From positions 1 to 64,000 of the forward strand of contig CACXMH010000002.1 in NCBI GenBank assembly GCA_902768715.1: a stretch of 64,000 nt of DNA, given 5' to 3'. Both the position numbers and the translations under genes were made by a program. Below the pieces are notes generated by a model. That model saw only the letters and a list, made by a program, of their open reading frames with translations. It did no database searches and was not told the DNA's origin. This document shows positions 1 to 64,000 of the stretch, piece after piece. This DNA comes from Fibrobacter succinogenes. GTDB lineage: Bacteria > Fibrobacterota > Fibrobacteria > Fibrobacterales > Fibrobacteraceae. Position 1 is the stretch's first letter, and each line of letters starts with the position of its first letter.

Positions 1-1
1 A

Positions 2-31
2 ACCTCCGCGTTGTCGGTGGTCGTGATGTGA
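2..31 (+). CDS. 3' end of an upstream gene (partial)
   Basis: The reading frame from base 2 is open and ends at a TGA at 29-31, nine bases before the next start codon. Only nine residues are visible, so the product cannot be named. Because the next gene is an OppF/DppF-like ATPase, the partner ATPase or a permease is a plausible guess from context only. Confidence 0.3.
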   Translation, partial: TSALSVVVM

Positions 32-40
32 GGTGCGATT

Positions 41-850
41 ATGCTGAGTGATAAGCCTGTTGTATTTTCTGCCAAGCGCATTAGCAAGGACTTTGGCGCG
101 GGCAAGACCCTGAAGACCGCCGTGAAGGATGTTTCCTTCGACATCTATGACGAAGAATTCATCTCCATCGTGGGCGGCTCCGGTTGCGGCAAGTCCGTGC
201 TGGCAAAAATCATGCTCGGCCTTTACGAACCTACCCGCGGCCAGTTCCTCTACAGGGATCACAAGATCAAGAACCTGAGGGACCACTGGAACGAGGTTCA
301 GTTCGTGTTCCAGGACCCGTTCGGATGCTTCAACCAGTTCTTTACTATCCGTAGCCAGCTGGAAGACGCACTGAACGTGCTCAAGAACAAGCCCTCCAAG
401 GAAGAAGTCCGCCGCCGCGTGGACGAAGGCCTGATGGCTGTGAACGTGAAGCCCTCCGATATCGAAGGCAAGTACCCCTTCGAACTTTCGGGTGGTCAGA
501 TGCAGCGTATGCTCTTGGCCCGTATCTTCGCGCTCCGCCCGAAGGTGCTGATTGCCGACGAAGCCACCTCCATGGTGGACGCCTGCGTGCGCGCCAACAT
601 CCTGGATTATCTCCGCAAGTTGAAAGACGAGCTGAAGATGACCGTGGTGTTCGTGACCCACGATATCGGCCTTGCCAACTACGTGTCTGACCGAATCTTC
701 ATCATGCACGACGGAAAGATTGTGAACCAGGGAACGCCTGCAGAAGTGCTGGACAACACCACTGAGCCGCATACGCTCCGCCTGCTGGACGATATCCCCG
801 AAGTCCACAAGACCGAATGGATCAAGAACAGCCATCGCTCTAAGAAATAA
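41..850 (+). CDS. Peptide-type ABC transporter ATP-binding protein (OppF/DppF-like)
   Basis: This is a cytoplasmic ATPase that would energise uptake of peptides or a related solute. Walker A GGSGCGKS lies at residues 45-52, the Q-loop glutamine follows VFVF-like sequence near residue 91, the signature LSGGQ is at 149-153, Walker B VLIADEA at 169-175 and the switch histidine at about 207. The C-terminal EPHTLRLL stretch resembles the end region of oligopeptide/dipeptide/nickel ATPases. The start follows GAGGTG at 30-35, almost touching the previous stop, so it is the last gene of an operon entering from the left. A hairpin terminator follows. The substrate cannot be read from the sequence. Confidence 0.9.
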   Translation: MLSDKPVVFSAKRISKDFGAGKTLKTAVKDVSFDIYDEEFISIVGGSGCGKSVLAKIMLGLYEPTRGQFLYRDHKIKNLRDHWNEVQFVFQDPFGCFNQFFTIRSQLEDALNVLKNKPSKEEVRRRVDEGLMAVNVKPSDIEGKYPFELSGGQMQRMLLARIFALRPKVLIADEATSMVDACVRANILDYLRKLKDELKMTVVFVTHDIGLANYVSDRIFIMHDGKIVNQGTPAEVLDNTTEPHTLRLLDDIPEVHKTEWIKNSHRSKK

Positions 851-887
851 ACAGTGGTTTGGGGTGAAAAGCCCTGCTCCGCATTTG

Positions 888-910
888 TCATCCCCGCGCA
901 GGCGGGGATC
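888..910. repeat. REP/dRS3-like palindrome (CCCCGC type)
   Basis: ATCCCCGC and GCGGGGAT are separated by a short loop. It is one of many copies of an intergenic palindrome family in this window and lies just before the terminator of the ABC gene. Confidence 0.75.
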
Positions 911-916
911 TCCTCT

Positions 917-950
917 AAAAAGCCGCAGTCCAAAGCTGCGGTTTTTTTGT
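917..950 (+). terminator. Rho-independent terminator after the ABC ATPase
   Basis: The stem CCGCAG/CTGCGG with a seven-base loop is followed by a run of seven T. The A-run on the other side could let it also serve the leftward gene ending at 959. Confidence 0.8.
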
Positions 951-958
951 ATCGCCCA

Positions 959-1726
959 TTATTGAAATAAGGGCATCAAGTAAAAACCGACAGTTCCTGT
1001 AATGCCATACACATAACCGGATTCCAATGAACCAACATTGGTCAATACGGTGCCTAAGCTGAGTTCAATAAAATCGCCAAACCTGTACCCCATTGAAATA
1101 TAATGCGACAAGATAGATGTATCTACAATATCAAAGCCCTCTATGCTGAAACTGTAATTCAGGAATGACTTGCCTATAATGATTCCTACAAATCCACCAA
1201 AGAACAAATCTTCACCATATTCCTCTTTTTCAAAAGGCTCGTATGACGCACATACAGTCCTGCTCCAGAATACGGCCCCATCTATGGTCACGTTATTTTT
1301 TTCGGTTTCCACGCACTTTTCTCCGCTATATTTGACATCACGGAACAGAATGTGTCCTGTGAAAAAACCAAATTCGAAATCCCGAAAATTCCAACCTAAT
1401 GTAAGATGGTAATATAGTCCATCATCGTAGCCTAGACCGGCTCCAAATATAAGGGTTCCACTTTTGTGCAAATAGTCTATTTTTCCGGATCCTTCTACGC
1501 CTCCTATTTCATAAGTCCGCTCCTTATCGTCGATTTTCTCTTCTTTTGCACCAATTACTTTCCCACTGACTCGCCACATTGACGAATAAGGTTCTTGTGT
1601 CGTATTGGAACCATGTACTTCTGGAGCGTCGGATACCGTCGCATTTAATATGCGTTCGGATTCGTATGCAAGGGCTTCGGAAGAGAGTATAACTATCAGG
1701 CTAAACAGAAACAGACTTTTTTTCAC
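959..1726 (-). CDS. Secreted or outer-membrane protein of unknown function
   Basis: About 255 residues, beginning with a clear signal peptide (KKSLFLFSLIVILSSEALA). An ATG exists at 1741, but AGGAGGG lies just after it and sits five bases before the GTG at 1726, so the GTG start is preferred. The mature part alternates aromatic and glycine-rich strands (for example FGAGLGYDDGLYYHLTLGW) and ends in a hydrophobic FYLMPLFQ. This suggests a small outer-membrane beta-barrel. No family was recognised. It is transcribed convergently with the ABC gene and divergently from the GH9 cellulase. Confidence 0.6.
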   Translation of the reverse strand: MKKSLFLFSLIVILSSEALAYESERILNATVSDAPEVHGSNTTQEPYSSMWRVSGKVIGAKEEKIDDKERTYEIGGVEGSGKIDYLHKSGTLIFGAGLGYDDGLYYHLTLGWNFRDFEFGFFTGHILFRDVKYSGEKCVETEKNNVTIDGAVFWSRTVCASYEPFEKEEYGEDLFFGGFVGIIIGKSFLNYSFSIEGFDIVDTSILSHYISMGYRFGDFIELSLGTVLTNVGSLESGYVYGITGTVGFYLMPLFQ

Positions 1727-1878
1727 AAAGGCCCTCCTCATTTTAAGTTAGAAAAAACGGGCCGGTTTTGAGTATAGTTTCTACATTTTTGTTTTTTGCC
1801 CGTCCCTGTTTTCAAGGGAAAACAGGAAATTTGGCAGAGTGGGTACAGGAAAGTGCCTTTTTTAGGTATATTCTGGCC

Positions 1879-3660
1879 ATGAATACCTGCAAAAGTTTTT
1901 TTTCTAGTATGGGTGCGGTGGCTTTGTCTGCCGTAGCCGTTGTTTCCCTTTGTTCTGCCACGGCCATTGCAGGCCCCCTGATGAACCAGCTAGGCTATGC
2001 TCCTGAGGCCGAAAAGCAGGTGGTGATTCCCGGTAGCGACGCCAATATGCTAGAGGTCCGCGACCTGAAGGGCAAAACCGTTTTGAAGCTGAAGGCCCCT
2101 AATGTGGGCGAGTGGGAGTACAGTGGCGAAGAGACACAGGTGTTCGACATCTCTGCGGTCAAGGCCCCCGGTACCTACCGCCTGTATCGTAATGGCGAAT
2201 ACCTGGGGAACCCGTTCTTTGTAGGCAAGAACGTTTACGAGGGCGTGACAAAGGCTGCGCTCAAGTGGTTCTATTACCAGCGGGCTAGCATGCCTTTGGA
2301 AAGCCCTTACGCAGACAAGTGGGTCCGCGCCACGGGTCACCCCGATGATCACGTTATTGTTTACGGCAGTGACAAGGCGACCGGTGGCAAGGGCAAAGGT
2401 GTTGAGATTAAATCCCCTCGCGGGTGGTACGATGCCGGCGACTACGGCAAGTACATTGTGAATTCTGGCATTACGGTGTGGACCCTGCTGGATTTATACG
2501 AGAAGTTCCCGAAGTATGCGGATACCCTCAGTTGGGACGTTCCGCGGGAATTCCCCAAACTGCCCTTGCTGCTGGAAGAAGTCCGCTATAATCTGGACTG
2601 GATGCTTACCATGCAGGACAGGGACGGGGGTGTTTTCCATAAGGTTTCTACGCTCAAGTTCTGCGGTAGCGTGATGCCCGAAAAGGATACCGCCCCCCGC
2701 TATGCCGTTTTGAAAAGCGTTACGGCGGCTCTGGATTTTGCAGGCGTGATGGCGCAGGCCAGTGTGGTTTACGCCCCCTTTGACAAGGCTTACAGTTCCA
2801 AGATGCTGAAGGCGGCGGAGGCTGCTTATGCCTGGGCGAAGAAAAATCCGGAAATGTTCTACAAGCAGCCCGCCGACGTGAATACGGGAAGCTATGCCCC
2901 CGGTAACGAAGACGGCAAGGACGAATTCCGTTTTGCGGCTGCCGAACTGTACAATGCGAAGGTGGCATCTGGAGCAAACCCGACAACGGACAAGGCCACG
3001 GCTGCTTACCTAGAAGACTTGAAGGCAAACCCCTTCACCCAGAATGGCGCTTGGTGGGGCGACCTGAACATGCTTGCGGTATTCCGCGTGGCAAATGCTC
3101 CCAAGGTATTTGGCGATAGCCTTGCCGGTGCGGCAAAGAAGATTTTGCTGGACGAGGCGAACAGCCTGCGTTCTATCGGCGATACCAGCGCCTACAGGCT
3201 CCCCATGCACCCCTGGAATTGGAACTGGGGCAGCAACAGTGCCGTGGCGAACAACGGCATTGTGCTTTTGCAGGCATATCTCTTGACTAATGACAAGAGT
3301 TATTTGGACGGTGCGCAGCAGTGCCTGGATTACCTGCTGGGTAAAAACCCCATGGACATTACCTATGTGACGGGCTTTGGTTTCCGCAGCCCCCGCAATC
3401 CGCACCATCGCCCCAGCGAAGCGGACTTTGTGGACGATCCTGTGCCCGGCATGTTGGTGGGTGGGCCTCACCTGGGCAAGCAGGATATTAACTTGAACGG
3501 GACGGACCATTGGAAATGCCCGAACTACGCCGCAGCCGACAAGCCTGCCCTGGCTTACTTGGATGACCGTTGCAGCTACGCTACCAACGAAGTGGCCATC
3601 AACTGGAACGCTCCTTTGGCGTTCTTGGCAGGTGCTCTCCAGGCGATTTATAATAAGTAA
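1879..3660 (+). CDS. Secreted GH9 endoglucanase (cellulase)
   Basis: 593 residues. A signal peptide (hydrophobic core AVALSAVAVVSLCSATAIA) leads into an immunoglobulin-like CelD_N-type domain (about residues 30-115) and then a GH9 (alpha/alpha)6 catalytic domain. Visible GH9 hallmarks are YDAGDYGKY (catalytic-base aspartates near 185 and 188), the HHRPSEAD histidine/arginine motif near 509 and TNEVAINWNAP, with the likely acid Glu571. The frame is open from 1768, but the 37 extra residues look unlike a secretion signal, so the ATG at 1879 is chosen. No cellulose-binding module or dockerin is present. It would cut internal beta-1,4-glucan bonds outside the cytoplasm. Confidence 0.92.
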   Translation: MNTCKSFFSSMGAVALSAVAVVSLCSATAIAGPLMNQLGYAPEAEKQVVIPGSDANMLEVRDLKGKTVLKLKAPNVGEWEYSGEETQVFDISAVKAPGTYRLYRNGEYLGNPFFVGKNVYEGVTKAALKWFYYQRASMPLESPYADKWVRATGHPDDHVIVYGSDKATGGKGKGVEIKSPRGWYDAGDYGKYIVNSGITVWTLLDLYEKFPKYADTLSWDVPREFPKLPLLLEEVRYNLDWMLTMQDRDGGVFHKVSTLKFCGSVMPEKDTAPRYAVLKSVTAALDFAGVMAQASVVYAPFDKAYSSKMLKAAEAAYAWAKKNPEMFYKQPADVNTGSYAPGNEDGKDEFRFAAAELYNAKVASGANPTTDKATAAYLEDLKANPFTQNGAWWGDLNMLAVFRVANAPKVFGDSLAGAAKKILLDEANSLRSIGDTSAYRLPMHPWNWNWGSNSAVANNGIVLLQAYLLTNDKSYLDGAQQCLDYLLGKNPMDITYVTGFGFRSPRNPHHRPSEADFVDDPVPGMLVGGPHLGKQDINLNGTDHWKCPNYAAADKPALAYLDDRCSYATNEVAINWNAPLAFLAGALQAIYNK

Positions 3661-3667
3661 GGCTGCA

Positions 3668-3782
3668 TATAGATCCTCGCTTTCGCGAGGATGACGAGGG
3701 AATGGTTTTCGTCATGCCCGCGCAGGCGGGAATCCGCTGGAATGATGCAAGCAGATCCTCGCCTTCGCGAGGATGACGACGA
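3668..3782. repeat. Cluster of three REP/dRS3-like palindromes
   Basis: Three palindromes lie in 115 bp: ATCCTCGC/GCGAGGAT at 3672-3694, TGCCCGC/GCGGGAA at 3711-3734 and ATCCTCGC/GCGAGGAT again at 3751-3778. The outer copies are inverted relative to the central one. The cluster fills the gap between the cellulase and the Nudix gene. Confidence 0.75.
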
Positions 3783-3800
3783 AAGTCTATATTTCCCTCT

Positions 3801-4340
3801 ATGGAAGAACAAATCGACATCTTGAACCCTGACGGAAGCCCGGCAGGGTATTTTCGCGGGCGCACAGAGGTTCATGCCAAAGGGCTTTGGCACCGCACGG
3901 TCCATATATGGGCCTTTGACGGAGCGGGCCGTGTATTGTTCCAGCTTCGCAGTCACCTGAAGGAGAACAACCCGAACCTTCTGGATACCAGCTGTGCGGG
4001 CCATATCTCTGCTGGCGACACCAGCCGGAACGCCGCCGTCCGGGAACTGAAAGAAGAGTTGGGCGTCCATAAAAATCCAGAGGACTTGGAATATCTCTTT
4101 GAAGCGACTCACGAAAGTGTCTTGAACGATGGTACTTATTTCGACAACGAATATTACGACACATACAAAATAACACTTACCGACGAAGAGGCCGGCCATC
4201 TGGTGCCACAGCCTGGCGAGGTGGATGATTTCGTGTGGATGACGGTGCCGGAATTTTTGGAACTGAACCGCAAGCACCCTGAAAGGTTCGTGAGCCACCC
4301 GAAAGATTACCAATGGCTCGAAAGTATTTCTAGATTGTAG
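3801..4340 (+). CDS. Nudix hydrolase (IPP-isomerase-like branch)
   Basis: 179 residues, cytoplasmic. The Nudix box runs from GHISAGD to RELKEELGV at about residues 73-95 and keeps the metal-binding REXXEEXG core, with aspartate replacing the first conserved glutamate. The surrounding AGHISAGDT and the N-terminal LNPDG...H.KGLWHRTVHIW resemble Nudix proteins related to isopentenyl-diphosphate isomerase. The substrate is not inferable, although a nucleoside-diphosphate-linked compound is expected for the family. No Shine-Dalgarno is visible before the ATG; a REP cluster lies directly upstream. The patatin-like gene follows three bases after the stop. Confidence 0.85.
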   Translation: MEEQIDILNPDGSPAGYFRGRTEVHAKGLWHRTVHIWAFDGAGRVLFQLRSHLKENNPNLLDTSCAGHISAGDTSRNAAVRELKEELGVHKNPEDLEYLFEATHESVLNDGTYFDNEYYDTYKITLTDEEAGHLVPQPGEVDDFVWMTVPEFLELNRKHPERFVSHPKDYQWLESISRL

Positions 4341-4343
4341 CCC

Positions 4344-5210
4344 ATGATGTACAAGAAAGTGGCAGTGGTTGTGGAAGGCGGCGGCATGCGCGGCGCCTAC
4401 ACGGGCGGTATTCTGGACGTGTTCAACGAGCTGGGGCTTCGCTTTGGAGGCGCCTGCGGAACTTCTGCCGGCGTGACCCACCTGTGCAGTTTCTTGTCGG
4501 AACAGATTGGCCGAAATTTCCGTATCGATACGGTGCATTCCAAGTCCAGCAAATATATGGGCTGGGGAAACCTGATTCGCACCGGCGAATTTTTCGAGGT
4601 GGATTATTGTTACAGGCAAATCCCTTACGAAATAGACCCCTTCGACATGGAAAAATTCGCCGAGGCCTGCAAGACGACGGAATTTTACGCCTGCAGTTCC
4701 AACCTGGAAACGGGCGGTGCAGAATACCTGCGGGTGATGGACTACCGCGATGCTCATGACATGAACGCCATTCGCGCCTCAGCGTCGCTCCCGCTGATGA
4801 GCCACATTGTGGAACTAGACGGCAAAAAACTTTTGGATGGCGGTATCGCCGACAGCATTCCTTTTGAGATTATGGAGAAGAAGGGGTTCGAGAAAATCGT
4901 GATTCTCTTGACCCAGCCGGAAGGTTTCCGCAAGAAACCCAACTCCATGATTCCCCTGTTCAAGCTGCTCTACCGCAAGTTCCCGAAGTTCATCGAGGCG
5001 GCGGCCAACCGGCACGAACGTTACAACGCCTGTCTGGACCTGATTGCCGAAAAGGAAAAAGCGGGGAAGGTATTCGTGTTCCGACCCAGCGAGGCCATGC
5101 ACATTTCCCGGCTGGAAAAGGACAAGTCCAAGCTGGTGGACCTTTACAACTTGGGCCGCAAGGATGTAAACGCCCGCCTGGATGCCTTGCTGAATTTTTT
5201 GGAAAAGTAA
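4344..5210 (+). CDS. Patatin-like phospholipase (YjjU-type)
   Basis: 288 residues. The oxyanion loop GGGMRGAYTGG is near residues 12-22, the nucleophile elbow GTSAG near 39-43 and the catalytic aspartate in LLDGGIADSIP near 167. This Ser-Asp dyad arrangement defines patatin-like lipid acyl hydrolases. There is no signal peptide, so it is likely cytoplasmic or peripheral at the inner membrane. It is tightly coupled to the preceding Nudix gene and followed by a DUF1653 gene. A second ATG lies one codon downstream and could be the real start. Confidence 0.87.
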   Translation: MMYKKVAVVVEGGGMRGAYTGGILDVFNELGLRFGGACGTSAGVTHLCSFLSEQIGRNFRIDTVHSKSSKYMGWGNLIRTGEFFEVDYCYRQIPYEIDPFDMEKFAEACKTTEFYACSSNLETGGAEYLRVMDYRDAHDMNAIRASASLPLMSHIVELDGKKLLDGGIADSIPFEIMEKKGFEKIVILLTQPEGFRKKPNSMIPLFKLLYRKFPKFIEAAANRHERYNACLDLIAEKEKAGKVFVFRPSEAMHISRLEKDKSKLVDLYNLGRKDVNARLDALLNFLEK

Positions 5211-5221
5211 TTCGGGATTTT

Positions 5222-5461
5222 ATGTCCGTTGCAGAAAAAGGCCGGCGCTACCGCCATTACAAGAAAGAGACCATGGTCTATACCGTGGTGGAAATCGCCC
5301 TGGACTGCGAGACGGTGGAACCTCTGGTGGTTTACCGCAGCGAATACGAGACGCCTGACCACCCCAAGGGAACGCTCTGGGTCCGCAAAAAGTCGGATTT
5401 CGAAAGCACGGTGACGCTCTCCGATGGCCGCACTGTGGACCGGTTTACACTGATTGTGTAG
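5222..5461 (+). CDS. DUF1653 family small protein
   Basis: 79 residues. The pattern KGRRYRHYKKETMVYTVVEIALDCETVEPLVVYR...KGTLWVRKKSDF matches the DUF1653 family as I know it: a G.YRHYKG..Y.V...A.HSET.E..VVY core followed by a W.R....F motif. The biochemical role of the family is unknown. It is the last gene of the three-gene rightward set and is followed by REP palindromes. Confidence 0.8.
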   Translation: MSVAEKGRRYRHYKKETMVYTVVEIALDCETVEPLVVYRSEYETPDHPKGTLWVRKKSDFESTVTLSDGRTVDRFTLIV

Positions 5462-5485
5462 AACGTTGTAATCATACGTCATCTT

Positions 5486-5600
5486 CGTCATTCCCGCGCA
5501 TGCGGGAATCCGCTGGAGAGTAGTCATTCGTCATGTTCGCGCAGGCGAACATCCGCTGGAGGAATGTAAGCAGATCCTCGCCTTCGCGAGGATGACGAGG
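5486..5600. repeat. Cluster of three REP/dRS3-like palindromes with different stems
   Basis: Three palindromes stand side by side with different stem sequences: TTCCCGC/GCGGGAA (5487-5510), TGTTCGC/GCGAACA (5530-5552) and ATCCTCGC/GCGAGGAT (5571-5597). The first two are each followed by ATCCGCTGGA. The compensatory changes between copies point to selection on the hairpin. Confidence 0.75.
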
Positions 5601-5629
5601 GAAAGGACGCGAGGATGGCAATGTCCCGC

Positions 5630-7120
5630 TTACGGTAGCATCTTGCCGGTTTCGAGGTAGCGGTTGTGCATCTCGAAAGCCTTGCTCAGCGCAAGGGGCA
5701 TGTGCACGCCCTTGGCGTGTTTCAGGCTGTATTCCAAGAAGTCGGTAAGCGGTTCCTTGAAATCAGGGTGTGCGCATTCCTTAATGATGAGCCGCGCCCG
5801 CTCTTCGCTGGCAAGGCCACGCAAATCCGCAAGTCCCTGTTCCGTCACAAAAATCTGGGTGTCGTGTTCCGTCTGGTCCACATGGCTCACGTAGGGCACA
5901 ATGCTACTGATGGCGCCGCCCTTGGCTACCGACGGCGTCAAGAAAAATCCGAGAGCGCAGTTCCTTGCAAAGTCCGCCGCCCCGCCGATGCCGTTCATCA
6001 TAGAAGACCCGCACACGAGAGAACTGTTCACGTTTCCAAAAATATCCGCTTCTAGGGCGGTGTTCATGGAGATGACGCCAATGCGACGGATTACGTCGGG
6101 ACTGTTGCTCACCTCTTGCTGCCGAATGACAAAATGTTTTTTCCAGTCGGCGGCATTACGGATAAATTCGTCTTGTGCGCCCTGGGAAAGTGTAAGGGCC
6201 GTTCCGCTAGCCACGCCCAGCTTGCCCTTTTTGAGCAGGGGGATGACCGCCTCCTGGATGACTTCGGTAAAGATGTCAATTTGCCCCAGGCGCTCGTCGT
6301 TTGCCATGGCGGTGAGCACGGCGTTGGCCACCTTGCCCACGCCGCTCTGGTAGGCCATACCTTTAGGAAGCCTGCCCTTGGATTCTTCGAATCGGATAAA
6401 GTCCAGAATGCGTTCGGCGATGTTGGTGGATACGCTGTCGGGCTCTACGAAGGGCGTCACCTCGTCGTAGCCGGAATTTTCCACGATGGCGATAACCTTG
6501 TTCGGGTCAATCTTTACAAGGTCTTCTCCAACGCGATCGCCTGCGCTGTAAATGGCAAGAGGTCTTGCGTGTGGAGGCAGTTCCGGCAGGGCGTTGTCGT
6601 GGATGCCCATGTAGCTGTCGCCCAGGCGGGTGTTCAACTCCAGGATAATCTTTTCGGAGCGTTCCAGATAGCAGACGGAATTTCCGCCGGAGGTAGAAAG
6701 GCACACACGGCCATCGGGCAGAATAGCGCTTACCTCGATGACGGCAATTTTCGGAGTCGGCACGGCTCCCGTGCGGACCAGGTAGCCCATCTTGCCCAGG
6801 TGTGCGTCTATGTAACGGATAGAACCGTCGTTGATGGCCTTGCGAAGGCTGGGATTGCTCTGGTAAGGCATGCGTAAGTCGATGGCGTTTGCCCGAGCCA
6901 GCGCACCGTCGCAGCTGTCGCCGGTAGAAGCTCCAGAGAAAAGGGAAACCTTGAAGGGCTTGCCTTCACCGTGTAGCTTTTCGGCCCGAGCGGCCAGCGC
7001 GCTTGGTACCGCCTTGGGGTATCCGGCAAGCGTAAAACCCGAAATGCCCAGGATGTCACCGTTTTCAATCATTGCGGCGGCATCGGCCGCCGAACATTTT
7101 TTACTTGCAATCCAGTCCAT
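5630..7120 (-). CDS. Acetyl-CoA hydrolase/transferase family, probable succinate CoA-transferase
   Basis: 496 residues, cytoplasmic. The length and motifs match the class I CoA-transferase branch that includes succinyl-CoA:acetate CoA-transferase: the N-terminal GDILGISGF, IDIFTEVIQE containing the likely catalytic glutamate, GVASGTALTL, and GSSMMNGIGGAADFARN with the oxyanion/CoA-binding glycine-rich loop. It would move CoA between acetate and succinate (or propionate), which fits a succinate- and acetate-producing anaerobe. It is the last gene of a leftward set after the GH5 gene (24 bp gap). A purine-rich GGGAAGGG lies upstream of the ATG. The exact acyl partner is inferred. Confidence 0.87.
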   Translation of the reverse strand: MDWIASKKCSAADAAAMIENGDILGISGFTLAGYPKAVPSALAARAEKLHGEGKPFKVSLFSGASTGDSCDGALARANAIDLRMPYQSNPSLRKAINDGSIRYIDAHLGKMGYLVRTGAVPTPKIAVIEVSAILPDGRVCLSTSGGNSVCYLERSEKIILELNTRLGDSYMGIHDNALPELPPHARPLAIYSAGDRVGEDLVKIDPNKVIAIVENSGYDEVTPFVEPDSVSTNIAERILDFIRFEESKGRLPKGMAYQSGVGKVANAVLTAMANDERLGQIDIFTEVIQEAVIPLLKKGKLGVASGTALTLSQGAQDEFIRNAADWKKHFVIRQQEVSNSPDVIRRIGVISMNTALEADIFGNVNSSLVCGSSMMNGIGGAADFARNCALGFFLTPSVAKGGAISSIVPYVSHVDQTEHDTQIFVTEQGLADLRGLASEERARLIIKECAHPDFKEPLTDFLEYSLKHAKGVHMPLALSKAFEMHNRYLETGKMLP

Positions 7121-7143
7121 TTTCGCCCTTCCCGTGGGTTCAA

Positions 7144-8220
7144 TTACCCGCGGGCAAGCATCTCCATCAGTTCCTTGTCCAGGCGTTCCGGGTTGTTGTA
7201 CTGCGCAAGGCTATTGTGCAGCGACTCGCCCTTCGATACCAGGCCAAAGTCAAGGTTCTTGTAGTTCCAGTAGCTGTAGCCCACGTCGGCTTCACGCAGA
7301 ATGTCAAGGAAGTCCCGCATCCAGGCCAGCTGGTACTGGCGGGGCACTTGCACATAGACTCCGAACTCGTTGCAGCTGACCGGCAGGTCGTACTTGGCGC
7401 GGAAATCCAGCGCATTCTGGATGCTCGCCTGCAGGCGTGCCTTGTCCCACTTTCCGTATTCCACGTTCAGGCGTGTTTCTGCATCTCCCTGCGGAGCGGC
7501 GTAATCGCCCGGCCAGGGGCGTTCAATGTGGAAGAACGGGTCCTGGATCCAGGCTGCTCCCTGGTGGGTGAACGTCACCGGAGTGTAGGTGTGGAAACTG
7601 TAGATGGCGTTGTCGTCGTCCATGGGAGTCAGGAACTCGAATTCCTTGGCGCTGTTCCACTTGTTGCTGCCCACCACGATGGTGTTCTTGGGAGCATGCT
7701 TGCGGATAGCCCAGAAGATTTCGTCCTTCGCCTTGTCCCATACCTTGGAATCGCTTCCGGCGGGTTCGTTCAAAAGTTCCATCATCACGCGGGACTCGCC
7801 GCTGTAGCGTTCGGCCATGTAGGCCCAGATGTCGCAGGTCTTTTTACGGGCGGCAGGGTCTGCAAAGAAAGCCTGTTCCGTAGAGCAGCCCAGGTGAAAG
7901 TCGTGACCGGGGCACTTGTGCAGGTCTAAAATCACGTCCAGGTCTGCGGCCTGGATCTCTTTGAGGGCCTTGTCCAGAAGGCCGAACACTTCTTCGCTTG
8001 GCTTGCTGGCGTCGTCGGTCTCGAACAGGTTGAAGTAGTCCACCGGCAGGCGCACGTGGTTGAACCCCGCCTCGCGGATGCGCTTGAAATCTTCCACCCC
8101 GAGGAAAGTCTTGATGTGGGGCACGAGTCCCGGAAAACCTACAGGGTCCTTTTCTTCGATACAGTCCACTTGACTGAACCAGCCACCCAAATTCACTCCC
8201 CGTAGCCTTTCTTTTTTCAT
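7144..8220 (-). CDS. GH5 glycoside hydrolase, intracellular
   Basis: 358 residues with a GH5 (beta/alpha)8 fold: RGVNLGGWF at the N-terminus, HVRLPVDY near 55-62, LLNEPAG with acid/base Glu152, the HTY histidine near 210 and CNEFGVY with nucleophile Glu285. No signal peptide precedes residue 1, so it probably acts on cellodextrins or other oligosaccharides in the cytoplasm, unlike the secreted GH9 enzyme at 1879. It lies between a small hypothetical protein upstream and the CoA-transferase downstream, all leftward. The substrate (beta-glucan or mannan) cannot be settled from motifs. Confidence 0.88.
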   Translation of the reverse strand: MKKERLRGVNLGGWFSQVDCIEEKDPVGFPGLVPHIKTFLGVEDFKRIREAGFNHVRLPVDYFNLFETDDASKPSEEVFGLLDKALKEIQAADLDVILDLHKCPGHDFHLGCSTEQAFFADPAARKKTCDIWAYMAERYSGESRVMMELLNEPAGSDSKVWDKAKDEIFWAIRKHAPKNTIVVGSNKWNSAKEFEFLTPMDDDNAIYSFHTYTPVTFTHQGAAWIQDPFFHIERPWPGDYAAPQGDAETRLNVEYGKWDKARLQASIQNALDFRAKYDLPVSCNEFGVYVQVPRQYQLAWMRDFLDILREADVGYSYWNYKNLDFGLVSKGESLHNSLAQYNNPERLDKELMEMLARG

Positions 8221-8263
8221 CTTTTGCTCTGTTGGTTATGCCGCCGGAATTGACGGCGTAAAG

Positions 8264-8554
8264 TTATTCGTTGACGATGTTCAGGTCTTCGTCGGCGATG
8301 TTCAGGTCCTGGACCACTTCCAGGTCGTCGGGCAGGTTGTAAAAGTCAACCACCAGTCCCACCTTCTTGTCTTCGTCCTTCTGCTTGTCGAACTGGACCA
8401 CATCGTAAATCTTCATCTTGATCACGGTTTCGCCTGTCACGGGAATTTCCATGGTCATGCCCTTGCTGATGGGCCCTTCGATAATCTTGCCCTTGAACAC
8501 GAGACTGGTCTTGTCTTCGCCCAGGGACGTCTTTTTTACGTGAAATACAGCCAT
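8264..8554 (-). CDS. Small hypothetical protein
   Basis: 96 residues, acidic at the C-terminus, with no signal peptide or membrane segment. The pattern MAVFHVKKTSLGEDKTSLVFKG..., with GMTMEIPVTGET and MKIYDVVQFD, reads like a small beta-barrel reminiscent of translation-factor domain 2, but I do not recognise a family. It is the first gene of the leftward set with GH5 and CoA-transferase. The end repeats LNIADEDLNIVNE. Confidence 0.6.
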   Translation of the reverse strand: MAVFHVKKTSLGEDKTSLVFKGKIIEGPISKGMTMEIPVTGETVIKMKIYDVVQFDKQKDEDKKVGLVVDFYNLPDDLEVVQDLNIADEDLNIVNE

Positions 8555-8637
8555 TATTCCTTAGCCAATATCTTTTATTTTTCGGTTAATTGTTTTGCGG
8601 CCTACAAAACGCCACCGCCAAAAGTTAATTTTTTTCC

Positions 8638-9456
8638 ATGGATTTATTGGTGGGTCGAATTCCTTTTTTGGTCTGTGCGCCGTTCTTTCACGGCTTTTTG
8701 GGCCGTGAGCAGGAATTCCCCCGCGTGCGTTTTGTAGATGGTCCGCCCAGCAAGCACAGCAGGGGGCTTAGGGAGGGCGCGATTCATTTGTCCCCAGCCT
8801 CTTCGATCACCTTTGCCCAGAAACCGGGCGCCTTTGTCTTGTCGCCCAGGCTTTGTACCTCCTGCTCCTTCGAGGTCCGTTCCGTAAAGCTTTTTTCCAG
8901 GTTTCCCATCGAAGACCTTGACGGCAAGACGGTGCGGCTTACCTCCCAGAGCCAGACCTCGGTGGCCCTGCTGAAGATTCTGCTTTCGGAACGATTCCGG
9001 GTGCGTGCCGAATATACCGGCGGCCTTGCCGCCGAAGCCACCGACGATGCCTGCCTCCTTATAGGTGACCTGGCTCTAGAAGAAGCGGAACGCGGTCGGT
9101 TCCCCCTCAGTTACGATTTGGGAACTTTGTGGCAGGACTGGCAGGGCATGCCTTTTGTATTTGGGGCGTGGATTATCGAGAAGTCGGCTTTAAAAACCGA
9201 GCTTCGGCCCGTCCTGGAGCAATACTTACAAGAAACGGAAAAAAGCGTAGAGTCTTTCCGAGCCGACCCCGCTGCCGCCCTTGCCCGCTGGATTTCCAGA
9301 TTTCCTGCAAATCTGGAAATGAATAAACTTTTGGATTACTATAAAATTATAGATTATCATTTTACAGACGAACGGAAAAAATCCCTGGAGTGCTTTTTCG
9401 GGTATGCCGCAAAACTTGGCCTGGTCGAAAAGTCGCCTGCCTTGGAATTTTTATAG
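8638..9456 (+). CDS. mqnA: MqnA-like protein (chorismate dehydratase, futalosine menaquinone pathway)
   Basis: 272 residues, periplasmic-binding-protein-like fold without a signal peptide. Family signatures are GRIPFLVCAPFFH at the start, LSPASSITFA, the SQSQTSVALLKILL phosphate-loop-like serine/threonine cluster, LIGDLAL, and YDLGTLWQDWQGMPFVFGAW. MqnA converts chorismate to 3-enolpyruvylbenzoate, the first committed step of futalosine-dependent menaquinone synthesis. Its presence fits an anaerobe using menaquinone for fumarate respiration. It is followed nine bases later by a diguanylate cyclase. The family also contains MqnD-like proteins, but the motif order fits MqnA better. Confidence 0.8.
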   Translation: MDLLVGRIPFLVCAPFFHGFLGREQEFPRVRFVDGPPSKHSRGLREGAIHLSPASSITFAQKPGAFVLSPRLCTSCSFEVRSVKLFSRFPIEDLDGKTVRLTSQSQTSVALLKILLSERFRVRAEYTGGLAAEATDDACLLIGDLALEEAERGRFPLSYDLGTLWQDWQGMPFVFGAWIIEKSALKTELRPVLEQYLQETEKSVESFRADPAAALARWISRFPANLEMNKLLDYYKIIDYHFTDERKKSLECFFGYAAKLGLVEKSPALEFL

Positions 9457-9465
9457 GGGAGTACA

Positions 9466-10332
9466 ATGATCGAAGAAAAAATCCTTATTGTAGATGACAG
9501 TGCCGAAATCCTGAAAAAGAACTGGGAACTGTTGACCCAGGTGGGTTACAAGGTGATATCCGCCACCTCCGGCGAAGAGGCTTTAGCCCTCCTGGAAAAG
9601 GACACCTTCGACCTGGTGCTCCTGGACATCAACATGCCGAGCCTGAACGGCTACGAGGTGTGCCTGCGTATTCGTGAGGGGCATGCCCTGGATGACCTGC
9701 CCATCATTTTCCTTACCAGCCGCGAAGACCCGGACAGCATTACCAAGGGGTTTCATGCAGGAGCTTCCGACTTTGTGGGTAAGCATTCTCCTACTGAAAT
9801 TCTTTTGGCACGTATCAACGTGCATATCCGGCTTTGCCGCACCCTCAAGTACCTGCGCGACATTTCCCTCACCGACGACTTGACCCAGAGTTACAACCGC
9901 AGACACGCCATTTACACCCTGCGCGAATGGTTCTCCCGCAGCAAGCGCTATGGAACGCATTTCTCCATGGTTTATTTTGACCTGAATGGCCTCAAGGCGG
10001 TGAACGACAAGTTCGGGCACCAGGCGGGAGATTTGTTGCTCCGGGCCGTGGTCAAGGCCTGCAAGGACCTGCTTCGTGAATCCGACGTGCTGTTCCGTAT
10101 GGGCGGCGACGAGTTCATGGTTCTCTGCCCCGATACCGACAGGGCGGGAGCGTTAATTTGTGCAGAACGCATGCAAAAGGCGGTGGGCGACATCACCATC
10201 GTAGATCAGAAGGTCTCCTTTGCCTACGGCATCGCCTATTCCGGCGAGGTCTATAAGGACATGGACGAGATGCTCCACAGCGCCGACGCCTCCATGTACG
10301 AGTGCAAAAAGAAGATGCACGCCGGACGGTAA
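9466..10332 (+). CDS. Response regulator with GGDEF diguanylate cyclase output
   Basis: 288 residues. The receiver domain (1-125) has acidic residues D10/D11, phospho-acceptor D54 in LVLLDINMP, the switch threonine/serine in FLTSRED and a lysine near 106. The GGDEF domain (about 130-288) has FDLNGLKAVNDKFGH, an intact GGDEF at 213-217 and an inhibitory I-site RESD five residues upstream (204-207). It should therefore make cyclic di-GMP under phosphorylation control with product inhibition. No histidine kinase is adjacent. GGGGAG precedes the ATG. Confidence 0.92.
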   Translation: MIEEKILIVDDSAEILKKNWELLTQVGYKVISATSGEEALALLEKDTFDLVLLDINMPSLNGYEVCLRIREGHALDDLPIIFLTSREDPDSITKGFHAGASDFVGKHSPTEILLARINVHIRLCRTLKYLRDISLTDDLTQSYNRRHAIYTLREWFSRSKRYGTHFSMVYFDLNGLKAVNDKFGHQAGDLLLRAVVKACKDLLRESDVLFRMGGDEFMVLCPDTDRAGALICAERMQKAVGDITIVDQKVSFAYGIAYSGEVYKDMDEMLHSADASMYECKKKMHAGR

Positions 10333-10633
10333 CCCCTTCCCTCGTCTTCCCTCGTCATCCTCGCCCATTCGGCCTTGCTCAGGGCAGGCTCCGGCGAGGA
10401 TCCGCTTGCACCCTTCCAGCGGATGTTCGCCTTGGTTCGACTTCGCTCACCACAGGTCGCGAACATGACGAACGGCCTAAAATTGTAAAAATAATTTTAC
10501 ATAACATCTCGAAGATGTGATTCCGGGCAATTTTTCGGCATTCCCTACAAAAAACTTACTTTTTCTGGGGCTTTTTTCCTACATTTCCGACCATAGGAAC
10601 AAGGACTCCCTAGTCCAAAACAAGGAGAACAAT
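10333..10633. repeat. Gene-poor spacer with two nested REP-like palindromes and the FISUMP operon promoter region
   Basis: At 10354-10402 the stem ATCCTCGCC/GGCGAGGAT encloses a secondary insert (CTCAGGGCAGGCTCC) that recurs at 45013-45030. At 10420-10471 the stem GGATGTTCGC/GCGAACATGACG encloses a GTTCGACTTCGCTCACCAC-type loop. The remaining 160 bp are AT-richer and must hold the promoter of the lipoprotein operon; AAGGAGAA lies at 10622-10629. Confidence 0.6.
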
Positions 10634-12541
10634 ATGAAGAAACGGCTCTTGGCCATGAGCCTTGCCGCGGGGTTTACGGTTCTTATGACCGCCTGCGGTG
10701 ACGAGACGACCAATACGGATATTATAAAGGCAGAGACCTTTGCTACGGAAGACTCCCTGCCGGACTGTAACAAGGCCTTTGCAGGCAAGTTTGCGACGGT
10801 TGCCGACAAGAAGCAGATTTTGATTTGTGCCCAGGACGGGAGCAGCTTTGACTGGCTCCCTGTGGCAGCATCTGTTCAGTCCGCCACCGATAGTTCGAGC
10901 AAAAAGACCGAGGGTTGCACCGCCAAGGCCCTTGAAGACGGCAGTGGTGTCGAGGTCCTCTGCAACGGCAAGTCCGTGGCTGTGGTCAAGAACGGCGCCA
11001 AGGGCGAACAGGGCCAGAAGGGAGCCGACGGCGAAGACGGCGAAGACGGCAAGAAGGGTTCCGAAGGCAATCTGGGTGCACCTGGTAAGGACTTCAAGCT
11101 GGATTCCACCTATTGCTCCGCCAAGGACTACGGCTACGGTACAATCATCTACGATTGTAACGGGCGTATATACCCCGTGAATGTGTCAGGTGAGGGGTCT
11201 GCCTATACCCAGCCTTGGAAGGCGATATCGATAGATGAGTACTTTTACGATAAATGGGATAGCGATATAGGTTATTTTGAGGGCGTTCATCTGGAAAGTG
11301 CGGCCGCTGGCACAAGCCAGGGTAAGATTGCCCGCTGGGAAGGGGACAGTACCTGGGATTACACCATGTCATATGAGACGTTTGCAAGGAACTTTGCCAT
11401 TGGGGGCAAGGCGACGCTGACCGTGAGTCAGGGGGCTACCCAATATGAGTATGCTGAAGTAGAACCCCTGGTTGGTGCGGCCTTGGAGTTCTATGGTTCA
11501 GAAAGCTTGTTTGACTGGCGCGGTATTTGCCTGGCCTACACCGCCACGGATTCTATGCAGATTGTTGTCCGCAATTCTGAAGGCCGGATTGCCCGTGCGT
11601 CTCTCGCCCCTGCTGCAGACAACACCGTGGCCGACATCCTTGTCACCGAGTTTGTTCCCGACAGCGAAAGTGTTGATTTGGGCGACATTATGAACGATGC
11701 CGAGTACATCTACGTCAAGGCGGTGGGTAGCCTTGAGGCAGGCACCTATGAGAACACCTTTGCCATCTATGAATTTGGCGCCTACGGCCAGTGTTCTAAT
11801 GAAGTTACCGGTTTGGGTATCAAGGCTGCCATCTTGGAAGCCAGGGGCGAGGCAACGCCTGACTTGGAAGATGGTCGAATTGACCCGACAGACCCGGAAA
11901 TCTACAAGACGGTGAAAATCGGCAACCAGGTGTGGATGGCGGAGAACCTGCGGATACCTTATGGTTACTTGTCTGCCGAGACGGATGAGGATCCTGATGT
12001 TGTAACCGGCGAGAAAATGGCATACTGCCCGACGGATCCCGATGAGCTGGCCGCTAAGGGGTGCCTCTATACCTGGGCTGCCGCTATGGATAGCGCCGCA
12101 CAGCTCAGTGGCAAGACTAGTACGGATCCGGGCTACAATGTGTGTGGTAATGGCGTGAGTTGCACCGCCGAGGCCCCCGTGCAGGGCATCTGCCCCGAGG
12201 GCTGGCACCTGCCCAGTAAGGATGAAATTGATACGCTGTTGAACATTGCCTCTTATGGCGGTGAATACGAGCAAATGAGATTTTTGGCCTTGGCTGGGGA
12301 TACGGCGAATGGCCTCAATTGGCTTGGGTTCTCATCCATTGCGACGGGTATCTGGGACGCCGATGCTTCTCAAATCAATTTTACTGGAACCTCCTATTTT
12401 AGGCTTTCTAGCCAGACAGGAACCTTTCCGATGTTTATGCTGATAAGTACGGATGATGGAGAGGTTTCAGTCAACGAAGCCGGCTGGGGTGCTGAAAATA
12501 TGATGTCTGTCCGTTGCATCAAGGACCAGGTTGAGGAATAA
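10634..12541 (+). CDS. FISUMP-domain lipoprotein 1 with collagen-like segment
   Basis: 635 residues. A lipoprotein signal ends at Cys21 (VLMTAC). A short collagen-like Gly-X-Y stretch (about 122-155, GAKGEQGQKGADGEDGEDG and onward) is followed by a unique central domain. The C-terminal Fibrobacter succinogenes major paralogous domain (about 413-635) has the hallmarks YKTVKIGNQVWMAENL, CLYTWAAAMD, GICPEGWHLPS and a final VRCIKD. The ATG at 10634 follows AAGGAG; the longer open frame to 10517 lacks a signal. The role is unknown and a surface-adhesive or binding role is plausible. First gene of a three-gene paralogous operon. Confidence 0.87.
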   Translation: MKKRLLAMSLAAGFTVLMTACGDETTNTDIIKAETFATEDSLPDCNKAFAGKFATVADKKQILICAQDGSSFDWLPVAASVQSATDSSSKKTEGCTAKALEDGSGVEVLCNGKSVAVVKNGAKGEQGQKGADGEDGEDGKKGSEGNLGAPGKDFKLDSTYCSAKDYGYGTIIYDCNGRIYPVNVSGEGSAYTQPWKAISIDEYFYDKWDSDIGYFEGVHLESAAAGTSQGKIARWEGDSTWDYTMSYETFARNFAIGGKATLTVSQGATQYEYAEVEPLVGAALEFYGSESLFDWRGICLAYTATDSMQIVVRNSEGRIARASLAPAADNTVADILVTEFVPDSESVDLGDIMNDAEYIYVKAVGSLEAGTYENTFAIYEFGAYGQCSNEVTGLGIKAAILEARGEATPDLEDGRIDPTDPEIYKTVKIGNQVWMAENLRIPYGYLSAETDEDPDVVTGEKMAYCPTDPDELAAKGCLYTWAAAMDSAAQLSGKTSTDPGYNVCGNGVSCTAEAPVQGICPEGWHLPSKDEIDTLLNIASYGGEYEQMRFLALAGDTANGLNWLGFSSIATGIWDADASQINFTGTSYFRLSSQTGTFPMFMLISTDDGEVSVNEAGWGAENMMSVRCIKDQVEE

Positions 12542-12554
12542 GGAGGGCTAAACA

Positions 12555-14489
12555 ATGAAAAAGTTTACTATGAAAAATCCTATTATGTCATCCTGGAGCA
12601 AGCGTAGCGCTGCGATAGGATCTATGTTGGCCCTTGCCTTCCTCTTCGGCGCCTGTGGCGATGATGTTACCAACGACAGCGTGGTCAAGGCAGAATCCTT
12701 CGCCGATAAGGCCAACCTGCCCAGCTGTAGCGAAAAGTATGAGGGCATGTTTGCCACAATCCCCTCTAAGGGCGAAATCTATTTCTGCACACAGAAAAAG
12801 TGGCAGCCTGTTGTGAGTGGAACATCCGCCGACGGCAAGGGTGCTGAGGTGGAAATGCCAACTTGCTCCACCGTCGAGCTTGCCGACAAGAGCGGCTTCA
12901 AGGTGGTCTGCGGCGGCGATTCTGTGGCGGTAGTCAAGAACGGCGCCAAGGGCGAACAGGGCGACAAGGGTGACGATGGCGACCCCGGTTCTAAGGGGTC
13001 GGAAGGTGACCCCGGTCCTAAGGGTAAACCCGGCAAGGACCTTACTCTGGATTCGAGCCTTTGCGTAACCCGGTATTATGGCTATGATGTGATTATCTTC
13101 GAGTGTGGTGATTCTACCTACTCGGTGAACATTCAGAATTATAGCAGCTATAAGCTCGATACGTGGTATCCAAGCAAAATGGACGACGTTGTGTATGATG
13201 TAGATGGAAATGATGATATAAACATGTACGTAGTTGCTCACGAAAGTGGCGCTGCAGCCAAGGGTAAAGGTACTCTGGTTCGCTGGCAGGGGGATGAAGC
13301 TTGGAAGTCTCCTATGATAAAGAACTATGGTATTGATGGCTTGGTGAAGAATGAAGCCATCGCGGGCAAGGCCTCTATGGTGGTCGAGGCGAATGCAACG
13401 CCCAATGATACGCTGGGTATCGAACCCTTCGTTGGGCTTTATCTAGAGTATCAATATCATTCCTTTGCTGTTTACGGCGGACTTTGTTTTACCTACACCT
13501 CTGAAACGGCAATGGATGTTGTCGTTTGGCTGAAAAAGGGTAAAACGGCCCGCGTAACGCTTGAACCGGCCTCCGAAAAGACCACGGTGGACATTATGGC
13601 AAGCCAGTTTGTTCCCGATGCCGATACCGTTAGTCTTGATGAAATTATGAAGAGTGCTTGGGAAGTTTATATCGTTCTTGCGGGGGGGCTTGAGGCCGGT
13701 ACCTACGAGAACAACTTTGCCTTCTATGAGATTGGTGGTTTTGGCGGCTGCGGTGTCGAGCGCGAAACTATTGCAGACATCAAGGCAAAGATTCAGGAAG
13801 CCAAAGGCGAAGCGACGCTGGACTTGGAAGATGGTCGAATTGACCCGACAGACCCGGAAATCTACAAGACGGTGAAAATCGGCAACCAGGTGTGGATGGC
13901 CGAGAACCTGCGGATACCTTATGATTACTTGTCTGCCGAGACGGATGACGACCCTGATGTTGTAACCGGCGAGAAAATGGCATACTGCCCGACGGATCCC
14001 GATGAGCTGGCCGCCAAGGGTTGCCTCTATACCTGGGCTGCCGCTATGGACAGTGCCGGAAGGCTTAACGGCAAGACTAGTACGGATCCGGGCTATAATG
14101 TATGCGGTAACGGTATGAATTGCACTGCTGAGGCCCCTGTACAGGGCATCTGCCCCAACGGCTGGCACCTGCCCAGCGATGACGAAATCGATACGTTGCT
14201 AAGCATCGCCTCTTATGGTGAGGAGTACCCGATTATGGCGGAAATTTTGGCCTTGACCGGGGACACTGCGAACGGACTCAACTGGCTCGGGTTCTCGGGG
14301 AACGGCAGGGGGTACACGTATAACTTTACGGATATAGCTGACACTACCTACCTCTACCTGTGGTCTAGTCTTAATGGGGGGGGGGCTGATTATTCAACAA
14401 TGTTATCTATAAACCCCTTCCATATCTATAGTGGTAGTAATGAAAAAGCTTACGGGTATTCTGTCCGTTGCATTAAGGACGCGGAATAA
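12555..14489 (+). CDS. FISUMP-domain lipoprotein 2 with collagen-like segment
   Basis: 644 residues, same architecture as its upstream neighbour: lipobox cysteine near residue 34 (FLFGAC), collagen-like GDKGDDGDPGSKGSEGDPG region near 135-160, a divergent middle, and a FISUMP domain from about residue 420. The DNA encoding the start of the FISUMP domain (about 13814-14100) is almost identical to 11854-12140 in gene 1, whereas the middle is very different. The first 30 codons and the Shine-Dalgarno are almost identical to those of gene 3. This mosaic suggests gene conversion or domain shuffling. A run of eight G near 14380 could be slippage-prone. Confidence 0.87.
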   Translation: MKKFTMKNPIMSSWSKRSAAIGSMLALAFLFGACGDDVTNDSVVKAESFADKANLPSCSEKYEGMFATIPSKGEIYFCTQKKWQPVVSGTSADGKGAEVEMPTCSTVELADKSGFKVVCGGDSVAVVKNGAKGEQGDKGDDGDPGSKGSEGDPGPKGKPGKDLTLDSSLCVTRYYGYDVIIFECGDSTYSVNIQNYSSYKLDTWYPSKMDDVVYDVDGNDDINMYVVAHESGAAAKGKGTLVRWQGDEAWKSPMIKNYGIDGLVKNEAIAGKASMVVEANATPNDTLGIEPFVGLYLEYQYHSFAVYGGLCFTYTSETAMDVVVWLKKGKTARVTLEPASEKTTVDIMASQFVPDADTVSLDEIMKSAWEVYIVLAGGLEAGTYENNFAFYEIGGFGGCGVERETIADIKAKIQEAKGEATLDLEDGRIDPTDPEIYKTVKIGNQVWMAENLRIPYDYLSAETDDDPDVVTGEKMAYCPTDPDELAAKGCLYTWAAAMDSAGRLNGKTSTDPGYNVCGNGMNCTAEAPVQGICPNGWHLPSDDEIDTLLSIASYGEEYPIMAEILALTGDTANGLNWLGFSGNGRGYTYNFTDIADTTYLYLWSSLNGGGADYSTMLSINPFHIYSGSNEKAYGYSVRCIKDAE

Positions 14490-14502
14490 GGAGGGCTAAA
14501 CA

Positions 14503-16359
14503 ATGAAAAAGATTACTATGAAAAATCCTATTATGTCATCCTGGAGCAAGCGTAGCGCTGCGATAGGATCTATGTTGGCCCTTACCTTCTTCGCTGCTTG
14601 CGGCGACGACGTCACCGACAATGACCCGGTAACCACTCAGGGCTACGAAAGCGAAGAGGCTTTCCCCAAGTGCGATGCCGATTACGAGGGCTATTTTGCC
14701 ACCCTGCTTTCTAGCCAGGATGTCTATATATGCACGGCCAAGAACTGGGTGAACATCAGCAAGGCTGGCAGCAATGCGGGCACCTCTAGCAAGGCCAGCT
14801 GCACAGCCGAAGAACTCTCTGACGGTACAGGCGTTGAAATCACCTGCAACGGCAAAAAGAGCGTGCTGCAGTACGGCAAGCAGGGCGCCCAGGGTGACCC
14901 CGGCAAGGCCGGTTCCAATGCCGAAAACGGCAAGGCGGGTGAACCAGGTGGCAAGGGTAAGGATGGCGATGACGCTGTACCCGATGCGGATCGCTGCTTT
15001 GTCAAGTACGAGGTGGGTGACGTGGTGCTCTTCGAGTGCGGCGACTCCACTTATGTGCGGAGTATGGATAGATATACCCAGTATTATGGTACATGGGATA
15101 GCTGGAAAGCTTATACCTCTACTGGTTCCAAATACAACAGTGTCTGGGGTCCTTCTGACACCCTTAAATCCTTTTATAACAACCGCTTTGGCAGTGGCGC
15201 AACAGGTTCGCTTGTTCGTTTCGAAGGGGATGATTCTTGGGAAAGCCCCTCTCTTGTTGCACGGCAGGACTTTGTTATAAACAAGGGCTTTGCCGGTACG
15301 GCAACGGTTAATATTACTGAGGCTCAGGAAATTACCGCTGATAAGTATAGACCTTTTGTTGGAATACGAATGCCTTTCTATTCTGCTCAAAAGATTTCCG
15401 ATATTGCACAGGGTGGTGGATTCTGTCTTACCTATTCTTCGGATAGCGTTATGGCGCTGCTGTTGAAGGGAGATTCCGGCTACGTCAAGGCAGAAATCCC
15501 CGCTACAGAAAATGGTGCGGAATCCGTCGTGGACATTTCTATCGATGACTTTAAACCCGTTACTGACAGCGTGAATGTGCAGGCAGTTATGGGAGCCGTG
15601 GATACGGTTTACATTGAAGTTGTTGGTGGAGAGGCTGTCGGAACATATAGCAACAAGTTTGGTTTATACCAGTTTGGTAGCTATGGGTCGTGCAATGGGC
15701 AGACGTACAGCAAGTCAGCTTGGAAGACTTATATAGATGGCATAAGGGGCAATGATAGCACGTTCACGGACGTCCGTGACGGTCGTGTTTACAAGACCGT
15801 GACCATTGGCGACCAGACATGGCTTGCCGAGGACCTGAAGTTCAAGTTTAGAGGAAGCGCTACTGATACGAGTATCTGCCTTGGTCAAAGCGTCAATGCG
15901 GATACCTGTGAGACCTATGGACAGCGCTATACATGGCTACAGGCAGTGAACAACCAAGATGGGTGTGTATCGACGAGTACAGCTTGCAGTCCGGCCCTTC
16001 CGGACACGGTGCAGGGTATCTGTCCCAACGGTTGGCACTTGCCCTCTATGAGGGAGTGGGGTAAGATGGTTGTTTTGGTACGTGGTACAACGACCGCGAC
16101 TTACTTTGATAAAATTGCTTTCCTTTCAAGGAGAGGGTATCCAAGTGCCGTGGGCGGAAATGAATCCGGATTGGATCTGGTTATGTACGGCACGGACTGC
16201 TATTGGTGGACTTCGTATGATCAGGCACGTGCATTTAATATAACATCAGGTGCAGTCTACAACGGCGGAGGGAATCCTATTACGGAAGAAAATTACACTG
16301 GATATTCGCGTACCAAAACATATCGTTTCGCCGTCCGTTGTGTAAAGGACGCCGAGTAG
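14503..16359 (+). CDS. FISUMP-domain lipoprotein 3 with short collagen-like segment
   Basis: 618 residues. The signal region matches gene 2 almost base for base, then diverges after the lipobox (cysteine near 33, TFFAAC). A Gly-rich collagen-like part (GAQGDPGKAGSNAENGKAG) lies near 127-155. The C-terminal FISUMP domain (about 425-618) has VYKTVTIGDQTWLAEDL, RYTWLQAV, GICPNGWHLPS and VRCVKDAE, but is more divergent than those of genes 1 and 2. GGAGGG precedes the ATG, 13 bp after the previous stop. A terminator follows, closing the operon. Confidence 0.87.
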   Translation: MKKITMKNPIMSSWSKRSAAIGSMLALTFFAACGDDVTDNDPVTTQGYESEEAFPKCDADYEGYFATLLSSQDVYICTAKNWVNISKAGSNAGTSSKASCTAEELSDGTGVEITCNGKKSVLQYGKQGAQGDPGKAGSNAENGKAGEPGGKGKDGDDAVPDADRCFVKYEVGDVVLFECGDSTYVRSMDRYTQYYGTWDSWKAYTSTGSKYNSVWGPSDTLKSFYNNRFGSGATGSLVRFEGDDSWESPSLVARQDFVINKGFAGTATVNITEAQEITADKYRPFVGIRMPFYSAQKISDIAQGGGFCLTYSSDSVMALLLKGDSGYVKAEIPATENGAESVVDISIDDFKPVTDSVNVQAVMGAVDTVYIEVVGGEAVGTYSNKFGLYQFGSYGSCNGQTYSKSAWKTYIDGIRGNDSTFTDVRDGRVYKTVTIGDQTWLAEDLKFKFRGSATDTSICLGQSVNADTCETYGQRYTWLQAVNNQDGCVSTSTACSPALPDTVQGICPNGWHLPSMREWGKMVVLVRGTTTATYFDKIAFLSRRGYPSAVGGNESGLDLVMYGTDCYWWTSYDQARAFNITSGAVYNGGGNPITEENYTGYSRTKTYRFAVRCVKDAE

Positions 16360-16385
16360 CGAATAACCGCACCGAATCTTAAATC

Positions 16386-16421
16386 AAAAAAGAGACCGTG
16401 AAAACGGCCTCTTTTTTTGTC
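16386..16421 (+). terminator. Terminator of the FISUMP lipoprotein operon
   Basis: The stem AGAGACCGT/ACGGCCTCT (one mismatch) with a GAAA-like loop is followed by seven T. Confidence 0.8.
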
Positions 16422-16465
16422 TGGCAAAAGTTATCGCTGTTATTTTTTTATGGTCATCGGTTAAT

Positions 16466-18082
16466 TTACGAGTCGCAGCGGGCGGCGGATGTGAGGGCGT
16501 AGCGGCCGCTGGCGGTTTCGCATTCGGCCCGCAGGTAGGCCAAACCCGCTGTGCTCACCTCGATAGTCTCGTTCTGGCTTGTGGCCACGAGGCTTTCGGG
16601 GCAAATTTCTTCTTTGGCGGCCCATTTACCATTTGATAGAATACGGCGCTTGTAGATGCGTATGTAGCGGAAACCGCCGCCTAAATCTTGGGTGCTCTGG
16701 GCGTGGAACTTTACGGTATCAACCTCGCGATCCCACCAGAGGGCGGGTCCGTCGGTGATGTAGCAGTTTTCGCCTGAGAAGGCTTGTTTCAGAGCTTTGG
16801 GTGTGACGGCGGAAGGGGTAGCGGGAGCCGCTAGGAGATCCCCGCTTTCGCGGGGATGACAAAGAGGGTCGCGGGGATGACAAGGGGTGGACGCGAGGGG
16901 GAGGCTTCCCCCTTTCACGACGGTGCGGACTTTTCCGAAGACGTGGTGACGGTTGTTCCCCAGGGAGAAAAGCGGCAGGCGCACGAAGGTGGTGTCGTTC
17001 ATGTCGCCGTGGGCGTCGTTTCCGCCGATGGGGAGTAGGAAATTTCCTTTGCCCAGTTCTTCGATCCACCAGGCTTTCCCCAGCTGGAATCCCTCGTCGC
17101 GGATGCCGTTCCAGAACTGGATGCCGCGAACGGGGTGCTTTGCGTCTAGGTGCAGGTCTGCGGTTTTCCAGTAGCCGCGCCGGAAGATGAATTTTTCAAG
17201 CGCTCCCATTTGCTGCAGGGGGTGGGCGGCAAAGCAGGGGGCGTCCGTCATATCGAGGATGCGCCCGATGGGGAGCGTGGGCCTGTTGTTGAGCCAGTAG
17301 CGCCCGCAGTCGCCGAGGCCCGGCAGGTAGGAGGTGGGCCCGAGGGCGGTCATGTGCACGTTTTCGCCCTTGCTGTTGCCTGCGGAGATTTCTTCGCCGG
17401 CGATGAGGAGCGGCTTTGCGGGGAGTGCGGCGATTTCGTCTTTCAGGTTTTGGAAACGCGCCGATGCCGACGGGGCTTCTTTGGTGTAGTCTTCGACGGT
17501 AAAGGCGAAATCGTAGGCGTGGTCCGTAAAGTTCACGAAGTCGAGTCCTACAGCCTCTGCCGCCTGCTGCATCACGGCGGGACTTGCGCCGTATTCCACG
17601 TGGTCTGCCGAGTAGTAGGTGTGGCAGTGCATTTCGCCGGCGGCAAATCCTTCGGGTTTGGGAAGCTCGTGCCGGAGTACCTGGATTTTTAGCGGCGAGG
17701 GTTTCAGGCCCGGAAAGTTCCAGCGCTGGAAGGTCCGTTCCTTGCCGTTGCGGCACGCAACGACCTTCGGGAAAATCTCGTAGAGGCCAGGTTCCAGCGC
17801 ACCGATTCCTACGGGGAAAAAGAGGAAGGGCTGGTCCGCTTTTAGGTCCAGGTGGTCAAAACGCCGGGTTTCGTCGGGGCTGTTTTCGCCTAGGCGCCGG
17901 ATTGTAATTTCAAGGCTCTTGATGGTGGCACAAAACCGGTGGGCGTCCCGCACCACAATCCACAGCAGGGGAGTTTTGCCCGGCACAAACTGGAACGGTG
18001 CGTCCGTGAAAATTTCGGGCCAGGGCCTGTACAGCAGGGACCAGGGCAGCCTGAACTTGAAGTGGGTCTCGGCGTAGTGCAT
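16466..18082 (-). CDS. CehA/McbA-type PHP-domain metallohydrolase
   Basis: 538 residues. The PHP core begins near 150 with GEMHCHTYYSADHVEYGA (the metal-binding HxH) and FVNFTDHAYDF, then GEEIS, CFAAHP and a late GGNDAHGD, the usual PHP metal ligands. An N-terminal domain of about 145 residues precedes it. No signal peptide is evident. The substrate is unknown; named family members hydrolyse diverse phospho- or carbamate esters. The ATG lies three bases after the stop of the preceding outer-membrane gene with GGAG overlapping it, so the genes are translationally coupled. About residues 393-425 are encoded by a REP palindrome inserted in frame, between conserved stretches. Confidence 0.8.
   Translation of the reverse strand: MHYAETHFKFRLPWSLLYRPWPEIFTDAPFQFVPGKTPLLWIVVRDAHRFCATIKSLEITIRRLGENSPDETRRFDHLDLKADQPFLFFPVGIGALEPGLYEIFPKVVACRNGKERTFQRWNFPGLKPSPLKIQVLRHELPKPEGFAAGEMHCHTYYSADHVEYGASPAVMQQAAEAVGLDFVNFTDHAYDFAFTVEDYTKEAPSASARFQNLKDEIAALPAKPLLIAGEEISAGNSKGENVHMTALGPTSYLPGLGDCGRYWLNNRPTLPIGRILDMTDAPCFAAHPLQQMGALEKFIFRRGYWKTADLHLDAKHPVRGIQFWNGIRDEGFQLGKAWWIEELGKGNFLLPIGGNDAHGDMNDTTFVRLPLFSLGNNRHHVFGKVRTVVKGGSLPLASTPCHPRDPLCHPRESGDLLAAPATPSAVTPKALKQAFSGENCYITDGPALWWDREVDTVKFHAQSTQDLGGGFRYIRIYKRRILSNGKWAAKEEICPESLVATSQNETIEVSTAGLAYLRAECETASGRYALTSAARCDS
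16831..16900. repeat. REP/dRS3-like palindrome inside a coding sequence
   Basis: ATCCCCGC/GCGGGGAT stands at 16838-16859 with a second partial copy (CGCGGGGATGACA) right after. On the coding strand it reads as CHPRDPLCHPRESGDLL, the typical translation of this palindrome family, and keeps the metallohydrolase frame open. Confidence 0.8.
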
Positions 18083-18085
18083 GGC

Positions 18086-19096
18086 CTACTCCGGCTTGGT
18101 GGCGGGATTCGCCTCCGGCTGCTTTGCCTCTGGAGTCGGCTGCTGCTTTTCGGCGTTTGAAGGTGCGGCGCCTTCCTTTGTAACGATGGTCGCGCCTTCC
18201 TTACCTGCGGTTGTGCCTTCTTGTGCGGCGGAGCTGCCGTCCTTCGCAGTGGCGGCGCTACTGCCTTTCGGTACAGCGGTACTGTCCGCCGTGGCGGTGC
18301 TGTCTTCTATAACCACGGGTTTGTTCCAGGCACCAAAGCTTATGCGGATTTGTAACTGGATTCCGCCGATATTCCATTTGGCCTTTTCTTCGGGGCCGTC
18401 GGGCACGATGTCGGCATACTGTTTCTTGGACTTGACCGAAATGGAACTGTACCCCAGGTCGCCATAAATGTACAGGCTTTTCCAGTTGAACAGCAGGTAG
18501 CCGATACTGAGCCCGAATCCGGAACCGTAAAAGGGAGTTTCTGCGGCAAGCTTGCCCCAGCTGGTATAGATTTCGGTGTGGGGGAGCGCCCAGTACCAAC
18601 GCAAGGCGATACTGAAAAGGCTTTCATTGCTCATGGTCATCAGGTTCACGGGAATGGCGAACCGGTATTCCAGAAAAAGCGGAAACCCCTGGATGGTGTA
18701 GCTGTAGTTGTGGGAGCGGTTGTTCTGATCTACAAGCACGACAGATTCGTTGTCGTAAATGAAGCCTGCGCCAACGCTTACGAAATGGTCTTGCCGCAGC
18801 TGGAACTGCAGCCCCGCATAGATCGGGAAACAGAAGTTCACCTTCTGAAAGTCCTGCTTGGCCACGTTGGCGCTGTCCCGCTTGTCTAGCGCCTGTGTCA
18901 AGAATTCGTGGTGGATGGTGTCGATGGCGTCTTGAAAGTATTCCCGCTGGTCAAAGCCAAGAAAGGAAATTCCCGGTTGCAAAAACAGGGCGATTCTGGA
19001 ATTGTCGTGGATGTCCGTGCTGTTTTCGGTTTCCGCAAGGGATACCACCGTAAGCACGAATGCAAGACACAGAATCTTTTTTGCCAGGGAAACCAT
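18086..19096 (-). CDS. Outer-membrane beta-barrel-like protein with low-complexity C-terminal tail
   Basis: 336 residues. The signal peptide (KKILCLAFVLTVVSLA) is followed by a region rich in alternating aromatic strands (VSVGAGFIYDNE, GFPLFLEYRFAIP, ALRWYWALPH, GFGLSIGYLLF), typical of a small porin-like barrel. The last 75 residues are Ala/Thr/Pro/Glu-rich, ending in TPEAKQPEANPATKPE, and are likely an extended linker. It lies four bases after bamD and three bases before the metallohydrolase, in one leftward operon. No family was recognised; its position next to bamD suggests an envelope function. Confidence 0.7.
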   Translation of the reverse strand: MVSLAKKILCLAFVLTVVSLAETENSTDIHDNSRIALFLQPGISFLGFDQREYFQDAIDTIHHEFLTQALDKRDSANVAKQDFQKVNFCFPIYAGLQFQLRQDHFVSVGAGFIYDNESVVLVDQNNRSHNYSYTIQGFPLFLEYRFAIPVNLMTMSNESLFSIALRWYWALPHTEIYTSWGKLAAETPFYGSGFGLSIGYLLFNWKSLYIYGDLGYSSISVKSKKQYADIVPDGPEEKAKWNIGGIQLQIRISFGAWNKPVVIEDSTATADSTAVPKGSSAATAKDGSSAAQEGTTAGKEGATIVTKEGAAPSNAEKQQPTPEAKQPEANPATKPE

Positions 19097-19100
19097 AAGG

Positions 19101-19949
19101 CTAGTTTGTCATTTCCTTGTCTTCTTTGTCTTCTTTCTTTTTCTTGGAATCTTTTTTCATGCGCTTTTCGAAATCTTTTTCGGCGCTGGCTATATTCTTT
19201 TCGTTTTTCTTGACAATCTTTTCGATGTCGTCGTCGCCCGCGAATTCGCCCTGCATCATGGTGAGGTAGCTGCGGGCGGGTTCGAACTGGTCCAGCTCTA
19301 TGTAAGAATCTACGATTATCTTGAAGGCGTCTTTTCGACGCTTGCTTACCGTGTATTTTTCCAGGAATTCCTTGAGGTAGATGACGGCGGCCTGGTACTT
19401 GTCCATGCGGTAATAGAGCCGAGCGGTCTGGAATTCCTTTTCGGCCAGGCGCTCGGTTAGAAGGTTCTGGTAGTACTTGACAGAATCTCGCAGGGGGGAG
19501 TCGGGGTAGTTGAAAAGGTATCGCTCAAAATCTTTCATGGCGGTGGTGGTGTTGGTTTCGTCGCGGGCCACCTTGAACTCTATGTTGAAAGAGGATATAG
19601 CCTTGCGGAATTCGGCATCCTCGACATAGGAGGATCCTGGAAAATTCGCCACGAATGAGCCGTACTCGCCACGGGCTTCTATCCATTCTTCTAGGTTGAA
19701 GTAGCTTTGGGCTAGTAGGAAACTGCTTTTTTCCATAACGCCCGTGCCTGAGCATAGGCTGATTATTTCTTCTAGCTTGTCCTGAGCCCTGCCGTATTTC
19801 TGTTTATTGAAAAGTTCTTCAGCTGCTGTGAGCTTGTTCCTGCAGAATTCGGTATGGCTTATTGTGCCGCGGTCCGAGGAACAGCCGCTAAGGAAAGCAG
19901 TCAGGGCAAAAAGACAGAGTATTGGGGCTGACTTTGAGAAAAGGGTCAT
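19101..19949 (-). CDS. bamD: BamD-like outer-membrane assembly lipoprotein
   Basis: 282 residues. A lipoprotein signal ends at Cys23 (FLSGC). Tetratricopeptide-like helices follow (AEELFNKQKYGRAQDKLEEI, FLLAQSYFNLEEWIEARGEY, FVANFPGSSYVEDAEFRKA), the pattern of BamD/ComL, including the FP.S.YV.DA repeats. The last 40 residues are strongly charged (Lys/Glu/Asp). BamD is the essential lipoprotein partner of BamA in folding outer-membrane barrels. It heads the leftward operon and is divergent from the LptF/LptG operon with a 64 bp shared promoter region. Confidence 0.85.
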   Translation of the reverse strand: MTLFSKSAPILCLFALTAFLSGCSSDRGTISHTEFCRNKLTAAEELFNKQKYGRAQDKLEEIISLCSGTGVMEKSSFLLAQSYFNLEEWIEARGEYGSFVANFPGSSYVEDAEFRKAISSFNIEFKVARDETNTTTAMKDFERYLFNYPDSPLRDSVKYYQNLLTERLAEKEFQTARLYYRMDKYQAAVIYLKEFLEKYTVSKRRKDAFKIIVDSYIELDQFEPARSYLTMMQGEFAGDDDIEKIVKKNEKNIASAEKDFEKRMKKDSKKKKEDKEDKEMTN

Positions 19950-20013
19950 TTTTTTTCTTTGGTTAATTCTAATTTTCAGCTATCAAATTAGAAAAAAGAA
20001 ATACACCGGAAAA

Positions 20014-21414
20014 ATGATTTTAGTCCGATATGTCTTGAAAGAGCAGATAGGCCCCTTTTTGGCGGCTCTTTTTGGCATCACGTTTTTGTTTGTGGTGGAC
20101 TTTCTGGTAAAGATTCTGGACAATGTGCTTTCCAAGGGACTCCCGGCGGCGACGGTTCTTGAAATTTTCGTGCTGAACCTGGCTTGGATGCTTTCTCTGT
20201 CTATCCCTATGGCGGTGCTGGTGGCCTGCCTTATGTCTTTTGGCAGGCTTTCAGGAGACCAGGAGATTACGGCGGTAAAGGCGGCTGGAATGTCGCCCCT
20301 TTCGCTGATGCGCCCGGTGATGCTTGTGGCCATGCTCATATCGGTACTCATGGTGCTGTTCAACAACTGGGTGCTGCCCGAGGCGAACCACCGCTCCGTA
20401 GAGCTGATGAACGCCGTTTCCAGAAAGAAGCCCCACGTGTTTATCGACGAGGGCCGTCTGATTACCCAGTTCCCCGACGTGCAACTGTGGGTGAGTCGCA
20501 TTGACCAGGTGTCTGGAACGCTGTACGGGATTCAGGTGTACGAAATGGAACGCAGGGGGTCGCCCCGCATTATCTATGCGGATAGCGCTTCTTTGGACTA
20601 CGTAGATAATGGTGCGACTCTCATGTTCAAGCTCCGGAGCGGCGAGACCCACATGGTGGACCCGGACAATCCCGAAAACTATTTCCGCATAAGGTTCTAT
20701 TCCCAGGACCTTGCTATGGAAAACGTAGATGACCGTCTGGAACGCCGTAGCCGCAGCTACCGTAGCGACCGCGAGATGCCTGTGGAAATGATGATGGAGG
20801 TGGTGGAAGAGGCCAAGCACAATTACGATTCTTTGGCGGAATACGCCCAGAGTACACGCCTGTCGTCACTTCTGGTCACCTGCCGCCTGCTGGAAGGCGA
20901 CAGTATTGTTCCCGATAGCGCCCGCGGTATAGTGAACGACGATTCCAGACAGCTTTCCAGGGTGATTCCCAGAGTTCGCGCCCAGGAGCAGGGCGTGTTG
21001 CGTACTACGGAACGCCTGCGTGGGCGCATGGAGGTGGAAGAAAAGCGCCAGGCCCAGTATCTGGTAGAAATCCACAAGAAGTTCAGCACCTCCTTTGCCT
21101 GTTTCATCTTTGTGCTTATCGGGGCTCCCCTCGGGATCATGGCCCGCAAGGGCGGTATCGGCACGGGCATTCTTTACAGTCTTGCCTTCTTTGTCATCTA
21201 CTGGATTTGCCTGATTGGCGGCGAGAACCTGGCGGACCGCCTGATTATTTCGCCTGAGCTTGCCATGTGGGCTTCTAACATCATTATCGGCGCATTCGGT
21301 ATTTTCATCACGGTGGCCATGGTCCGCGACCGATTCTCCGGAGATTCCAAGTTCTTCAGGGCGGTTCGTGCCGTGGGTGGGTTCTTCAAGAAGTTCACGA
21401 AGAGGTTCGGATGA
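20014..21414 (+). CDS. LptF/LptG-family permease (first)
   Basis: 466 residues. It starts MILVRYVLKEQIGPFLAALFGITFLFVVDFLVKI, the usual first helix of YjgP/YjgQ proteins, then further helices, a large periplasmic beta-jellyroll domain (about 130-350) and three C-terminal helices with FASFIFVLIGAPLGIMARKGG. In the LPS exporter this protein forms a transmembrane partner of LptB2. A charged insertion around 240-340 is long for the family. ATG 20014 was chosen over the longer frame because the extra 69 residues overlap the divergent bamD gene. It overlaps the next permease by four bases (ATGA). Confidence 0.88.
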   Translation: MILVRYVLKEQIGPFLAALFGITFLFVVDFLVKILDNVLSKGLPAATVLEIFVLNLAWMLSLSIPMAVLVACLMSFGRLSGDQEITAVKAAGMSPLSLMRPVMLVAMLISVLMVLFNNWVLPEANHRSVELMNAVSRKKPHVFIDEGRLITQFPDVQLWVSRIDQVSGTLYGIQVYEMERRGSPRIIYADSASLDYVDNGATLMFKLRSGETHMVDPDNPENYFRIRFYSQDLAMENVDDRLERRSRSYRSDREMPVEMMMEVVEEAKHNYDSLAEYAQSTRLSSLLVTCRLLEGDSIVPDSARGIVNDDSRQLSRVIPRVRAQEQGVLRTTERLRGRMEVEEKRQAQYLVEIHKKFSTSFACFIFVLIGAPLGIMARKGGIGTGILYSLAFFVIYWICLIGGENLADRLIISPELAMWASNIIIGAFGIFITVAMVRDRFSGDSKFFRAVRAVGGFFKKFTKRFG

Positions 21415-22502
21415 AGTTTTCCCGCTATCTCATCCGCAATTTCTTGAAGATGTTCCTCATCGTGGTGGTGGGCGCCATCTTCATGTTCGTGGTGATTGAC
21501 TTTGTGGGCAACATCAAGACCTGGCTTGCCCGCGATGTGCAGTCGGTATATGATTACTACATCAGCTACCTGCCCTACATTCTTTACCTGATTACTCCGG
21601 TGGCCCTTTTTATTGCGGTGCTTGCCTCCGTGGGCAACATGACCCGCCACTTGGAGATGAGTGCCATGCAGAGCTCGGGGCAGAACCCCTTCCGCACGCT
21701 GATGCCCATATTTGTTTTTGGCATATTGGTCTCTCTGGGGGCTTACGAGATGAGCGAGCTTTGGTTGCCCGACGCGAACCACAAGCGCCTGGAAATCATG
21801 GAGACCAACGCCCAGAAAAAGAAGAACCCGCGAATCAAGGAAAAGAGCAACTTTACCTTTATCGATAGCGAAAGGGCCAGCTGGTTCTTTAGGCATTATT
21901 CCGGCGACAGGAAACTGGGCCGCGATGTGGTGCTGCTCTTGCGTGAGCAAGGACACCTGGTGGAACGTTTTGACGCCAAGAGCGTGACCTGGGTCGAAGA
22001 AGAAAACGCTAGCTACTGGCTTTTTGAAAGGGGATACCAGAGAATTTTTGATAAAGACGGTTCCGTGACGGTGCATCCCTTTGCCAAGGAAAAACTGGTG
22101 AACAAGGTCGGCACTCGTCCCGAAGACCTGATCAACGAGCGGCAGGTTCCCGACGAGATGGACTCAAAGATGGTCCTCAAGCGTATCGAGGTGCTGAAAC
22201 GCTCCGGCGAAGATACCCGCGCTATGGAGACTGCCCTGTACTTCAAACGGTCCGCCCACTGGATGAACCTGATTGTGCTTTTGATTGGTGCTGCCCTCTG
22301 CCACCGTTATACCCGCTCCGGAGGGCTTTCCCAGAAATTCGGCATTGGCCTGCTGCTTGTTTTTAGCTATTATATCCTAGAACGGATTGGGCTGAAAATG
22401 GGCGAGAACGGAGCCCTTTCCCCCTTCATGGGTGCCTGGATAAGCCACCTGGTGTTCGGGGCTTTGGCTTCTACCATGTTGTACCGCTCGTTTAGGCTGT
22501 AG
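21411..22502 (+). CDS. LptF/LptG-family permease (second)
   Basis: 363 residues. The N-terminus MKFSRYLIRNFLKMFLIVVVGAIFMFVVIDFV and the YLPYILYLITPVALFIAVLASVGNMTRH helix are classical for YjgP/YjgQ. A periplasmic domain (about 100-265) and three terminal helices follow, with RSAHWMNLIVLLIGAALCH. It pairs with the upstream gene as LptF plus LptG of the lipopolysaccharide exporter, to which the LptB2 ATPase would be supplied from elsewhere. Start and stop overlap tightly with neighbours, indicating an operon with the GGDEF gene. Confidence 0.88.
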   Translation: MKFSRYLIRNFLKMFLIVVVGAIFMFVVIDFVGNIKTWLARDVQSVYDYYISYLPYILYLITPVALFIAVLASVGNMTRHLEMSAMQSSGQNPFRTLMPIFVFGILVSLGAYEMSELWLPDANHKRLEIMETNAQKKKNPRIKEKSNFTFIDSERASWFFRHYSGDRKLGRDVVLLLREQGHLVERFDAKSVTWVEEENASYWLFERGYQRIFDKDGSVTVHPFAKEKLVNKVGTRPEDLINERQVPDEMDSKMVLKRIEVLKRSGEDTRAMETALYFKRSAHWMNLIVLLIGAALCHRYTRSGGLSQKFGIGLLLVFSYYILERIGLKMGENGALSPFMGAWISHLVFGALASTMLYRSFRL

Positions 22503-22512
22503 AGGTTTTTGG

Positions 22513-24330
22513 ATGTTGATGGCGAATGTTTTGTTTATGGTGGCGGGCCTTTTTTTAGGCGTCGCGTTCCAGGGAGGGATGTTCCTGTTCCTTATCCCTG
22601 TGGCAGGCATTGCCGTAGCCCTCGGTTATATTAACCTGCCCCGTATTCCTGGCAGCAAGACGGCAAGCCTTCCGGTGGTGACCCGAGCTATGCGGGCCAC
22701 GGGCCTTGCTCCTGCGGTTGCTCCCGAACTCCGGAACGCCATCAAGGACGAATCTTCGGAATTCAACGAACCTAATTCTACCCTGAAGGTGAACCAGGTG
22801 TGGGCCCGCGCAAACGCCGACGTGAACAAGTCCATGACGGATTTGCTTCACGGACTTAAAAGGGTCATTCCCAATGTCCATTCTTTGGTCATTTTCTCCT
22901 CGCTGAACACCAACAAGGAATGGGGAATTCGGGTCTATAGTGCAGACCCCAGCGTCCAGATTGCTTCCGATGTAAAGGTGACCGAAACTTCGGGGCTTAT
23001 CGGCCAGCTTTTCAACATGGACGTGGAACGCCTGTTGGAAGGCGACCTTTCTGGCGGCAAGGCGCTGCTCTACTATATCGACAATCCCATGATCAAGTCC
23101 CTTGCCGCAGTCCCCATTCTGGATCAGGGCAAAAACCGTATTGGCGCACTGGTAATAGACTCGTTGTACCCCAACGCTTTCAACCAATCGACGGTCCAGG
23201 CCCTTACCCACATCGCAAGCACCCTGTATGCCCTCTACTACAAGTGCTTTGTCTCGGCAAAGAACTTTATCGGCCAGCACCAGTTCAGCATTCTGTACAG
23301 CTACCAGCATAAGTTTTTCCAGACCATGTCCGTCAAGGACATTTACAACCAGATTTTCGACTACGTCAAGCAGAACATTCCTTACGACCGCATGATGCTT
23401 TTGGCCCTCAACAAGCAGGACCAGGTAGATACCCACAAGGAGCGTGAAGGCCGTGTGGTCTGCGCCGATGGTATTGACAGCGAGCAGTTCCAGAATAAAA
23501 AGTTCACCCTTTCGGACAAGGGCCTTGCAATCCTTGCGATTTTCCAGAACCGCCCTGTGGAGCGATTCTTCAGTTCTAGCTCCAGCCAGTACATTCCCCG
23601 CATAGACAACCGCGAAAACAAGAACCTGGATTTCCGTCAGCTGTTCGTGATGCCTATATCTACGGACAACAACGCAAGCCAGGCGGAGCTGGCCATCTGC
23701 CTCGAGAGCCGAACCTCTGGCCGCTATACCGAACACGAGGTACAGCTATTGAAGGCCTTTGCCGGAGTGGCGGGTTTTGCCTATGCCAGGGCAAGCCAGT
23801 TCGAGACCAAGAAAGACGAGGCTACCCGTGACGGCATGACAGGCCTTTTGAACAAACGGACCCTGCCCGACGCCCTGCGCACCGAAAAGATTCGTGCCGA
23901 CAGACGCCAGTACAATATCGGCGTGCTGATGATGGACATCGACCATTTCAAGAGCGTGAACGATACCTACGGTCACGGCGTTGGCGACATGGTGATTATC
24001 GGGATTGCAAAGACCCTGCTCAAGGAAGTCCGCAAGGATATCGACGTGGTGGCCCGCTACGGCGGCGAAGAACTTGTGGTGGGCCTTGTAGATACGACGC
24101 CCGAAGGCATGATGGAAACGGCGGAGCGCATCCGCAAGGCCGTACTGGATTTGGAATTCGAAGTGCACCAGGCCACGCCTCTCCGGGTGAGCATCAGTAT
24201 TGGTGCGTTCCTCGTGACTCCGGAATTCAAGGACAACATGATGAAGGCCGTGAACTTTGCGGACCAGGCCCTGTACAAGGCCAAGGAAGGCGGCCGTAAC
24301 CAGGTTATCCAATATACAGAAACGGCCTAG
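22513..24330 (+). CDS. Membrane GAF/GGDEF diguanylate cyclase
   Basis: 605 residues. Two N-terminal membrane helices (about 3-22 and 24-38) precede a region with two GAF-like segments (about 100-245 and 260-420), then a GGDEF domain (about 435-600) with MDIDHFKSVNDTYGHGVGD and the active-site variant GGEEL at 517-521, which is normally active. The inhibitory site would read KDID instead of RxxD, so product inhibition may be weak or lost. It is the third gene of the lptFG operon. No phosphodiesterase domain is present. Confidence 0.87.
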   Translation: MLMANVLFMVAGLFLGVAFQGGMFLFLIPVAGIAVALGYINLPRIPGSKTASLPVVTRAMRATGLAPAVAPELRNAIKDESSEFNEPNSTLKVNQVWARANADVNKSMTDLLHGLKRVIPNVHSLVIFSSLNTNKEWGIRVYSADPSVQIASDVKVTETSGLIGQLFNMDVERLLEGDLSGGKALLYYIDNPMIKSLAAVPILDQGKNRIGALVIDSLYPNAFNQSTVQALTHIASTLYALYYKCFVSAKNFIGQHQFSILYSYQHKFFQTMSVKDIYNQIFDYVKQNIPYDRMMLLALNKQDQVDTHKEREGRVVCADGIDSEQFQNKKFTLSDKGLAILAIFQNRPVERFFSSSSSQYIPRIDNRENKNLDFRQLFVMPISTDNNASQAELAICLESRTSGRYTEHEVQLLKAFAGVAGFAYARASQFETKKDEATRDGMTGLLNKRTLPDALRTEKIRADRRQYNIGVLMMDIDHFKSVNDTYGHGVGDMVIIGIAKTLLKEVRKDIDVVARYGGEELVVGLVDTTPEGMMETAERIRKAVLDLEFEVHQATPLRVSISIGAFLVTPEFKDNMMKAVNFADQALYKAKEGGRNQVIQYTETA

Positions 24331-24353
24331 ACCGTTTGATTAGGGGGGCGATT

Positions 24354-25817
24354 TTGTTCACTGTTTTGGATTGGGCGGTACTTGCCGCTTACCTTTTAGT
24401 TTCCCTGTTTATTGGCCTTTGGGTCTCCCGCGGCAACAAGAACCTCAAGGAATACATGTTCGGTGGCGGATCCATGCCCTGGATTGCCGTAGGCATAAGC
24501 CTTATCGCCACCTCCGTCAGTGCCACCACCTTCTTGGGCGCTCCTGCCGATGTCTATGGCGACAACATGACCTTCCTCATGTTCCAGATAGGAGCGCTCC
24601 TCAGCATCGTGGTGGTGGGCTTCGTGTTTATCCCAAGGTTCCGTACATCCGGAATCAACAGTGCCTATGAGCTTTTCGAAGTCCGTTTCGGCTCTAAGGC
24701 GGTGCGCCGTCTGGCGGCGGTTTTCTATTGCATGCATCTGCTGCTCCGCACGGGAATCTTGTTGTACGCCCCTTCGCTGGTGCTGGCCCAGATTTTGCAC
24801 ATCGACCTGAAACTTGCCATTGTGGTGTCTGCGGCGGTGGCCATTTTCTACACCTGGTTTGGCGGCATCAAGGCGGTTATCTGGACCGACGTGATGCAGT
24901 TCTGCGTGTTCTTTGGCGGAGGCGTTTTGGTGCTGGTTTTAATCGCCAATGCAGTGGGCGGTTTCGGCGAGATGGCGGCCCTTGCAAGTGAGGCGGGCAA
25001 GACCAAGTGGTGGGATGCCAGTTTCGATATTTCTAACGCCCGGACCTTGGTGTCGGCGGGCTTTGCCTACGCCATTTTGGAAATCGCCATTCGCGGTTGC
25101 GACCAGCAGTTCGTGCAGCGCTACCTGAGCTGCAAGGACGTAAAGGCGGCCAACCGCTCCAGCGTGCTCTCCATGGTGCTGGGTTGTGCCGTTTCCATAT
25201 TGTTCTACTGGGTGGGTGCCGCCCTGTTTGTTTATTACAAGATTTCCAAGGTGGCCTCCTTGCCCGATGGCCTTGGCCAGAACGACGTGTTCCCCTACTT
25301 TATCGTGAACGGGCTTCCGGTGGGGGTGACCGGCCTCATTGTGGCGGCCATCTGTGCGGCTGCCATGAGCAGCCTTTCGGGAGCTATCAATTCCCTCAGT
25401 AACACCTCGGAGCACGACTTTTTGGGCTGGGGCGAATCCGAAGGGATTGGCGGCCTCAAGCGGGCGAAAATCTGGACGGTGGTCTGGGGCGTGCTGGGCG
25501 TGTTCTTTGCGCTGTTTGCCGCCACCCAGCAGGGCAGCCTCCTCAAGAACGCCATCTTCTTTACGGGACTCTTTACCGGTCCTCTTCTCGGTATGTTCCT
25601 GCTGGCCTTCTTTGTGAAGGGGCTGCGCAGTTGGCAGGTAATTGCGGCCGTACTTTGCGGCATGGCAAGCCTGGTGCTTATCCAGGGGATTCCCGCCTTT
25701 GGCGTACCTGCGGTACTGGGCGGTATATTCAGCTGGCCCTGGATGCCCTTTATCAGCATGACCACCACCATCCTGGTGGCGCTGGTGCTTAAAGTTTTTT
25801 CTTCGCGGCCTTCTTGA
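24354..25817 (+). CDS. Sodium:solute symporter (SSS family)
   Basis: About 488 residues with 12-13 hydrophobic helices. Family features are DWAVLAAYLLVSLFIGLWVSR, the YMFGGGSMPWIAVGISLIATSVSATTFLGAPA motif of helix 2, and SSLSGAINSLSNTSEHDF. The substrate is unknown. No ATG is available at the N-terminus. A TTG at 24336 opens the frame, but AGGGGGG at 24342-24348 sits five bases before TTG 24354, which fits a ribosome-binding site better. The 3' end overlaps the convergent lipoprotein gene by 29 bp. Last gene of the lptFG operon. Confidence 0.85.
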   Translation: MFTVLDWAVLAAYLLVSLFIGLWVSRGNKNLKEYMFGGGSMPWIAVGISLIATSVSATTFLGAPADVYGDNMTFLMFQIGALLSIVVVGFVFIPRFRTSGINSAYELFEVRFGSKAVRRLAAVFYCMHLLLRTGILLYAPSLVLAQILHIDLKLAIVVSAAVAIFYTWFGGIKAVIWTDVMQFCVFFGGGVLVLVLIANAVGGFGEMAALASEAGKTKWWDASFDISNARTLVSAGFAYAILEIAIRGCDQQFVQRYLSCKDVKAANRSSVLSMVLGCAVSILFYWVGAALFVYYKISKVASLPDGLGQNDVFPYFIVNGLPVGVTGLIVAAICAAAMSSLSGAINSLSNTSEHDFLGWGESEGIGGLKRAKIWTVVWGVLGVFFALFAATQQGSLLKNAIFFTGLFTGPLLGMFLLAFFVKGLRSWQVIAAVLCGMASLVLIQGIPAFGVPAVLGGIFSWPWMPFISMTTTILVALVLKVFSSRPS

Positions 25818-26628
25818 ATTCAGACATGGCCTTGTCGATGGTGTTCACGTAGGCGTCCACGCTTGTGTCGGATTGAAGGTCCACGTACTTGTCCACCAGC
25901 ATCACGCTGCCGTTGCCCTTGACCTGGGTCCAGCCGTGGTCCGTAAAGAGGAGCTTGTTCCCTTTCTTGTCGATAAGCACCACGTCCACCATCACCACGG
26001 GCTTTGCGGTGTTGGCCAGGGTCAGTAGGCCGTCTTCGTAAAAGAAGTAGTATTCGGCCACGGCCACGGCATCTACGTTCAGGGATTCGCAGAGCTTGCC
26101 CGCTTTTTCGCGGACTTCCTGGTCGTCGGTTTTGGCACCAAAGAGTGCCGTTTCTCCGGAGACTACCGTTTCGTAGGGCAGTTCGTGCATTCCCTGGGGT
26201 GTCATGTAGCGCCAGCCGTTCACCGGCACGAGCCTTGCAATCTTGCTCATGACGCCTTCTGCTCCCGTGGGATCGAAGAATTTTTGGACATCGGCGTTGC
26301 CTGTCACCTCTTCGGCGGGCACGACCGTCCAGCCGTCGAGACCGGCGAGGGTTTCTGCCAGGGCGTCGGCGCCGTGGGTGATGATTTTCTCCCGGCCCTT
26401 GGAGAGCTGCTTCACGTTGTCTTCGGCGGCACTGGTGGCGACCCCGACCAGGGCGTCCTTCAGGCTGCCGCTTTCTTCTTCGTCTTCCAGTTTCTTGATG
26501 TCCTCGCTGGCCGACACGCTCAAGATGGCGACTTTCTTTACGTCGTTGACTTCGGGTTTTTGGACATGTACCCCTGCGCAGGAGCAGAGCAGGAGTGCGA
26601 GGGAGCAGAGTGCGATGACCTTTTTCAT
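25789..26628 (-). CDS. Hypothetical lipoprotein
   Basis: 279 residues. A lipoprotein signal with LLLCSC places the cysteine near residue 17. The mature part has an alpha/beta pattern (VKKVAILSVSASEDI..., AVAVAEYYFFYEDG, KPVVMVDVVLIDKKGNKLLF), similar in feel to GNA1162/CsgG-related envelope proteins, but I cannot assign a family. GAGGAGGAAT precedes the ATG. Its 3' end overlaps the convergent symporter gene. Confidence 0.65.
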   Translation of the reverse strand: MKKVIALCSLALLLCSCAGVHVQKPEVNDVKKVAILSVSASEDIKKLEDEEESGSLKDALVGVATSAAEDNVKQLSKGREKIITHGADALAETLAGLDGWTVVPAEEVTGNADVQKFFDPTGAEGVMSKIARLVPVNGWRYMTPQGMHELPYETVVSGETALFGAKTDDQEVREKAGKLCESLNVDAVAVAEYYFFYEDGLLTLANTAKPVVMVDVVLIDKKGNKLLFTDHGWTQVKGNGSVMLVDKYVDLQSDTSVDAYVNTIDKAMSEFKKAAKKKL

Positions 26629-27039
26629 AATTCCTCCTCGGGGCGAGCGGTGCCGCTTGCCGGAACAGTTGTTTTTTACATCTATAATTTAAGTCCCGTA
26701 TTCAATATTGTCAAATGAATAGTTTTGATTGAAACGATATATATTTTTGATTAAATGCGCTTTTTTCCCGAATGCCCGCCATTTTTCTCGTTTTTTCTGT
26801 TGCGGTTGGGCGCAAAGGGGCGTAATATTCCCGGTAGCTTTCCGCAATCTTACTTTTTTCTGTTTTCCTTAAATATTTGTGTATTAAGGAGTTGGACGAA
26901 AAATCCCCCGACCTCTGGTGGTGGTCCGACCTCAAAATCACCACATGTTGTGGTGGTCTTGAATTGAAAAGCACAAGATATGGTGTTTTTTGTTATTATT
27001 TGACCGCTGACCCATTTTGATGAAAAAAAGGTAAAAGTA
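26629..27039. other. Intergenic region upstream of the anaerobic ribonucleotide reductase
   Basis: There is no gene in this 411 bp stretch. The left part is AT-rich (a T-rich tract and ATATATATTTTTG near 26735). The right part holds GGTGGTGGTCC, a palindrome ACCACA-TGT-TGTGGT at 26940-26954 and an NrdR-box-like site. AAGG precedes the nrdD ATG. Confidence 0.6.
26971..26986. promoter_or_regulatory. NrdR-box-like operator upstream of nrdD
   Basis: GCACAAGATATGGTGT matches the known NrdR box (ACACWATATATWGTGT) at about 13 of 16 positions. A second, imperfect palindrome is centred about 31 bp upstream, the usual spacing of paired NrdR boxes, although its sequence matches poorly. NrdR would repress the operon when dATP is sufficient. 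Confidence 0.5.
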
Positions 27040-29370
27040 ATGATTGTTACAGTGAAAAAACGCGACGGCCGCGAGATGCCGTTCAACATCGAGAAGATTT
27101 CTGCCGCTATCGAGAAGGCTTTCCGCGCCTCTGGTGAATTGGACGAACAGATCAAGGCCTCTCAGGACCAGCTGAACTTGTTGGGAAACGACGACGTGCT
27201 CTCTAGCACGGCCCTCCAGGTGGCGGCAAGCGCCGTTGGCCTCTTGGAAGCCGAAGGCAAGGTAAAGCCCGAAATCGAGGAAATCCAGGACGCCGTTGAA
27301 AAGGCCCTTACCGAGGGCGGTTTTGCCGATACCGCCAAGAGCTACATCCTGTACCGTGCCGAGCGTACCCGCATCCGCGAAGTGAACACCCGCCTCATGC
27401 ACACGCTCCGCGACATTACTTTCAGTTCCGCCAAGGAATCCGACCTCAAGCGCGAAAACGCGAACATCGACGGCGACACCGCCATGGGCACCATGCTCAA
27501 GTACGGTTCCGAATCGGCCAAGCATTTCTACACCATGATGATGCTCAAGCCCGAGCACAGCCGCGCACACTCCGAGGGCGACATCCACATCCACGATTTG
27601 GATTTCTACTCCCTCACCATGACCTGCTGCCAGATCGACCTGAAAAAACTCTTCAAGGGCGGTTTCAACACCGGTCACGGCCACCTGCGCGAACCCAAGG
27701 ATATCCGCAGCTACGCGGCTCTGGCGGCTATTGCCATACAAAGTAACCAGAACGACCAGCACGGCGGTCAGTCCATTCCCAACTTCGACTACGCCATGGC
27801 CGACGGCGTGCGCATCACCTACCGCAAGGCCTACCTCTCCAACCTGGTGAAGGCCCTGATTCTCTTTACCGGCAAGGAAGAAGAGGAAATCCTGCCGGTG
27901 GTCAAGAAACTCCACTCCGAAATGGCCGAGATGGGCATGGTGGCGACCCTCGTTCCCAACGAGAAGTTCGTGGAAGCCGAAGCCCGCGAACTTTCCAAGG
28001 TCTATGACGCCGAAATCGTGATGAAGGCCCAGAAGTTCGCCGAGAAGCAGGCCTACGAAGAAACGGACAAGACCACCTTCCAGGCCATGGAAGCCTTCGT
28101 GCACAACCTGAACTCCATGCACAGCCGCGCCGGCGCCCAGACGCCGTTCTCTAGCATCAACTACGGCATGTGCACCGAACCCGAAGCCCGCATGGTCATG
28201 CGTAACCTGCTGCTCACCACCGACGAGGGCTTGGGCGGCGGCGAGACGGCCATTTTCCCCATCCAGATTTTCCGTGTCAAGGAAGGCATCAGCCTGAATC
28301 CTGGCGACCCCAACTACGACCTGTTCAAGCTGGCCTGCAAGGTGAGCGCCAAACGCTTGTTCCCCAACTTCAGCTTCCAGGATGCCCCGTACAACCTGCA
28401 GTACTACAAGCCGGGTCACCCCGAAACGGAAATCTCTTACATGGGTTGCCGTACCCGCGTGATCGGCAACAACTACGACCCGACCCGCGAAATCAGCTTC
28501 GGCCGTGGCAACCTGAGTTTCACTTCTATCAACCTGCCCCGCATCGCCATCAAGATGAAGTCCGTGGACCTGTTCTTCAAGGAACTGGACCGCATGCTGC
28601 AACTGGTGAGCGACCAGCTCATGGAACGTTTTGCTGTGCAGAGCCGCCGCAAGGTCAAGAACTTCCCCTTCCTCATGGGACAGGGCGTGTGGATCGATTC
28701 CGAAAAGCTGGGCTGGGAAGACACCGTGGGCGAGGTCATCAAGCACGGCACCCTTTCCATCGGTTTCATCGGCCTTGCCGAAACCCTGGTGGCCCTTACC
28801 GGCAAACACCACGGCGAATCCGAAGCCTCCCAGGAACTGGGTCTCAAGATTATCGGCCACATGCGTGAATTCTGCGACAAGGAATCCAAGCGCCTGGGCC
28901 TGAACTTCAGTTTGCTGGCAACACCCGCCGAGGGCCTCTCTGGCCGTTTCGTGCGTATGGACAAGAAGAAGTTCGGCATTATCCCGGGCGTTACCGACCG
29001 CGATTACTACACCAACTCTTTCCACGTGCCGGTGTACTACAAGATTTCGGCCTTCAAGAAGATTTCTCTGGAAGCCCCGTACCACGCTCTCACCAACGCT
29101 GGTCACATCAGCTACGTGGAACTGGACGGCGACCCGAGCCAGAACCTGGATGCCTTCGAGAAGATCGTGCACCACATGGCAAAATCCGGCATCGGTTACG
29201 GAAGCATCAACCACCCGGTGGACCGTGACCCGGTTTGCGGATTCGTGGGTGTTATCGGAGACTGCTGCCCCCGCTGCGGCCGTAGCGAAGGTCACGCCAT
29301 TTCCGAGGCCAAGATCGAGGAACTGCGCAAGCTTTACCCGGGTATGCCTGCGTTCAAGGGAATAAGATAA
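27040..29370 (+). CDS. nrdD: Anaerobic ribonucleoside-triphosphate reductase, large part lacking the glycyl-radical tail
   Basis: 776 residues. The N-terminal ATP-cone (about 1-95, VTVKKRDGREMPFNIEKI) is the allosteric activity domain, followed by the ten-stranded NRDD barrel with GDIHIHDLDFY, QNDQHGGQSIPNFDYAMADGV and NLSFTSINLPRIA. The protein ends shortly after a zinc-type cysteine set (VCGFVGVIGDCCPRCG). The glycyl-radical motif expected in the last 40 residues is absent; it lies on the separate gene at 29511. The stop at 29368 is followed by a repeat element with further stops, so this is not a simple frameshift. It reduces NTPs to dNTPs anaerobically with NrdG. Confidence 0.93.
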   Translation: MIVTVKKRDGREMPFNIEKISAAIEKAFRASGELDEQIKASQDQLNLLGNDDVLSSTALQVAASAVGLLEAEGKVKPEIEEIQDAVEKALTEGGFADTAKSYILYRAERTRIREVNTRLMHTLRDITFSSAKESDLKRENANIDGDTAMGTMLKYGSESAKHFYTMMMLKPEHSRAHSEGDIHIHDLDFYSLTMTCCQIDLKKLFKGGFNTGHGHLREPKDIRSYAALAAIAIQSNQNDQHGGQSIPNFDYAMADGVRITYRKAYLSNLVKALILFTGKEEEEILPVVKKLHSEMAEMGMVATLVPNEKFVEAEARELSKVYDAEIVMKAQKFAEKQAYEETDKTTFQAMEAFVHNLNSMHSRAGAQTPFSSINYGMCTEPEARMVMRNLLLTTDEGLGGGETAIFPIQIFRVKEGISLNPGDPNYDLFKLACKVSAKRLFPNFSFQDAPYNLQYYKPGHPETEISYMGCRTRVIGNNYDPTREISFGRGNLSFTSINLPRIAIKMKSVDLFFKELDRMLQLVSDQLMERFAVQSRRKVKNFPFLMGQGVWIDSEKLGWEDTVGEVIKHGTLSIGFIGLAETLVALTGKHHGESEASQELGLKIIGHMREFCDKESKRLGLNFSLLATPAEGLSGRFVRMDKKKFGIIPGVTDRDYYTNSFHVPVYYKISAFKKISLEAPYHALTNAGHISYVELDGDPSQNLDAFEKIVHHMAKSGIGYGSINHPVDRDPVCGFVGVIGDCCPRCGRSEGHAISEAKIEELRKLYPGMPAFKGIR

Positions 29371-29371
29371 G

Positions 29372-29490
29372 AGGTGTTAGGTGGTAGGTGTTAGGCAATA
29401 GGAAAAAATCGCGGCGAAGCCGCCCAGCGATAGACGCGCAAGGCGCGTGAAACTATAGCCTAAAACCTGTAACCTATAACCTAAAACCTG
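29372..29490. repeat. Heptamer-armed double-hairpin element, copy 1
   Basis: Left arm GGTGTTAGGTGGTAGGTG and right arm CCTGTAACCTATAACCTA are degenerate 7-bp repeats, roughly complementary to each other. The core carries two GC hairpins, GCGGCGAAGCCGC and ACGCGCAAGGCGCGT. It sits exactly between nrdD and the glycyl-radical gene. Confidence 0.75.
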
Positions 29491-29510
29491 ATAAACATAA
29501 GGAGGACAAA

Positions 29511-29657
29511 ATGTCTGAAAAAGAACTGAGCAAGTATGGCGAGGGTGTGGGTTTCGAACGCATCCGCCGCATCACCGGTTACCTGGTAGGTACCATCGAC
29601 CGTTTCAACAACGCCAAGCGCGCCGAAGTGAACGACCGCGTAAAGCACGGGGTGTAA
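29511..29657 (+). CDS. Separate glycyl-radical subunit of anaerobic ribonucleotide reductase
   Basis: 48 residues, strong Shine-Dalgarno AAGGAGGA six bases before the ATG. The peptide contains FERIRRITGYLVGTIDRFN followed by AKRAEVNDRVKHG, which is the C-terminal glycyl-radical signature of class III NrdD proteins; Gly23 in RITGYLVG is the expected radical site. In ordinary NrdD these residues follow the zinc cysteines in the same chain. Here they form a stand-alone peptide that would have to dock onto the 776-residue protein and be activated by NrdG downstream. It is flanked on both sides by copies of the heptamer-armed element. Assignment is by motif. Confidence 0.88.
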   Translation: MSEKELSKYGEGVGFERIRRITGYLVGTIDRFNNAKRAEVNDRVKHGV

Positions 29658-29664
29658 TTAGAAA

Positions 29665-29782
29665 AGGTTATAGGTAATAGGGGTTAGGTATTAGGAAAAA
29701 TCGCGGCAGAGCCGCCTTGTGATGGACGCACGAAGTGCGTGATACTTATCCTAAGACCTACAACCTAAAACCTAACAACCTT
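29665..29782. repeat. Heptamer-armed double-hairpin element, copy 2
   Basis: Same plan as copy 1: a GGTTATAGGTAATAGG-type left arm, hairpins GCGGCAGAGCCGC and ACGCACGAAGTGCGT, and a CCTACAACCTAAAACCTA right arm. The hairpin stems differ from copy 1 but pair. A short palindrome AAAGCGAGC-TT-GCGAGCTTT (29784-29801) follows before nrdG. Confidence 0.75.
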
Positions 29783-29808
29783 AAAGCGAGCTTGCGAGCT
29801 TTCTCACT

Positions 29809-30375
29809 ATGTCTGATTATCCACCATTAAAAATTGCGGGAATCGAGCCGGAATCCTTCGTGGACGGGCCCGGTATCCGCATGACGGTTTTCACCCAGGG
29901 CTGCCGTCACCATTGTCCCGGTTGCCAGAACCCGCAGACCCACGACTTTGCAGGCGGGCACTTTATCGATATCGAAGAGATTCTTGCGATGATCGACGAG
30001 AACCCCCTGCTGGACGGAGTCACTTTCAGCGGTGGCGACCCCATGGAGCAATCGGCGGCCCTGATCCCGCTGGCCCGCGAAATCAAGGAACGGGGTATGA
30101 ACCTGATTATCTATACGGGTTATACCTATGAGCGCCTCATGGAGCTGAAGGATGAGCGTCCGGACTTTTTTGAACTGCTCACCTTTGCCGACATTCTGAT
30201 TGACGGCCCCTTCGTGATGGCGAAACGTTCCCTGGAACTCAAGTTCCGCGGCTCATCTAACCAGCGCATCATCGACGTGCCCGAAAGCCTTGCCCAGGGG
30301 CGTGTGGTGCTGCACCAGATCCAGCTGGACGAAATGGCGGAGCGGGAACCGCTTGCCGTTAAGTGCGCCGTTTAG
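29809..30375 (+). CDS. nrdG: Anaerobic ribonucleotide reductase activating radical SAM protein
   Basis: 188 residues. The radical SAM cluster motif is CRHHCPGC (Cys32, 36, 39), preceded by VDGPGIRMTVFTQG and followed by FSGGDPMEQ, both typical of NrdG/PflA activases. It abstracts hydrogen from the glycyl residue using S-adenosylmethionine. Here its target would be the small peptide encoded at 29511. No Shine-Dalgarno is visible before the ATG; the upstream sequence is the repeat element and a small palindrome. Confidence 0.9.
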   Translation: MSDYPPLKIAGIEPESFVDGPGIRMTVFTQGCRHHCPGCQNPQTHDFAGGHFIDIEEILAMIDENPLLDGVTFSGGDPMEQSAALIPLAREIKERGMNLIIYTGYTYERLMELKDERPDFFELLTFADILIDGPFVMAKRSLELKFRGSSNQRIIDVPESLAQGRVVLHQIQLDEMAEREPLAVKCAV

Positions 30376-30388
30376 CCCAGCGCCACTG

Positions 30389-30455
30389 TCACCCCGGCCG
30401 CTCAACTTGTCATCCCCGCTGTTCAACTTGTCATCCCCGCGCAGGCGGGGATCTG
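30389..30455. repeat. Partial tandem and complete REP/dRS3-like palindrome
   Basis: CAACTTGTCATCCCCGC occurs twice in tandem, the second time completed into the palindrome ATCCCCGC/GCGGGGAT (30431-30453). It lies between the convergent nrdG and rhomboid genes. Confidence 0.7.
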
Positions 30456-30462
30456 CTGTCAG

Positions 30463-31446
30463 TTAGCCCAGCGCCAGTTTCCAGGCCAACAGGTACAGGC
30501 CGTAATACATCAATAGACCAATACCGTCTGCGCTCGAAAGGGGAGTCCCCCAGCGCAGGCTCTTTTTTTTCGGTATGAATCCGCAGAAAAGTCCCGCCAC
30601 AAAACCGTAGGCGTGTCCCAAGATGTCGGCGTTCTCCCCAAGACCAAGGAATACCGCCAGCGATGCCGCCCCGCACAGGGGTGCGAACCTGCGGAGCATC
30701 CCGTGGGTTTCCTTGGGCATCAGCCGGAACTCGATGACCGAAAGGCAGCCGATGGCGGCGAACACGAAGCTAGAAAACCCGAGAGAGCGAAAGTCCGTCT
30801 GTACCGTGGCCGACACACAGAGGTTTGCCACGGCGGCGGCCACGGCGATAAAGGGCGCAAGCCTGAGGAGCGGGATACGGAAGGTAATCATGTTCATTAC
30901 GATGTATCCGCAAAGCAGGTTCGACGCCAAATGCCTGGCGTCGCCGTGCAGGGTCTGTGCGGTAAGGCTTCGCCACCATTCCCCCTTCAGGACCTTGGCC
31001 GCGTCGGAAACTCCCGGCCCGTGAAGATTCAGCTTTTCCGAAAAATCGATGAGGGTGAACACCACGGGCGCAAGCAGCACCCACAGGGGCTGCAGGCTAA
31101 AGCTCAGCGGTATGGGCGGGTTCTCTTCCTTCGGAGGATTTTCCCTGTGGTACAGTTCCAGCTGGAGCCTTGCCGCACCCTCCATCTCAGGCACAACGAA
31201 AATCTGGAACGGCCCTTCTTCCGAACGCACAAGCCTGTGCTCGATCCCCTGGGACAAAAGCACCAGGCTGTCGTCCCGCACTTGCCGGAATGTCCCTTCG
31301 GACACCTGCACCGTCTCGGGGTATTCGGGCTCGGTGGGCTGTTCCTGCTGGCGGGCATCCGGCGCCTGGGCGGCCGGTCCTGCAGGCGCCTCTTCGGGAG
31401 GCTTGCGCATATAGCGGGGCCTAAGCGGCGACATCAGGCGTGGCAT
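30463..31446 (-). CDS. Rhomboid-family intramembrane serine protease
   Basis: 327 residues. A Pro/Ala/Glu-rich cytoplasmic N-terminus (1-115) is followed by six or seven membrane helices. Rhomboid hallmarks are GEWWRSLTAQTLHGDARHLASN (HxxxN at 172-176), GFSSF with likely nucleophile Ser225 and GHAYGF with the partner His278. The usual GxSG has its last glycine replaced by serine. The substrate is unknown. It is monocistronic and convergent with nrdG. Confidence 0.85.
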   Translation of the reverse strand: MPRLMSPLRPRYMRKPPEEAPAGPAAQAPDARQQEQPTEPEYPETVQVSEGTFRQVRDDSLVLLSQGIEHRLVRSEEGPFQIFVVPEMEGAARLQLELYHRENPPKEENPPIPLSFSLQPLWVLLAPVVFTLIDFSEKLNLHGPGVSDAAKVLKGEWWRSLTAQTLHGDARHLASNLLCGYIVMNMITFRIPLLRLAPFIAVAAAVANLCVSATVQTDFRSLGFSSFVFAAIGCLSVIEFRLMPKETHGMLRRFAPLCGAASLAVFLGLGENADILGHAYGFVAGLFCGFIPKKKSLRWGTPLSSADGIGLLMYYGLYLLAWKLALG

Positions 31447-31997
31447 GCAATCCTCCTCGGGTGAACATCGGGAATATACAAAAATTTTATTGGGCGTTCC
31501 CCCGGCCCTTTTGCTGGCGTTGATGGGCCGGGGTCGGGCTCTGCTCGCCTTCGGCTCGTCAAGCCGCTACGCGTCTTGCCACTTCGTGCGACGATCCCTA
31601 ACGCAAAATGAGAGTGGGGTGGTTTTATTTCGAGCGGGAAAAGCGTGCTAAGCGAGTGTCATAGAAAAAGTTCACTTTTTCTCTATGACCGAGTGACGCC
31701 GCTGACGCCGAAGGCGTCAAAAGGGAATGTTGCTTCGCAGTCTCCGCTGACGCGGCTGCTCAGCAACCCTTCGGGCTCGACACTCACTCACGTTCGCATC
31801 AAGCTCAAAAAGTGCCTATTGTATGGGCTTCGCCCACGGCACTTTTGACGTCTTCGACGTCCGCTTGGTCGGCTCGGCATAAAAACATTCTGTTTTTCTG
31901 CGCTCGCCTCGGGCGCTACTGCCGCACCCTCTTCGAGGGTCCGGGCCCTTCCGCGATAAACGAAAAAAGACACCATAAAGGTGTCTTTTTCGTTTAG
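31447..31997. other. Non-coding spacer densely packed with small hairpins
   Basis: No convincing gene in 551 bp. It contains many short stems capped by TTCG or GAAG loops (GCCTTCGGC, CACTTCGTG, ACGCCGAAGGCGT, GGGCTTCGCCC, GACGTCTTCGACGTC, CCCTCTTCGAGGG) and a longer hairpin at 31658-31689 (GTCATAGAAAAAGT with CTTTTTCTCTATGAC). GAGCGGGAAAAG, matching the tRNA-Gly 3' end, recurs near 31632. The right end is an inverted partial copy of the tRNA. Confidence 0.6.
31962..31992 (-). terminator. Terminator of tRNA-Gly
   Basis: AAAAAAGACACC-ATAAA-GGTGTCTTTTT is a strong stem with T-runs on both sides, directly after the tRNA-Gly 3' end on the minus strand. Confidence 0.8.
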
Positions 31998-32070
<73 letters not shown>

Positions 32071-32099
32071 GGGGTGAGACCAATTATAGCTTAAGGATT

Positions 32100-33179
32100 T
32101 TAGATTGTCAAGGGCTTTTGAAGTGAAAAAATCAAAATTTCGTGCTTTTTTCCCCTCAATTCGAAGATTCCCTCTTTTTTTGCGATGTAACCGTGGGGGA
32201 TCGGTTTGGGCAGTTCCTGGAAGTATTCCTCCGAAATAAGGAATTCCTGCCCCAGCTTGGTGCAGAGCCCCTGGATCCTGGCGGTAGTGTTCAGCACGTC
32301 CCCGTGGTAGGCCATTTCGCTCCCGAAATTGCCCACCTCCGTAGAAATGACCTTCCCGCAGTGGATTCCGGCCTTGAATTGGGGCGTTACCCCGAATTTT
32401 TTCATGAATTTGGCGCTTTTTCCGGCAATGCTCTCCGAAAAGTCGTAAAAACAGTCCACCGGCCGGGCCTTTTTGCGGCAGGCGGACATTTTCCAGGTCA
32501 AAAAGGCCCCGTCTCCAGCAATCTGGTAGATTTCGCCCCTGTTTTCTTCGCAGCAGTTGGAAAGCAGGCTGTAGTAATCCTTCAAAAAGCTGCTGTACTT
32601 CACATGGCCCAGTTCTTCGGCCAGAGAGGTGGAGTGCCTGAGGTCGATGAACATGAAGACTCGTTCTTCTTCCTTGGGCTCCTGCGACTTGCCGAGTAAA
32701 GTGTTCCAGAATACCCGGGCTCCGAACTTCTTGTGTACGGAGCGCAGTGCCGTAATAAGATAGGCCGCGAAGAAGTACAAAATAACCTGGACCCGCACCT
32801 CGTGTGACGAAAAGCTCTCTTTGAGGAAATTTAGAGATACATCGTTGACGATACCCTCATCGGCGTTGGCCTTAAGTAGCAGTATGCACAGGATAATGCT
32901 TGCGTGTATGGCAGCGATAAAGTAGAAGGTCCGCACCAGCAGGGCTTTCCACACGGGCCTGCAGTCCCGCTCGTCTTTCAGGATGACGACGTCGTATATC
33001 CCATGGGAAAGCCCCATGAACAGGGAGAACTGCAGCATGAGCAGGAGAGGTTCTATAGACAAGTCACCCTGGTCACGGTACATTTCCAGCATAGAGATAC
33101 CGATGGCTACACCCATCCAGCAGAGCACGTAGAAGCATACGGCCCTGAACTTTCGCTGTGTCTGTCGTGTAATAGCCAT
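32100..33179 (-). CDS. Membrane-anchored class III adenylate/guanylate cyclase
   Basis: 359 residues. The N-terminal half has about five hydrophobic helices (14-30, 45-66, 82-104, 130-147). The C-terminal catalytic domain (about 172-355) has FMFIDLRHST with metal Asp179, AGDGAF with metal Asp223, GIHCGKV and a GDVLNTTARIQ helix, as in bacterial class III cyclases. It would make cAMP or cGMP. A 60-codon membrane protein gene lies four bases upstream. Confidence 0.87.
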   Translation of the reverse strand: MAITRQTQRKFRAVCFYVLCWMGVAIGISMLEMYRDQGDLSIEPLLLMLQFSLFMGLSHGIYDVVILKDERDCRPVWKALLVRTFYFIAAIHASIILCILLLKANADEGIVNDVSLNFLKESFSSHEVRVQVILYFFAAYLITALRSVHKKFGARVFWNTLLGKSQEPKEEERVFMFIDLRHSTSLAEELGHVKYSSFLKDYYSLLSNCCEENRGEIYQIAGDGAFLTWKMSACRKKARPVDCFYDFSESIAGKSAKFMKKFGVTPQFKAGIHCGKVISTEVGNFGSEMAYHGDVLNTTARIQGLCTKLGQEFLISEEYFQELPKPIPHGYIAKKEGIFELRGKKHEILIFSLQKPLTI

Positions 33180-33183
33180 AAGT

Positions 33184-33366
33184 CTAGTGGATAAAGAGTG
33201 GAAGCGCCCAGATCATGGCGATGAGGATGATATCCTTGTAGGATTCGCCCATCAGGAGGGTAGAGGACAAGAAGAAGATGATGGTCGCAAGGGTCAGGAA
33301 CACCCACAGGGGCGCCCTTTTCTTCAAAAAATTCTTGATTTTGTCTTTTGTTTCCTTGTCCATCAA
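33184..33366 (-). CDS. Small two-helix membrane protein
   Basis: 60 residues: a charged start (MMDKETKDKIKNFLKKRAP) followed by two hydrophobic helices (about 20-38 and 44-59) ending in histidine. The gene lies four bases before the cyclase gene on the same strand, so it is likely co-expressed and could be an accessory or sensor subunit. No family recognised. Confidence 0.6.
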   Translation of the reverse strand: MMDKETKDKIKNFLKKRAPLWVFLTLATIIFFLSSTLLMGESYKDIILIAMIWALPLFIH

Positions 33367-33384
33367 TCAAATCCCGGAAGTAGC

Positions 33385-33485
33385 AATCAGTCGTCAGTTA
33401 TGAGTTTTCAGTTATAGAAGAATCACCTCGCACCTCGAGCCTCGAACCTCACAACTCACCACTCACAACTCACCACTAATTTACA
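33385..33485. repeat. A/C-rich degenerate tandem repeat upstream of the HemW-like gene
   Basis: Short repeated words CACCTCGAGCCTCGAACCTC and ACTCACCACTCACAACTCACC follow a GTTATGAGTTTTCAGTTATAG-type opposite arm. The style matches the right arms of the heptamer-armed elements. Confidence 0.55.
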
Positions 33486-33528
33486 TTATTTTCCCCCGTG
33501 GGCAACAACTATAATGTATTTTTTGGAA

Positions 33529-34665
33529 ATGCTGGGACTTTACATTCATATCCCCTTTTGCGAAAAAATCTGCGATTATTGCGATTTTTTTACTATTCAG
33601 GGGCCGGATCGGCTTCACGGGGAGTACCTGGACCTGCTTTCGAGGGAGATTTCCGCCTTTTCGGAGCGACATCCGGGTGTGCTTTCGCAGGCGGAAACCC
33701 TCTATCTGGGGGGCGGGACGCCTTCTATCCTGTCTCCGGAATCACTTTCTAAATTGTTTTCCATATTGGGTGAAGCCGGAGTGCCCCTTTGGCGGCTGAA
33801 AGAATCTACCATGGAGTTCAATCCGGAATCCTGCGACCGGGAGCGGCTAGCCGTAGCGCTGGAAAATGGCATTACCCGGGCAAGTCTCGGCCTGCAGACC
33901 TTTAGGCCGGAACTTTTGCAGGCGGTGGGCCGCAGGCACACGCCGGAGGCCGGCCTTGCCGCCCTGGAGTGTCTCTTGTCCCAAGAAAATCTGAGGGTCA
34001 CGGCGGACCTGATGTTCAACCTGCCGGGGCAGACGGTTGCGCAATTTTTGGAAGACCTGGACCGACTATCGGCCTACCCGCTGGGCCATATCAGCTTTTA
34101 CGGCCTTAAGGTGGACCCTCGCACAAGGCTCGGCCACCGCCTAGAAAAGGGCGAGCTGCAGGTAGATGAGGACTTGTACGGCGACATGTACCGGAAAGGG
34201 GTCGAGCTGCTGGAATCCAGAGGTTTTGAGCGCTATGAAGTGTCCAATTTTGCACGCCCGGGAGAGGAAAGCCTTCACAACCTGAACTATTGGCGTCGGG
34301 GAGAATACCTTGCTTTTGGCCCTTCGGCCAACGCCTACTTTGAGGGAGTTCGGTTCCACGCTCCCGACCTTTATCCGGAGTGGCGCCGCTATGTACAGGC
34401 GGGCTGCCCGGAAAGCCGGCTGTCGAAGGACCCTATCGGTCACGACGAACAGGTGGCGGAACTTATCCAGCTTTCGTTACGAACAAAGTATGGTCTAGAT
34501 GCGGGTGCATTGCAAGAGTTGGGCAGTAGGTTTCCTGAAAAGACCGTTTCCAAATGGGTTGGGCGAGGCTTCCTGAAAGGTCTGGGCGACCGTCTTGTCC
34601 TTCAAGGCGATGGCTGGCTCTTTATGGACACCGTAGTGGCCGATTTGTATTCCAACTTGGAATAA
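33529..34665 (+). CDS. hemW: HemW-like radical SAM protein (coproporphyrinogen oxidase-like)
   Basis: 378 residues. The N-terminus LGLYIHIPFCEKICDYCDF carries the radical SAM CxxxCxxC cluster (Cys11, 15, 18 from ATG 33529). LYLGGGTPSIL, SLGLQTF, and DLMFNLPGQTV...SFYGLKVDPRT match HemW proteins, which act in haem trafficking rather than as true HemN oxidases. The frame also opens at ATG 33514, but that would add MYFLE, and neither start has a good Shine-Dalgarno. A TATAAT at 33509-33514 may be a promoter -10, giving a very short leader. Confidence 0.86.
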   Translation: MLGLYIHIPFCEKICDYCDFFTIQGPDRLHGEYLDLLSREISAFSERHPGVLSQAETLYLGGGTPSILSPESLSKLFSILGEAGVPLWRLKESTMEFNPESCDRERLAVALENGITRASLGLQTFRPELLQAVGRRHTPEAGLAALECLLSQENLRVTADLMFNLPGQTVAQFLEDLDRLSAYPLGHISFYGLKVDPRTRLGHRLEKGELQVDEDLYGDMYRKGVELLESRGFERYEVSNFARPGEESLHNLNYWRRGEYLAFGPSANAYFEGVRFHAPDLYPEWRRYVQAGCPESRLSKDPIGHDEQVAELIQLSLRTKYGLDAGALQELGSRFPEKTVSKWVGRGFLKGLGDRLVLQGDGWLFMDTVVADLYSNLE

Positions 34666-34741
34666 TTCGCCTTGAATTCGGTTTCTAGAAAAGTGTGATT
34701 TAGGCCTCAAATCGGGCCATGCTCTCGACAAGAACATTCCC

Positions 34742-34773
34742 ACACCCGCAAAAAAACATATTTTTAGGGGTGT
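34742..34773. promoter_or_regulatory. Long imperfect palindrome upstream of a giant secreted-protein operon
   Basis: ACACCCGCAAAAA and TTTTTAGGGGTGT are complementary at 11 of 13 positions around an AACATA spacer. It lies 60 bp before the start of the next gene; it could be an operator or the terminator of hemW. Confidence 0.4.
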
Positions 34774-34832
34774 AAGTGCCCAGGATTGTAAATGGGCGTG
34801 TTTGTTGTTGTGTAGAAAAGAACGAGGCTTTT

Positions 34833-37580
34833 ATGTCGGCAAAAAAACAAAATGGAATTTTCCTATTTGTGATGACCATGCTGCTGTTTGCGGTGTGGGG
34901 TTTTGCCGCTGAAATCGACTGCTTCGACAAGTCGAATAACTATTACAAGAAGAACTATTGCGTTTACATGCCCCTGGATGTATCTGCCCATGCGGGTCTC
35001 TTTGTGATAGATGCGAACACCAAGGATACGCTCCCCAATTCTCCCCTCTACGTTTATGCTCCTGATGCGGGCCCGGATTCTGTTGTGCTGATATCAGGTG
35101 AGCCGCCTGCAGCCCTTTCCCACAAACAACTTAGCCAGTCTGGCCCCGACGGAATCTTGCATTTGGCGGTTGTAGGGCATTTTCCAAAGAAAAACTCTCC
35201 TTTGGGGGTCTTGGTTACTCTTGCCGATAATCCGAAGATCATCAATGTCTTCAATTTTTACCCCCCTCATTTCCAGTTCTGCCTGGATCCTGACTGCAAG
35301 GACACCGTCGATGTTTCCAGTATTCAGCGGAATGTGGAAGACACGATAACGGTTTATGTGCGTCCTGTGGTGCCCTGGGGTCCCAAGGAAGGCGAACTGG
35401 ATGTGTTAATTCCCGATTCCACGCAGTATTTTCTCTCTTCGGAACACGAAGAACTGAAGTTCTTGACAGGTTCGGGAGACCCTATGGGGCATGTTAAAAT
35501 TGACGGAAAGACCTATTACCTGGGCATGATCCTGAAACACAAGTCCGTTTTCAAAATAACCTCCGACAAGGCCCTTACCGACGTGAACTTTACGCTGGAA
35601 TCGTCCCCGTACACCTTCTCGAACGGAACTACGGTCTTCCGCGCCAAAGAGGAATTTCCGGGCAAGATTCGTTTCGTGAACTACGACCTCCCCAGCCTGG
35701 ACAGCGCCTTTATTTATGATACCGACGGCGATGGTGTGGGTGACAGCATAGCGGCCTACTTCAACGGTAAAATGGACGGAGTCTCGTTGGACAATTACCA
35801 GTACAACTGGCCCACTGGCGGGGACTATACGACATTCAGCGGGACGGCCTCCCTGGAAGATTTCTTGCTGGAATTGTCCGGTGTCAAGACCACGATTCCC
35901 GATAGTGCGGGGACGGGAAAATTGAAGGTGGGTGCCTCGTCCGCCAAGTCCGGAGCTAACGATACGCTTTCTACGGATATCCAGGACCGCATCGGCCCTG
36001 TCATCCAGACAGCAACCCTTGTTCCGGGAGACGGTGAATCCGATTACCTGATTCTTAGTTTCAATAAGCCCCTGGATACGTCTTGGACCTCGGGTAGTGG
36101 ATTCCTCCTGGATGGGATACCCCTGTCTATGGAAGCTGTTGAAAAAGGCGTAGATGGAAACGACCGTATTTGGAAATTCAAGGTGCCCAAGAACAAGGTC
36201 AAGGAAGGCTCCGAAATAGAGATTGCCGAAGACTGTGCCGAATGTAGTGCTGGCCCAATAAAGGCCGCCGACGGCAACAAGACGGGCAAGAACAACCCCG
36301 TGAAGATTTCCAATTCGGGCAAGAACTTCGTAGATGACGAACGGAACGGTTTCTATGACAAGGACGGCGATGGCCGTATGGACAGTGCCACCGTGGCGTT
36401 CAAGGAGCCCCTCTCCAAGAAGGACCTGGAAGAGATGGAGGTGGTGCTGTACTGGATGGACAACCAGGGCAACCTGCTAGAAATCAAGCCCGACCTGACG
36501 GACACCAATTTGGTAAAGCTCTCCAAGGACGGCCTCATGCTTTCTTTTACCATGGACGAGGCCACCATGAAAAAGGTCCGCCCCATGCTTACCTCCGTGG
36601 ATACTACGGGAATGGCCGATAGCCTCAAGTACGGTTTTGCCAAGGTCACGAAGCCCGTGATCCAGCCGGACGGAACGGTAAAGAACGAAGTTTACAAGGA
36701 CATCGTCATGCACGACCGCATGTCTCCCGTGATATCGGGAACGTTCCTAGAGCCGGAGTCCTTCCAGAAGATGGAAGCGGACGTGCTGACCATCTCCTTC
36801 TCCGAGCCTGTAGATTATGAGGCCCTGGAGAACCTGTCGCTTTTGTCGGACTGCTTCAAGTTCAAGGTAGATGGAGAGTGGGTGTCTATCCCCTTCAGTT
36901 CGCTCAGGTGGAGCGACGACGGCAAGTCCGTAAAACTCCAGCTGGAAAACGGCGTGCCCCTTGCAGAACGCCTGAACCCTGCAGATTCCATGAAGTTCGA
37001 CTTTGAGAAGGCAGGCCTGAAGGACAAGGTCGGGAACGGAGTTTCGCCCAAGTCTCCTCCGACGATGGTCAAGGGCGACCCCCGCGTGCTGATGCAGTCC
37101 ACCACCCTTGCAAGTCTTGACAGGGCGGTACTCTTGGCAGACAAGGCGGCCTTTACCGAAAGATTCGTCAATGCCGACGAACCCATGGACGAAGAGATGA
37201 AAAAATCCCTCGGAATCTTGATGGATATCAGTTTTGCGACGGTCATGGGCGAAGATTCTACGGGCGTTTCGACAATGAACCTGGACGATGTGGGCCTTTC
37301 TTGGGAACTGAAGGTGTTCACCAACCTAGGGAGCTATGTAGGCGGCGCATCGAACAAGTTAAAGTGCAGCGACCCCGCCTTTGAAGGGAATTGCTTTGAG
37401 CACGCGAAAAAGCTGTACCTTCGCTGGAACATGCGCTCTAGCGAAGGCCGCAAGGTGGGCGTGGGTGTTTATGTGGCACAGTTCAAGATTAATGTCTATG
37501 GTGCAAAGAACAGTTTTAAAGTTGAAAGGATTTACAACTGGGGAATCCGCGCCGGTAAGGGCGGTCTTTCGCTTGAATAG
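34833..37580 (+). CDS. Large secreted protein with Ca-binding-like repeats and FlgD-like C-terminal domain
   Basis: 915 residues. The signal peptide (FLFVMTMLLFAVWGFAAE) defines ATG 34833, which is preceded by ACGAGG. Repeated modules carry DTDGDGVGDS and DKDGDGRMDS, EF-hand-like aspartate loops, each followed by SbsA/Ig-like strands with FNKPLD, FKEPLS or SFSEPVDY. The C-terminal 110 residues (LYLRWNMRSSEGRKVGVGVYVAQFKINVYG) look like an Ig-like FlgD or surface-sorting domain and resemble the end of the next protein. The role is unknown; surface display is likely. 24 bp separates it from the next gene, implying an operon. Confidence 0.78.
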   Translation: MSAKKQNGIFLFVMTMLLFAVWGFAAEIDCFDKSNNYYKKNYCVYMPLDVSAHAGLFVIDANTKDTLPNSPLYVYAPDAGPDSVVLISGEPPAALSHKQLSQSGPDGILHLAVVGHFPKKNSPLGVLVTLADNPKIINVFNFYPPHFQFCLDPDCKDTVDVSSIQRNVEDTITVYVRPVVPWGPKEGELDVLIPDSTQYFLSSEHEELKFLTGSGDPMGHVKIDGKTYYLGMILKHKSVFKITSDKALTDVNFTLESSPYTFSNGTTVFRAKEEFPGKIRFVNYDLPSLDSAFIYDTDGDGVGDSIAAYFNGKMDGVSLDNYQYNWPTGGDYTTFSGTASLEDFLLELSGVKTTIPDSAGTGKLKVGASSAKSGANDTLSTDIQDRIGPVIQTATLVPGDGESDYLILSFNKPLDTSWTSGSGFLLDGIPLSMEAVEKGVDGNDRIWKFKVPKNKVKEGSEIEIAEDCAECSAGPIKAADGNKTGKNNPVKISNSGKNFVDDERNGFYDKDGDGRMDSATVAFKEPLSKKDLEEMEVVLYWMDNQGNLLEIKPDLTDTNLVKLSKDGLMLSFTMDEATMKKVRPMLTSVDTTGMADSLKYGFAKVTKPVIQPDGTVKNEVYKDIVMHDRMSPVISGTFLEPESFQKMEADVLTISFSEPVDYEALENLSLLSDCFKFKVDGEWVSIPFSSLRWSDDGKSVKLQLENGVPLAERLNPADSMKFDFEKAGLKDKVGNGVSPKSPPTMVKGDPRVLMQSTTLASLDRAVLLADKAAFTERFVNADEPMDEEMKKSLGILMDISFATVMGEDSTGVSTMNLDDVGLSWELKVFTNLGSYVGGASNKLKCSDPAFEGNCFEHAKKLYLRWNMRSSEGRKVGVGVYVAQFKINVYGAKNSFKVERIYNWGIRAGKGGLSLE

Positions 37581-37604
37581 TAAATTCTTTCAGAGGGTAG
37601 CGCT

Positions 37605-40600
37605 ATGAAAAAGATGGCTATTACATTAGGGTTATGGATGTTGCTTGCCTCGGCGACGCTGGTGTTCGCTGTGGACAATATCCCTGCTCCGAGAAATCCG
37701 GCCACGGGAGTCTGGATTAATCGAATCGGTGAAATCGTGGACCAACAGCCCACGAACGCCACCTTGTATTACACCAAGTATATTGGCGAAGACCGCGTCA
37801 AGAGTATTGACTATTTCTATAACGGCAAGGGGTATCTCTCTCTTTCCAACAAGAAGTTGCAGTGTAAATCTCGTTACGCCGACGGTATTATGCACCATCC
37901 TGATGGCGATTTGATTGTGGCGGGTCAGGGCGCACACCTCTACAAGATAAGGAAAAACAATGCAAGTGCCGACTCGAATAAATGCGTGATAAAGGAGTCG
38001 CCGGCAAAATATAAAACCAAGGATTCTGGAGCGAACGGTACCCAGGGCTATTGGCATGTGATGGTGGATCCCAGTCAGAAGTTTGTTTGGGCCGACGGTA
38101 TGCCGGGCCCCTTGGTTCGCTATGCCGTGGACAATACAAATGATAATGGTCTGTCGGATGTGGGCTATCAGGTAAAATTGACTCCGAAAAAAGACTATGG
38201 AAAATTGTGGCGTCCCAATAATAACCAATGGTCAAATTCCACCAAAAAGGGAGAACAGGTCACTACCGTGATATGGGACGGGGATGGTCATGCCTTCTTC
38301 ACATACTCCATTTATGCGGGGGGTGGATGCGAAACGGACATTAAAGGAGATTCCTGCAGTGCTGCATTGAAAACGAGTTGGCGGGCGGGTTCTCACTTTG
38401 GGTATTTCTCGGATACCGTATGGCAAAAGATAGAGACAAGGGAAGACTCCATAAAGTATCTTGGACATAGGGGAGATTCCGTAGTTACTGAATTAGAAAC
38501 GACGATTCTGATAGATTCTTTGGAAGGTGCCCATGGCGGCACGTACGACTCCCTTTCAAAGACCATCTTTATTTTCGGAGGATCTAAGATTGTCCAGATA
38601 AAGCCTGAGATTCGTGATGGTGCGATGACGGCCAGGGTTGTGGCAGAAATAGATTTACGCAAATACTTTTTCCCGGAGGATACGACTCATATGCCTCCAC
38701 CACGAACTCCCTCATGCCAACAGAGAGCAGATCCGAGCACTGGTGAATGGGTGACCAGAAATTATAATTACGAAAGTGGTTACTGCGATGGCGGAACAAC
38801 CCAGTCGGGTGGCATTGCCACGGTGGGTTGGCGTTTGGACCAGGGAACCGTAGATGGATTTGGACACCTGTTTGTGGCTAGTAACACGGGTCACGTGATT
38901 TTTGTGGACTATGCGGCGAATGACTCCCTTTACATTAGGGATAATATTCTTTTGCACATGGAGTGGATTGACAACTTCTTGGACGACTTGGCTCCTCTGG
39001 AAAAGGATAAAGTGATTCGTTCCAGCGCGAGCAGCTTTGGAGGGCTGTCTTCTAGTGATTACGAAAGGCTGAGTTCACAAGTGGAGTATCACTCCTCTAG
39101 TAGCATGAGCTCGTCGAGTAAAGGGAGTACTCCTGGTAGTAGCGGAAGCTCCTCTAATAGCAACGGTTCCAGCGGTAGTGGGAATTCCTCTAATAGCAAT
39201 GGTTCCAGCAATAGTGGAGACTCTAGCAACAGCGGAGAATCTTCCGGCAGTAACGGATCCTCTAGCAACAGCGGCGAATCCTCCGACAGTAACGGTTCTT
39301 CTAGCAACAGCGGCGAATCCTCCGGCAGCAACGGTTCCTCTAGCAATAGCGGGGAATCCTCCGACAGTAACGGTTCTTCTAGCAACAGCGGCGAATCCTC
39401 CGGCAGTAACGGTTCCTCCAGCAACAGCGAAGACGAAGGCGGTGGAATCCTTTACGGAAGCAGTAATTCCGATACCGACCCCTCTGGCGGTGGTGCAATT
39501 TACGGATATAGTGCCGGTAGTGGTGGCTATTACAACCCTTCTTGGGACGATTATGACAAGGGCGATTCTGTAGTACAGACTTCTGGTGTCTTGACACCTG
39601 CCAATGACAAGAAGCCCGGTGATGCGGGAACAGTGACCATCTTCGATAACGTGTACTACGTAGATAAATATCCTATCTCGATCCCGCTGGACTTCCGTCA
39701 GAATGCCAATCTTGATTCGGCCAAGGTGGGAGACGTAGTTGCCATCACTCTCAGCGCCGACAAGGTGAAAGAGTATTTCGGCGATAGCGTGCAAACCCTG
39801 ACGATTACCACGCCTTCTGGCCTTACCTTGATAGACCCGAAGAATCCCAAGCCCGGCGAGTCCATCGAAGTGGATGCCAATGGCAATGTTACCTTCTATG
39901 TGACCGCCTACGAACCGGTTCAAAATGGCGAGATCTACATTACGGATGATGTGGGCAATTTGGTGGTGCTGGACAACATCAACTTCTTTGCCGTTGTTCC
40001 CGATGGCAAGGTGGCCATGATCAAGGATTCCGATTTGGATAGCCAGCTGGACTATGTGGAAATCCTGTTGCAGGATACGCTACCCAAGAACGTGTCGATC
40101 ACTTCCGTCACTATGGTGGTGAATGGCAAGGTGATGAATCCTGCTACAGTGCCCACGCCCAATAGGGAAAGGAACAGGATTATCTTGAACGATGTGACGG
40201 ACCTGACGTTCCCCGATGAAATTGACCTGAGTTCCTATGTGAGCATTGAATACAAGGACGAAACGAATGGCGCTATTTATGTGCGCAAGGTACCTTTGAT
40301 TGAATTGGGCACAAACATCATCAAGGCTGCCCATGCCATCAGGGATACTTCCAAGGGCGGCATGGATTCCCTGTTTGTGGAATTCAATATCGATGTGGTG
40401 CCCTATGACTTGCGCTACCCGGAAATGCTCATTGCCATGAAGCAGAAAGGAAAGGAGATTTTCTTTGGCCTGGGACAAGTTTCCAAGGTTTACCTGCCCT
40501 CGAAGAATATTGTCATCTTTGTGGGTGAGAACCTGAAGCTTCAAGGAAATATGAAGGACAGCGTTTCCCTGTATCCTAACGTGACATTCAATGACGCTCC

Positions 40601-41867
40601 GTATATCACTTCTGACGAGTATGACCGTCATGTGCCGGTAACGGTTGTGGATCGCCTGCCTACGGTCAAGGACGTGGAATACTGGGACACGGATTACAAT
40701 GGCGTGTTGGACCAGGTGGTTATCAACTACTCTGCGCCTCTGAAACAGGAAGACCTGGAAAAACTCCGTATGTCATTCCCCTGGTATAGCAGCCGCGGTC
40801 TGCTTATCCAGTTGCAGGCGCAACCCGCGTACCTGAGAATCGACCCCAAGGATCCGACAAAGGTCATATGGGATGTATATGCGGCTACCGAACTTGTTTC
40901 CGGAGTTACAAGCATCAGCGAACAGCTGCCCCAGGCGACGGTCTATACCTACTACTCAATCTTTGACGAGATATTTGTCAACGAAGAACCTGTGAAGATT
41001 GTAGATAAGATGTCTCCGATTATTGCGGGAGCTACCCTCAATTACGGCAAAAAGACAGACACCCTATTGGTGCGCTTCTCGGAGCCCATCAAGAAGGTTG
41101 ATGGTCGTGATTTCTTCCGCTATATTCACGGCAAGGACACCTCGGATCTTATCCCGTCTTCTATATCCTGGTCCGAAGACGGCTTTACGGCAAAACTCAT
41201 CCTAGATGCAAGTCAGGGAACTATTTTGCCGGGAGACTCCCTGATGGTTGTTCGTGGCAGCAAGGGAAGAACCATTCAGGATAACTTCGGTAATATTTCC
41301 GGAGACGATCCGTCGCCTGTGGTGATTGGCGGCCTGCTGAACCACCTGGTGGAATCGACCCAGATGGGTACCTTCGACGACAAGGACGAAGTGTTGCATA
41401 CTTTGAGTTCCGTGAACCTCCGCTATATGCCGAGTTCCACCACCAAGGAAGACCTGGAAAAAGAAGGTGTCTTGGGTCAGTTGGTACAGCTAGGCGAACG
41501 GTTTGTGCCGCAGCTGCTGGACCGTGCCCAGATTGCAGCGGACGGTTCCGTGGATCCTTCTGTGTTGGATTCCCTGGATCCTGAAAAGGTGTTCATCTCC
41601 TTCGTGGTGAACTACTTTGACCACTTGGGACAATATGTGAACGACACCGCCATAACGGTGCCCTGTAACAGTCCTAAGTTTGGCGGTAACTGCCTGAATT
41701 CGGACCAGAAGGTGTTCGTGAACTGGAACTTCAAGGACCATAAGGGCCGCTTCGTTGGCGCGGGCGTCTATACGGTGCAGTTCAAGATGGTGGTTCGCTA
41801 CGAAAAGAAGAAGATAGAAGAAGAAATCAAGGACAAGTGGGGCGTGCGCCGTAAAAAGAAAAAGTAG
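37605..41867 (+). CDS. Giant secreted protein with Ser/Asn/Gly linker and Ig-like C-terminal modules
   Basis: 1420 residues. The signal peptide (LGLWMLLASATLVFA) is followed by an N-terminal region of about 450 residues resembling a beta-propeller-type sensor or surface domain (GDLIVAGQGAHLYKI, GGTYDSLSKTIFIFGGSKIVQI). A long Ser-rich linker (about 490-615) is built from 13-residue units of the SGESSGSNGSSSN type. The rest carries Ig-like modules and Asp-rich DSDLDSQLDYVEI and DTDYNGVLDQVVI loops, as in the upstream protein, ending in a FlgD-like domain and a basic RRKKKK tail. AGAGGG precedes the ATG. Confidence 0.78.
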   Translation: MKKMAITLGLWMLLASATLVFAVDNIPAPRNPATGVWINRIGEIVDQQPTNATLYYTKYIGEDRVKSIDYFYNGKGYLSLSNKKLQCKSRYADGIMHHPDGDLIVAGQGAHLYKIRKNNASADSNKCVIKESPAKYKTKDSGANGTQGYWHVMVDPSQKFVWADGMPGPLVRYAVDNTNDNGLSDVGYQVKLTPKKDYGKLWRPNNNQWSNSTKKGEQVTTVIWDGDGHAFFTYSIYAGGGCETDIKGDSCSAALKTSWRAGSHFGYFSDTVWQKIETREDSIKYLGHRGDSVVTELETTILIDSLEGAHGGTYDSLSKTIFIFGGSKIVQIKPEIRDGAMTARVVAEIDLRKYFFPEDTTHMPPPRTPSCQQRADPSTGEWVTRNYNYESGYCDGGTTQSGGIATVGWRLDQGTVDGFGHLFVASNTGHVIFVDYAANDSLYIRDNILLHMEWIDNFLDDLAPLEKDKVIRSSASSFGGLSSSDYERLSSQVEYHSSSSMSSSSKGSTPGSSGSSSNSNGSSGSGNSSNSNGSSNSGDSSNSGESSGSNGSSSNSGESSDSNGSSSNSGESSGSNGSSSNSGESSDSNGSSSNSGESSGSNGSSSNSEDEGGGILYGSSNSDTDPSGGGAIYGYSAGSGGYYNPSWDDYDKGDSVVQTSGVLTPANDKKPGDAGTVTIFDNVYYVDKYPISIPLDFRQNANLDSAKVGDVVAITLSADKVKEYFGDSVQTLTITTPSGLTLIDPKNPKPGESIEVDANGNVTFYVTAYEPVQNGEIYITDDVGNLVVLDNINFFAVVPDGKVAMIKDSDLDSQLDYVEILLQDTLPKNVSITSVTMVVNGKVMNPATVPTPNRERNRIILNDVTDLTFPDEIDLSSYVSIEYKDETNGAIYVRKVPLIELGTNIIKAAHAIRDTSKGGMDSLFVEFNIDVVPYDLRYPEMLIAMKQKGKEIFFGLGQVSKVYLPSKNIVIFVGENLKLQGNMKDSVSLYPNVTFNDAPYITSDEYDRHVPVTVVDRLPTVKDVEYWDTDYNGVLDQVVINYSAPLKQEDLEKLRMSFPWYSSRGLLIQLQAQPAYLRIDPKDPTKVIWDVYAATELVSGVTSISEQLPQATVYTYYSIFDEIFVNEEPVKIVDKMSPIIAGATLNYGKKTDTLLVRFSEPIKKVDGRDFFRYIHGKDTSDLIPSSISWSEDGFTAKLILDASQGTILPGDSLMVVRGSKGRTIQDNFGNISGDDPSPVVIGGLLNHLVESTQMGTFDDKDEVLHTLSSVNLRYMPSSTTKEDLEKEGVLGQLVQLGERFVPQLLDRAQIAADGSVDPSVLDSLDPEKVFISFVVNYFDHLGQYVNDTAITVPCNSPKFGGNCLNSDQKVFVNWNFKDHKGRFVGAGVYTVQFKMVVRYEKKKIEEEIKDKWGVRRKKKK
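39080..39435 (+). repeat. 39-bp tandem repeat encoding the Ser/Asn/Gly linker
   Basis: AGCAACAGCGGCGAATCCTC-type units alternate between Gly and Asp variants (SGESSG and SGESSD). The units at 39235-39435 are most regular, so copy number may vary between strains. Confidence 0.75.
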
Positions 41868-41873
41868 GTAGAA

Positions 41874-41908
41874 TTCTCTAGTTACTAGTTGATAGTTACT
41901 AGAGAATG
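41874..41908. repeat. Palindrome with TAGTTACTAG words
   Basis: ATTCTCTAGTTACTA and TAGTTACTAGAGAAT are complementary except for one base. Related TAGTAACTAGTAACTAG words recur upstream of gatB. Confidence 0.55.
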
Positions 41909-41913
41909 CAAGA

Positions 41914-41952
41914 ATAAAAAACAAAAGCCGCGATTTCGCGGCTTTTCTTTTG
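41914..41952. terminator. Bidirectional terminator
   Basis: AAAAGCCGCG-ATTT-CGCGGCTTTT with A and T runs on either side ends the giant-protein operon and could also serve the leftward gene at 41998. Confidence 0.82.
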
Positions 41953-41997
41953 CAGGGAGGGTTGTTTTAGGGAGGGCGAAGCCTTCCCTAGTTATCA

Positions 41998-42240
41998 TTA
42001 CGCAATCATTTCCATAACGGCGGGGATGATTGTGCAGATGATTACCCAGGGGTAAGAAAGAGAACCCTTTAGCCAGCCAGTGGTTTGCATCCCGCTCTTG
42101 TTAAAAGAGACTTGCTGAACCTTGCTCTGGGCTGTTGCAACGGATTCGTGGAGGGAATCCTTGAGATAGGTAACGGACAAGTCGAATTCGCGCTTGCTTT
42201 CCTGTGCCGAATCTACCATCTGTAAAAACTTGTTGCTCAT
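41998..42240 (-). CDS. Small protein with coiled-coil segment and C-terminal membrane helix
   Basis: 80 residues from ATG 42240 (MSNKFLQMVDSAQ); a TTG at 42264 would add eight residues. A helical, charged middle (about 10-45, rich in Ser/Glu/Gln) precedes a basic stretch and a C-terminal hydrophobic helix (SYPWVIICTIIPAVMEMI). It looks like a tail-anchored protein. No family recognised. Confidence 0.55.
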   Translation of the reverse strand: MSNKFLQMVDSAQESKREFDLSVTYLKDSLHESVATAQSKVQQVSFNKSGMQTTGWLKGSLSYPWVIICTIIPAVMEMIA

Positions 42241-42421
42241 AGACTTAGCTCTTTTTGCTTCCAAAAATATAGTAATTTTTTCTGAAATTTAAAGGGTTTT
42301 TGTTTATTTATGTTTACAAATAAGGTTTTATGTGAAAAAATGCACAAAACAGCATATTTCTCTATAAAAAAAGCTAATTTAGGTGTGTTATGGGTCACAT
42401 TGGTGGCTTAAAAGGAGTCTT

Positions 42422-43561
42422 ATGAACCTGATTCGCTATTCTTTTGGTCTTGCTGTAGGCGCCGTTTTGGTCGCATGCGGTGGCAATGCTCCGCAACCTG
42501 CGGTTGAGCCGGCTGAACCGGCTGTCGCCCCTGCCCCCAAGGTATCCTTGGACAGTGCGGTGGACCGTTACAGTTATGCTTTGGGTATGGACTTGGGTAA
42601 GGCTATCGCCAATATCAATGTTCCTGTCAAGATGGACGTGCTGATGCTTGCCCTTCAGGACGAAGTCGATCCGGCTCGTCAGCCCCTTATGAAGGATTCC
42701 GAGTCGGAATCTGCCCTGCAAGATCTGCTGCTCCGCATGCAGAAGCAGAAAGAGGACGACGAGAAGGCTGCCGCCGCCAAGGCTCTGGAAGACCAGGCCG
42801 CATTCCTCGCCAAGAACGTTCTGGATTCTACGGTAAAGGTGACGCCCAAGGGTGTGCAGTACCGTGTGCTCAAGGCCGGTACGGGCATTTCTCCGAAGGT
42901 GACGGACAAGGTCCAGGTGCATTACATCGGGGCTTTGCTAGACGGTACTCAGTTTGACAACAGCGTCAAGCGTGGTGAACCATTAGAGTTCCCCGTAGGT
43001 GCGGTCATAGAAGGTTGGCAGGATTTGCTCCAGGTCATGAAAGAAGGGGACAAGGTGAAGGCTTGGATTCCTAGCGCCCTGGCCTACGGCGAAGCCGGTG
43101 TTCCGCCTACCATTCCTGGCAATGCCCTCCTGATTTTCGAAGTGGAGCTGTTGAAGGTTTATGCCGAAGTTCCGCCTGTGGATTCTACGGCTGTTCCGGC
43201 TGACAGTGCTGCCGCAGCCCCTGCCGATAGCGCCGCGAATGCTGCTACCGCTCCCGCAGATACGTCTAAACCTGCCGCAGCTCCCGCTGCTGCCGCTCCT
43301 GCGGACAGCGCCAAGGCTGCCCCCGCTGCAGCTCCTGCTGCTAAGGCCGAAGCCAAGCCGGCAGCCGCCGCTCCTGCGGACACGACAAAAACTGCCCCCG
43401 CTGCAAAACCTGCTGCTGCACCTGCCGATACAACAAAGGCTGCTCCAGCCAAGCCTGCTGCTCCTGCCGCGAAGGCAGCTCCTGCTGCAAAACCGGCCGC
43501 CGAGGCAAAACCCGCAGCAGCCCCTGCAAAGCCTGCCGCTAAACCGGCTGCCAAGCAATAG
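42422..43561 (+). CDS. FKBP-type peptidyl-prolyl isomerase lipoprotein with Ala/Pro-rich tail
   Basis: 379 residues. A lipoprotein signal ends at Cys19 (VLVACGG). A Mip-like helical dimerisation region (about 35-130, SYALGMDLGKAI) leads into an FKBP domain (about 135-245: VQVHYIGALLDGTQFDNSV, FPVGAVIEGWQDLLQ, IPSALAYGEAGVPPTIPGNALLIFEVELL) with the usual active-site aromatic residues. The last 130 residues are low-complexity Ala/Pro/Lys/Asp, perhaps a cell-wall or peptidoglycan spacer. AAAGGAG at 42411-42417 fixes the start. Confidence 0.88.
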   Translation: MNLIRYSFGLAVGAVLVACGGNAPQPAVEPAEPAVAPAPKVSLDSAVDRYSYALGMDLGKAIANINVPVKMDVLMLALQDEVDPARQPLMKDSESESALQDLLLRMQKQKEDDEKAAAAKALEDQAAFLAKNVLDSTVKVTPKGVQYRVLKAGTGISPKVTDKVQVHYIGALLDGTQFDNSVKRGEPLEFPVGAVIEGWQDLLQVMKEGDKVKAWIPSALAYGEAGVPPTIPGNALLIFEVELLKVYAEVPPVDSTAVPADSAAAAPADSAANAATAPADTSKPAAAPAAAAPADSAKAAPAAAPAAKAEAKPAAAAPADTTKTAPAAKPAAAPADTTKAAPAKPAAPAAKAAPAAKPAAEAKPAAAPAKPAAKPAAKQ

Positions 43562-43583
43562 GTCGCGATAGACAAGTTTTAAT

Positions 43584-43613
43584 AAAGGCGCGGGTCACCC
43601 TGCGTCTTTTGTT
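43584..43613 (+). terminator. Terminator of the FKBP gene
   Basis: AAAGGCGC-GGGTCACCC-TGCGTCTTTT forms an interrupted stem followed by T residues. Confidence 0.55.
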
Positions 43614-43641
43614 ATAACTAAGATTTATTATTTTTTGAACC

Positions 43642-45000
43642 ATGAGCAATACTGTGTCCGATTTCTATTCCCAGCATTTCGAAGTTTCCGGGTTTATCCG
43701 GGAAGTCTTCGGCTATATGGACCGGTTCAAGGGCCAGCTCTTTGTATTGAAGATTGAAGACGGCCTTATGGACCACCCGCTGTTCCCTGTGCTCATGCGG
43801 GATATCGCCTTGTTGCACAAGGCGGGAATCCGAATCATTATCGTGCCGGGAACCAGGAACAGCATTGACGCCCAGCTGAAGGCTTGGGAAATCGAATCCA
43901 AGTTCGAAGGCGGCGTGCGGCTGACCAGCGAAGAGGCCCTGCCCCTGATAGAGCAGGCGTCTCTGGGTGTTGCCCAGAGGATTATGAGCCACCTGACGGC
44001 CAGCGGCCTGAGCGGCATCCAGGGGAACTGGGTGCTGGCCCGGAGTCTTGGGGTCATCGAAGGTGTCGACTACATGCGGACTGGCCGGATCGAACGGATT
44101 CAGCGGGACATTTTGGAGCAGCTTCTGAACGAGAAGTTCGTGCCCATTATTCCGCCTATCGGCTGGAACAAGCTGGGCCAGGCCTACAACATCAGTTCTA
44201 CGGAACTAGCTACGGAACTCTGCAAGTACATGCAGGTGGGCAAGCTGTTCTTTATCGGTAGTGAGAACGGTATTAAGCTGGAAGGCCTTGCTACTGGCAA
44301 GAACACCAAGTATCTGGAACCAACGGACAGTGGCGTGATTTCGGCCCTGGATGTGGACCAGGCCAAGGAACTTCTGGAGCTGAATGCCGACAAGCTGAAC
44401 TTTGCCCAGAAGGATTATTTGCAGAATGCCATCAACGCTTGCGAGGCCGGAGCGAACCGCGTTCACCTGCTGAGCGGTGAGTTCCAGGGCAGTGTGCTGC
44501 AAGAAGTATTTAGCGCCAGGGGTGACGGAACCATGGTCTATGCGAACCAGTATTCCAGCATCCGGCCCGCCAACATGGAAGACATTCCCGATATCTTGCG
44601 GATCATGCAGGACTATATCGCGAAGGGTTACCTGGTGCCCAGGACCCAGGAGAGCATTTCCGAAAAGCTCAAGGACTACGTGGTCTATAGCATCGACAAC
44701 AGCATCCACGGCTGCGGCGCCCTCCACGAGTTCGAAGACGGCATGGCCGAAGTGGCCGCCATTGCCGTGGCCGCCAACTACCGCAAGTCTGGCATTGGAG
44801 ACGCTATCGTGCGGCACTTGATTTCGGTTGGCCGGATGAAGGGCTACAAGAAACTGTTCCTGCTCACTACCCAGGCTTTGGACTGGTTCTACCCCTTCGG
44901 ATTCGAAGACGGCTCCGTAGAGGATTTGCCGAAGAGCAAGCGGGAACATTACAACACCAAGCGGAAATCCCGTATCTTGGTTATGCCGCTGGACAAGTGA
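43642..45000 (+). CDS. argA: N-acetylglutamate synthase, fused kinase-like and GNAT domains
   Basis: 452 residues. The N-terminal amino-acid-kinase-like domain (about 20-290; GIRIIIVPGTRNSIDAQL, TELATELCKYMQVGKLFFIG) is followed by a GNAT acetyltransferase domain (about 300-450; IRPANMEDIPDILRIM, AEVAAIAVAANYRKSGIGDAIVRHL with the acetyl-CoA loop). This matches the ArgA architecture, which makes N-acetylglutamate for arginine synthesis. It may be feedback-inhibited by arginine through the kinase-like domain, as known in the family. It stands alone without other arg genes. Confidence 0.88.
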   Translation: MSNTVSDFYSQHFEVSGFIREVFGYMDRFKGQLFVLKIEDGLMDHPLFPVLMRDIALLHKAGIRIIIVPGTRNSIDAQLKAWEIESKFEGGVRLTSEEALPLIEQASLGVAQRIMSHLTASGLSGIQGNWVLARSLGVIEGVDYMRTGRIERIQRDILEQLLNEKFVPIIPPIGWNKLGQAYNISSTELATELCKYMQVGKLFFIGSENGIKLEGLATGKNTKYLEPTDSGVISALDVDQAKELLELNADKLNFAQKDYLQNAINACEAGANRVHLLSGEFQGSVLQEVFSARGDGTMVYANQYSSIRPANMEDIPDILRIMQDYIAKGYLVPRTQESISEKLKDYVVYSIDNSIHGCGALHEFEDGMAEVAAIAVAANYRKSGIGDAIVRHLISVGRMKGYKKLFLLTTQALDWFYPFGFEDGSVEDLPKSKREHYNTKRKSRILVMPLDK

Positions 45001-45070
45001 CGCCCATTCGACAAGCTCAGGGCAGGCTCCGCGTCATCCTGAGCGAGATGTCGCGAGGCATCGAGTCGAA
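45001..45070. repeat. REP-like intergenic element with CTCAGGGCAGGCTCC word
   Basis: CCCATTCGACAAGCTCAGGGCAGGCTCC followed by GTCATCCTGAGCGAGATG and GCATCGAGTCGAAGGA. The CTCAGGGCAGGCTCC portion is shared with the nested palindrome at 10378-10392. Confidence 0.5.
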
Positions 45071-45094
45071 GGATTTCACACAAAGGGAAAATGC

Positions 45095-45685
45095 ATGAAC
45101 ACTCTCGAAGCCATACGCACACGACGTAGCACCCGCAAGTTCAAGGCACAACCTGTGGAAATGGAAAAGTTGCAGGCCATTGTCGAGGCGGGCCAGTTCG
45201 GGCCTACCGGTGGTAATGCACAGACGAATCACTTCTTTGTGATTTCGGATGCGACCGTGATTGCAAAACTCAAGGAACTGGTTCAGGCTGCGTTCGCGAA
45301 GATGGAACTCCGCGAAGACCTGTACAAGAGCCTCAAGAATTCCATCATGCTCGCCCGTAAGGGAAATTACTCTTTCTGCTACACGGCACCGGTACTTATC
45401 GTGGTGGCGAACAGGAAGGATTACGGTAACAACATGGCCGATGTGGCCTGTGCTGTAGAAAACATGATGCTCGCTGCCAACGAACTTAACCTGGGTAGTT
45501 GCTACATCAACCAGCTCAAGTGGCTGAACGAAGACCCGACGATTTTGGAATACCTGCGTGGCCTCGGCTTGCGTGAAGATGAGCGGGTGTATGCTTCTGT
45601 CGCCGTTGGTTACGCCGACACCGAAAGCGGCCTCCCGAATCGAAACGAGTCTCCTCGCGTTGGCAACGAAGTGGTGTTTGTGTAA
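45095..45685 (+). CDS. Nitroreductase-family FMN oxidoreductase
   Basis: 196 residues. The nitroreductase start TLEAIRTRRSTRKF, GPTGGNAQTNHFFVI, and the middle NMADVACAVENMMLAANELNLGSCYIN and late VYASVAVGYAD match flavin-binding nitroreductases. It would use FMN and NAD(P)H; the substrate is unknown. It lies 12 bp before folE in the same direction, so an operon is likely. Confidence 0.85.
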   Translation: MNTLEAIRTRRSTRKFKAQPVEMEKLQAIVEAGQFGPTGGNAQTNHFFVISDATVIAKLKELVQAAFAKMELREDLYKSLKNSIMLARKGNYSFCYTAPVLIVVANRKDYGNNMADVACAVENMMLAANELNLGSCYINQLKWLNEDPTILEYLRGLGLREDERVYASVAVGYADTESGLPNRNESPRVGNEVVFV

Positions 45686-45697
45686 AAGGATAGCCAG

Positions 45698-46264
45698 ATG
45701 AATTTAAAGATGATGGAAGACGGATTTCGGATGATTCTTACCGGCATGGGCGAAGATCCGAACCGCGAAGGATTGCTGGAAACGCCCCGTCGTGTGGCGA
45801 AGATGTACGCCGAACTCATGACGGGACTTTCGGGTGAAATGAAAGCCGAGGATATCCTCAAGACGCGCTTCCACGAGAAGTACGACGAGATGATTATCGT
45901 GCCGGACATCGAGTTTGCCAGCATGTGCGAACATCACTTTCTGCCCTTTACGGGCAAGGCCCACGTGGCCTACATTCCCGGAGACTGTGTCGTCGGGCTT
46001 TCCAAGATTCCCCGGGTGGTGGAGTTCTATGCTCGCTTCCCGCAGATCCAGGAACGCATGACCCGCCAGATTGCGGAACTCATCCAGAAGGAACTGAACC
46101 CGAAGGGCGTGGCTGTTGTACTGGAAGCATCTCACATGTGCATGACCATGCGCGGGGTGAAAAAGCCCGGCGCCACCATGGTCACGACCCAGCTTTTGGG
46201 CAGGTTCAAGACCGACGAGAAGACCCGTGCGGAATTTATGTCCCGCATATATGCCCCTCGGTAA
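45698..46264 (+). CDS. folE: GTP cyclohydrolase I
   Basis: 188 residues, the usual length. Signatures are [40 protein letters not shown] with zinc ligand cysteine and histidines, [27 protein letters not shown], and the third zinc cysteine in SHMCMTMRG. It converts GTP to dihydroneopterin triphosphate, first step of tetrahydrofolate synthesis. AAAAGGA precedes the start. Confidence 0.94.
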
Positions 46265-46350
46265 GGATTTTAGTATAATTATCCTGTAAGAGGGTCTTTC
46301 TGCCCCAACCACGGCCTTACGGCCTAACCACTAACCACGGCCTACTAATT

Positions 46351-47580
46351 ATGAACGCTGCTATTCTTACTAACGAGTTCCCGCCGGAAATTTACGGCGG
46401 TGCAGGTATTCACGTCAAGTTCCTGACCCAGGAGCTGGCAAAGCTCTGCCATGTGGAGGCCCGCTGTTTTGGCGACCAGAATATTGACGAGGACAATATC
46501 CGTGCGATTGGTTTCTCGCGGAAGCTGGGTCTGAACCCGAAGGACGACCGTTTCCAGAAAATTTTCAAGCCGTTGGATATCAACCTCCAGTGGGCGGCAG
46601 CCCTCGACAATATCGATGTCATTCACTGCCACACTTGGTATAGCCACTTTGGTGGAGTGCTTGCCAGTCGTCTTTTGCAGTGCCCGCTGATTCTCACCAC
46701 CCACTCGCTGGAACCCCACCGCCCCTGGAAGGCGGAACAGCTGGGCGATGGCGGCTATGCCATGAGCTGCTGGATTGAACGCACGGCTTACGAGGCTGCC
46801 GACGGTGTGATTGCCGTAAGCCAGGGCATGAAACGGGACGTGATGAAGCTTTACGGCGTGCCCGAAGACCGGGTGAAGGTGATTTACAACGGCATCGATC
46901 CGGACTTTTATGCTCCGACTTTCAACGAAGATATTTTGACTAAGTGGGGAGTGGATCCCAAGCGTCCTTATGTATTGTTCGTGGGCCGCATTACCCGCCA
47001 AAAGGGCATCAGCCAGCTGATCCAGGCTATCCCCCAAATCGACAAGAGCGCCCAGGTGGTGCTTTGCGCCGGCGCTCCCGACACCATCGAACTTGCCGAC
47101 GAGTGCAAGAACCTCATCGAAGAGGTGCAGAAGACCCGCGATGGCGTGGTGTGGATTCAGGAGGCGGTTCCTCACGAGGAACTTCGCGTGCTTTACAGCC
47201 ACGCTACCGTTTTCGCGACCCCTTCGCTTTACGAGCCTTTCGGCATTATCAACTTGGAAGCCATGAGCTGCGGAACCCCGGTAGTGGGCTCTGCGGTGGG
47301 CGGCATTCCCGAAATTATCGTGGACGGCGAGACCGGATTCCTGGTGCCCTTGAAGCACGTTTCCGAAACGGACTTTGACCCGGCAGACCCCAAGGCTTTC
47401 CAGACGGACTTTGCAAGCAAACTAAACAAGATTCTTGAAAATCCGGAACTGGCAAGGAAGATGGGCGAGGTGAGCCGCAAGCGGGCCATCGACGTGTTCA
47501 GCTGGAAGTCCATTGCCAAGCAGACCTTCGACTTCTACGCCGAATGTATCGAGCGGTACAAAAAAGAAGGCAAGCGGTAA
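46351..47580 (+). CDS. glgA: Glycogen synthase (ADP-glucose-type glycosyltransferase)
   Basis: 409 residues. The N-terminus MNAAILTNEFPPEIYGGAGIHVKFLTQEL contains the YGGAGxH motif. A two-domain Rossmann (GT-B) fold follows, with HCHTWYSHFGG, LTTHSLEPHRPWK, VKVIYNGIDPDFY, VGRITRQKGIS and the donor-site ATPSLYEPFGIINLEAMSCG. This pattern fits prokaryotic glycogen synthases of the shorter GT4-like branch that use ADP- or UDP-glucose. Glycogen storage is well known in Fibrobacter. No Shine-Dalgarno precedes the ATG; A/C-rich repeats fill the upstream gap (46302-46347). Confidence 0.83.
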   Translation: MNAAILTNEFPPEIYGGAGIHVKFLTQELAKLCHVEARCFGDQNIDEDNIRAIGFSRKLGLNPKDDRFQKIFKPLDINLQWAAALDNIDVIHCHTWYSHFGGVLASRLLQCPLILTTHSLEPHRPWKAEQLGDGGYAMSCWIERTAYEAADGVIAVSQGMKRDVMKLYGVPEDRVKVIYNGIDPDFYAPTFNEDILTKWGVDPKRPYVLFVGRITRQKGISQLIQAIPQIDKSAQVVLCAGAPDTIELADECKNLIEEVQKTRDGVVWIQEAVPHEELRVLYSHATVFATPSLYEPFGIINLEAMSCGTPVVGSAVGGIPEIIVDGETGFLVPLKHVSETDFDPADPKAFQTDFASKLNKILENPELARKMGEVSRKRAIDVFSWKSIAKQTFDFYAECIERYKKEGKR

Positions 47581-47582
47581 AA

Positions 47583-47650
47583 TAGTTCGGATTTCTGAGT
47601 TCGGAATCTTGAATTATTCTTAATTCTGAAATCAAAAATCTGAATTCTGA
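47583..47650. repeat. Degenerate inverted repeat between convergent genes
   Basis: TTCTGAGTTCGGAATCTTGAAT and ATCTGAATTCTGAATTTTC words face each other across TTCTTAATTCTGAAATC, so the stretch can fold into a long imperfect hairpin, possibly terminating both genes. Confidence 0.4.
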
Positions 47651-49554
47651 ATTTTCTCTACAATCCCTTCTACCGTGAGCAACTCCGGCAGCACAATCTG
47701 CTTGGAGGCGTCTCCGGTGGGGTAGATGGCATAGGCGGGCACGCCTGATTTTTCCATGCTTTGCAGAAGCGCGTTGACCTCGGGAGTTTCTCGGGTCCAG
47801 TCTGCCTTTACAAGGGCCACGTTCAGGCTGTCCATGGCGCGGACAAAGTCTTCGTCTTCGAGGACGGCGGCTTCGTTGGCCTTGCAGGTGAGACACCAGT
47901 CGGCGGTAACGTCGATAAAGACGGTGCGTTTCGCCTTGGCAAATTCTTCGATGAGTGCGGGGCTGTAGCGGAACCAACCGTCATCGGTCATTTGCTGCTG
48001 CATGCGGGCATCGAAGGTGGCGATGGCCGCCCGTTCGTATTCAGGAGCGATTCCTGCAAACCAGATGGAAAATAGTGCGACACTACTGAGAATAACTACC
48101 GCGACTTCGCGTATAAAGGCTGTTCCCGGTTTTGCAAATCTACCGAGCAATACGGAGCAGGCGATACTTGCGATAGCGACGGCGGCAAAAAGTTCTACGC
48201 CTGTAACTCCCGCCTGTTCATTTACAATCCAGAAAAGCCAGCCAACGCTTGCAAGCAGCAAGACGCCCATTACCCGTTGCAGATGGACCATCCACACGCC
48301 AGGTTTCGGGAAAACCTTAAGTACGCCGGGGAAAACGCTCACCAGCATATAGGGGAGGGCAAGACCAAGGCCTGCCGCAGTAAAGAACAAGAATAGGATT
48401 GGCGTGGTCTGCGCAAAGGCGAACCCCATGGCGGTACCCAGGAAGGGGGCTGAACAGGGCGTGCTCAGGAGCACCAGGAGCGCGCCCGTAAAGAACGCTC
48501 CCGCAAGTCCGGACTTTTGGCCTGCGCTGTCCATCTTGGTGGTGGTGCTCCAGGGAAGCCAGATTTCAAAGACTCCGAAAAAGCTCATGGCGAATGCGGT
48601 CAAGATGACCACCATGAAGGCGATAAAGCCAGCGCTCTGGAACTGCATTCCCCAGCCCGCGGACCCGCCGCCCTCCTTGACGGCGGCGACAACGGCGGCG
48701 AGCGTCCAGAAGCTCACCAGGATGCCCGCCGTTGTGGCTCCTCCCAAAGTGAGGAGCCGTCCGCGGCTTTCTCCCGCCTGTTTGATCAGGCTGAAAAGCT
48801 TCAAGGAAAGCACCGGCAGAACGCAGGGCATCAAGTTCAGGATGATCCCGCCCACGAAGGCGAAGAACAGCAGGAGCGCGATACCGGCGGAATCCCCGTC
48901 GGCAAGCCCGGTTCTACTGCCCGCACGATTCTCCTTGGCGTCTGTGCGACCTTCGACAGCCCCTATTTCAGAATTGTTTTTTTTTACGCCAGTGCCTACC
49001 GTGCCACCGTTTAACGATCCGTCTAATGAGATGGTCTTGCTTGCGGGAGCGAGGCAGATGGAATTGTCGCAGGCTTGGTAATTGAAGGTGACTGTGGTAC
49101 CAAGGCTGTCGTAGTTTGTTCCGTCAACGGCTTTTACCGGAATCTGGACGGAAAATGTTCCGCGAAATGTCCAGATTTCAAGTTCCAGGGCCTCGTTGTA
49201 TTCCTTGATGGGCTCTGGCCAATTCGCTTCGCCGAATTCGAGACCTTCGGCCTTGGCTTCAACAGAGGAGGGCTTCAAGAATTCGTCGGTGACCTTGTTG
49301 GCGTTTACATGCCACTTGTCTGGGACGGTCACGGTTACGGTGAGTGTTCCGCCATCCTTCAACGCACCTGCCGAATACTCCATCTGCATTTCGGGAGGTG
49401 GCATGGAATTCATGTTGAATTCTTGGGCGAAAACAGCCGTTGCAAACACCAGCAACAGGTAACAATATTTTGCAAATAGGCAACGGTTGTTTGCATTTTG
49501 ACAACAGTTGTTTGCCATTTTTTCAAAAATTCGTTTTTTCAGATTCAATTTCAT
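47632..49554 (-). CDS. dsbD: DsbD-like protein-disulfide reductase
   Basis: 640 residues. An N-terminal periplasmic domain (about 45-200) holds ACDNSICLAP, the DsbD-alpha cysteine pair. The membrane core has eight helices with NLMPCVLPVLSLK and STPCSAPFLGTAMG, the two transmembrane cysteine motifs. The C-terminal thioredoxin domain (about 530-640) has the active site WCLTC. Electrons from cytoplasmic thioredoxin reach periplasmic disulfides through this chain. The start is uncertain: ATG 49554 or ATG 49518, neither with a clear ribosome-binding site. The N-terminus repeats ANNCCQNANNRC from a duplicated DNA word. Confidence 0.85.
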   Translation of the reverse strand: MKLNLKKRIFEKMANNCCQNANNRCLFAKYCYLLLVFATAVFAQEFNMNSMPPPEMQMEYSAGALKDGGTLTVTVTVPDKWHVNANKVTDEFLKPSSVEAKAEGLEFGEANWPEPIKEYNEALELEIWTFRGTFSVQIPVKAVDGTNYDSLGTTVTFNYQACDNSICLAPASKTISLDGSLNGGTVGTGVKKNNSEIGAVEGRTDAKENRAGSRTGLADGDSAGIALLLFFAFVGGIILNLMPCVLPVLSLKLFSLIKQAGESRGRLLTLGGATTAGILVSFWTLAAVVAAVKEGGGSAGWGMQFQSAGFIAFMVVILTAFAMSFFGVFEIWLPWSTTTKMDSAGQKSGLAGAFFTGALLVLLSTPCSAPFLGTAMGFAFAQTTPILFLFFTAAGLGLALPYMLVSVFPGVLKVFPKPGVWMVHLQRVMGVLLLASVGWLFWIVNEQAGVTGVELFAAVAIASIACSVLLGRFAKPGTAFIREVAVVILSSVALFSIWFAGIAPEYERAAIATFDARMQQQMTDDGWFRYSPALIEEFAKAKRTVFIDVTADWCLTCKANEAAVLEDEDFVRAMDSLNVALVKADWTRETPEVNALLQSMEKSGVPAYAIYPTGDASKQIVLPELLTVEGIVEKIQNSDF

Positions 49555-49586
49555 AAATTTGCGCCGTCAAAATACAGAGGGGAACA

Positions 49587-50120
49587 ATGGAGCAAACAAT
49601 CAGAAACAAAGATACAAAAGTCGATAGGTGGTTGGAAGAGATGTGGAGAATATACTCCCCTCAAATTTACAACCTGTGTCGGATGAATTGTGGGAGTAGG
49701 GAAGATGCGCTGGATGTTTTACAAAATGTCGCCCTGCGTTTCTGCCAAAATGCAAAAAAGATTAAGTATGGGGATTCTATCTACCCTTGGCTATTTCAGG
49801 TCTTTAGGAATTGTTTTTACGATTATGCGAGGCATCGACAGAAACAGGCGCCTTTTTCCGTTGTCTCGGATGTGATGGGGGATTATATGGCGTTGCCTGC
49901 GGAAAAATCAGTTTTTTATAGAGAAGGAAATCAGAAAAATGATGAACTGGATCGCGCTGTCGGTAGTCTTTCCAGGAGGGATAGGGAATTAATAGACTTG
50001 ACATTCCACAAGGGCTTGACAACAGAGGAACTGAGCGCTCTTTACGGGGTGTCTTTTAACACCATAACCAAAAGGAGAAAATCGGCTATTAAAAGGGCAA
50101 GGAATGTTTTGTTGGGGTAG
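49587..50120 (+). CDS. ECF-type RNA polymerase sigma factor
   Basis: 177 residues. Region 2 (about 22-90; YSPQIYNLCRMNCGSREDALDVLQNVALRFC and WLFQVFRNCFYDYARHR) and region 4 (about 125-175; LSRRDRELIDLTFHKGLTTEELSALYGVSFNTITKRRKSAIKRAR helix-turn-helix) are visible; the 1.1/1.2 regions are missing, as in ECF sigma factors. GGGGAACA precedes the ATG. No anti-sigma gene is adjacent; the next gene encodes a surface protein, suggesting a regulon of exported proteins. Confidence 0.88.
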   Translation: MEQTIRNKDTKVDRWLEEMWRIYSPQIYNLCRMNCGSREDALDVLQNVALRFCQNAKKIKYGDSIYPWLFQVFRNCFYDYARHRQKQAPFSVVSDVMGDYMALPAEKSVFYREGNQKNDELDRAVGSLSRRDRELIDLTFHKGLTTEELSALYGVSFNTITKRRKSAIKRARNVLLG

Positions 50121-50148
50121 CACATTTTTGTAATTTTAGGGGGTGCTT

Positions 50149-52152
50149 TTGTCACGAACCCTATTAGCCTTGCTGTTTTTAGTGGCAGCCGTATTGGCCG
50201 ACGAGTGGAAAGTCTTTTCCCGACCATCGCCGGTGTATGGCGCTATTCCCTATGAATCTGGCTATGTGCTGGCTACAGGCGGGGGAATCCAGTTTTCTAC
50301 TCCAAAAATAAAGAAAGTTTTCACTTCGGCAGATGGTCTTGGGGCGACAACCTTTTATGGTGTGGCACAGACAGAATCAAAGATATACGCTGTTTCGGAA
50401 TACGGACTTGTTGCCGCATACGACAAAAAAACGGGCCGCTGGAAGGCTGTGAACCGATCCTACTTGAACAACAAGGTGCGCGTGGTTCCCGGCCAGGTGC
50501 TTGCGGCAGAAAACATCTTGATTATTGCTTTTGAAAACAGCCTTGCTTTTTATGATGCCAATCAAGAAGCGTTCCTTTTGTCTGCAGATAGAATTGGAAG
50601 CAGATCGTTAATTGCTCATTCCCCTAAAAAGATTTCCATTATGGGCGATACCCTGTTTGTCTCGTTTGGGGCCGAATTATATGGCCGTAGAATAGAATGG
50701 GATAACGTGGCAAAGGATATGCGATTGGCAGACCCGCTTTCGTGGACTAAGGAAAACAATTCAAAAGAATTTGACAATTATATTGGAAAAAAAAACGCTG
50801 AATTGTCAAGGATTAAGCGTGATACGGTTTTTAATAACTATAAGTTAGATGAAGTGTATGAGATAACATCGGTATCTCGAGGCGGAATCGTTGCAGCTAC
50901 ATCTACTGGATGGATGGCTTATAGTGGTGGGTATGACTGGCTTGATGGTGCTTTTATTAGAAATGGATATGGCAGTTATACTGGGGCCTATGATAACCGG
51001 ATGAAAATATTGTCTGCACTTGATGATGGATTGTTGTTTGCTCATGTATGGGGAATGGGCTTGTTTTTGTACAAAAATGACGGTTATACACTTTTAAAGG
51101 CTTGGACTCCAGAAGATGAGAATAGTTGCTTAGACGAATATGAAAATGACTACACGGTGGTAGTTGGGACTACTGCTGCTCCTGATGGGTCGGGTTTTTT
51201 AGCGGCCACCTCGGCGCAACATTCCTATGGGCTTGTTTATGTCAGTAGGGACGGTGATATTAGTTGCCTTTCAAAAGTAGGCAGTTCCCCCATTGCTGGA
51301 ACATTGGCTGCAAAAATTGATTCCAAAACTGGTGATTGGATAGTGTATGTTTCCTCAAGAGAAGCTTTTGCTGTTTCTTTGGGAGGAACCTTAGATATGT
51401 TCCGAATGCCACCACCCTCAAAAAATGGTGGAAGACTGAAAGTCTCTGAAAAGAAAAATTACGCAACGCCAGGTGGAAGGGCTCCCCTAGATTTTGCCTT
51501 CGACAAAGATGATAATGTCTTGTGGATGATTACAGTAGGGAATCTCGCTTACATGGATGAAGATAGGGATACCATTGTGCAACCCAGTTCCACCAAGGGC
51601 TTGATTGGTGCCGAGTATTCTGCAATGGATAGGGACGTTCAGGGAAATATTTGGCTGGGTACAACGGACAAGGGTGCTTTCAGATTGGCGAAAAAAGGAA
51701 AATCTAAGGATACCCTTTCGGCTATACATTTTACAACCAGCAATGGCCTGCTGAGTGACCGGATAAATGACATGGCCATTGATCCTGTTCTTGGAATGGC
51801 GTGGTTTGCTCATAATGGTGGTGTGACTCGTTATACCCGAAATGACTTGAAGAATGCAGATAAGTTTATGACCAAGAATTCACCTGCGGAGGTCAAAGCC
51901 TATCCGAATCCGTTCCGCCCCAAGCAGGGGAGTCACCTCTTTATCGACAATGTTTCCGAGGATTCTTTTGTTAGCATTTACAACCGTGGTGGTGCGTTGG
52001 TGAAATCATTTTACGATAGTGACATTTTAGGGGGTCGTGCGGAGTGGGATGGAACCGATGCCAAAGGGAAATTGGTTGCTCCAGGTGTTTACCACTATGT
52101 AGTCCGCAAAGGCTTAAAGAAAAAAACGGGAAAAATTATATTGATTCATTAG
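50149..52152 (+). CDS. Surface protein with type IX-like C-terminal sorting domain
   Basis: About 667 residues. A signal peptide (SRTLLALLFLVAAVLA) opens the protein. The body has two-component-regulator-propeller-like repeats (GYVLATGGGIQFS, DNVLWMITVGNLAYMDED, DVQGNIWLGTTDKGAFR). The last 90 residues start YPNPFRPKQG and end GVYHYVVRKGLKKKTGKIILIH, which matches FlgD-like type A sorting domains of type IX secretion. GTG 50143 also opens the frame, but AGGGGG sits five bases before TTG 50149, so that start is preferred. It is cotranscribed with the sigma factor. Confidence 0.8.
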   Translation: MSRTLLALLFLVAAVLADEWKVFSRPSPVYGAIPYESGYVLATGGGIQFSTPKIKKVFTSADGLGATTFYGVAQTESKIYAVSEYGLVAAYDKKTGRWKAVNRSYLNNKVRVVPGQVLAAENILIIAFENSLAFYDANQEAFLLSADRIGSRSLIAHSPKKISIMGDTLFVSFGAELYGRRIEWDNVAKDMRLADPLSWTKENNSKEFDNYIGKKNAELSRIKRDTVFNNYKLDEVYEITSVSRGGIVAATSTGWMAYSGGYDWLDGAFIRNGYGSYTGAYDNRMKILSALDDGLLFAHVWGMGLFLYKNDGYTLLKAWTPEDENSCLDEYENDYTVVVGTTAAPDGSGFLAATSAQHSYGLVYVSRDGDISCLSKVGSSPIAGTLAAKIDSKTGDWIVYVSSREAFAVSLGGTLDMFRMPPPSKNGGRLKVSEKKNYATPGGRAPLDFAFDKDDNVLWMITVGNLAYMDEDRDTIVQPSSTKGLIGAEYSAMDRDVQGNIWLGTTDKGAFRLAKKGKSKDTLSAIHFTTSNGLLSDRINDMAIDPVLGMAWFAHNGGVTRYTRNDLKNADKFMTKNSPAEVKAYPNPFRPKQGSHLFIDNVSEDSFVSIYNRGGALVKSFYDSDILGGRAEWDGTDAKGKLVAPGVYHYVVRKGLKKKTGKIILIH

Positions 52153-52164
52153 GGGAGGATTCTG

Positions 52165-52653
52165 ATGGGTAATAATATGAAAAAGATAGTCGGCATTTTA
52201 GGCCTTGCGCTGTTGGGAACATGTAGCTGCATTTTAGTATCCTGCGCTGGCCAGCGTCAGGAAGTCGTCTGCGACGAAATAGAATACCGCTATAATAGCA
52301 TGTCCTATTCCCCGGACCAGCGCGTGTTTATGGAAGAAGAATTGCGGGCCTGCCGCGAAGAAGAAGCCAAAAAGAAAGGCTCGTCTGGGCAGAAGAGTAT
52401 TTACGAGAGGTATGCCTCCCAGGATTCGACGAAAGCCGTTCATACGGCCTCTGATTCTGCGGCGACTGAAGTGGCTAGGGATACGGCGGTCATGACTCCG
52501 ACCACCGAAACGCCCGCACAACCTGATTCGGCAAGTACAGCTACGCCGGAGCCTGCGCCCCAGCCGGATAGCACGGCAACAGAAAGTGCTTCTGCTCCTG
52601 CAGACGATTCCGCAACCGTAGATAGTACGGCAAGCGAGGTTTCGCAAGAATAA
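52165..52653 (+). CDS. Small lipoprotein with Pro/Ala/Ser-rich tail
   Basis: 162 residues. The signal ends with LVSCAG, cysteine near residue 28. The N-terminal mature part is charged (ELRACREEEAKKKG) and the C-terminal 80 residues are low-complexity Ala/Pro/Ser/Thr/Asp. GGGGAGG lies six bases before ATG 52165. Its stop overlaps the next start by one base (TAATG), so it is coupled to the nucleotidyltransferase gene. No family recognised. Confidence 0.65.
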   Translation: MGNNMKKIVGILGLALLGTCSCILVSCAGQRQEVVCDEIEYRYNSMSYSPDQRVFMEEELRACREEEAKKKGSSGQKSIYERYASQDSTKAVHTASDSAATEVARDTAVMTPTTETPAQPDSASTATPEPAPQPDSTATESASAPADDSATVDSTASEVSQE

Positions 52654-53942
52654 TGGTCACGGTCCGCACACTTTCGGGTGATGAATTCTCGCCCGACCTT
52701 CCGGGACGCCTGCTGAAAATTGCAGGCGATATCCGTGCTGCAGGCGGCCGCGCCTTCCTGGTGGGCGGCTGGGTCCGGGATGCCATGCTTGGCAAGAGTT
52801 GCCGTGACTACGATATCGAAGTTTACGACATGGCGCAAGACGCCCTGGTGCCGCTCCTTTCGAAGTATGGCCGCACGAACCTGGTAGGCAAGGCCTTTGG
52901 CGTGATTCATTTGGCCATGAAAGGCCTTTCGCTGGACTTTTCCTTCCCCCGCACAGAAAACAAGGTGGGCTATGGTCACCGCGGGTTCGTAGTGCACACC
53001 GACGAAAAGCTCAGCTTCAAGGAGGCGGCCCTCCGCCGGGACTTTACCATCAACGCCATGGGCATGGAACTGCCGGAGCTGACCCTTTGTGACCCCTACG
53101 GGGGTGTGGACGACCTGAAGGCCCACAGGTTAAAGCATGTGAGCGAAGCCTTTGCCGAAGATTCCCTGCGAATTTTGCGGGGTGTGCAGTTCGCTAGTCG
53201 TTTTGAACTGACGCTTGCGCCAGAGACGGCGGAACTTTGCAAGAGCCTTTCCCTGGAAGACCTTTCTAAGGAGCGGATTTACGAAGAGTTCAAGAAATGG
53301 CTCCTTAAGCCGGGCAAGCCTTCTTTGGGCTTGCGGGCATTTCTGGAAATGGACCTGCTGCGATTTTTCCCGGAGGTGAAACCCCTGGGAGCAAACTACG
53401 AAAATCTGGGACAGTTCCTGGACAACATGTCCAGAAATGCGGTCGCTGAGCCCGAGGAATCCCGGATGGCGATGGCCTTTGCTGCTCTCCTTTCGGGGAA
53501 TTCCTGTGCCGAAGACTGGGAGAAATTCCTAACGGGCATGACCAACGAGGTGAAGCTCCTGCGGAACGTTCCGAAGCTGTTGAGGTATTCGTCTGCGGCT
53601 TCTCCCGAGGGCGCGTTTCCCGAAGATTCCGAAATCCGACGGCTGTCCGTTGCGCTGGAAGGCCTGCGGGAATACTGCATTCTTGTTGCTTCTAACCCGA
53701 TGTACGGCGAACAGGCTCGCTCGGCTTTTGTGGAACGATTGAAGGCGCGGGCTATTGAACTAGGCGTTTTTGAAAACGCTCCGGAGCCTTACCTTACAGG
53801 CCGCTACCTGATGTCTCTCGGATTAAAACCAGGCAAGCAGTTTGGCGACCTGATTCGCGAAAGTTTTGAACTCCAACTAGACGGCAAACTGCAAGATGCA
53901 GAACAGGCAGAGACCTGGGCCAAGGCCAAACTAGGCCTTTAG
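52653..53942 (+). CDS. CCA-adding tRNA nucleotidyltransferase / poly(A) polymerase family
   Basis: 429 residues. The class II nucleotidyltransferase head (about 20-155) has FLVGGWVRDAMLG and the metal aspartates in RDYDIEVYD (about 52-54), then RRDFTINAMGMELP, DPYGGVDDL, and EDSLRILRGVQFASRF. The C-terminal helical part is typical. The product could add CCA to tRNA, which matters here because both tRNA genes in this window lack encoded CCA; a poly(A) polymerase role cannot be excluded. Confidence 0.87.
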   Translation: MVTVRTLSGDEFSPDLPGRLLKIAGDIRAAGGRAFLVGGWVRDAMLGKSCRDYDIEVYDMAQDALVPLLSKYGRTNLVGKAFGVIHLAMKGLSLDFSFPRTENKVGYGHRGFVVHTDEKLSFKEAALRRDFTINAMGMELPELTLCDPYGGVDDLKAHRLKHVSEAFAEDSLRILRGVQFASRFELTLAPETAELCKSLSLEDLSKERIYEEFKKWLLKPGKPSLGLRAFLEMDLLRFFPEVKPLGANYENLGQFLDNMSRNAVAEPEESRMAMAFAALLSGNSCAEDWEKFLTGMTNEVKLLRNVPKLLRYSSAASPEGAFPEDSEIRRLSVALEGLREYCILVASNPMYGEQARSAFVERLKARAIELGVFENAPEPYLTGRYLMSLGLKPGKQFGDLIRESFELQLDGKLQDAEQAETWAKAKLGL

Positions 53943-53956
53943 TAGATACCCGCCTT

Positions 53957-55312
53957 TTAATTCCCGTTCAGTTTTGCAAGCAGCTCGGAGGCCTGAGTGA
54001 CCTCGTTCAGTATTGTTAAGATAAGGGCCAAGGAAAAGAAAAATATTTGGCGCTTTTCAGACGGGATTTTTGAAACCTGATTCAAGATGATAAATACGAG
54101 AATCCAGTCGGTGACGTAGAACACCCTTTCGCCCGATGCATAGATTGTCGGGGAGAAAAACATCATGGCTTCGCAAAGGATGGCGACGGCGAAGAGGATT
54201 GTGCCTTTTGCACCAAGATGCTTGTGGATTAAAAACAGGGTGAATGCCGTTGCAGCAAACCACCAAGTCATAGCAAGGATGTTCATTGGGGTCGCTTGTG
54301 CAAGGCTAGGGAAAACTTCGGGTTTTACGGCAGGGTCGATGTAGTTGATACCCATGTCGGCAAGCGGGGTGATTCCTGCCAGCGGAAGGAGTGCTACTGC
54401 AGAAAATAGCGCAGCTGCTATGACAATCGGCTTGCTTTTGGAAACGGTGGAAAGAAGAGCCGTTATCCAGATGAGGACAAAGAAGATTTTGCCTTCGTTG
54501 GCGAAAGACGACAATAGCCATTGGGCCGAAATAAAGGCGTGCTCCCCGACGGAAAGTTCCTTGAAAGCGGGGAACCAGGTCTCTGTTTCGGCTGCGATCC
54601 TCAGGGAATTTCCGGGGGCGGTAAGGACAATGGCAAAAACGGCGAGCAAAACGGAGGACTCAACATATAGCAGAGAAGAAACAGTTTTCTTTTGAAGCTT
54701 GTTGAAGATGATTCCGCCTGCAAAGTAGGCCAACAAAAAAAATCCTATTTGTTCTATTGACGAAACAGCAAACAAGCCGAAGGGAATCGACGCAAGGATT
54801 TTTTTTGCGGAAACGGTGCCGGAAATAAAGCAGTCCAAGGTGAGGTAAATGCACAGGAGCGCGCTGACCAATGCCCAGGTGTAAAAGACGGAACCGTTGA
54901 CCCAAACGGCGGCGTGCCCGAAGGTGACTACGTCCATCAGCAGGAATCCTGCGCAGGTCAAGAGAAAGAGGCGCAGGTCGCTCCATGTGGGTTTTGCACC
55001 GACATCGCCGGGATTAATCTTCTTGAAAATCAGGAACACGAGGGTCGGGAGCATGGTGACCATGAAGGCATTCGCCACCCGCCAGAACCAGATTCCTAGA
55101 GTAAAGGTGACGTAGATGGCAGTCTCTCCACCGATGCGGCCAGTCCAGGTCAGGTAACGTTCCTTGAGGTATTCAAGAAACGACATGCTCTTGACGCAGC
55201 TGTCAAAGAAGGCGTCGTCGCCGTCGGAATAATGGATTTTGCAGAAAACAGCAAAGGCCGTAAGAAAAATAACGCCGAGCGGGATGAGCTTTTTACACTT
55301 GGCTAGGCACAT
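53957..55312 (-). CDS. Polytopic membrane protein (DUF6056-like)
   Basis: 451 residues with about ten hydrophobic helices. The N-terminal loop YSDGDDAFFDSC...YLTWTGRIGGETAIY recalls uncharacterised O-antigen or lipid-linked glycosyltransferase-like proteins of the DUF6056 type, with acidic residues in the first periplasmic loop. Nine bases separate it from the GT2 gene upstream on the same strand, so a joint role in envelope glycan synthesis is plausible but unproven. Confidence 0.55.
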   Translation of the reverse strand: MCLAKCKKLIPLGVIFLTAFAVFCKIHYSDGDDAFFDSCVKSMSFLEYLKERYLTWTGRIGGETAIYVTFTLGIWFWRVANAFMVTMLPTLVFLIFKKINPGDVGAKPTWSDLRLFLLTCAGFLLMDVVTFGHAAVWVNGSVFYTWALVSALLCIYLTLDCFISGTVSAKKILASIPFGLFAVSSIEQIGFFLLAYFAGGIIFNKLQKKTVSSLLYVESSVLLAVFAIVLTAPGNSLRIAAETETWFPAFKELSVGEHAFISAQWLLSSFANEGKIFFVLIWITALLSTVSKSKPIVIAAALFSAVALLPLAGITPLADMGINYIDPAVKPEVFPSLAQATPMNILAMTWWFAATAFTLFLIHKHLGAKGTILFAVAILCEAMMFFSPTIYASGERVFYVTDWILVFIILNQVSKIPSEKRQIFFFSLALILTILNEVTQASELLAKLNGN

Positions 55313-55321
55313 TCGCAGGCC

Positions 55322-56428
55322 CTATTTCCACTTGAACAGCCCCAGCAGCCCGAAGGGAACGGCGAACACGTTCATGGGCACCTGCATGATCTCGGTGACA
55401 GGGAGAGCTAGCAACAGCCGCTTGGAGTGGAGCTTCACGGCGGCGCAGGTGAGAAAAATCAAATCGCACAGGACTTTCACGCCCATGGGAACGGCAAACC
55501 AGGCGATAGGGAAGTCCGCGAAGGCCACCAAAAAAGGACTCACCAGAAGCCAGACCAAGAACGTGTAGATGAGAGAAAGCGCCAGCGTGTAAAGGTGGCT
55601 GTCGTACTTGGTGCCGTTGCTGCTCCAGCGTGCCCGCTGGAAGAACAGGGCCTTCAGGGAATCCACAGGGGCCGTGTCTATGAGGGCGTCGGCGCTCAGG
55701 TTGTAGCAGAACTCCACGTCCGGCTCCTTGATCATCTTGTGGATGAGCATGTCGTCGTCGCCGCTGGAAAGGTTCACCAGGTCGCCAAAACCGCCCACCT
55801 TGAAGAACAGGTCCTTCTTGTAGGCGAGGCATGCGGCGCTGGCCAGCATAGGGTGGCCCAGGCTGAATCCCGCGGCCTCAATGGAGGTGTAGGCCAGTGT
55901 CTCGAGCCTCTGGTACTGATGCACGGGGCTCCAGCCGCCGGTGTTCCGCTTTGGCCCCTGCACGATGGCGATATTCCCTTCGAACCTACCCGCCATGGAG
56001 GCAAGCCAGCGCTTGGTAGGCACGCAGTCGGCGTCCATAATCAGCAGGACTTCGCCGCGGGCTTCCTTGAAGCCAGCTTCCAGGGCCCGCTTCTTGGGGC
56101 TTTCTACCTTGGGGAGGTTCGGGTCCAGATGGATGGCGCGGAACTTGTCCCCGTGGGTCGTGACGAAATCGTCCAGGATTTTCCCCGTGGAATCGGTGGA
56201 GCGGTCATTGACGCAGATAATCTCGTACTGCCCTGCATATTCCTGGGCGGCCAGGGCGTCCAGGGTCCGCTGCAAGAATTCTTCTTCGTTTCGCATGGGG
56301 ATGACCACGGAGACGTAGGGGGTGGAGCTCCCCTTGTGCCTGTGCGTGCGGATAATTCCCACGGTAAACGTGAGAATGGCAACCGCATAAATTGCGGTGA
56401 GCACGGTCAGGACAACGACGCTCAGCAT
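55322..56428 (-). CDS. GT2 family glycosyltransferase, membrane-anchored
   Basis: 368 residues. One N-terminal helix (4-26), a GT-A domain (about 35-270) with VSVVIPMRNEEEFLQRTLDAL, the DxD-like MDADC, a GDDD motif and FFQRARWSSNG (QxxRW-like), and C-terminal helices. This places it among processive or CESA-like glycosyltransferases. First gene of a leftward pair with the polytopic protein. The sugar is unknown. Confidence 0.83.
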   Translation of the reverse strand: MLSVVVLTVLTAIYAVAILTFTVGIIRTHRHKGSSTPYVSVVIPMRNEEEFLQRTLDALAAQEYAGQYEIICVNDRSTDSTGKILDDFVTTHGDKFRAIHLDPNLPKVESPKKRALEAGFKEARGEVLLIMDADCVPTKRWLASMAGRFEGNIAIVQGPKRNTGGWSPVHQYQRLETLAYTSIEAAGFSLGHPMLASAACLAYKKDLFFKVGGFGDLVNLSSGDDDMLIHKMIKEPDVEFCYNLSADALIDTAPVDSLKALFFQRARWSSNGTKYDSHLYTLALSLIYTFLVWLLVSPFLVAFADFPIAWFAVPMGVKVLCDLIFLTCAAVKLHSKRLLLALPVTEIMQVPMNVFAVPFGLLGLFKWK

Positions 56429-56439
56429 GTGCCAAAATT

Positions 56440-56640
56440 TAGAAAAAAGCCTCGCGCCTCGAACCTCGTGCCTCGAACCTCAAGCCCCGACCTAATACTC
56501 GAAGGGAGTCCCTGAGTTATCGGCGATGTCATCCCTGGCCGTGAAGTCGAGGAAGGCACACCGTGCAACCTGCGTAACACTTCTTGAGACCCGCAGCCCT
56601 AGCCCCTAGATCCTAGCCCCTAATACCAGTCGGACTATGT
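56440..56640. repeat. A/C-rich tandem words with embedded hairpins upstream of the PorV-like gene
   Basis: GCCTCGCGCCTCGAACCTCG and CCTCGAACCTCAAGCCCC words at 56450-56490 are followed by a hairpin-rich middle and CCTAGCCCCTAGATCCTAGC words at 56600-56620. The composition matches the right arms of the heptamer-armed element. Confidence 0.5.
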
Positions 56641-56675
56641 CCTACGTTACGTCTATTTTTGTATCTTGTAGCCGT

Positions 56676-57602
56676 ATGTTCAAGAAACTCCTTACCGCAG
56701 CCCTGGCCGCAGCCTCCCTCGCTTTTGCAGGGGAGCATTGGAACGTGGACCCGGGTGGCGTGACCATGAAGTTTCTTGCGCTGCAGGTTTCGCCGCGAAC
56801 TGCCGCCATGGCGGGCGCAGGCGTTGCAGACCCCGCCAGGGCTTCTGAAGTGACTCGGAACCCGCTGGCCATGAGTGCCGTGGAATCCCCGGAGTTCGGC
56901 CTGAACCAGATTGTCTTTGACGGCATGGGTTCGGACCGTTTCATCAACGTTTATTACGGTCTTCCTTTTGCGGACAAATTCACTTTCTCGGCGGGCCTGG
57001 ATTACCTCGGTTACGACGACATCGAAGGTCGCGACGAAAACGGTCTCGAGACAGGGGAGTATGGCGCCTACGCCTGGGCCGCACAGCTTGGCCTCGGTAG
57101 CCGTAATTCCGCCTTCAACTGGGGTGTTACCGCCCGCTTTGCAAGCCAGACCATCGAAGACGAAACGGCCTACGCCATCTTGGGCGACATCGGTGGCTCC
57201 TTCAAGGTGAACCGCTACATGGCTTTCGGTGCGAGCCTCACCAACGCGGGCTATGTGACCGCCTACGACAGCGAAGACGAATACGCTCCCATGGCGCTCC
57301 AGGCGGGCATCACGGGCATGATTCCCGTGACCGAAAGGTGGCGCATCCATGTTTCCGCCGACGCCTACCGTCGCGCCGATACCGAAATCCAGGGGCTGTT
57401 CGGGGCCGAAATCGCCTATGCCGAAACCCTGATGCTTCGTCTGGGAACATCGGTCCGCAAGGACGAAAGCGACGACTACTCTACAGGGGTCGCCTGCGGC
57501 CTTGGCGTGGTATTCGGCATGATTGTCTTCGATTACGGCTACTCCCCGCGCCTCGCCCTCGATGGCGGCAACCACCACATCGCCGTGGGCCTGCGGTTTT
57601 AA
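56676..57602 (+). CDS. PorV/PorQ-like outer-membrane protein
   Basis: 308 residues. The signal peptide (LLTAALAAASLAFA) defines ATG 56676; an upstream ATG at 56637 would add a non-signal extension. The mature start FLALQVSPRTAAMAGAGVADPARASEVTRNPLAM matches the N-terminal pattern of PorV/PorQ-type barrels, followed by strands GLDYLGYDDIEGRD, FGASLTNAGYV and a terminal FDYGYSPRLALDGGNHHIAVGLRF. In type IX secretion PorV shuttles cargo with sorting domains; the gene at 50149 encodes such a cargo. Function is by analogy. Confidence 0.75.
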   Translation: MFKKLLTAALAAASLAFAGEHWNVDPGGVTMKFLALQVSPRTAAMAGAGVADPARASEVTRNPLAMSAVESPEFGLNQIVFDGMGSDRFINVYYGLPFADKFTFSAGLDYLGYDDIEGRDENGLETGEYGAYAWAAQLGLGSRNSAFNWGVTARFASQTIEDETAYAILGDIGGSFKVNRYMAFGASLTNAGYVTAYDSEDEYAPMALQAGITGMIPVTERWRIHVSADAYRRADTEIQGLFGAEIAYAETLMLRLGTSVRKDESDDYSTGVACGLGVVFGMIVFDYGYSPRLALDGGNHHIAVGLRF

Positions 57603-58552
57603 CTCGCCACTTTCACCCGTCCCTTCTGCAGCTGGTAGCACAAGCTCCCGCGGCTAATCCCCAGTTTTTTCGCCGCCTTGCACTTGTTCCCCTTGCATAA
57701 CAAAAGCGTTTCTTCGATGTCGGTGAAGGTCGGCTTCTTCTTCCGCTTTTTCAAGAAATCCGTCACGTAAATCGAACAGATATTTTTGTCGCAAAGTTTC
57801 GGTAGCGAAAACTCCTGGGTCAAGATTTCGGTAAGGGTCACGTCGTAGGGTTTCAGCACCGTATAGCGCTGCAGCACATTTTTCAGCTGGCGGACGTTCC
57901 CCGGCCAGGGGCAAGCCTTCAGCAGTTCCATCTCATCGGCCGTAAGGTCGCGCTGTTTGTTGCCGGAATCGCGACTTCTGGAATCTAGCCCGTTCACTTG
58001 GCTCCGGGCCTCCCGCCACAAGTCGTGGGCCACGTCGGCAAAATCCGGCCGTGAGCGCAGGGGCGGAATCTCCACAGGAAAAACGTTGATACGATAAAAC
58101 AAATCCGCCCGGAAATTCCCGTCGGCGATTTCCTGTTTCAAGTTCCGGTTGGTGGCGCATATCAGGCGGAAGTTCACGGGAACGCTCTGGGCGCCTCCCA
58201 CGGGCGTCACCGTTTTCTCCTGCAAAATGCGCAAAAGCTTGCTCTGGGTATCCATGGGCAGTTCCCCGATTTCGTCCAGAAAAAGCGTGCCCCCTTCTGC
58301 AGAGCGGACAAGCCCCAGCTTCTCGTCCACCGCTCCCGTAAACGCCCCCTTCACCGAACCCTCTAGGATACTCTCCGCAAGACTCTTCGGGATAGAACTG
58401 CAGTTCAGCGCCACGAAAGGCCCCTCCTTTCGCAGGCCGTGATTGTGGATAAAACGCGCGGCCACCTCTTTCCCGGCCCCCGATTCCCCCTGCAAGAGCA
58501 CCGGGATGTTGGACAACGACGCGATTTCAAGCATTTTGTGTTGGTCTTTCAT
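57599..58552 (-). CDS. Sigma-54-dependent transcriptional activator without sensory domain
   Basis: 317 residues. The AAA+ domain starts almost at residue 1: Walker A GESGAGKE (22-29), the sigma-54 contact loop GAFTGA (69-74), Walker B GGTLFLDEIGEL (87-98), and FRADLFYRINVFPVEIPPLR. A Fis-type helix-turn-helix is at the end (KAAKKLGISRGSLCYQL). No receiver, GAF or PAS domain precedes the ATPase, so control must come from another protein or from expression level. Its stop overlaps that of the PorV-like gene by four bases (convergent). Confidence 0.87.
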   Translation of the reverse strand: MKDQHKMLEIASLSNIPVLLQGESGAGKEVAARFIHNHGLRKEGPFVALNCSSIPKSLAESILEGSVKGAFTGAVDEKLGLVRSAEGGTLFLDEIGELPMDTQSKLLRILQEKTVTPVGGAQSVPVNFRLICATNRNLKQEIADGNFRADLFYRINVFPVEIPPLRSRPDFADVAHDLWREARSQVNGLDSRSRDSGNKQRDLTADEMELLKACPWPGNVRQLKNVLQRYTVLKPYDVTLTEILTQEFSLPKLCDKNICSIYVTDFLKKRKKKPTFTDIEETLLLCKGNKCKAAKKLGISRGSLCYQLQKGRVKVAS

Positions 58553-58996
58553 TATGCCCTCCGATGTAATAAACGGAGATGCGAAACTTTTTTTGAACCC
58601 GCTCCACGAATTTTTACAAAACCGCCCCCTTTTTTACAATTTGCAAACGATAGTTGCCTTTTGTGTCGGGGGAAGCCTCCCCCACCTCCCCACCACCTAA
58701 AGGTGGCCATGTACACTAAGGCCTTACCCAAAGGGCGTAACTCCACTAAGTGCTAAAGCACTAAGAGTCGTATAAAAGGCCAAGTGTCCAAAGGTCCCCT
58801 AGGTGGCTTCGCCCCCTAAAACCTCTTGTTCGTCTTGCGTTTTTTTTCTATATATGTGCCGCGCGGCGGTAAAACACCGTCGCAGACATAGACAAATAAA
58901 CCAAGTGGCTGGCCAAATGGGTAGGCTTGGGCACGACAATCGCGAGGAAAGCGGTTGCGCTCGAAGCCGAGAGGTTTGGTGGCCCGAAAGGAAAAA
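58553..58996. other. Structured leader and spacer upstream of aspartate kinase
   Basis: No gene. It holds short A-loop hairpins (CCACCTAAAGGTGG, AGTGCTAAAGCACT) near 58695-58770, a T-tract near 58843, then GC-rich stems (GCCGCGCGGC, CGGTAAAACACCG) at 58858-58885 and a pairing-rich segment at 58915-58988 ending just before AAAGGA. I could not match it to a lysine or other riboswitch consensus, but a regulatory leader is plausible. Confidence 0.45.
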
Positions 58997-60319
58997 ATGA
59001 GTCAAAGAATCGTATGTAAGTTCGGCGGCAGCTCTGTCGCCGATGCAGGCCAGTTCAAGAAGATCAAGGCCATCGTTGAATCCGACAAGAACCGCAAGGT
59101 CATCGTCGTTTCCGCCCCCGGCAAGCGCAATCCTAAGGAAACCAAGCTTACCGACCTCCTCTACAGCACCTACGACCTCGCCTCCAAGGGCCTCGACTTT
59201 TCGACCCCGTGGAACCTGATCCGTCAGCGCTACGACGAAATCTGCAACGATCTCGGCCTCGGTGACAAGCTCACCGAAGACTTGGACAGCCTCGAAGACA
59301 AGCTCAAGAACCACCCCGAATCCGTCAGCACCGACTTCTTGGTAAGCCGTGGCGAATTCCTGTGCGCACGCCTCATGGCCAAGTACCTGGGCGCAAACTT
59401 CGTGGATACCTTCCCGCTGATCACCTTCGACGACAAGTACCGCATTACGCCGAAGACCTACGAAGACATCGCGAAGACCTTGTCTGACGAAAACCAGCTT
59501 TATGTGCTGCCGGGCTTCTACGGCAGCAACCTCCGTGGCGAAGTCAAGACCTTCAGCCGTGGCGGTTCCGACATCACGGGCGCTATCCTTGCCAACGGCA
59601 TCGATGCCGCCAAGTACGAAAACTGGACCGACGTTTCGGGCATGCTCATGGCTGACCCGCGCATCGTCGAAAATCCGCTGCCGATCGAATACGTGAGCTA
59701 CCGCGAAATCCGCGAACTCGCCTACTCCGGCGCTTCTGTGCTCCACGACGAATCTATCGCTCCGTGCCGCGCGAAGAAGATTCCTATCAACATCCGCAAC
59801 ACGAACCGCCCGCAGGATCCGGGTACCATCATCGGCCCCACTCCGGAAGAAGCGAAGCTCCCGATTACGGGTGTCGCCGGCCGCAAGGGCTTCTCGATGA
59901 TCTACATCGAGAAGTCCATGATGAACAAGGAAGTCGGTTTCGGTCGCCGCGTGCTCGCCGTGCTCGAAAGCGAAGGCCTCTCCTACGAACTGTGCCCGAG
60001 CGCCATCGACTCCATGAGCATCGTGGTAGACTCCAAGGCTCTCGACGCCGTGCAGGACGTGGTTCTCGAAGACATCACGCAGCAGATGCGCCCCGACCGT
60101 ATCAAGGTGTTCCCGGGTATCGCACTCATCGCGACAGTTGGTCATGGCATGACGAACAAGATCGGTGTAGCTGCAAAGCTCTTCACGGCTCTCGCAGACA
60201 ACAAGGTCAACGTCCGCATCATCGACCAGGGTTCTTCGCAGATCAACATCATCACCGGTGTTGACGAAGCCGATACCGAGAAGGCCATCAAGGCCATCTA
60301 CGGCGCCTTCGTGAAGTGA
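58997..60319 (+). CDS. lysC: Aspartate kinase
   Basis: 440 residues. The catalytic domain (1-290) starts VCKFGGSSVADAGQ with the KFGGSS motif at 8-13, then FLVSRGEFLCARLMA, FSRGGSDITGA and the MLMADPRIV region. The C-terminal part (about 310-440) carries ACT-type folds (MIYIEKSMMNKEVGFGRRVLAVL, IATVGHGMTNKIGVAAKLFTALADNKVNVRIIDQGSSQINIITG), the usual site of amino-acid feedback inhibition. It phosphorylates aspartate in the lysine/threonine/methionine pathway. ATG 58997 has AAAGGA five bases upstream; the longer frame to 58955 would start inside the leader. Confidence 0.92.
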   Translation: MSQRIVCKFGGSSVADAGQFKKIKAIVESDKNRKVIVVSAPGKRNPKETKLTDLLYSTYDLASKGLDFSTPWNLIRQRYDEICNDLGLGDKLTEDLDSLEDKLKNHPESVSTDFLVSRGEFLCARLMAKYLGANFVDTFPLITFDDKYRITPKTYEDIAKTLSDENQLYVLPGFYGSNLRGEVKTFSRGGSDITGAILANGIDAAKYENWTDVSGMLMADPRIVENPLPIEYVSYREIRELAYSGASVLHDESIAPCRAKKIPINIRNTNRPQDPGTIIGPTPEEAKLPITGVAGRKGFSMIYIEKSMMNKEVGFGRRVLAVLESEGLSYELCPSAIDSMSIVVDSKALDAVQDVVLEDITQQMRPDRIKVFPGIALIATVGHGMTNKIGVAAKLFTALADNKVNVRIIDQGSSQINIITGVDEADTEKAIKAIYGAFVK

Positions 60320-60356
60320 CGTTCGCAATGCGAACATCATCCTCGCGTAGGATTCA
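60319..60356. repeat. REP-like palindrome pair after aspartate kinase
   Basis: GTTCGC-AAT-GCGAAC (60320-60334) is followed by a partial ATCATCCTCGCG...AGGATT, two members of the intergenic palindrome family. Confidence 0.6.
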
Positions 60357-60357
60357 A

Positions 60358-60392
60358 TAAAAAAAGGCTCGGTATAAACCGAGTCTTTTTTA
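60358..60392. terminator. Bidirectional terminator between lysC and tRNA-fMet
   Basis: AGGCTCGG-TATAAA-CCGAGTCT with A-run and T-run on the two sides can end both the kinase gene and the leftward tRNA. Confidence 0.85.
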
Positions 60393-60393
60393 G

Positions 60394-60467
<74 letters not shown>

Positions 60468-60606
60468 TCGAGGTATGCCCATATTTAGTAAATTTCGCCG
60501 TTTTTGTCAAGTTTTATGGGTGAATCCTCTGAGAAAATGGCTTTTTTACGCGAAAAAAAGAGGTTTCGCTGGCGTCACCAGATGGGAATGATTATTTTTG
60601 GGATAG

Positions 60607-61056
60607 ATGGAAAGGACGATTCAACAGTCGCGCATTCTCTTTCTTGATACCGGCCCGCTGGTTCGGCTTTTGCAGATGCATCCGGATTTTTACCCGACGG
60701 TGTCTGACATTTTAGACATGGTGTACGAAAAGAACATTCAGGTTCTCGTTTCGCCTGTAACCTTATTTGAGTTAAGCTGTAAAGCGTTTGCCAGTGGGGA
60801 AGGCGTACTTGCCCGCCAGTACCGTGAGTTCTTTGAAAATTCAGCGAATGTGAAGGTCTGCCCGGTCAATGCGGAAATTTCGGTAAAGGCCGCGGAGCTC
60901 TATGCCGCCTCGCAAAAGACGAACCACAAGATTACCGAAGCGGAGTCCATGCGCCTTGCAACCGCTTTCGTGAATGGAGCCGACTGCATCCTCACCGAAT
61001 GCGCGAACTTCCGTAGCCTCACGGACTCCCTCGTCGTGACCCTGGACGAACTTTAA
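60607..61056 (+). CDS. PIN-domain protein (possible toxin-type RNase)
   Basis: 149 residues. PIN features are ILFLDTGPLVRLL (acidic Asp14), SPVTLFELSCKAF (second acidic residue) and ITEAESMRLATAFVNGADCILTECANF with further acidic residues, where the family usually has D.LHLATAL. Such proteins are Mg-dependent RNases, often VapC-like toxins. No antitoxin gene is visible on either side, so it may be an orphan or a housekeeping PIN protein. GGGATAG precedes the ATG. Confidence 0.78.
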   Translation: MERTIQQSRILFLDTGPLVRLLQMHPDFYPTVSDILDMVYEKNIQVLVSPVTLFELSCKAFASGEGVLARQYREFFENSANVKVCPVNAEISVKAAELYAASQKTNHKITEAESMRLATAFVNGADCILTECANFRSLTDSLVVTLDEL

Positions 61057-61089
61057 TTTCTTTGCATCCTTTTTACTGGAAATTCGCCT

Positions 61090-61137
61090 GAAACTAACAA
61101 TTCTAGTAACTAGTAACTAGTAACTAGTAACTCAAAT
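61090..61137. repeat. TAGTAAC tandem repeat upstream of gatB
   Basis: Four copies of the heptamer CTAGTAA in AACAATTCTAGTAACTAGTA and onward. The same words occur in the palindrome at 41874. Confidence 0.7.
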
Positions 61138-61171
61138 AACTATCTTTTCCCCGTAAAAAATCGGAGAAATC

Positions 61172-62629
61172 ATGCCTAACTATTGTCCTGTTATCGGTCT
61201 TGAAATCCATTGTCAGCTCGCAACTAAAACCAAGATGTTCTGCGGCTGCGAAATCGAAGTGAATACGACCCCGAACAAGCACGTTTGCCCTGTTTGCCTC
61301 GGTATGCCGGGTGCCATGCCCGTGCCGAACAAGAAGGCGGTGGAATACGCCATTCGCTTAGGGCTAGCCCTGAATTGCGAAATCGACCTGAACGCGATGT
61401 GGACCCGCAAGAACTACTTCTACCCGGACCTGCCGAAGGGCTACCAGATTACCCAGACGGGCGGACTTCCGGTCTATGACCACCCGATCTGCAAGAACGG
61501 CTGGCTCGAAATCGTCAAGGAAGACGGCACCAAGAAGCGCGTGGGTATTACCCGTATTCACATGGAAGAAGACGCCGGTAAGCTCATCCACGACATGAGC
61601 CCCACCGATTCCCACTTCGACGCGAACCGCTGCGGTACGCCGCTCTGCGAAATCGTGACCGAACCGGATATCCGTAGCCCCGAAGAAGCCGTGCTCGTGC
61701 TGAAGAAGATCAAGCAGACGCTCGAATACACCCGCGTTTCCAACGCCAACATGGAAAACGGCAACATGCGCTGCGACGGCAACATTTCCCTGCGTGCCAG
61801 CGAAGACGCTCCGTTCGGTATCCGCGCCGAAATCAAGAACTTGAACAGCTTTACGAACCTCGAAAAGGCTCTCTACTGCGAAATGAACCTGCAGGCCTCG
61901 ACGCTCGATGCCGGCAAGGAAGTTGAACAGTGCACCAAGCGTTACGACCCCAACGCGGACAAGACCATCGTCATCCGCTCCAAGGAAGACGCTCACGACT
62001 ACAAGTACTTCCCGGAACCGGACATGGTCCGCCTCGTGACCGACCCGGCCTTTGTGGAAGAAATCCGCCGCACGCTTCCGGAACTGCCGGATGCCCGCCG
62101 CAAGCGCTTCATGGACGACTTCGGCGTTTCGGAATACGACGCCATGGTGCTGACCGAAGACCGCGACGTGAGCGAATGGTACGACACCGCCGCCAAGAAC
62201 TGCAAGAACGGCAAGGTGCTCGCCAACTGGGTGATTACCGAACTTTTGGCCAAGGTGAAGGAACTCGAAGGCGGTCTCTCCGCCCTCAAGATCAAGCCCG
62301 AAGACCTCTGCAAACTCGTGAACCTCATCGCCGACAATACCATCAACGGAAAAATTGCAAAGACCGTCTTCGCCGAGATGTTCGAGACCGGCAAGGATCC
62401 CGAAGCCATCGTGAAGGAAAAGGGCCTTGTGCAGGTGACCGACACCGGTGCTATCGAAGAAGTGGTCCGCGCTGTCTGTGCCGAAAATGCTGCCCAGTTT
62501 GCCGAATTCAAGGCTGGCAAGGTTGCTCTGAAGGGCTTCTTGGTCGGTATGACCATGCGCAAGTCCGGTGGCAAGGCCAACCCGGGCCTCGTGAACCAGA
62601 TCCTCGATAAGCTCGCGAAGGAAGGGTAG
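61172..62629 (+). CDS. gatB: Asp/Glu-tRNA amidotransferase subunit B
   Basis: 485 residues, the normal length. It starts PVIGLEIHCQLATKTKMFCGCE, then VCPVCLGMPGAMPV, MWTRKNYFYPDLPKGYQITQ, RIHMEEDAGKLIHD, CGTPLCEIVTEPDIRSPEEA and RCDGNISLRASED, all GatB cradle motifs, with a C-terminal YqeY-like helical domain (about 330-485). With GatC and GatA it converts Glu-tRNA(Gln) or Asp-tRNA(Asn) to the amide. Neither partner is in the window. GGAG precedes the start. Confidence 0.95.
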   Translation: MPNYCPVIGLEIHCQLATKTKMFCGCEIEVNTTPNKHVCPVCLGMPGAMPVPNKKAVEYAIRLGLALNCEIDLNAMWTRKNYFYPDLPKGYQITQTGGLPVYDHPICKNGWLEIVKEDGTKKRVGITRIHMEEDAGKLIHDMSPTDSHFDANRCGTPLCEIVTEPDIRSPEEAVLVLKKIKQTLEYTRVSNANMENGNMRCDGNISLRASEDAPFGIRAEIKNLNSFTNLEKALYCEMNLQASTLDAGKEVEQCTKRYDPNADKTIVIRSKEDAHDYKYFPEPDMVRLVTDPAFVEEIRRTLPELPDARRKRFMDDFGVSEYDAMVLTEDRDVSEWYDTAAKNCKNGKVLANWVITELLAKVKELEGGLSALKIKPEDLCKLVNLIADNTINGKIAKTVFAEMFETGKDPEAIVKEKGLVQVTDTGAIEEVVRAVCAENAAQFAEFKAGKVALKGFLVGMTMRKSGGKANPGLVNQILDKLAKEG

Positions 62630-62790
62630 GGGTTCTGGGCTGTGGGGTCGCTCGTTTCACTCGCTCTGAGCGATGAGGTTGAGATGTCGAACAATACATC
62701 TTTTTTCCCTCATACCCCAGAGTGCCGTAGGCACGACCCCATACCTCAAAGGCGCAAAGCGCCGGCCTCACACCTCATACCCCGTGCCCT
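62630..62790. repeat. Hairpin-beaded repeat overlapping the start of the next gene
   Basis: GGGGTTCTGGGCTGTGGGGT on the left faces ACACCTCATACCCCGTGCCC on the right. Between them are GATGTCGAACAATACATC, GTGCCGTAGGCAC and GGCGCAAAGCGCC hairpins. Same architecture as the heptamer-armed elements. Confidence 0.55.
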
Positions 62791-63091
62791 TTGCATTTTT
62801 CTTTTGCTTTTTGTCCTTGCACTCCCGGCCGCTGCAGCCGATATGCCCAACAAGTGCGATAGCCTGCGGGTGAACACCCTGAACATGACCCAAGAAGAAA
62901 TCGAGCAGATTTGCGGAATCGATTCCACGAAACTGGCCGAAGGGCCGACTCTCCAGGAGCTCAACGAAGAGAATCCGACTTACGTCAAACGCGAGTACGA
63001 CCATAGGCAACAGGTCATTGTCGGGAGCGTCATTATGCTTTGTGTCGCCGTCGCCATGGTCCTGATGAACAATTACAATCCAAAAAGGTAA
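62684..63091 (+). CDS. Small exported protein with C-terminal membrane helix
   Basis: About 135 residues from ATG 62684 (GAGG upstream); a GTG at 62642 gives a longer version. A hydrophobic signal-like segment (LCIFLLLFVLALPAAAA) is preceded by about 30 residues encoded by the repeat element. The mature part has MTQEEIEQICGIDSTK and QELNEENPTYVKREYDHRQQ, then a membrane helix (VIVGSVIMLCVAVAMVLM) near the end. No family recognised. The true start is doubtful. Confidence 0.55.
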   Translation: MSNNTSFFPHTPECRRHDPIPQRRKAPASHLIPRALCIFLLLFVLALPAAAADMPNKCDSLRVNTLNMTQEEIEQICGIDSTKLAEGPTLQELNEENPTYVKREYDHRQQVIVGSVIMLCVAVAMVLMNNYNPKR

Positions 63092-63092
63092 A

Positions 63093-63230
63093 TAGGTATT
63101 AGGTGTTAGGTATTAGGCAAAGAATCGCAGCTTCGCTGCACGAAACAAACACACACAGTGTGAGTTTCTTTGTTAAAACCTGTATCTTAAGACCTATCAC
63201 CTAAAACCTACAACCTATAACCTAAAACCT
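63093..63230. repeat. Heptamer-armed double-hairpin element, copy 3
   Basis: The left arm AGGTATTAGGTGTTAGGTAT and right arm CCTACAACCTATAACCTA match copies 1 and 2 near nrdD. The core has CGCAGCTTCGCTGC and CACACACAGTGTG hairpins. It ends five bases before the IMP cyclohydrolase start, leaving no room for a normal Shine-Dalgarno. Confidence 0.75.
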
Positions 63231-63234
63231 CACT

Positions 63235-63969
63235 ATGTCCTACACAGACGAAGCAAAACAGAATTTCAAGGCCCTCTCCAATAACCCCTATCCCGGTCGT
63301 GGCATTATCCTCGGCGAAAGCGCCGACGGCAAGTCCTACGTGCAGGTGTACTGGATCATGGGCCGTAGCGTGAACAGCCGTAACCGCGTGTTCGAAATTG
63401 AACCCAAGACCGGCTTCATGAAGACGAAGGCCTTCGACGAATCGAAGCTCACGGACCCGCACCTGATTATCTACTACCCGGCACGCCACACTGCCGACGT
63501 CCAGATTATCACCAACGGCGACCAGACCGACACGATTTATGACGCTATCAAGCTCGGCGGCACCTTCGAAAGCGCCCTCCGCACGCGCCAGTACGAAGAC
63601 GACGCCCCGAACTTCACGCCGCGCATCTCGGGTATCCACTACAAGAACGCAAGCCCCGCTGTTTACAAGCTCTCGATTCTCAAGAGCCGTAACAACAGCG
63701 AAGAAGCCGGTTGCGAGCGCATGACGTTCGAATACGAGAAGGCCCTGCCGGGTCTCGGTCACTTCATCAGCACCTACGAAACCGACGGCAGCCCGATTCC
63801 TAGCTTCAACGGCTTCCCGAAACTGATGCCGATTTTCGACAACGCCGAAGACACGCTCAAAAAATACTGGGCAGCCCTGAACAAGGACAACAAGGTGTCG
63901 CTCATGGTCAAGTGGATTGACAAGAAGACCTTCAAGGCCAAGACCTTGATCGTGAATAAGAACAAGTAG
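63235..63969 (+). CDS. Archaeal-type IMP cyclohydrolase (PurO-like)
   Basis: 244 residues. The pattern NPYPGRGIILGESADGKSYVQVYWIMGRSVNSRNRVFE, followed by YYPARHTADVQIITNGDQTDTIYDAI and FTPRISGIHYKNASPAVYKLSILK, fits the PF07826 IMP cyclohydrolase family first known from archaea. It closes the purine ring, FAICAR to IMP, a step usually done by PurH in bacteria. Its presence suggests PurH may be partial or absent in this genome, which the window cannot show. The final bases of the window begin another REP-like palindrome. Confidence 0.8.
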   Translation: MSYTDEAKQNFKALSNNPYPGRGIILGESADGKSYVQVYWIMGRSVNSRNRVFEIEPKTGFMKTKAFDESKLTDPHLIIYYPARHTADVQIITNGDQTDTIYDAIKLGGTFESALRTRQYEDDAPNFTPRISGIHYKNASPAVYKLSILKSRNNSEEAGCERMTFEYEKALPGLGHFISTYETDGSPIPSFNGFPKLMPIFDNAEDTLKKYWAALNKDNKVSLMVKWIDKKTFKAKTLIVNKNK

Positions 63970-64000
63970 CAAGTCGGGAATATACTATCCCGCGTCATCG

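Follow-up and report, generated by a model that had tools for sequence, protein, structure and literature searches.

Gene trio and predicted protein architecture

Fibrobacter is a main cellulose degrader of herbivore guts, and FISUMP (Fib_succ_major) domains are among its most abundant, least understood proteins. Here, we describe three adjacent FISUMP lipoprotein genes (g1, g2, and g3) in a 64,000-nucleotide stretch of Fibrobacter succinogenes DNA (the window), taken from a draft genome of 114 contigs (~95% complete). The genes and their predicted features are as follows:

9466..10332, + strand, response-regulator/GGDEF gene, the upstream neighbour, which stays near the trio in relatives
10634..12541, + strand, g1, FISUMP lipoprotein, 635 aa (PF09603, 78.4 bits; TIGR02145, 104.2 bits)
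10994..11086, + strand, collagen-like GXY stretch of g1, residues 121-151 (PF01391, 25.5 bits)
11912..12523, + strand, FISUMP domain of g1, residues 427-630 (domain profile search)
12555..14489, + strand, g2, FISUMP lipoprotein, 644 aa (PF09603, 81 bits; TIGR02145, 103.4 bits)
12942..13034, + strand, collagen-like GXY stretch of g2, residues 130-160 (PF01391, 27.8 bits)
13089..13745, + strand, CBM11-like jelly roll of g2, residues 179-397 (1v0a: Z 11.6, rmsd 3.0, 147 aligned)
13872..14477, + strand, FISUMP domain of g2, residues 440-641, C-type-lectin-like (domain profile search and predicted fold)
14503..16359, + strand, g3, FISUMP lipoprotein, 618 aa (PF09603, 49.3 bits; TIGR02145, 106.2 bits)
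14875..14970, + strand, collagen-like GXY stretch of g3, residues 125-156 (PF01391, 21.3 bits)
15799..16347, + strand, FISUMP domain of g3, residues 433-615 (domain profile search)

All three proteins exceed the curated cut-offs of both FISUMP models (TIGR02145, 41.65 bits; PF09603, 33.9 bits). The three reading frames (3/3) are present and intact, so far as sequence can tell, and all copies look expressible. The ATG of g1 lies at 10634; the mechanically called frame opens further upstream, at 10517. The trio was found in 7 of 80 genus genomes, and the trio loci in all genomes compared come from metagenome assemblies. Below, W denotes the window genome (G000), A its nearest relative, and B to F and H further relatives; W1 and A1 are the g1 copies, and so on.

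Each protein is predicted to consist of a lipid anchor, a small N-terminal module, a short collagen-like stalk, a CBM11-like jelly roll, and a C-type-lectin-like FISUMP head. For the head, the nearest solved structure is predicted to be Legionella Lcl (8q4e), with modest matches to the full model (Z 8.1, rmsd 2.5, 104 aligned) and to a FISUMP-only model (Z 7.4, rmsd 3.0, 98 aligned); most matches listed for the latter are C-type-lectin-like chains, the phage protein Mtd included, with a modest best Z of 7.8. Lcl is described as a trimer with homologues in the Fibrobacterota-Chlorobiota-Bacteroidota group (PMC11162425, available text). Like Lcl, the trio proteins combine a collagen-like stalk with a C-type-lectin-like head at the C-terminus; the collagen-like repeat region exceeds the PF01391 cut-off (27.2 bits) in g2, and g1 and g3 fall short. 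Unlike Lcl, whose stalk is long and which has no CBM-like middle, their head is FISUMP and not DUF1566: the Pfam scan gave no PF07603 (DUF1566/Lcl_C) match at E 0.1, and the Lcl model NF046116 scored 18.5 against a cut-off of 500. The predicted middle has the CBM11 fold, but CBM29, CBM30, and CBM4 score as well, so that the CBM superfamily and not family 11 is supported; no CBM family matched by sequence in the Pfam scan at E 0.1, and a sequence search of solved structures returned only collagen peptides and chance matches.

Domain, genus, extracytoplasmic location, and high copy number are shared with known Fibrobacter FISUMP proteins (TIGR02145, PF09603), which, in the available text of PMC4704652, number 17-119 copies per genome in most Fibrobacteres examined, are extracytoplasmic, and are put forward as possible cellulose binders. 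One member was recovered in the cell-envelope fraction on cellulose and not on glucose (PMC4619616, available text). The accounts of FISUMP proteins in the available portions of these two papers mention neither the trio nor conversion, and neither a collagen-like stalk nor a CBM11-like middle.

Shared blocks and their history

A preliminary description of this DNA had reported near-identical blocks among the three paralogues with diverged parts between them. These blocks are real, sharp-edged, and separated by sequence of ~50% identity. As described there, the start of the FISUMP region is almost identical in g1 and g2 (96-99% nt, synonymous codons included), as are the Shine-Dalgarno and 5' ends of g2 and g3 (95-98% nt). 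The middle domains, which had been called unrelated at the DNA level, instead encode homologous proteins (amino acid identity, 37% for g1/g2 and 27% for g2/g3), with DNA identity down to 43-52%. The repeat search matched 11819-12118 to 13779-14078 (91%, g1 against g2) and 12528-12644 to 14476-14592 (95%, g2 against g3 ends), together with a third, weaker block that had been missed (10915-11034 and 12863-12982, 75%). The tracts were delimited as follows:

11864..12091, + strand, young g1/g2 conversion tract, g1 copy, residues 411-486 (codon identity, four-taxon sites, trees)
13824..14051, + strand, young g1/g2 conversion tract, g2 copy, residues 424-499 (codon identity, four-taxon sites, trees)
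12092..12313, + strand, older g1/g2 tract, g1 copy, residues 487-560 (~80% nt to g2; equal level in relative A)
14052..14276, + strand, older g1/g2 tract, g2 copy (codon comparison, difference counts)
12528..12644, + strand, gene junction, Shine-Dalgarno, and 5' end of g2, common to g3 (repeat search, codon identity)
14476..14592, + strand, gene junction, Shine-Dalgarno, and 5' end of g3, common to g2 (repeat search, codon identity)

Across g1 residues 412-486 (g2 residues 425-499), identity was 96-99% nt in four 30-codon windows, and codons for the same amino acid were identical at 24-27 of 26-28 positions per window; identity was 56-62% nt before the block and 34-46% at the C-terminus. In g2/g3, residues 1-31 were 98% identical (nt), dropping to 47% by residues 32-61. 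The longest run of identical same-amino-acid codons was 25 for g1-g2 and 22 for g2-g3, each reached by none of 2000 shuffles, and the shared blocks are therefore beyond chance. The A2-A3 run of relative A was likewise reached by 0/2000 shuffles, whereas the longest g1-g3 run was only 4 (reached by 1998/2000), i.e., no shared run. Differences in the older tract were 49/222 (W1-W2), 48/222 (A1-A2), and 89/189 (B1-B2). Other FISUMP genes of this genome and of the genus carry a conserved FISUMP core of ~48 nt at 79-94% identity.

Comparison across relatives, which the preliminary description had proposed as a check for block exchange, gives good support to gene conversion between neighbours. Four-taxon sites (W1/A1/W2/A2) comprised 519 ortholog-type, 20 paralog-type, and 5 cross sites; g1 and g2 are thus orthologous to those of relative A nearly throughout, and 18 of the 20 paralog-type sites lie within one 60-codon stretch (g1 bins 420-479) that holds no ortholog-type site. 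Trees switch to match: the middle domain gives clades W1+A1 and W2+A2 (support 100/99; W1+W2 rejected, p-AU 1e-38), and the FISUMP start gives W1+W2 (100/99; W1+A1 rejected, p 0.0008; W2+A2 rejected, p 0.004). We take the packing of these sites and the switch in topology as evidence of g1/g2 conversion, with flanks grouping by orthologue and the tract by genome; the g2/g3 5' tract was judged by raw counts. Lineage B shows a separate g1/g2 block at the same spot (B1-B2, 2/39 differences, vs W1-B1, 17/39; flank B1-B2, 35/75), exchanged independently. Long shared blocks, sought as codon runs between trio genes, were absent in lineages C, D, and E.

Over residues 411-425, W2 matches A1 (1/45 differences) and is unlike A2 (18/36, with three gap codons), which favours copying from g1 to g2, as far as an alignment can give direction; an earlier exchange, with A2 replaced afterwards, would also explain the pattern.

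Block sharing occurs beyond this operon and is not the rule. Among 75 loci retrieved, 56 had at least two FISUMP domains, and sharing of blocks (≥100 nt, ≥88% identity) at or near a FISUMP domain was seen in L033 (relative A), L057, L080, L088, and L099.

Replaced blocks and the search for donors

15080..16330, + strand, part of g3 strongly unlike the nearest relative, read as an allelic replacement (most 100-bp bins ~47-66%, one stretch 85-88%)

Uniform divergence along the genes, which the preliminary description had held would speak against block exchange, was not seen: positions 14600-15000 of g3 are 98-100% identical to relative A, just ahead of the part that falls to ~47-66%. Such block-wise divergence between close relatives was also seen for D/E and F/H, and whole blocks have been swapped for divergent alleles across lineages, e.g., g3 after ~15080. 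In these alignments, the FISUMP start and 5' ends are homogenised, and the FISUMP C-terminal half and most of the 3' two thirds of g3 are the most diversified. No donor of the divergent g3 part was found in 36 relatives or the genome itself; its best outside match was the relative A orthologue (75% over 390 nt), and others were FISUMP-core-sized or a short match to an orthologue. In genome G097, two operon versions merge into an identical end of 99 nt and may be two recombining alleles within one population.

Bins of 100 bp with W-A identity below 85% made up 20 of 57 scored in the operon and 152 of 564 elsewhere; because the latter take in further divergent genes and, past 58.6 kb, sequence that is not homologous, no hotspot is claimed. 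Divergence is also patchy at 31-42 kb and 50.6-51.5 kb, and raised divergence alone is therefore not special to the operon. The relatives do not support slip-strand variation at the G10 tract, which is absent from 14/14 other genes examined.

The suggestion of cassette-style diversification holds for block replacement and neighbour conversion and fails for the middles, which are not exchanged: the homologous jelly-roll middle of g1, g2, and g3 keeps to its own gene across species in the trees, while recombination is present elsewhere in the genes. DNA searches of the ~95% complete draft with both blocks matched operon copies only, followed by the 49-53-nt FISUMP core and one match spanning 37 query bases. 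Silent-cassette antigenic variation of the vls/pilE type is not supported, as promoterless or partial donors were not found in that draft. Gene conversion among tandem surface-protein paralogues is known from treponemal tpr and Borrelia vls; the trio resembles these in that adjacent paralogues share mosaic tracts while their flanks have diverged, and differs in that no silent archive was found in its genome and the three copies look intact.

Recombination and its alternatives

The best explanation, to which we assign a probability of about 0.85, is a tandem trio of surface lipoproteins undergoing non-reciprocal recombination. By sequence, short tracts are copied between neighbours (the FISUMP start in g1/g2; the ribosome-binding site and signal-peptide end in g2/g3), recurrently in separate lineages, and other blocks, chiefly g3 past its stalk and the FISUMP C-terminal half, have been replaced by divergent alleles from a donor outside the sampled genomes. 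Conserved DNA islands (the gene junctions and the ~48-nt FISUMP core) probably seed this exchange, through homologous recombination of the ordinary RecA type.

Strong constraint on the protein or an RNA element could keep blocks alike, and the core is indeed conserved genus-wide, with signal peptide and ribosome-binding site at the 5' ends; it would not, however, hold synonymous sites identical along 75 codons in only one pair of genes. W1 and A1 differ at 32/72 nt across that stretch, though ~96% identical around it, and lineages C and D do not keep the shared block, which makes constraint very unlikely. An assembly chimera or collapsed repeat is suggested by the draft, fragmented state of the genomes (relatives labelled MAG), but it sits poorly with block copies that differ (3/78 and 3/54 in sub-blocks), with sequence past each block that reverts to its own orthologue (W1-A1, 6/222), and with similar blocks in two independent assemblies of other species (A and B); we consider it highly improbable. 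Little credence is likewise due to recent partial duplication of g1-g3 by unequal crossing-over, with the blocks as remnants: tandem order and shared junctions agree with it, but seven species carry all three genes with gene-specific middles, some without shared blocks, and the trio is thus older than the blocks.

A diversity-generating retroelement (DGR) driving the variation is extremely improbable. DGRs are known to target the FISUMP domain, which varies most at its C-terminus; 9 DGR variable proteins from human microbiomes contain Fib_succ_major, which is also listed among the targets (PMC4159848, available text). The trio proteins share with Mtd (Z 6.6-6.9), TvpA, and lipoprotein relatives a predicted C-type-lectin fold and greatest variability near the C-terminus. 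Unlike DGR variable proteins, the trio varies in blocks that include synonymous sites, which DGR action would not copy between paralogues, and no reverse transcriptase (RVT_1) was found in the window genome or its four trio-bearing relatives A to D (0/5, incomplete drafts), so that no DGR is proposed. RVT_1 matches occur in 18 of 80 genus genomes.

The trio proteins are putative glycan or plant-fibre adhesins, and their mixed heads and 5' ends may diversify surface binding or what phages meet. Segment swapping is a known way to vary surface proteins, here in a large, poorly understood family; no earlier account of Fibrobacter FISUMP gene conversion was found in the open-access literature (gene-conversion papers judged by title). 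We tentatively raise the possibility, doubtful as it stands, that a head fold varied by retroelements elsewhere is diversified in Fibrobacter by plain local recombination, with FISUMP-core and junction DNA as pairing seed, heads and 5' ends reshuffled between adjacent adhesins, and the CBM-like middle fixed. If so, the surface proteins that bind fibre (or face phages) would keep changing within the population. The trio offers a concrete adhesion model, a predicted CBM-like domain and lectin-like head on a collagen-like stalk, and a natural chimera set that separates variation in the head from variation in the middle.

Genes, genomes and predicted proteins

Three tandem FISUMP lipoprotein genes (the trio, or operon) were analyzed.

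10634-12541 (+), g1
12555-14489 (+), g2
14503-16359 (+), g3

Contig C2 of a draft genome (W; 2.84 Mb, 114 contigs) forms the window; the nearest relatives of W are uncultured Fibrobacter MAGs, and W was taken as Fibrobacter on that basis. Relatives were A (G016; CAMKMX010000010), B (G017; CAMIWK010000011), C (G002), D (CAMHDS010000006; the same as G085, going by contig number and coordinates), E (G087), and F and H (two contigs of G097); counterparts of g1 to g3 are written W1, A2, and so on. Of 80 Fibrobacter genomes searched, 7 (W, A, B, C, D, E, and F/H) have a trio with a full-length middle (the jelly-roll part of each gene), and 15 others gave part-length matches only. The same response-regulator/GGDEF gene precedes the trio in A, B, C, E, and F; in D (L035 3160-8043), the upstream GGDEF and menaquinone-biosynthesis gene block appears inverted relative to the window.

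Pfam and NCBIfam scans placed the C-terminal FISUMP domain (TIGR02145, PF09603; Fib_succ_major) above cut-off in all three genes and, in g2 alone, a collagen-like stretch above its cut-off. After a hydrophobic leader come a cysteine and an acidic stretch, an arrangement that presumably marks a lipoprotein exported to the surface. The g2 protein was modeled with AlphaFold2 (mean pLDDT, 77.9; high 80s and 90s for most of residues 200 to 420). Residues 179 to 397 of the model form a jelly roll matching CBM11 (1v0a; Z, 11.6; rmsd, 3.0; 147 aligned) and, at a Z of about 10.5, CBM29. Complex I assembly-factor chains reach 11.3 as well, so sugar binding is not proved by the fold by itself. The FISUMP part of the full model matched the C-terminal domain of Lcl, the Legionella collagen-like protein (Z, 8.1; rmsd, 2.5; 104 aligned). 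Best matches to a FISUMP-only model (pLDDT, 75.8) were Bdellovibrio Bd2740 (Z, 7.8), Lcl (7.4), C-type lectins of snake venom (about 7.0), and variants of phage Mtd (6.6 to 6.9); these predicted similarities are modest in Z, yet mostly of one kind. Foldseek alone gave no match to the FISUMP domain with an E value of <0.001.

Other features of the window were recorded. A ten-G run (14376-14385) lies near the 3' end of g2, in its FISUMP domain; it is one of three in the W genome, the only one within a long open reading frame (ORF), and was not found in the 14 remaining trio genes of W, A, B, C, and D. Gain or loss of one G would truncate the protein by 33 or 26 residues, respectively, within that domain. 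An intergenic dispersed repeat upstream of g1 (10335-10490) has about 40 partial genome matches on both strands. A 538-aa ORF (16466-18082, -) without a Pfam match carries a low-complexity stretch (HPRDPLCHPRESGD...), which looks like an in-frame dispersed-repeat insertion and at which the W-A alignment is gapped. Two long ORFs (34776-41867; 934 and 1,420 aa), also without a Pfam match, are among the most divergent W-A stretches. A 669-aa protein (50143-52152) weakly matches the CHU_C type IX secretion signal (24.7 bits, against a cut-off of 27), and 50.6-51.5 kb, within its gene, is divergent from A.

Exchange between neighboring genes

The three ORFs and the near-identical blocks of the preliminary description (g2/g3 5' ends, g1/g2 FISUMP start) were recovered. 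In protein-guided codon alignments, g1 and g2 share about 40 to 60% nucleotide identity through most of the middle, rise abruptly to 96 to 99% in windows of g1 residues 412 to 486, drop to about 80% at residues 487 to 560, and end at 34 to 46%; g2 and g3 are 98% identical over their first 31 codons and near 50% beyond. Identity at synonymous codons rises and falls at the same points, so protein conservation alone does not explain the blocks. When synonymous-comparable codons were permuted, the longest identical runs (g1-g2, 25; g2-g3, 22) were reached in 0/2,000 shuffles.

Among W1, A1, W2, and A2, 519 informative sites supported orthology, 20 paired genes by genome, and 5 showed the cross pattern. 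Of the 20 by-genome sites, 18 fall in g1 bins 420 to 479, which hold no orthology sites. In trees of blocks picked after the identity profile had been seen, so that p-values do not come from a blind test, the middle gave clades W1+A1 and W2+A2 (100/99) and rejected W1+W2 (p-AU, 1e-38), and the FISUMP start gave clade W1+W2 (100/99) and rejected W1+A1 (p, 0.0008) and W2+A2 (p, 0.004). With orthologous flanks and middle around a by-genome tract, site counts and trees bear out the gene conversion first proposed.

At residues 411 to 425, W1 differs from W2 at 0/45 positions and from A1 at 1/45, and W2 differs from A2 at 18/36 plus three gap codons, a pattern that favors, but does not prove, transfer from g1 to g2. 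The loop at residues 443 to 468 differs at 3/78 positions for W1-W2 and 32/72 for W1-A1. The 411-425 stretch of B is common to its own g1 and g2 (2/39) yet unlike W1 (17/39), implying at least two exchanges at the same place. Residues 487 to 560 are equally alike within W (49/222) and within A (48/222), not B (89/189), which indicates an older exchange, before the W/A split. By raw counts, without a tree, g2/g3 5' ends are alike in W (4/90), A (7/87), and B (6/84) and not in C (17/48) or D (19/48).

Shuffle tests of relatives were positive for A2-A3 (run, 21; 0/2,000) and borderline for B2-B3 (13/2,000). A1-A2 and B1-B2 were negative in the synonymous-codon test (557/2,000 and 369/2,000) and positive in the nucleotide-run test alone (0/2,000 each). 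C and D pairs had no long identical run; C1-C2 (35/2,000) and C2-C3 (6/2,000) were weakly positive, each in one of two tests. In another Fibrobacter, a 229-nt repeat whose copies are 99% identical lies at or near FISUMP genes (L099 3906-4134 and 6629-6857), possibly a further conversion case.

Own-genome searches with either shared block returned operon copies and no silent cassettes (next-best matches, FISUMP-core 49 to 53 nt, plus one spanning 37 query bases), and no reverse transcriptase (RVT_1) match was found in W, A, B, C, or D; these drafts are incomplete (62 to 95% where stated), so neither absence is proof.

Block replacement by divergent alleles

Flanking identity between W and A is about 96%. 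Within g3, it is 98 to 100% over 14600-15000 and then 47 to 66% across most of 15100-16400, apart from one stretch at 85 to 88%; synonymous codons of the divergent part are largely changed (2/18 kept in one block). D and E share 93 to 100% across the g2 FISUMP half and g3 start, and 50 to 90% over most of the remainder.

The draft genome G097 holds two versions of the entire operon, contigs F and H (the pair L154, contig C250, and L153). Their left ends match at 99% identity; they have an exact 99-nt right end in common, where both stop, and fall to about 45 to 80% over much of the region between; the second and third genes of H have broken frames. F and H look like two operon alleles within one sampled population; alternatively, a second operon copy, contamination, or assembly effects may account for the pair.

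Proposed working and meaning

As judged from alignments, bounded exchange between neighboring genes, recurring across lineages, and replacement of other blocks of the trio by divergent alleles are both demonstrated. Gene conversion plus block replacement among these tandem adhesin-like genes is real and well supported. The exchange would proceed by RecA-type recombination, seeded by conserved junction DNA and the FISUMP core.

PMC4704652 gives 17 to 119 FISUMP (TIGR02145) copies per Fibrobacteres genome, one genome excepted, and lists FISUMP proteins among putative cellulose-binding proteins; in PMC4619616, one member occurred in the envelope fraction on cellulose, not on glucose. Published sources also describe Fib_succ_major as a target domain of diversity-generating retroelements in human microbiomes (PMC4159848), the variable regions of such targets as systematically C-type-lectin folds (PMC8144416), and Lcl as a trimeric lectin-like adhesin on a collagen stalk that has relatives within the Fibrobacterota-Chlorobiota-Bacteroidota group (PMC11162425).

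The trio proteins would be displayed on the surface and may bind glycan or fiber, and their diversity may be under selection. Conservation of the middle suggests that the proteins have a scaffold and a class of ligand in common, and variation of the FISUMP C terminus suggests that specificity, or what phages can target, changes. Conversion of this kind is already known; the trio links to a fold that retroelements diversify elsewhere.

Follow-up and report, generated by a model that had tools for sequence, protein, structure and literature searches.

Gene junctions in the genus Fibrobacter carry a family of short intergenic elements in which two small hairpins lie between inverted arrays of 7-bp repeats, and our results point to an uncatalogued, active kind of miniature mobile DNA for which no mobilising enzyme is known. 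The family came to light in a 64,000-nucleotide stretch of Fibrobacter succinogenes DNA (the window; genome G000) in which a sequence-only reading had described three copies; that first observation was real, and the family is larger than first described. We consider it moderately probable that the elements are non-autonomous miniature mobile DNA of the REPIN or MITE type, specific to the genus and residing within heptamer arrays. A search of the available literature found no published work on Fibrobacter repeats.

Anatomy of the window copies and their heptamer arms

The three copies, placed by the sequence-only reading at 29372-29490, 29665-29782 and 63093-63230, are all present there, and the plan proposed for them, with heptamers on the left, heptamers able to pair with these on the right and two hairpins in the core, is seen as TAGGTNN-type repeats on the left and ACCTNNA-type repeats on the right. 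Both core hairpins of the window copies have 3-nt loops. For the third copy the overall plan stood, while hairpin 2 had to be corrected to the position and sequence given below, where three further sites with arrays in the window are also included.

29372-29402, + strand: copy 1, left heptamer arm with its AGG-rich strand inward
29411-29423, + strand: copy 1, hairpin 1, GCGGC-GAA-GCCGC
29434-29448, + strand: copy 1, hairpin 2, ACGCGC-AAG-GCGCGT
29459-29490, + strand: copy 1, right heptamer arm (CCTNNNA); in relatives the junction is empty or of another flavour
29665-29695, + strand: copy 2, left heptamer arm
29703-29715, + strand: copy 2, hairpin 1, GCGGC-AGA-GCCGC
29726-29740, + strand: copy 2, hairpin 2, ACGCAC-GAA-GTGCGT
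29750-29782, + strand: copy 2, right heptamer arm
63093-63117, + strand: copy 3, left heptamer arm, directly 3' of the upstream stop codon TAA
63127-63139, + strand: copy 3, hairpin 1, GCAGC-TTC-GCTGC
63150-63162, + strand: copy 3, hairpin 2, CACAC-ACA-GTGTG, weaker
63192-63230, + strand: copy 3, right heptamer arm, adjoining the start codon (ATG) of a gene resembling IMP cyclohydrolase
33386-33477, no strand assigned: intergenic arrays of other flavours, CAGTTAT, ACCTCGA and ACTCACA
56448-56628, no strand assigned: AGCCTCG and CCCTAGN arrays on either side of an intergenic insert, which is not the same in G016
61103-61132, no strand assigned: CTAGTAA x4.3, a perfect heptamer array upstream of an ATG

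Folded as single-stranded DNA, the copies at 29372-29490, 29665-29782 and 63093-63230 gave z values of -7.5, -5.7 and -4.9, respectively, against 200 dinucleotide shuffles, and for each of them 0/200 shuffles matched the real fold. The arrays at 33386-33477 vary in unit number in G016 and G022 and are missing in G044 and G017. A 39-bp tandem repeat of 5.4 units also occurs in the window, at 39221-39429, within a large ORF (37605-41867).

The arms had been read as parts of the element itself; they are indeed present, but they are shared with genome-wide 7-bp arrays of several flavours. Heptamer arrays also flank other cores, occur alone or lack hairpins. By their 7-bp period, intergenic position and tandem order it is the arms, and not the core, that belong with the heptameric simple-repeat arrays. 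The pattern TAGGTNTTAGGTNTTAGG (three TAGGT heptamers, at most one mismatch) yielded 235 matches in the window's genome and 0 for the reversed control. In a flavour-free test, 5.1% of intergenic positions showed a strong self-match at lag 7 and 2.7% at the harmonic lag 14, with each of the remaining lags from 4 to 15 below 0.1%.

Statistics on arms and positions draw on roughly 0.8 Mb out of a 2.84-Mb genome; genes were called by a crude longest-ORF rule and arrays classed into nine flavours defined in this analysis. By these gene calls, arrays occur in 104 of the 395 gaps examined. Where both neighbouring genes point the same way, the stop codon marks the start of the first array (median -5 bp) and the last array comes to an end close to the next start codon (median 8.5 bp). 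Among 88 adjacent array pairs, 66 are inverted so that the G-rich strands face inward, four have the opposite arrangement and 18 are direct. The two arms are matched in flavour (42 pairs versus 26.6 by within-genome shuffles, 0/5000), a significance that needs discrete flavour classes and within-genome shuffles and depends on the classes chosen; a first profile test of flavour matching in G000 gave 0.54 versus 0.54 when shuffled, which was not significant. The inverted (66:4), flavour-matched arms and the start of arrays at the stop codon support a mobile element.

The same arm geometry, with the G-rich strand inward on both arms for all flavours and the two arms matched in flavour, and the equal edge and strand rule found in other phyla and for GGGAATC repeats (PMC4692102), would also suit a process in which G-rich 7-bp repeats are added at both 3' ends of breaks in gene gaps and hairpin DNA is captured between them. 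We regard this as very unlikely. Inverted arms are expected of any inverted-repeat element, and no reverse transcriptase domain (RVT_1) was found in G000, G001, G013 or G047, on which ground reverse transcriptase was rejected as the repeat maker in these genomes.

Covariation and mismatch type in the core

Thirty cores, all turned to one orientation, were aligned with MAFFT, leaving out some cores that lack the two-hairpin plan, and a covariance model was built from these 30. The consensus is nnAATAATC-GCGGC-NNN-GCCGC-CTTATAANAG-ACGCNC-NNN-GNGCGT-GATTCTTT, and the core at 63093 scores 48.6 bits, weaker than the 62 and 54 of the other two window copies. The earlier claim that the core stems differ and yet stay paired was borne out strongly: two-sided changes occur at 10 of the 11 stem pairs, with 46 cells altered on both sides versus 13.9 in shuffles (0/500), and the signal is lost when the stem partner is slid.

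Counted in 51 distinct cores, the stem positions comprise 458 Watson-Crick pairs and 10 mismatches each of G-T and A-C; on the sense strand the G-U and A-C mismatches number two each. The 51-core set includes the sequences used to build the model, and the model-fitted alignment biases the counts towards structure, a bias by which the comparison of G-T with A-C should be less affected. Since selection on RNA would favour G-U, the equal numbers suggest that the hairpin pairing is maintained in DNA rather than in RNA.

This bears on a different explanation, in which each element would act on the transcript, either ending transcription in both directions or stabilising mRNA between cistrons, and would be spread and kept by selection at that level. 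Predicted hairpins with a T-rich tail, a sequence pattern, number 3 versus 0.1 expected at the 63093 copy and 2 versus 0.5 at the other two window copies, and cores between co-directional genes share one orientation 15:4. However, G-U is in no excess over A-C in the stems of the 51 cores, on which ground RNA-level selection was rejected; elements lie within the nrdD-nrdG gene row, where termination would do harm; 11 of 41 cores lie between divergent genes; and Rfam gave no match for the elements, identifying only two tRNAs in the window. We hold a role at the transcript level to be quite improbable. Of the two possibilities first raised, non-autonomous or RNA-level elements, the former gains from insertion polymorphism and the latter is opposed by the equality of G-T and A-C.

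Spread among genomes and turnover at gene junctions

A covariance model scan of Fibrobacter genomes recovered many further copies, in 49 of the 61 genomes of the genus, with 24 matches in the window's genome and 79, 66, 64, 55 and 49 in G047, G001, G013, G006 and G008, respectively. In a phylum-wide sample outside the genus the model found essentially no cores, with one weak match. G013, G047 and G008 carry dozens of near-identical cores, many of equal score; the cores were identical or nearly so in 20 stretches examined directly, whereas homologous flanking DNA between these species is only about 71-84% identical. Their arm flavour is GAATCTA/GGGGCTA, unlike the TAGGT arms of G000. Both the near-identity of cores relative to flanks and the confinement to the genus, nearly all other genomes of the phylum being negative, support a mobile element. 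Where G008 and G047 carry identical cores at an orthologous site, conservation or gene conversion could be the cause instead. At the orthologous site L310 versus L324, a second hairpin element (CCACCTAAAGGTGGCCATGCCCACATAAGTGC...) lies inside the right heptamer arm in G047 and is missing in G008.

Eight TAGGT elements of G000 were compared between relatives, comprising those of L045, L251 and L248, which were chosen for holding elements and not for varying, and two window copies. All eight are absent or replaced in G016 and G022, and at seven of the eight sites G044 is likewise empty or lacks an element. With flanks that are mostly 93-98% identical, junctions are empty in G044, G017 and G002, where the genes lie between a few and about 24 bp apart, and are filled by different elements in G016 and G022. 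Copy 2 as a whole is missing, with genes abutting, in G016, G022, G044, G017 and G002. At L251:11470-11609, G000 has a full element, G016 and G022 have one 42-bp arm whose flavour is different, and G044 and G002 have 4 bp. Such insertion polymorphism between relatives supports non-autonomous mobility. That reading is weakened in that target-site duplication is not consistent, TAA/ATAA flanking the insert at one junction and none being seen at the others examined, and in that many junctions resemble replacement rather than clean insertion.

In the row nrdD-(48-aa ORF)-nrdG, relatives with NrdG 93-98% identical are empty or other-flavoured, and the second element is common to G000 and the more distant G001 and G006 (NrdG 80-82%). 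Sharing with these and not with closer relatives suggests that the mid-nrdG junction of G000 recombined with a G001/G006-like lineage. NrdD (anaerobic ribonucleotide reductase) is itself split in the window, into 27040-29370 and the 48-aa ORF at 29511-29657, whose match to PF13597 is confined to the final 30 positions (the glycyl-radical end, ITGY). Nearly all of the genus genomes compared have this ORF as a small gene of its own.

Two other inserts occupy gene junctions in the window. The 87-bp insert at 30376-30462 contains GTCATCCCCGC repeats, fills exactly the space between the stop codons of two convergent genes and is missing in G022, G016, G044 and G017; at a TTAG microhomology its edge reproduces CCCAGCGCC, a pattern like that of template switching. 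At 45001-45094, a stop and a start codon that abut directly in G044 and G017 are separated by 94 bp of inserted DNA containing a GTCATCCTGAGCG-type palindrome.

These junctions could also be the work of passive DNA dynamics, with 7-bp slippage and quasi-palindrome template switching making and homogenising arms and hairpins, and with junctions exchanged among strains by ordinary homologous recombination and no transposition. Heptamer number does vary between close relatives by exact 7- or 14-bp steps (at 33371, and by 14 bp at 41868), and the TTAG signature of the 30376 insert, the seemingly recombined mid-nrdG junction, the lack of an enzyme (Y1, RVT_1) and the occurrence of heptamer simple repeats in many phyla (PMC4692102, PMC4679880) are all in keeping with it. 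Against it, a specific 55-bp two-hairpin core at dozens of unrelated loci requires copying between loci, and the empty junctions carry no heptamer seed. We consider passive dynamics unlikely.

Candidate movers and relation to known repeats

REPINs, or REP-BIME elements, of Pseudomonas and E. coli are mobilised by RAYT. The Fibrobacter elements resemble them in being short, intergenic and non-coding, with two inverted hairpin units, high copy number and recent near-identical copies. They differ in that no Y1 (RAYT, PF01797) transposase was found in G000 or G006 despite many element copies. Y1 genes occur in 20/61 genus genomes and their presence does not track element copies, so that RAYT/Y1 was rejected as the mover, and no known transposase fits the elements. 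A further difference is that the hairpins of REPs have a GTAG or CGTC tetranucleotide at the foot (PMC3733652) whereas the Fibrobacter core has AATC/GATT, and the flanking heptamer arrays vary in sequence with lineage. With bacterial MITEs they share small size, lack of coding capacity, inverted ends and insertion polymorphism. No stable target duplication was seen across the junctions compared, and no partner with matching ends was found: in G008, the one genome tested, no ORF is bounded by half-cores, which eliminated an autonomous partner of that kind there, and a single inverted pair of full cores surrounds an ordinary gene. The lack of Y1 in G000 and G006 and of a half-core partner in G008 weakens the mobile reading. 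In anatomy and behaviour the elements are REPIN/MITE-like, acting like such elements without being classed as one.

The proposed unit is an imperfect palindrome, in which inverted AATC/GATT boxes, each beside a hairpin with a 3-nt loop, lie inside inverted 7-bp arrays. It would settle in gene junctions, mostly immediately 3' of the stop codon, its hairpins would be kept as DNA, single-stranded or cruciform, and its arms would lengthen, shorten and switch flavour through repeat slippage and exchange. The leading options for copying and movement are a trans-acting enzyme that would read the hairpins and host template switching between heptamer arrays through their homology.

Heptameric arrays have been described in Xanthomonas (GGGAATC) and Nostoc (GGGGATT), where they are likewise 7-bp units, intergenic and near gene edges, with 70-75 convergent inverted pairs per Xanthomonas genome and an equal strand rule for GGGAATC and for GGGGA(T/C)T (PMC4692102). 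The Xanthomonas repeats have one flavour, 83% being common to Xcc and Xac (PMC4692102), whereas those of Fibrobacter have several flavours, hairpin cores between arms and rapid replacement. TAACTGA heptamers form intergenic arrays at start codons in Beggiatoaceae, Cyanobacteria and Bacteroidetes; their reverse complement resembles the CAGTTAT flavour, and they differ in being mostly short, one-armed sets of a single heptamer, for which the available part of the report mentions no hairpin core (PMC4679880).

Among the matches listed for TAGGTNN arrays of four units are sequences from cyanobacteria, Bacteroidetes, Treponema, Shewanella, Clostridia, Patescibacteria and others, and named Fibrobacter records carry the same TAGGT arrays. 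With four Fibrobacter records set aside, the G-rich strand runs into the gap from the nearer gene edge in 58 of the 80 intergenic arrays among these matches (p = 3.5e-5), and with an edge within 60 bp, all records included, 51/61 arrays obey this rule. The comparison of the rule across PMC4692102 and PMC4679880 was made in this analysis, and the orientation of TAACTGA at start codons, as given in the latter, fits it. Inverted TAGGT arm pairs surround different cores in records from Prevotellaceae and Clostridiales and in one from Omnitrophota (L054, L061, L081, L087 and L096), so that the plan recurs in other phyla. It is conceivable, if a long shot, that the intergenic heptamer arrays of many phyla are scars of one shared undescribed process, in which G-rich 7-bp repeats are built inward from the gene edges flanking a break or insertion and hairpin cassettes captured between them, with Fibrobacter harbouring its most active form; if so, one mechanism would unite the heptamer repeats of Xanthomonas, Nostoc and Beggiatoa. 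The strand rule makes scattered bacterial reports of heptamers one testable phenomenon.

Fibrobacter is an important group of cellulose degraders in the gut. With arrays in about a quarter of the gaps examined, and with elements replaced between species although the genes alongside are for the most part 93-98% identical, the family is a major source of intergenic change. Its DNA-type covariation, shifting arm sequence and missing enzyme provide a clean setting in which to seek a new mobilisation mechanism.
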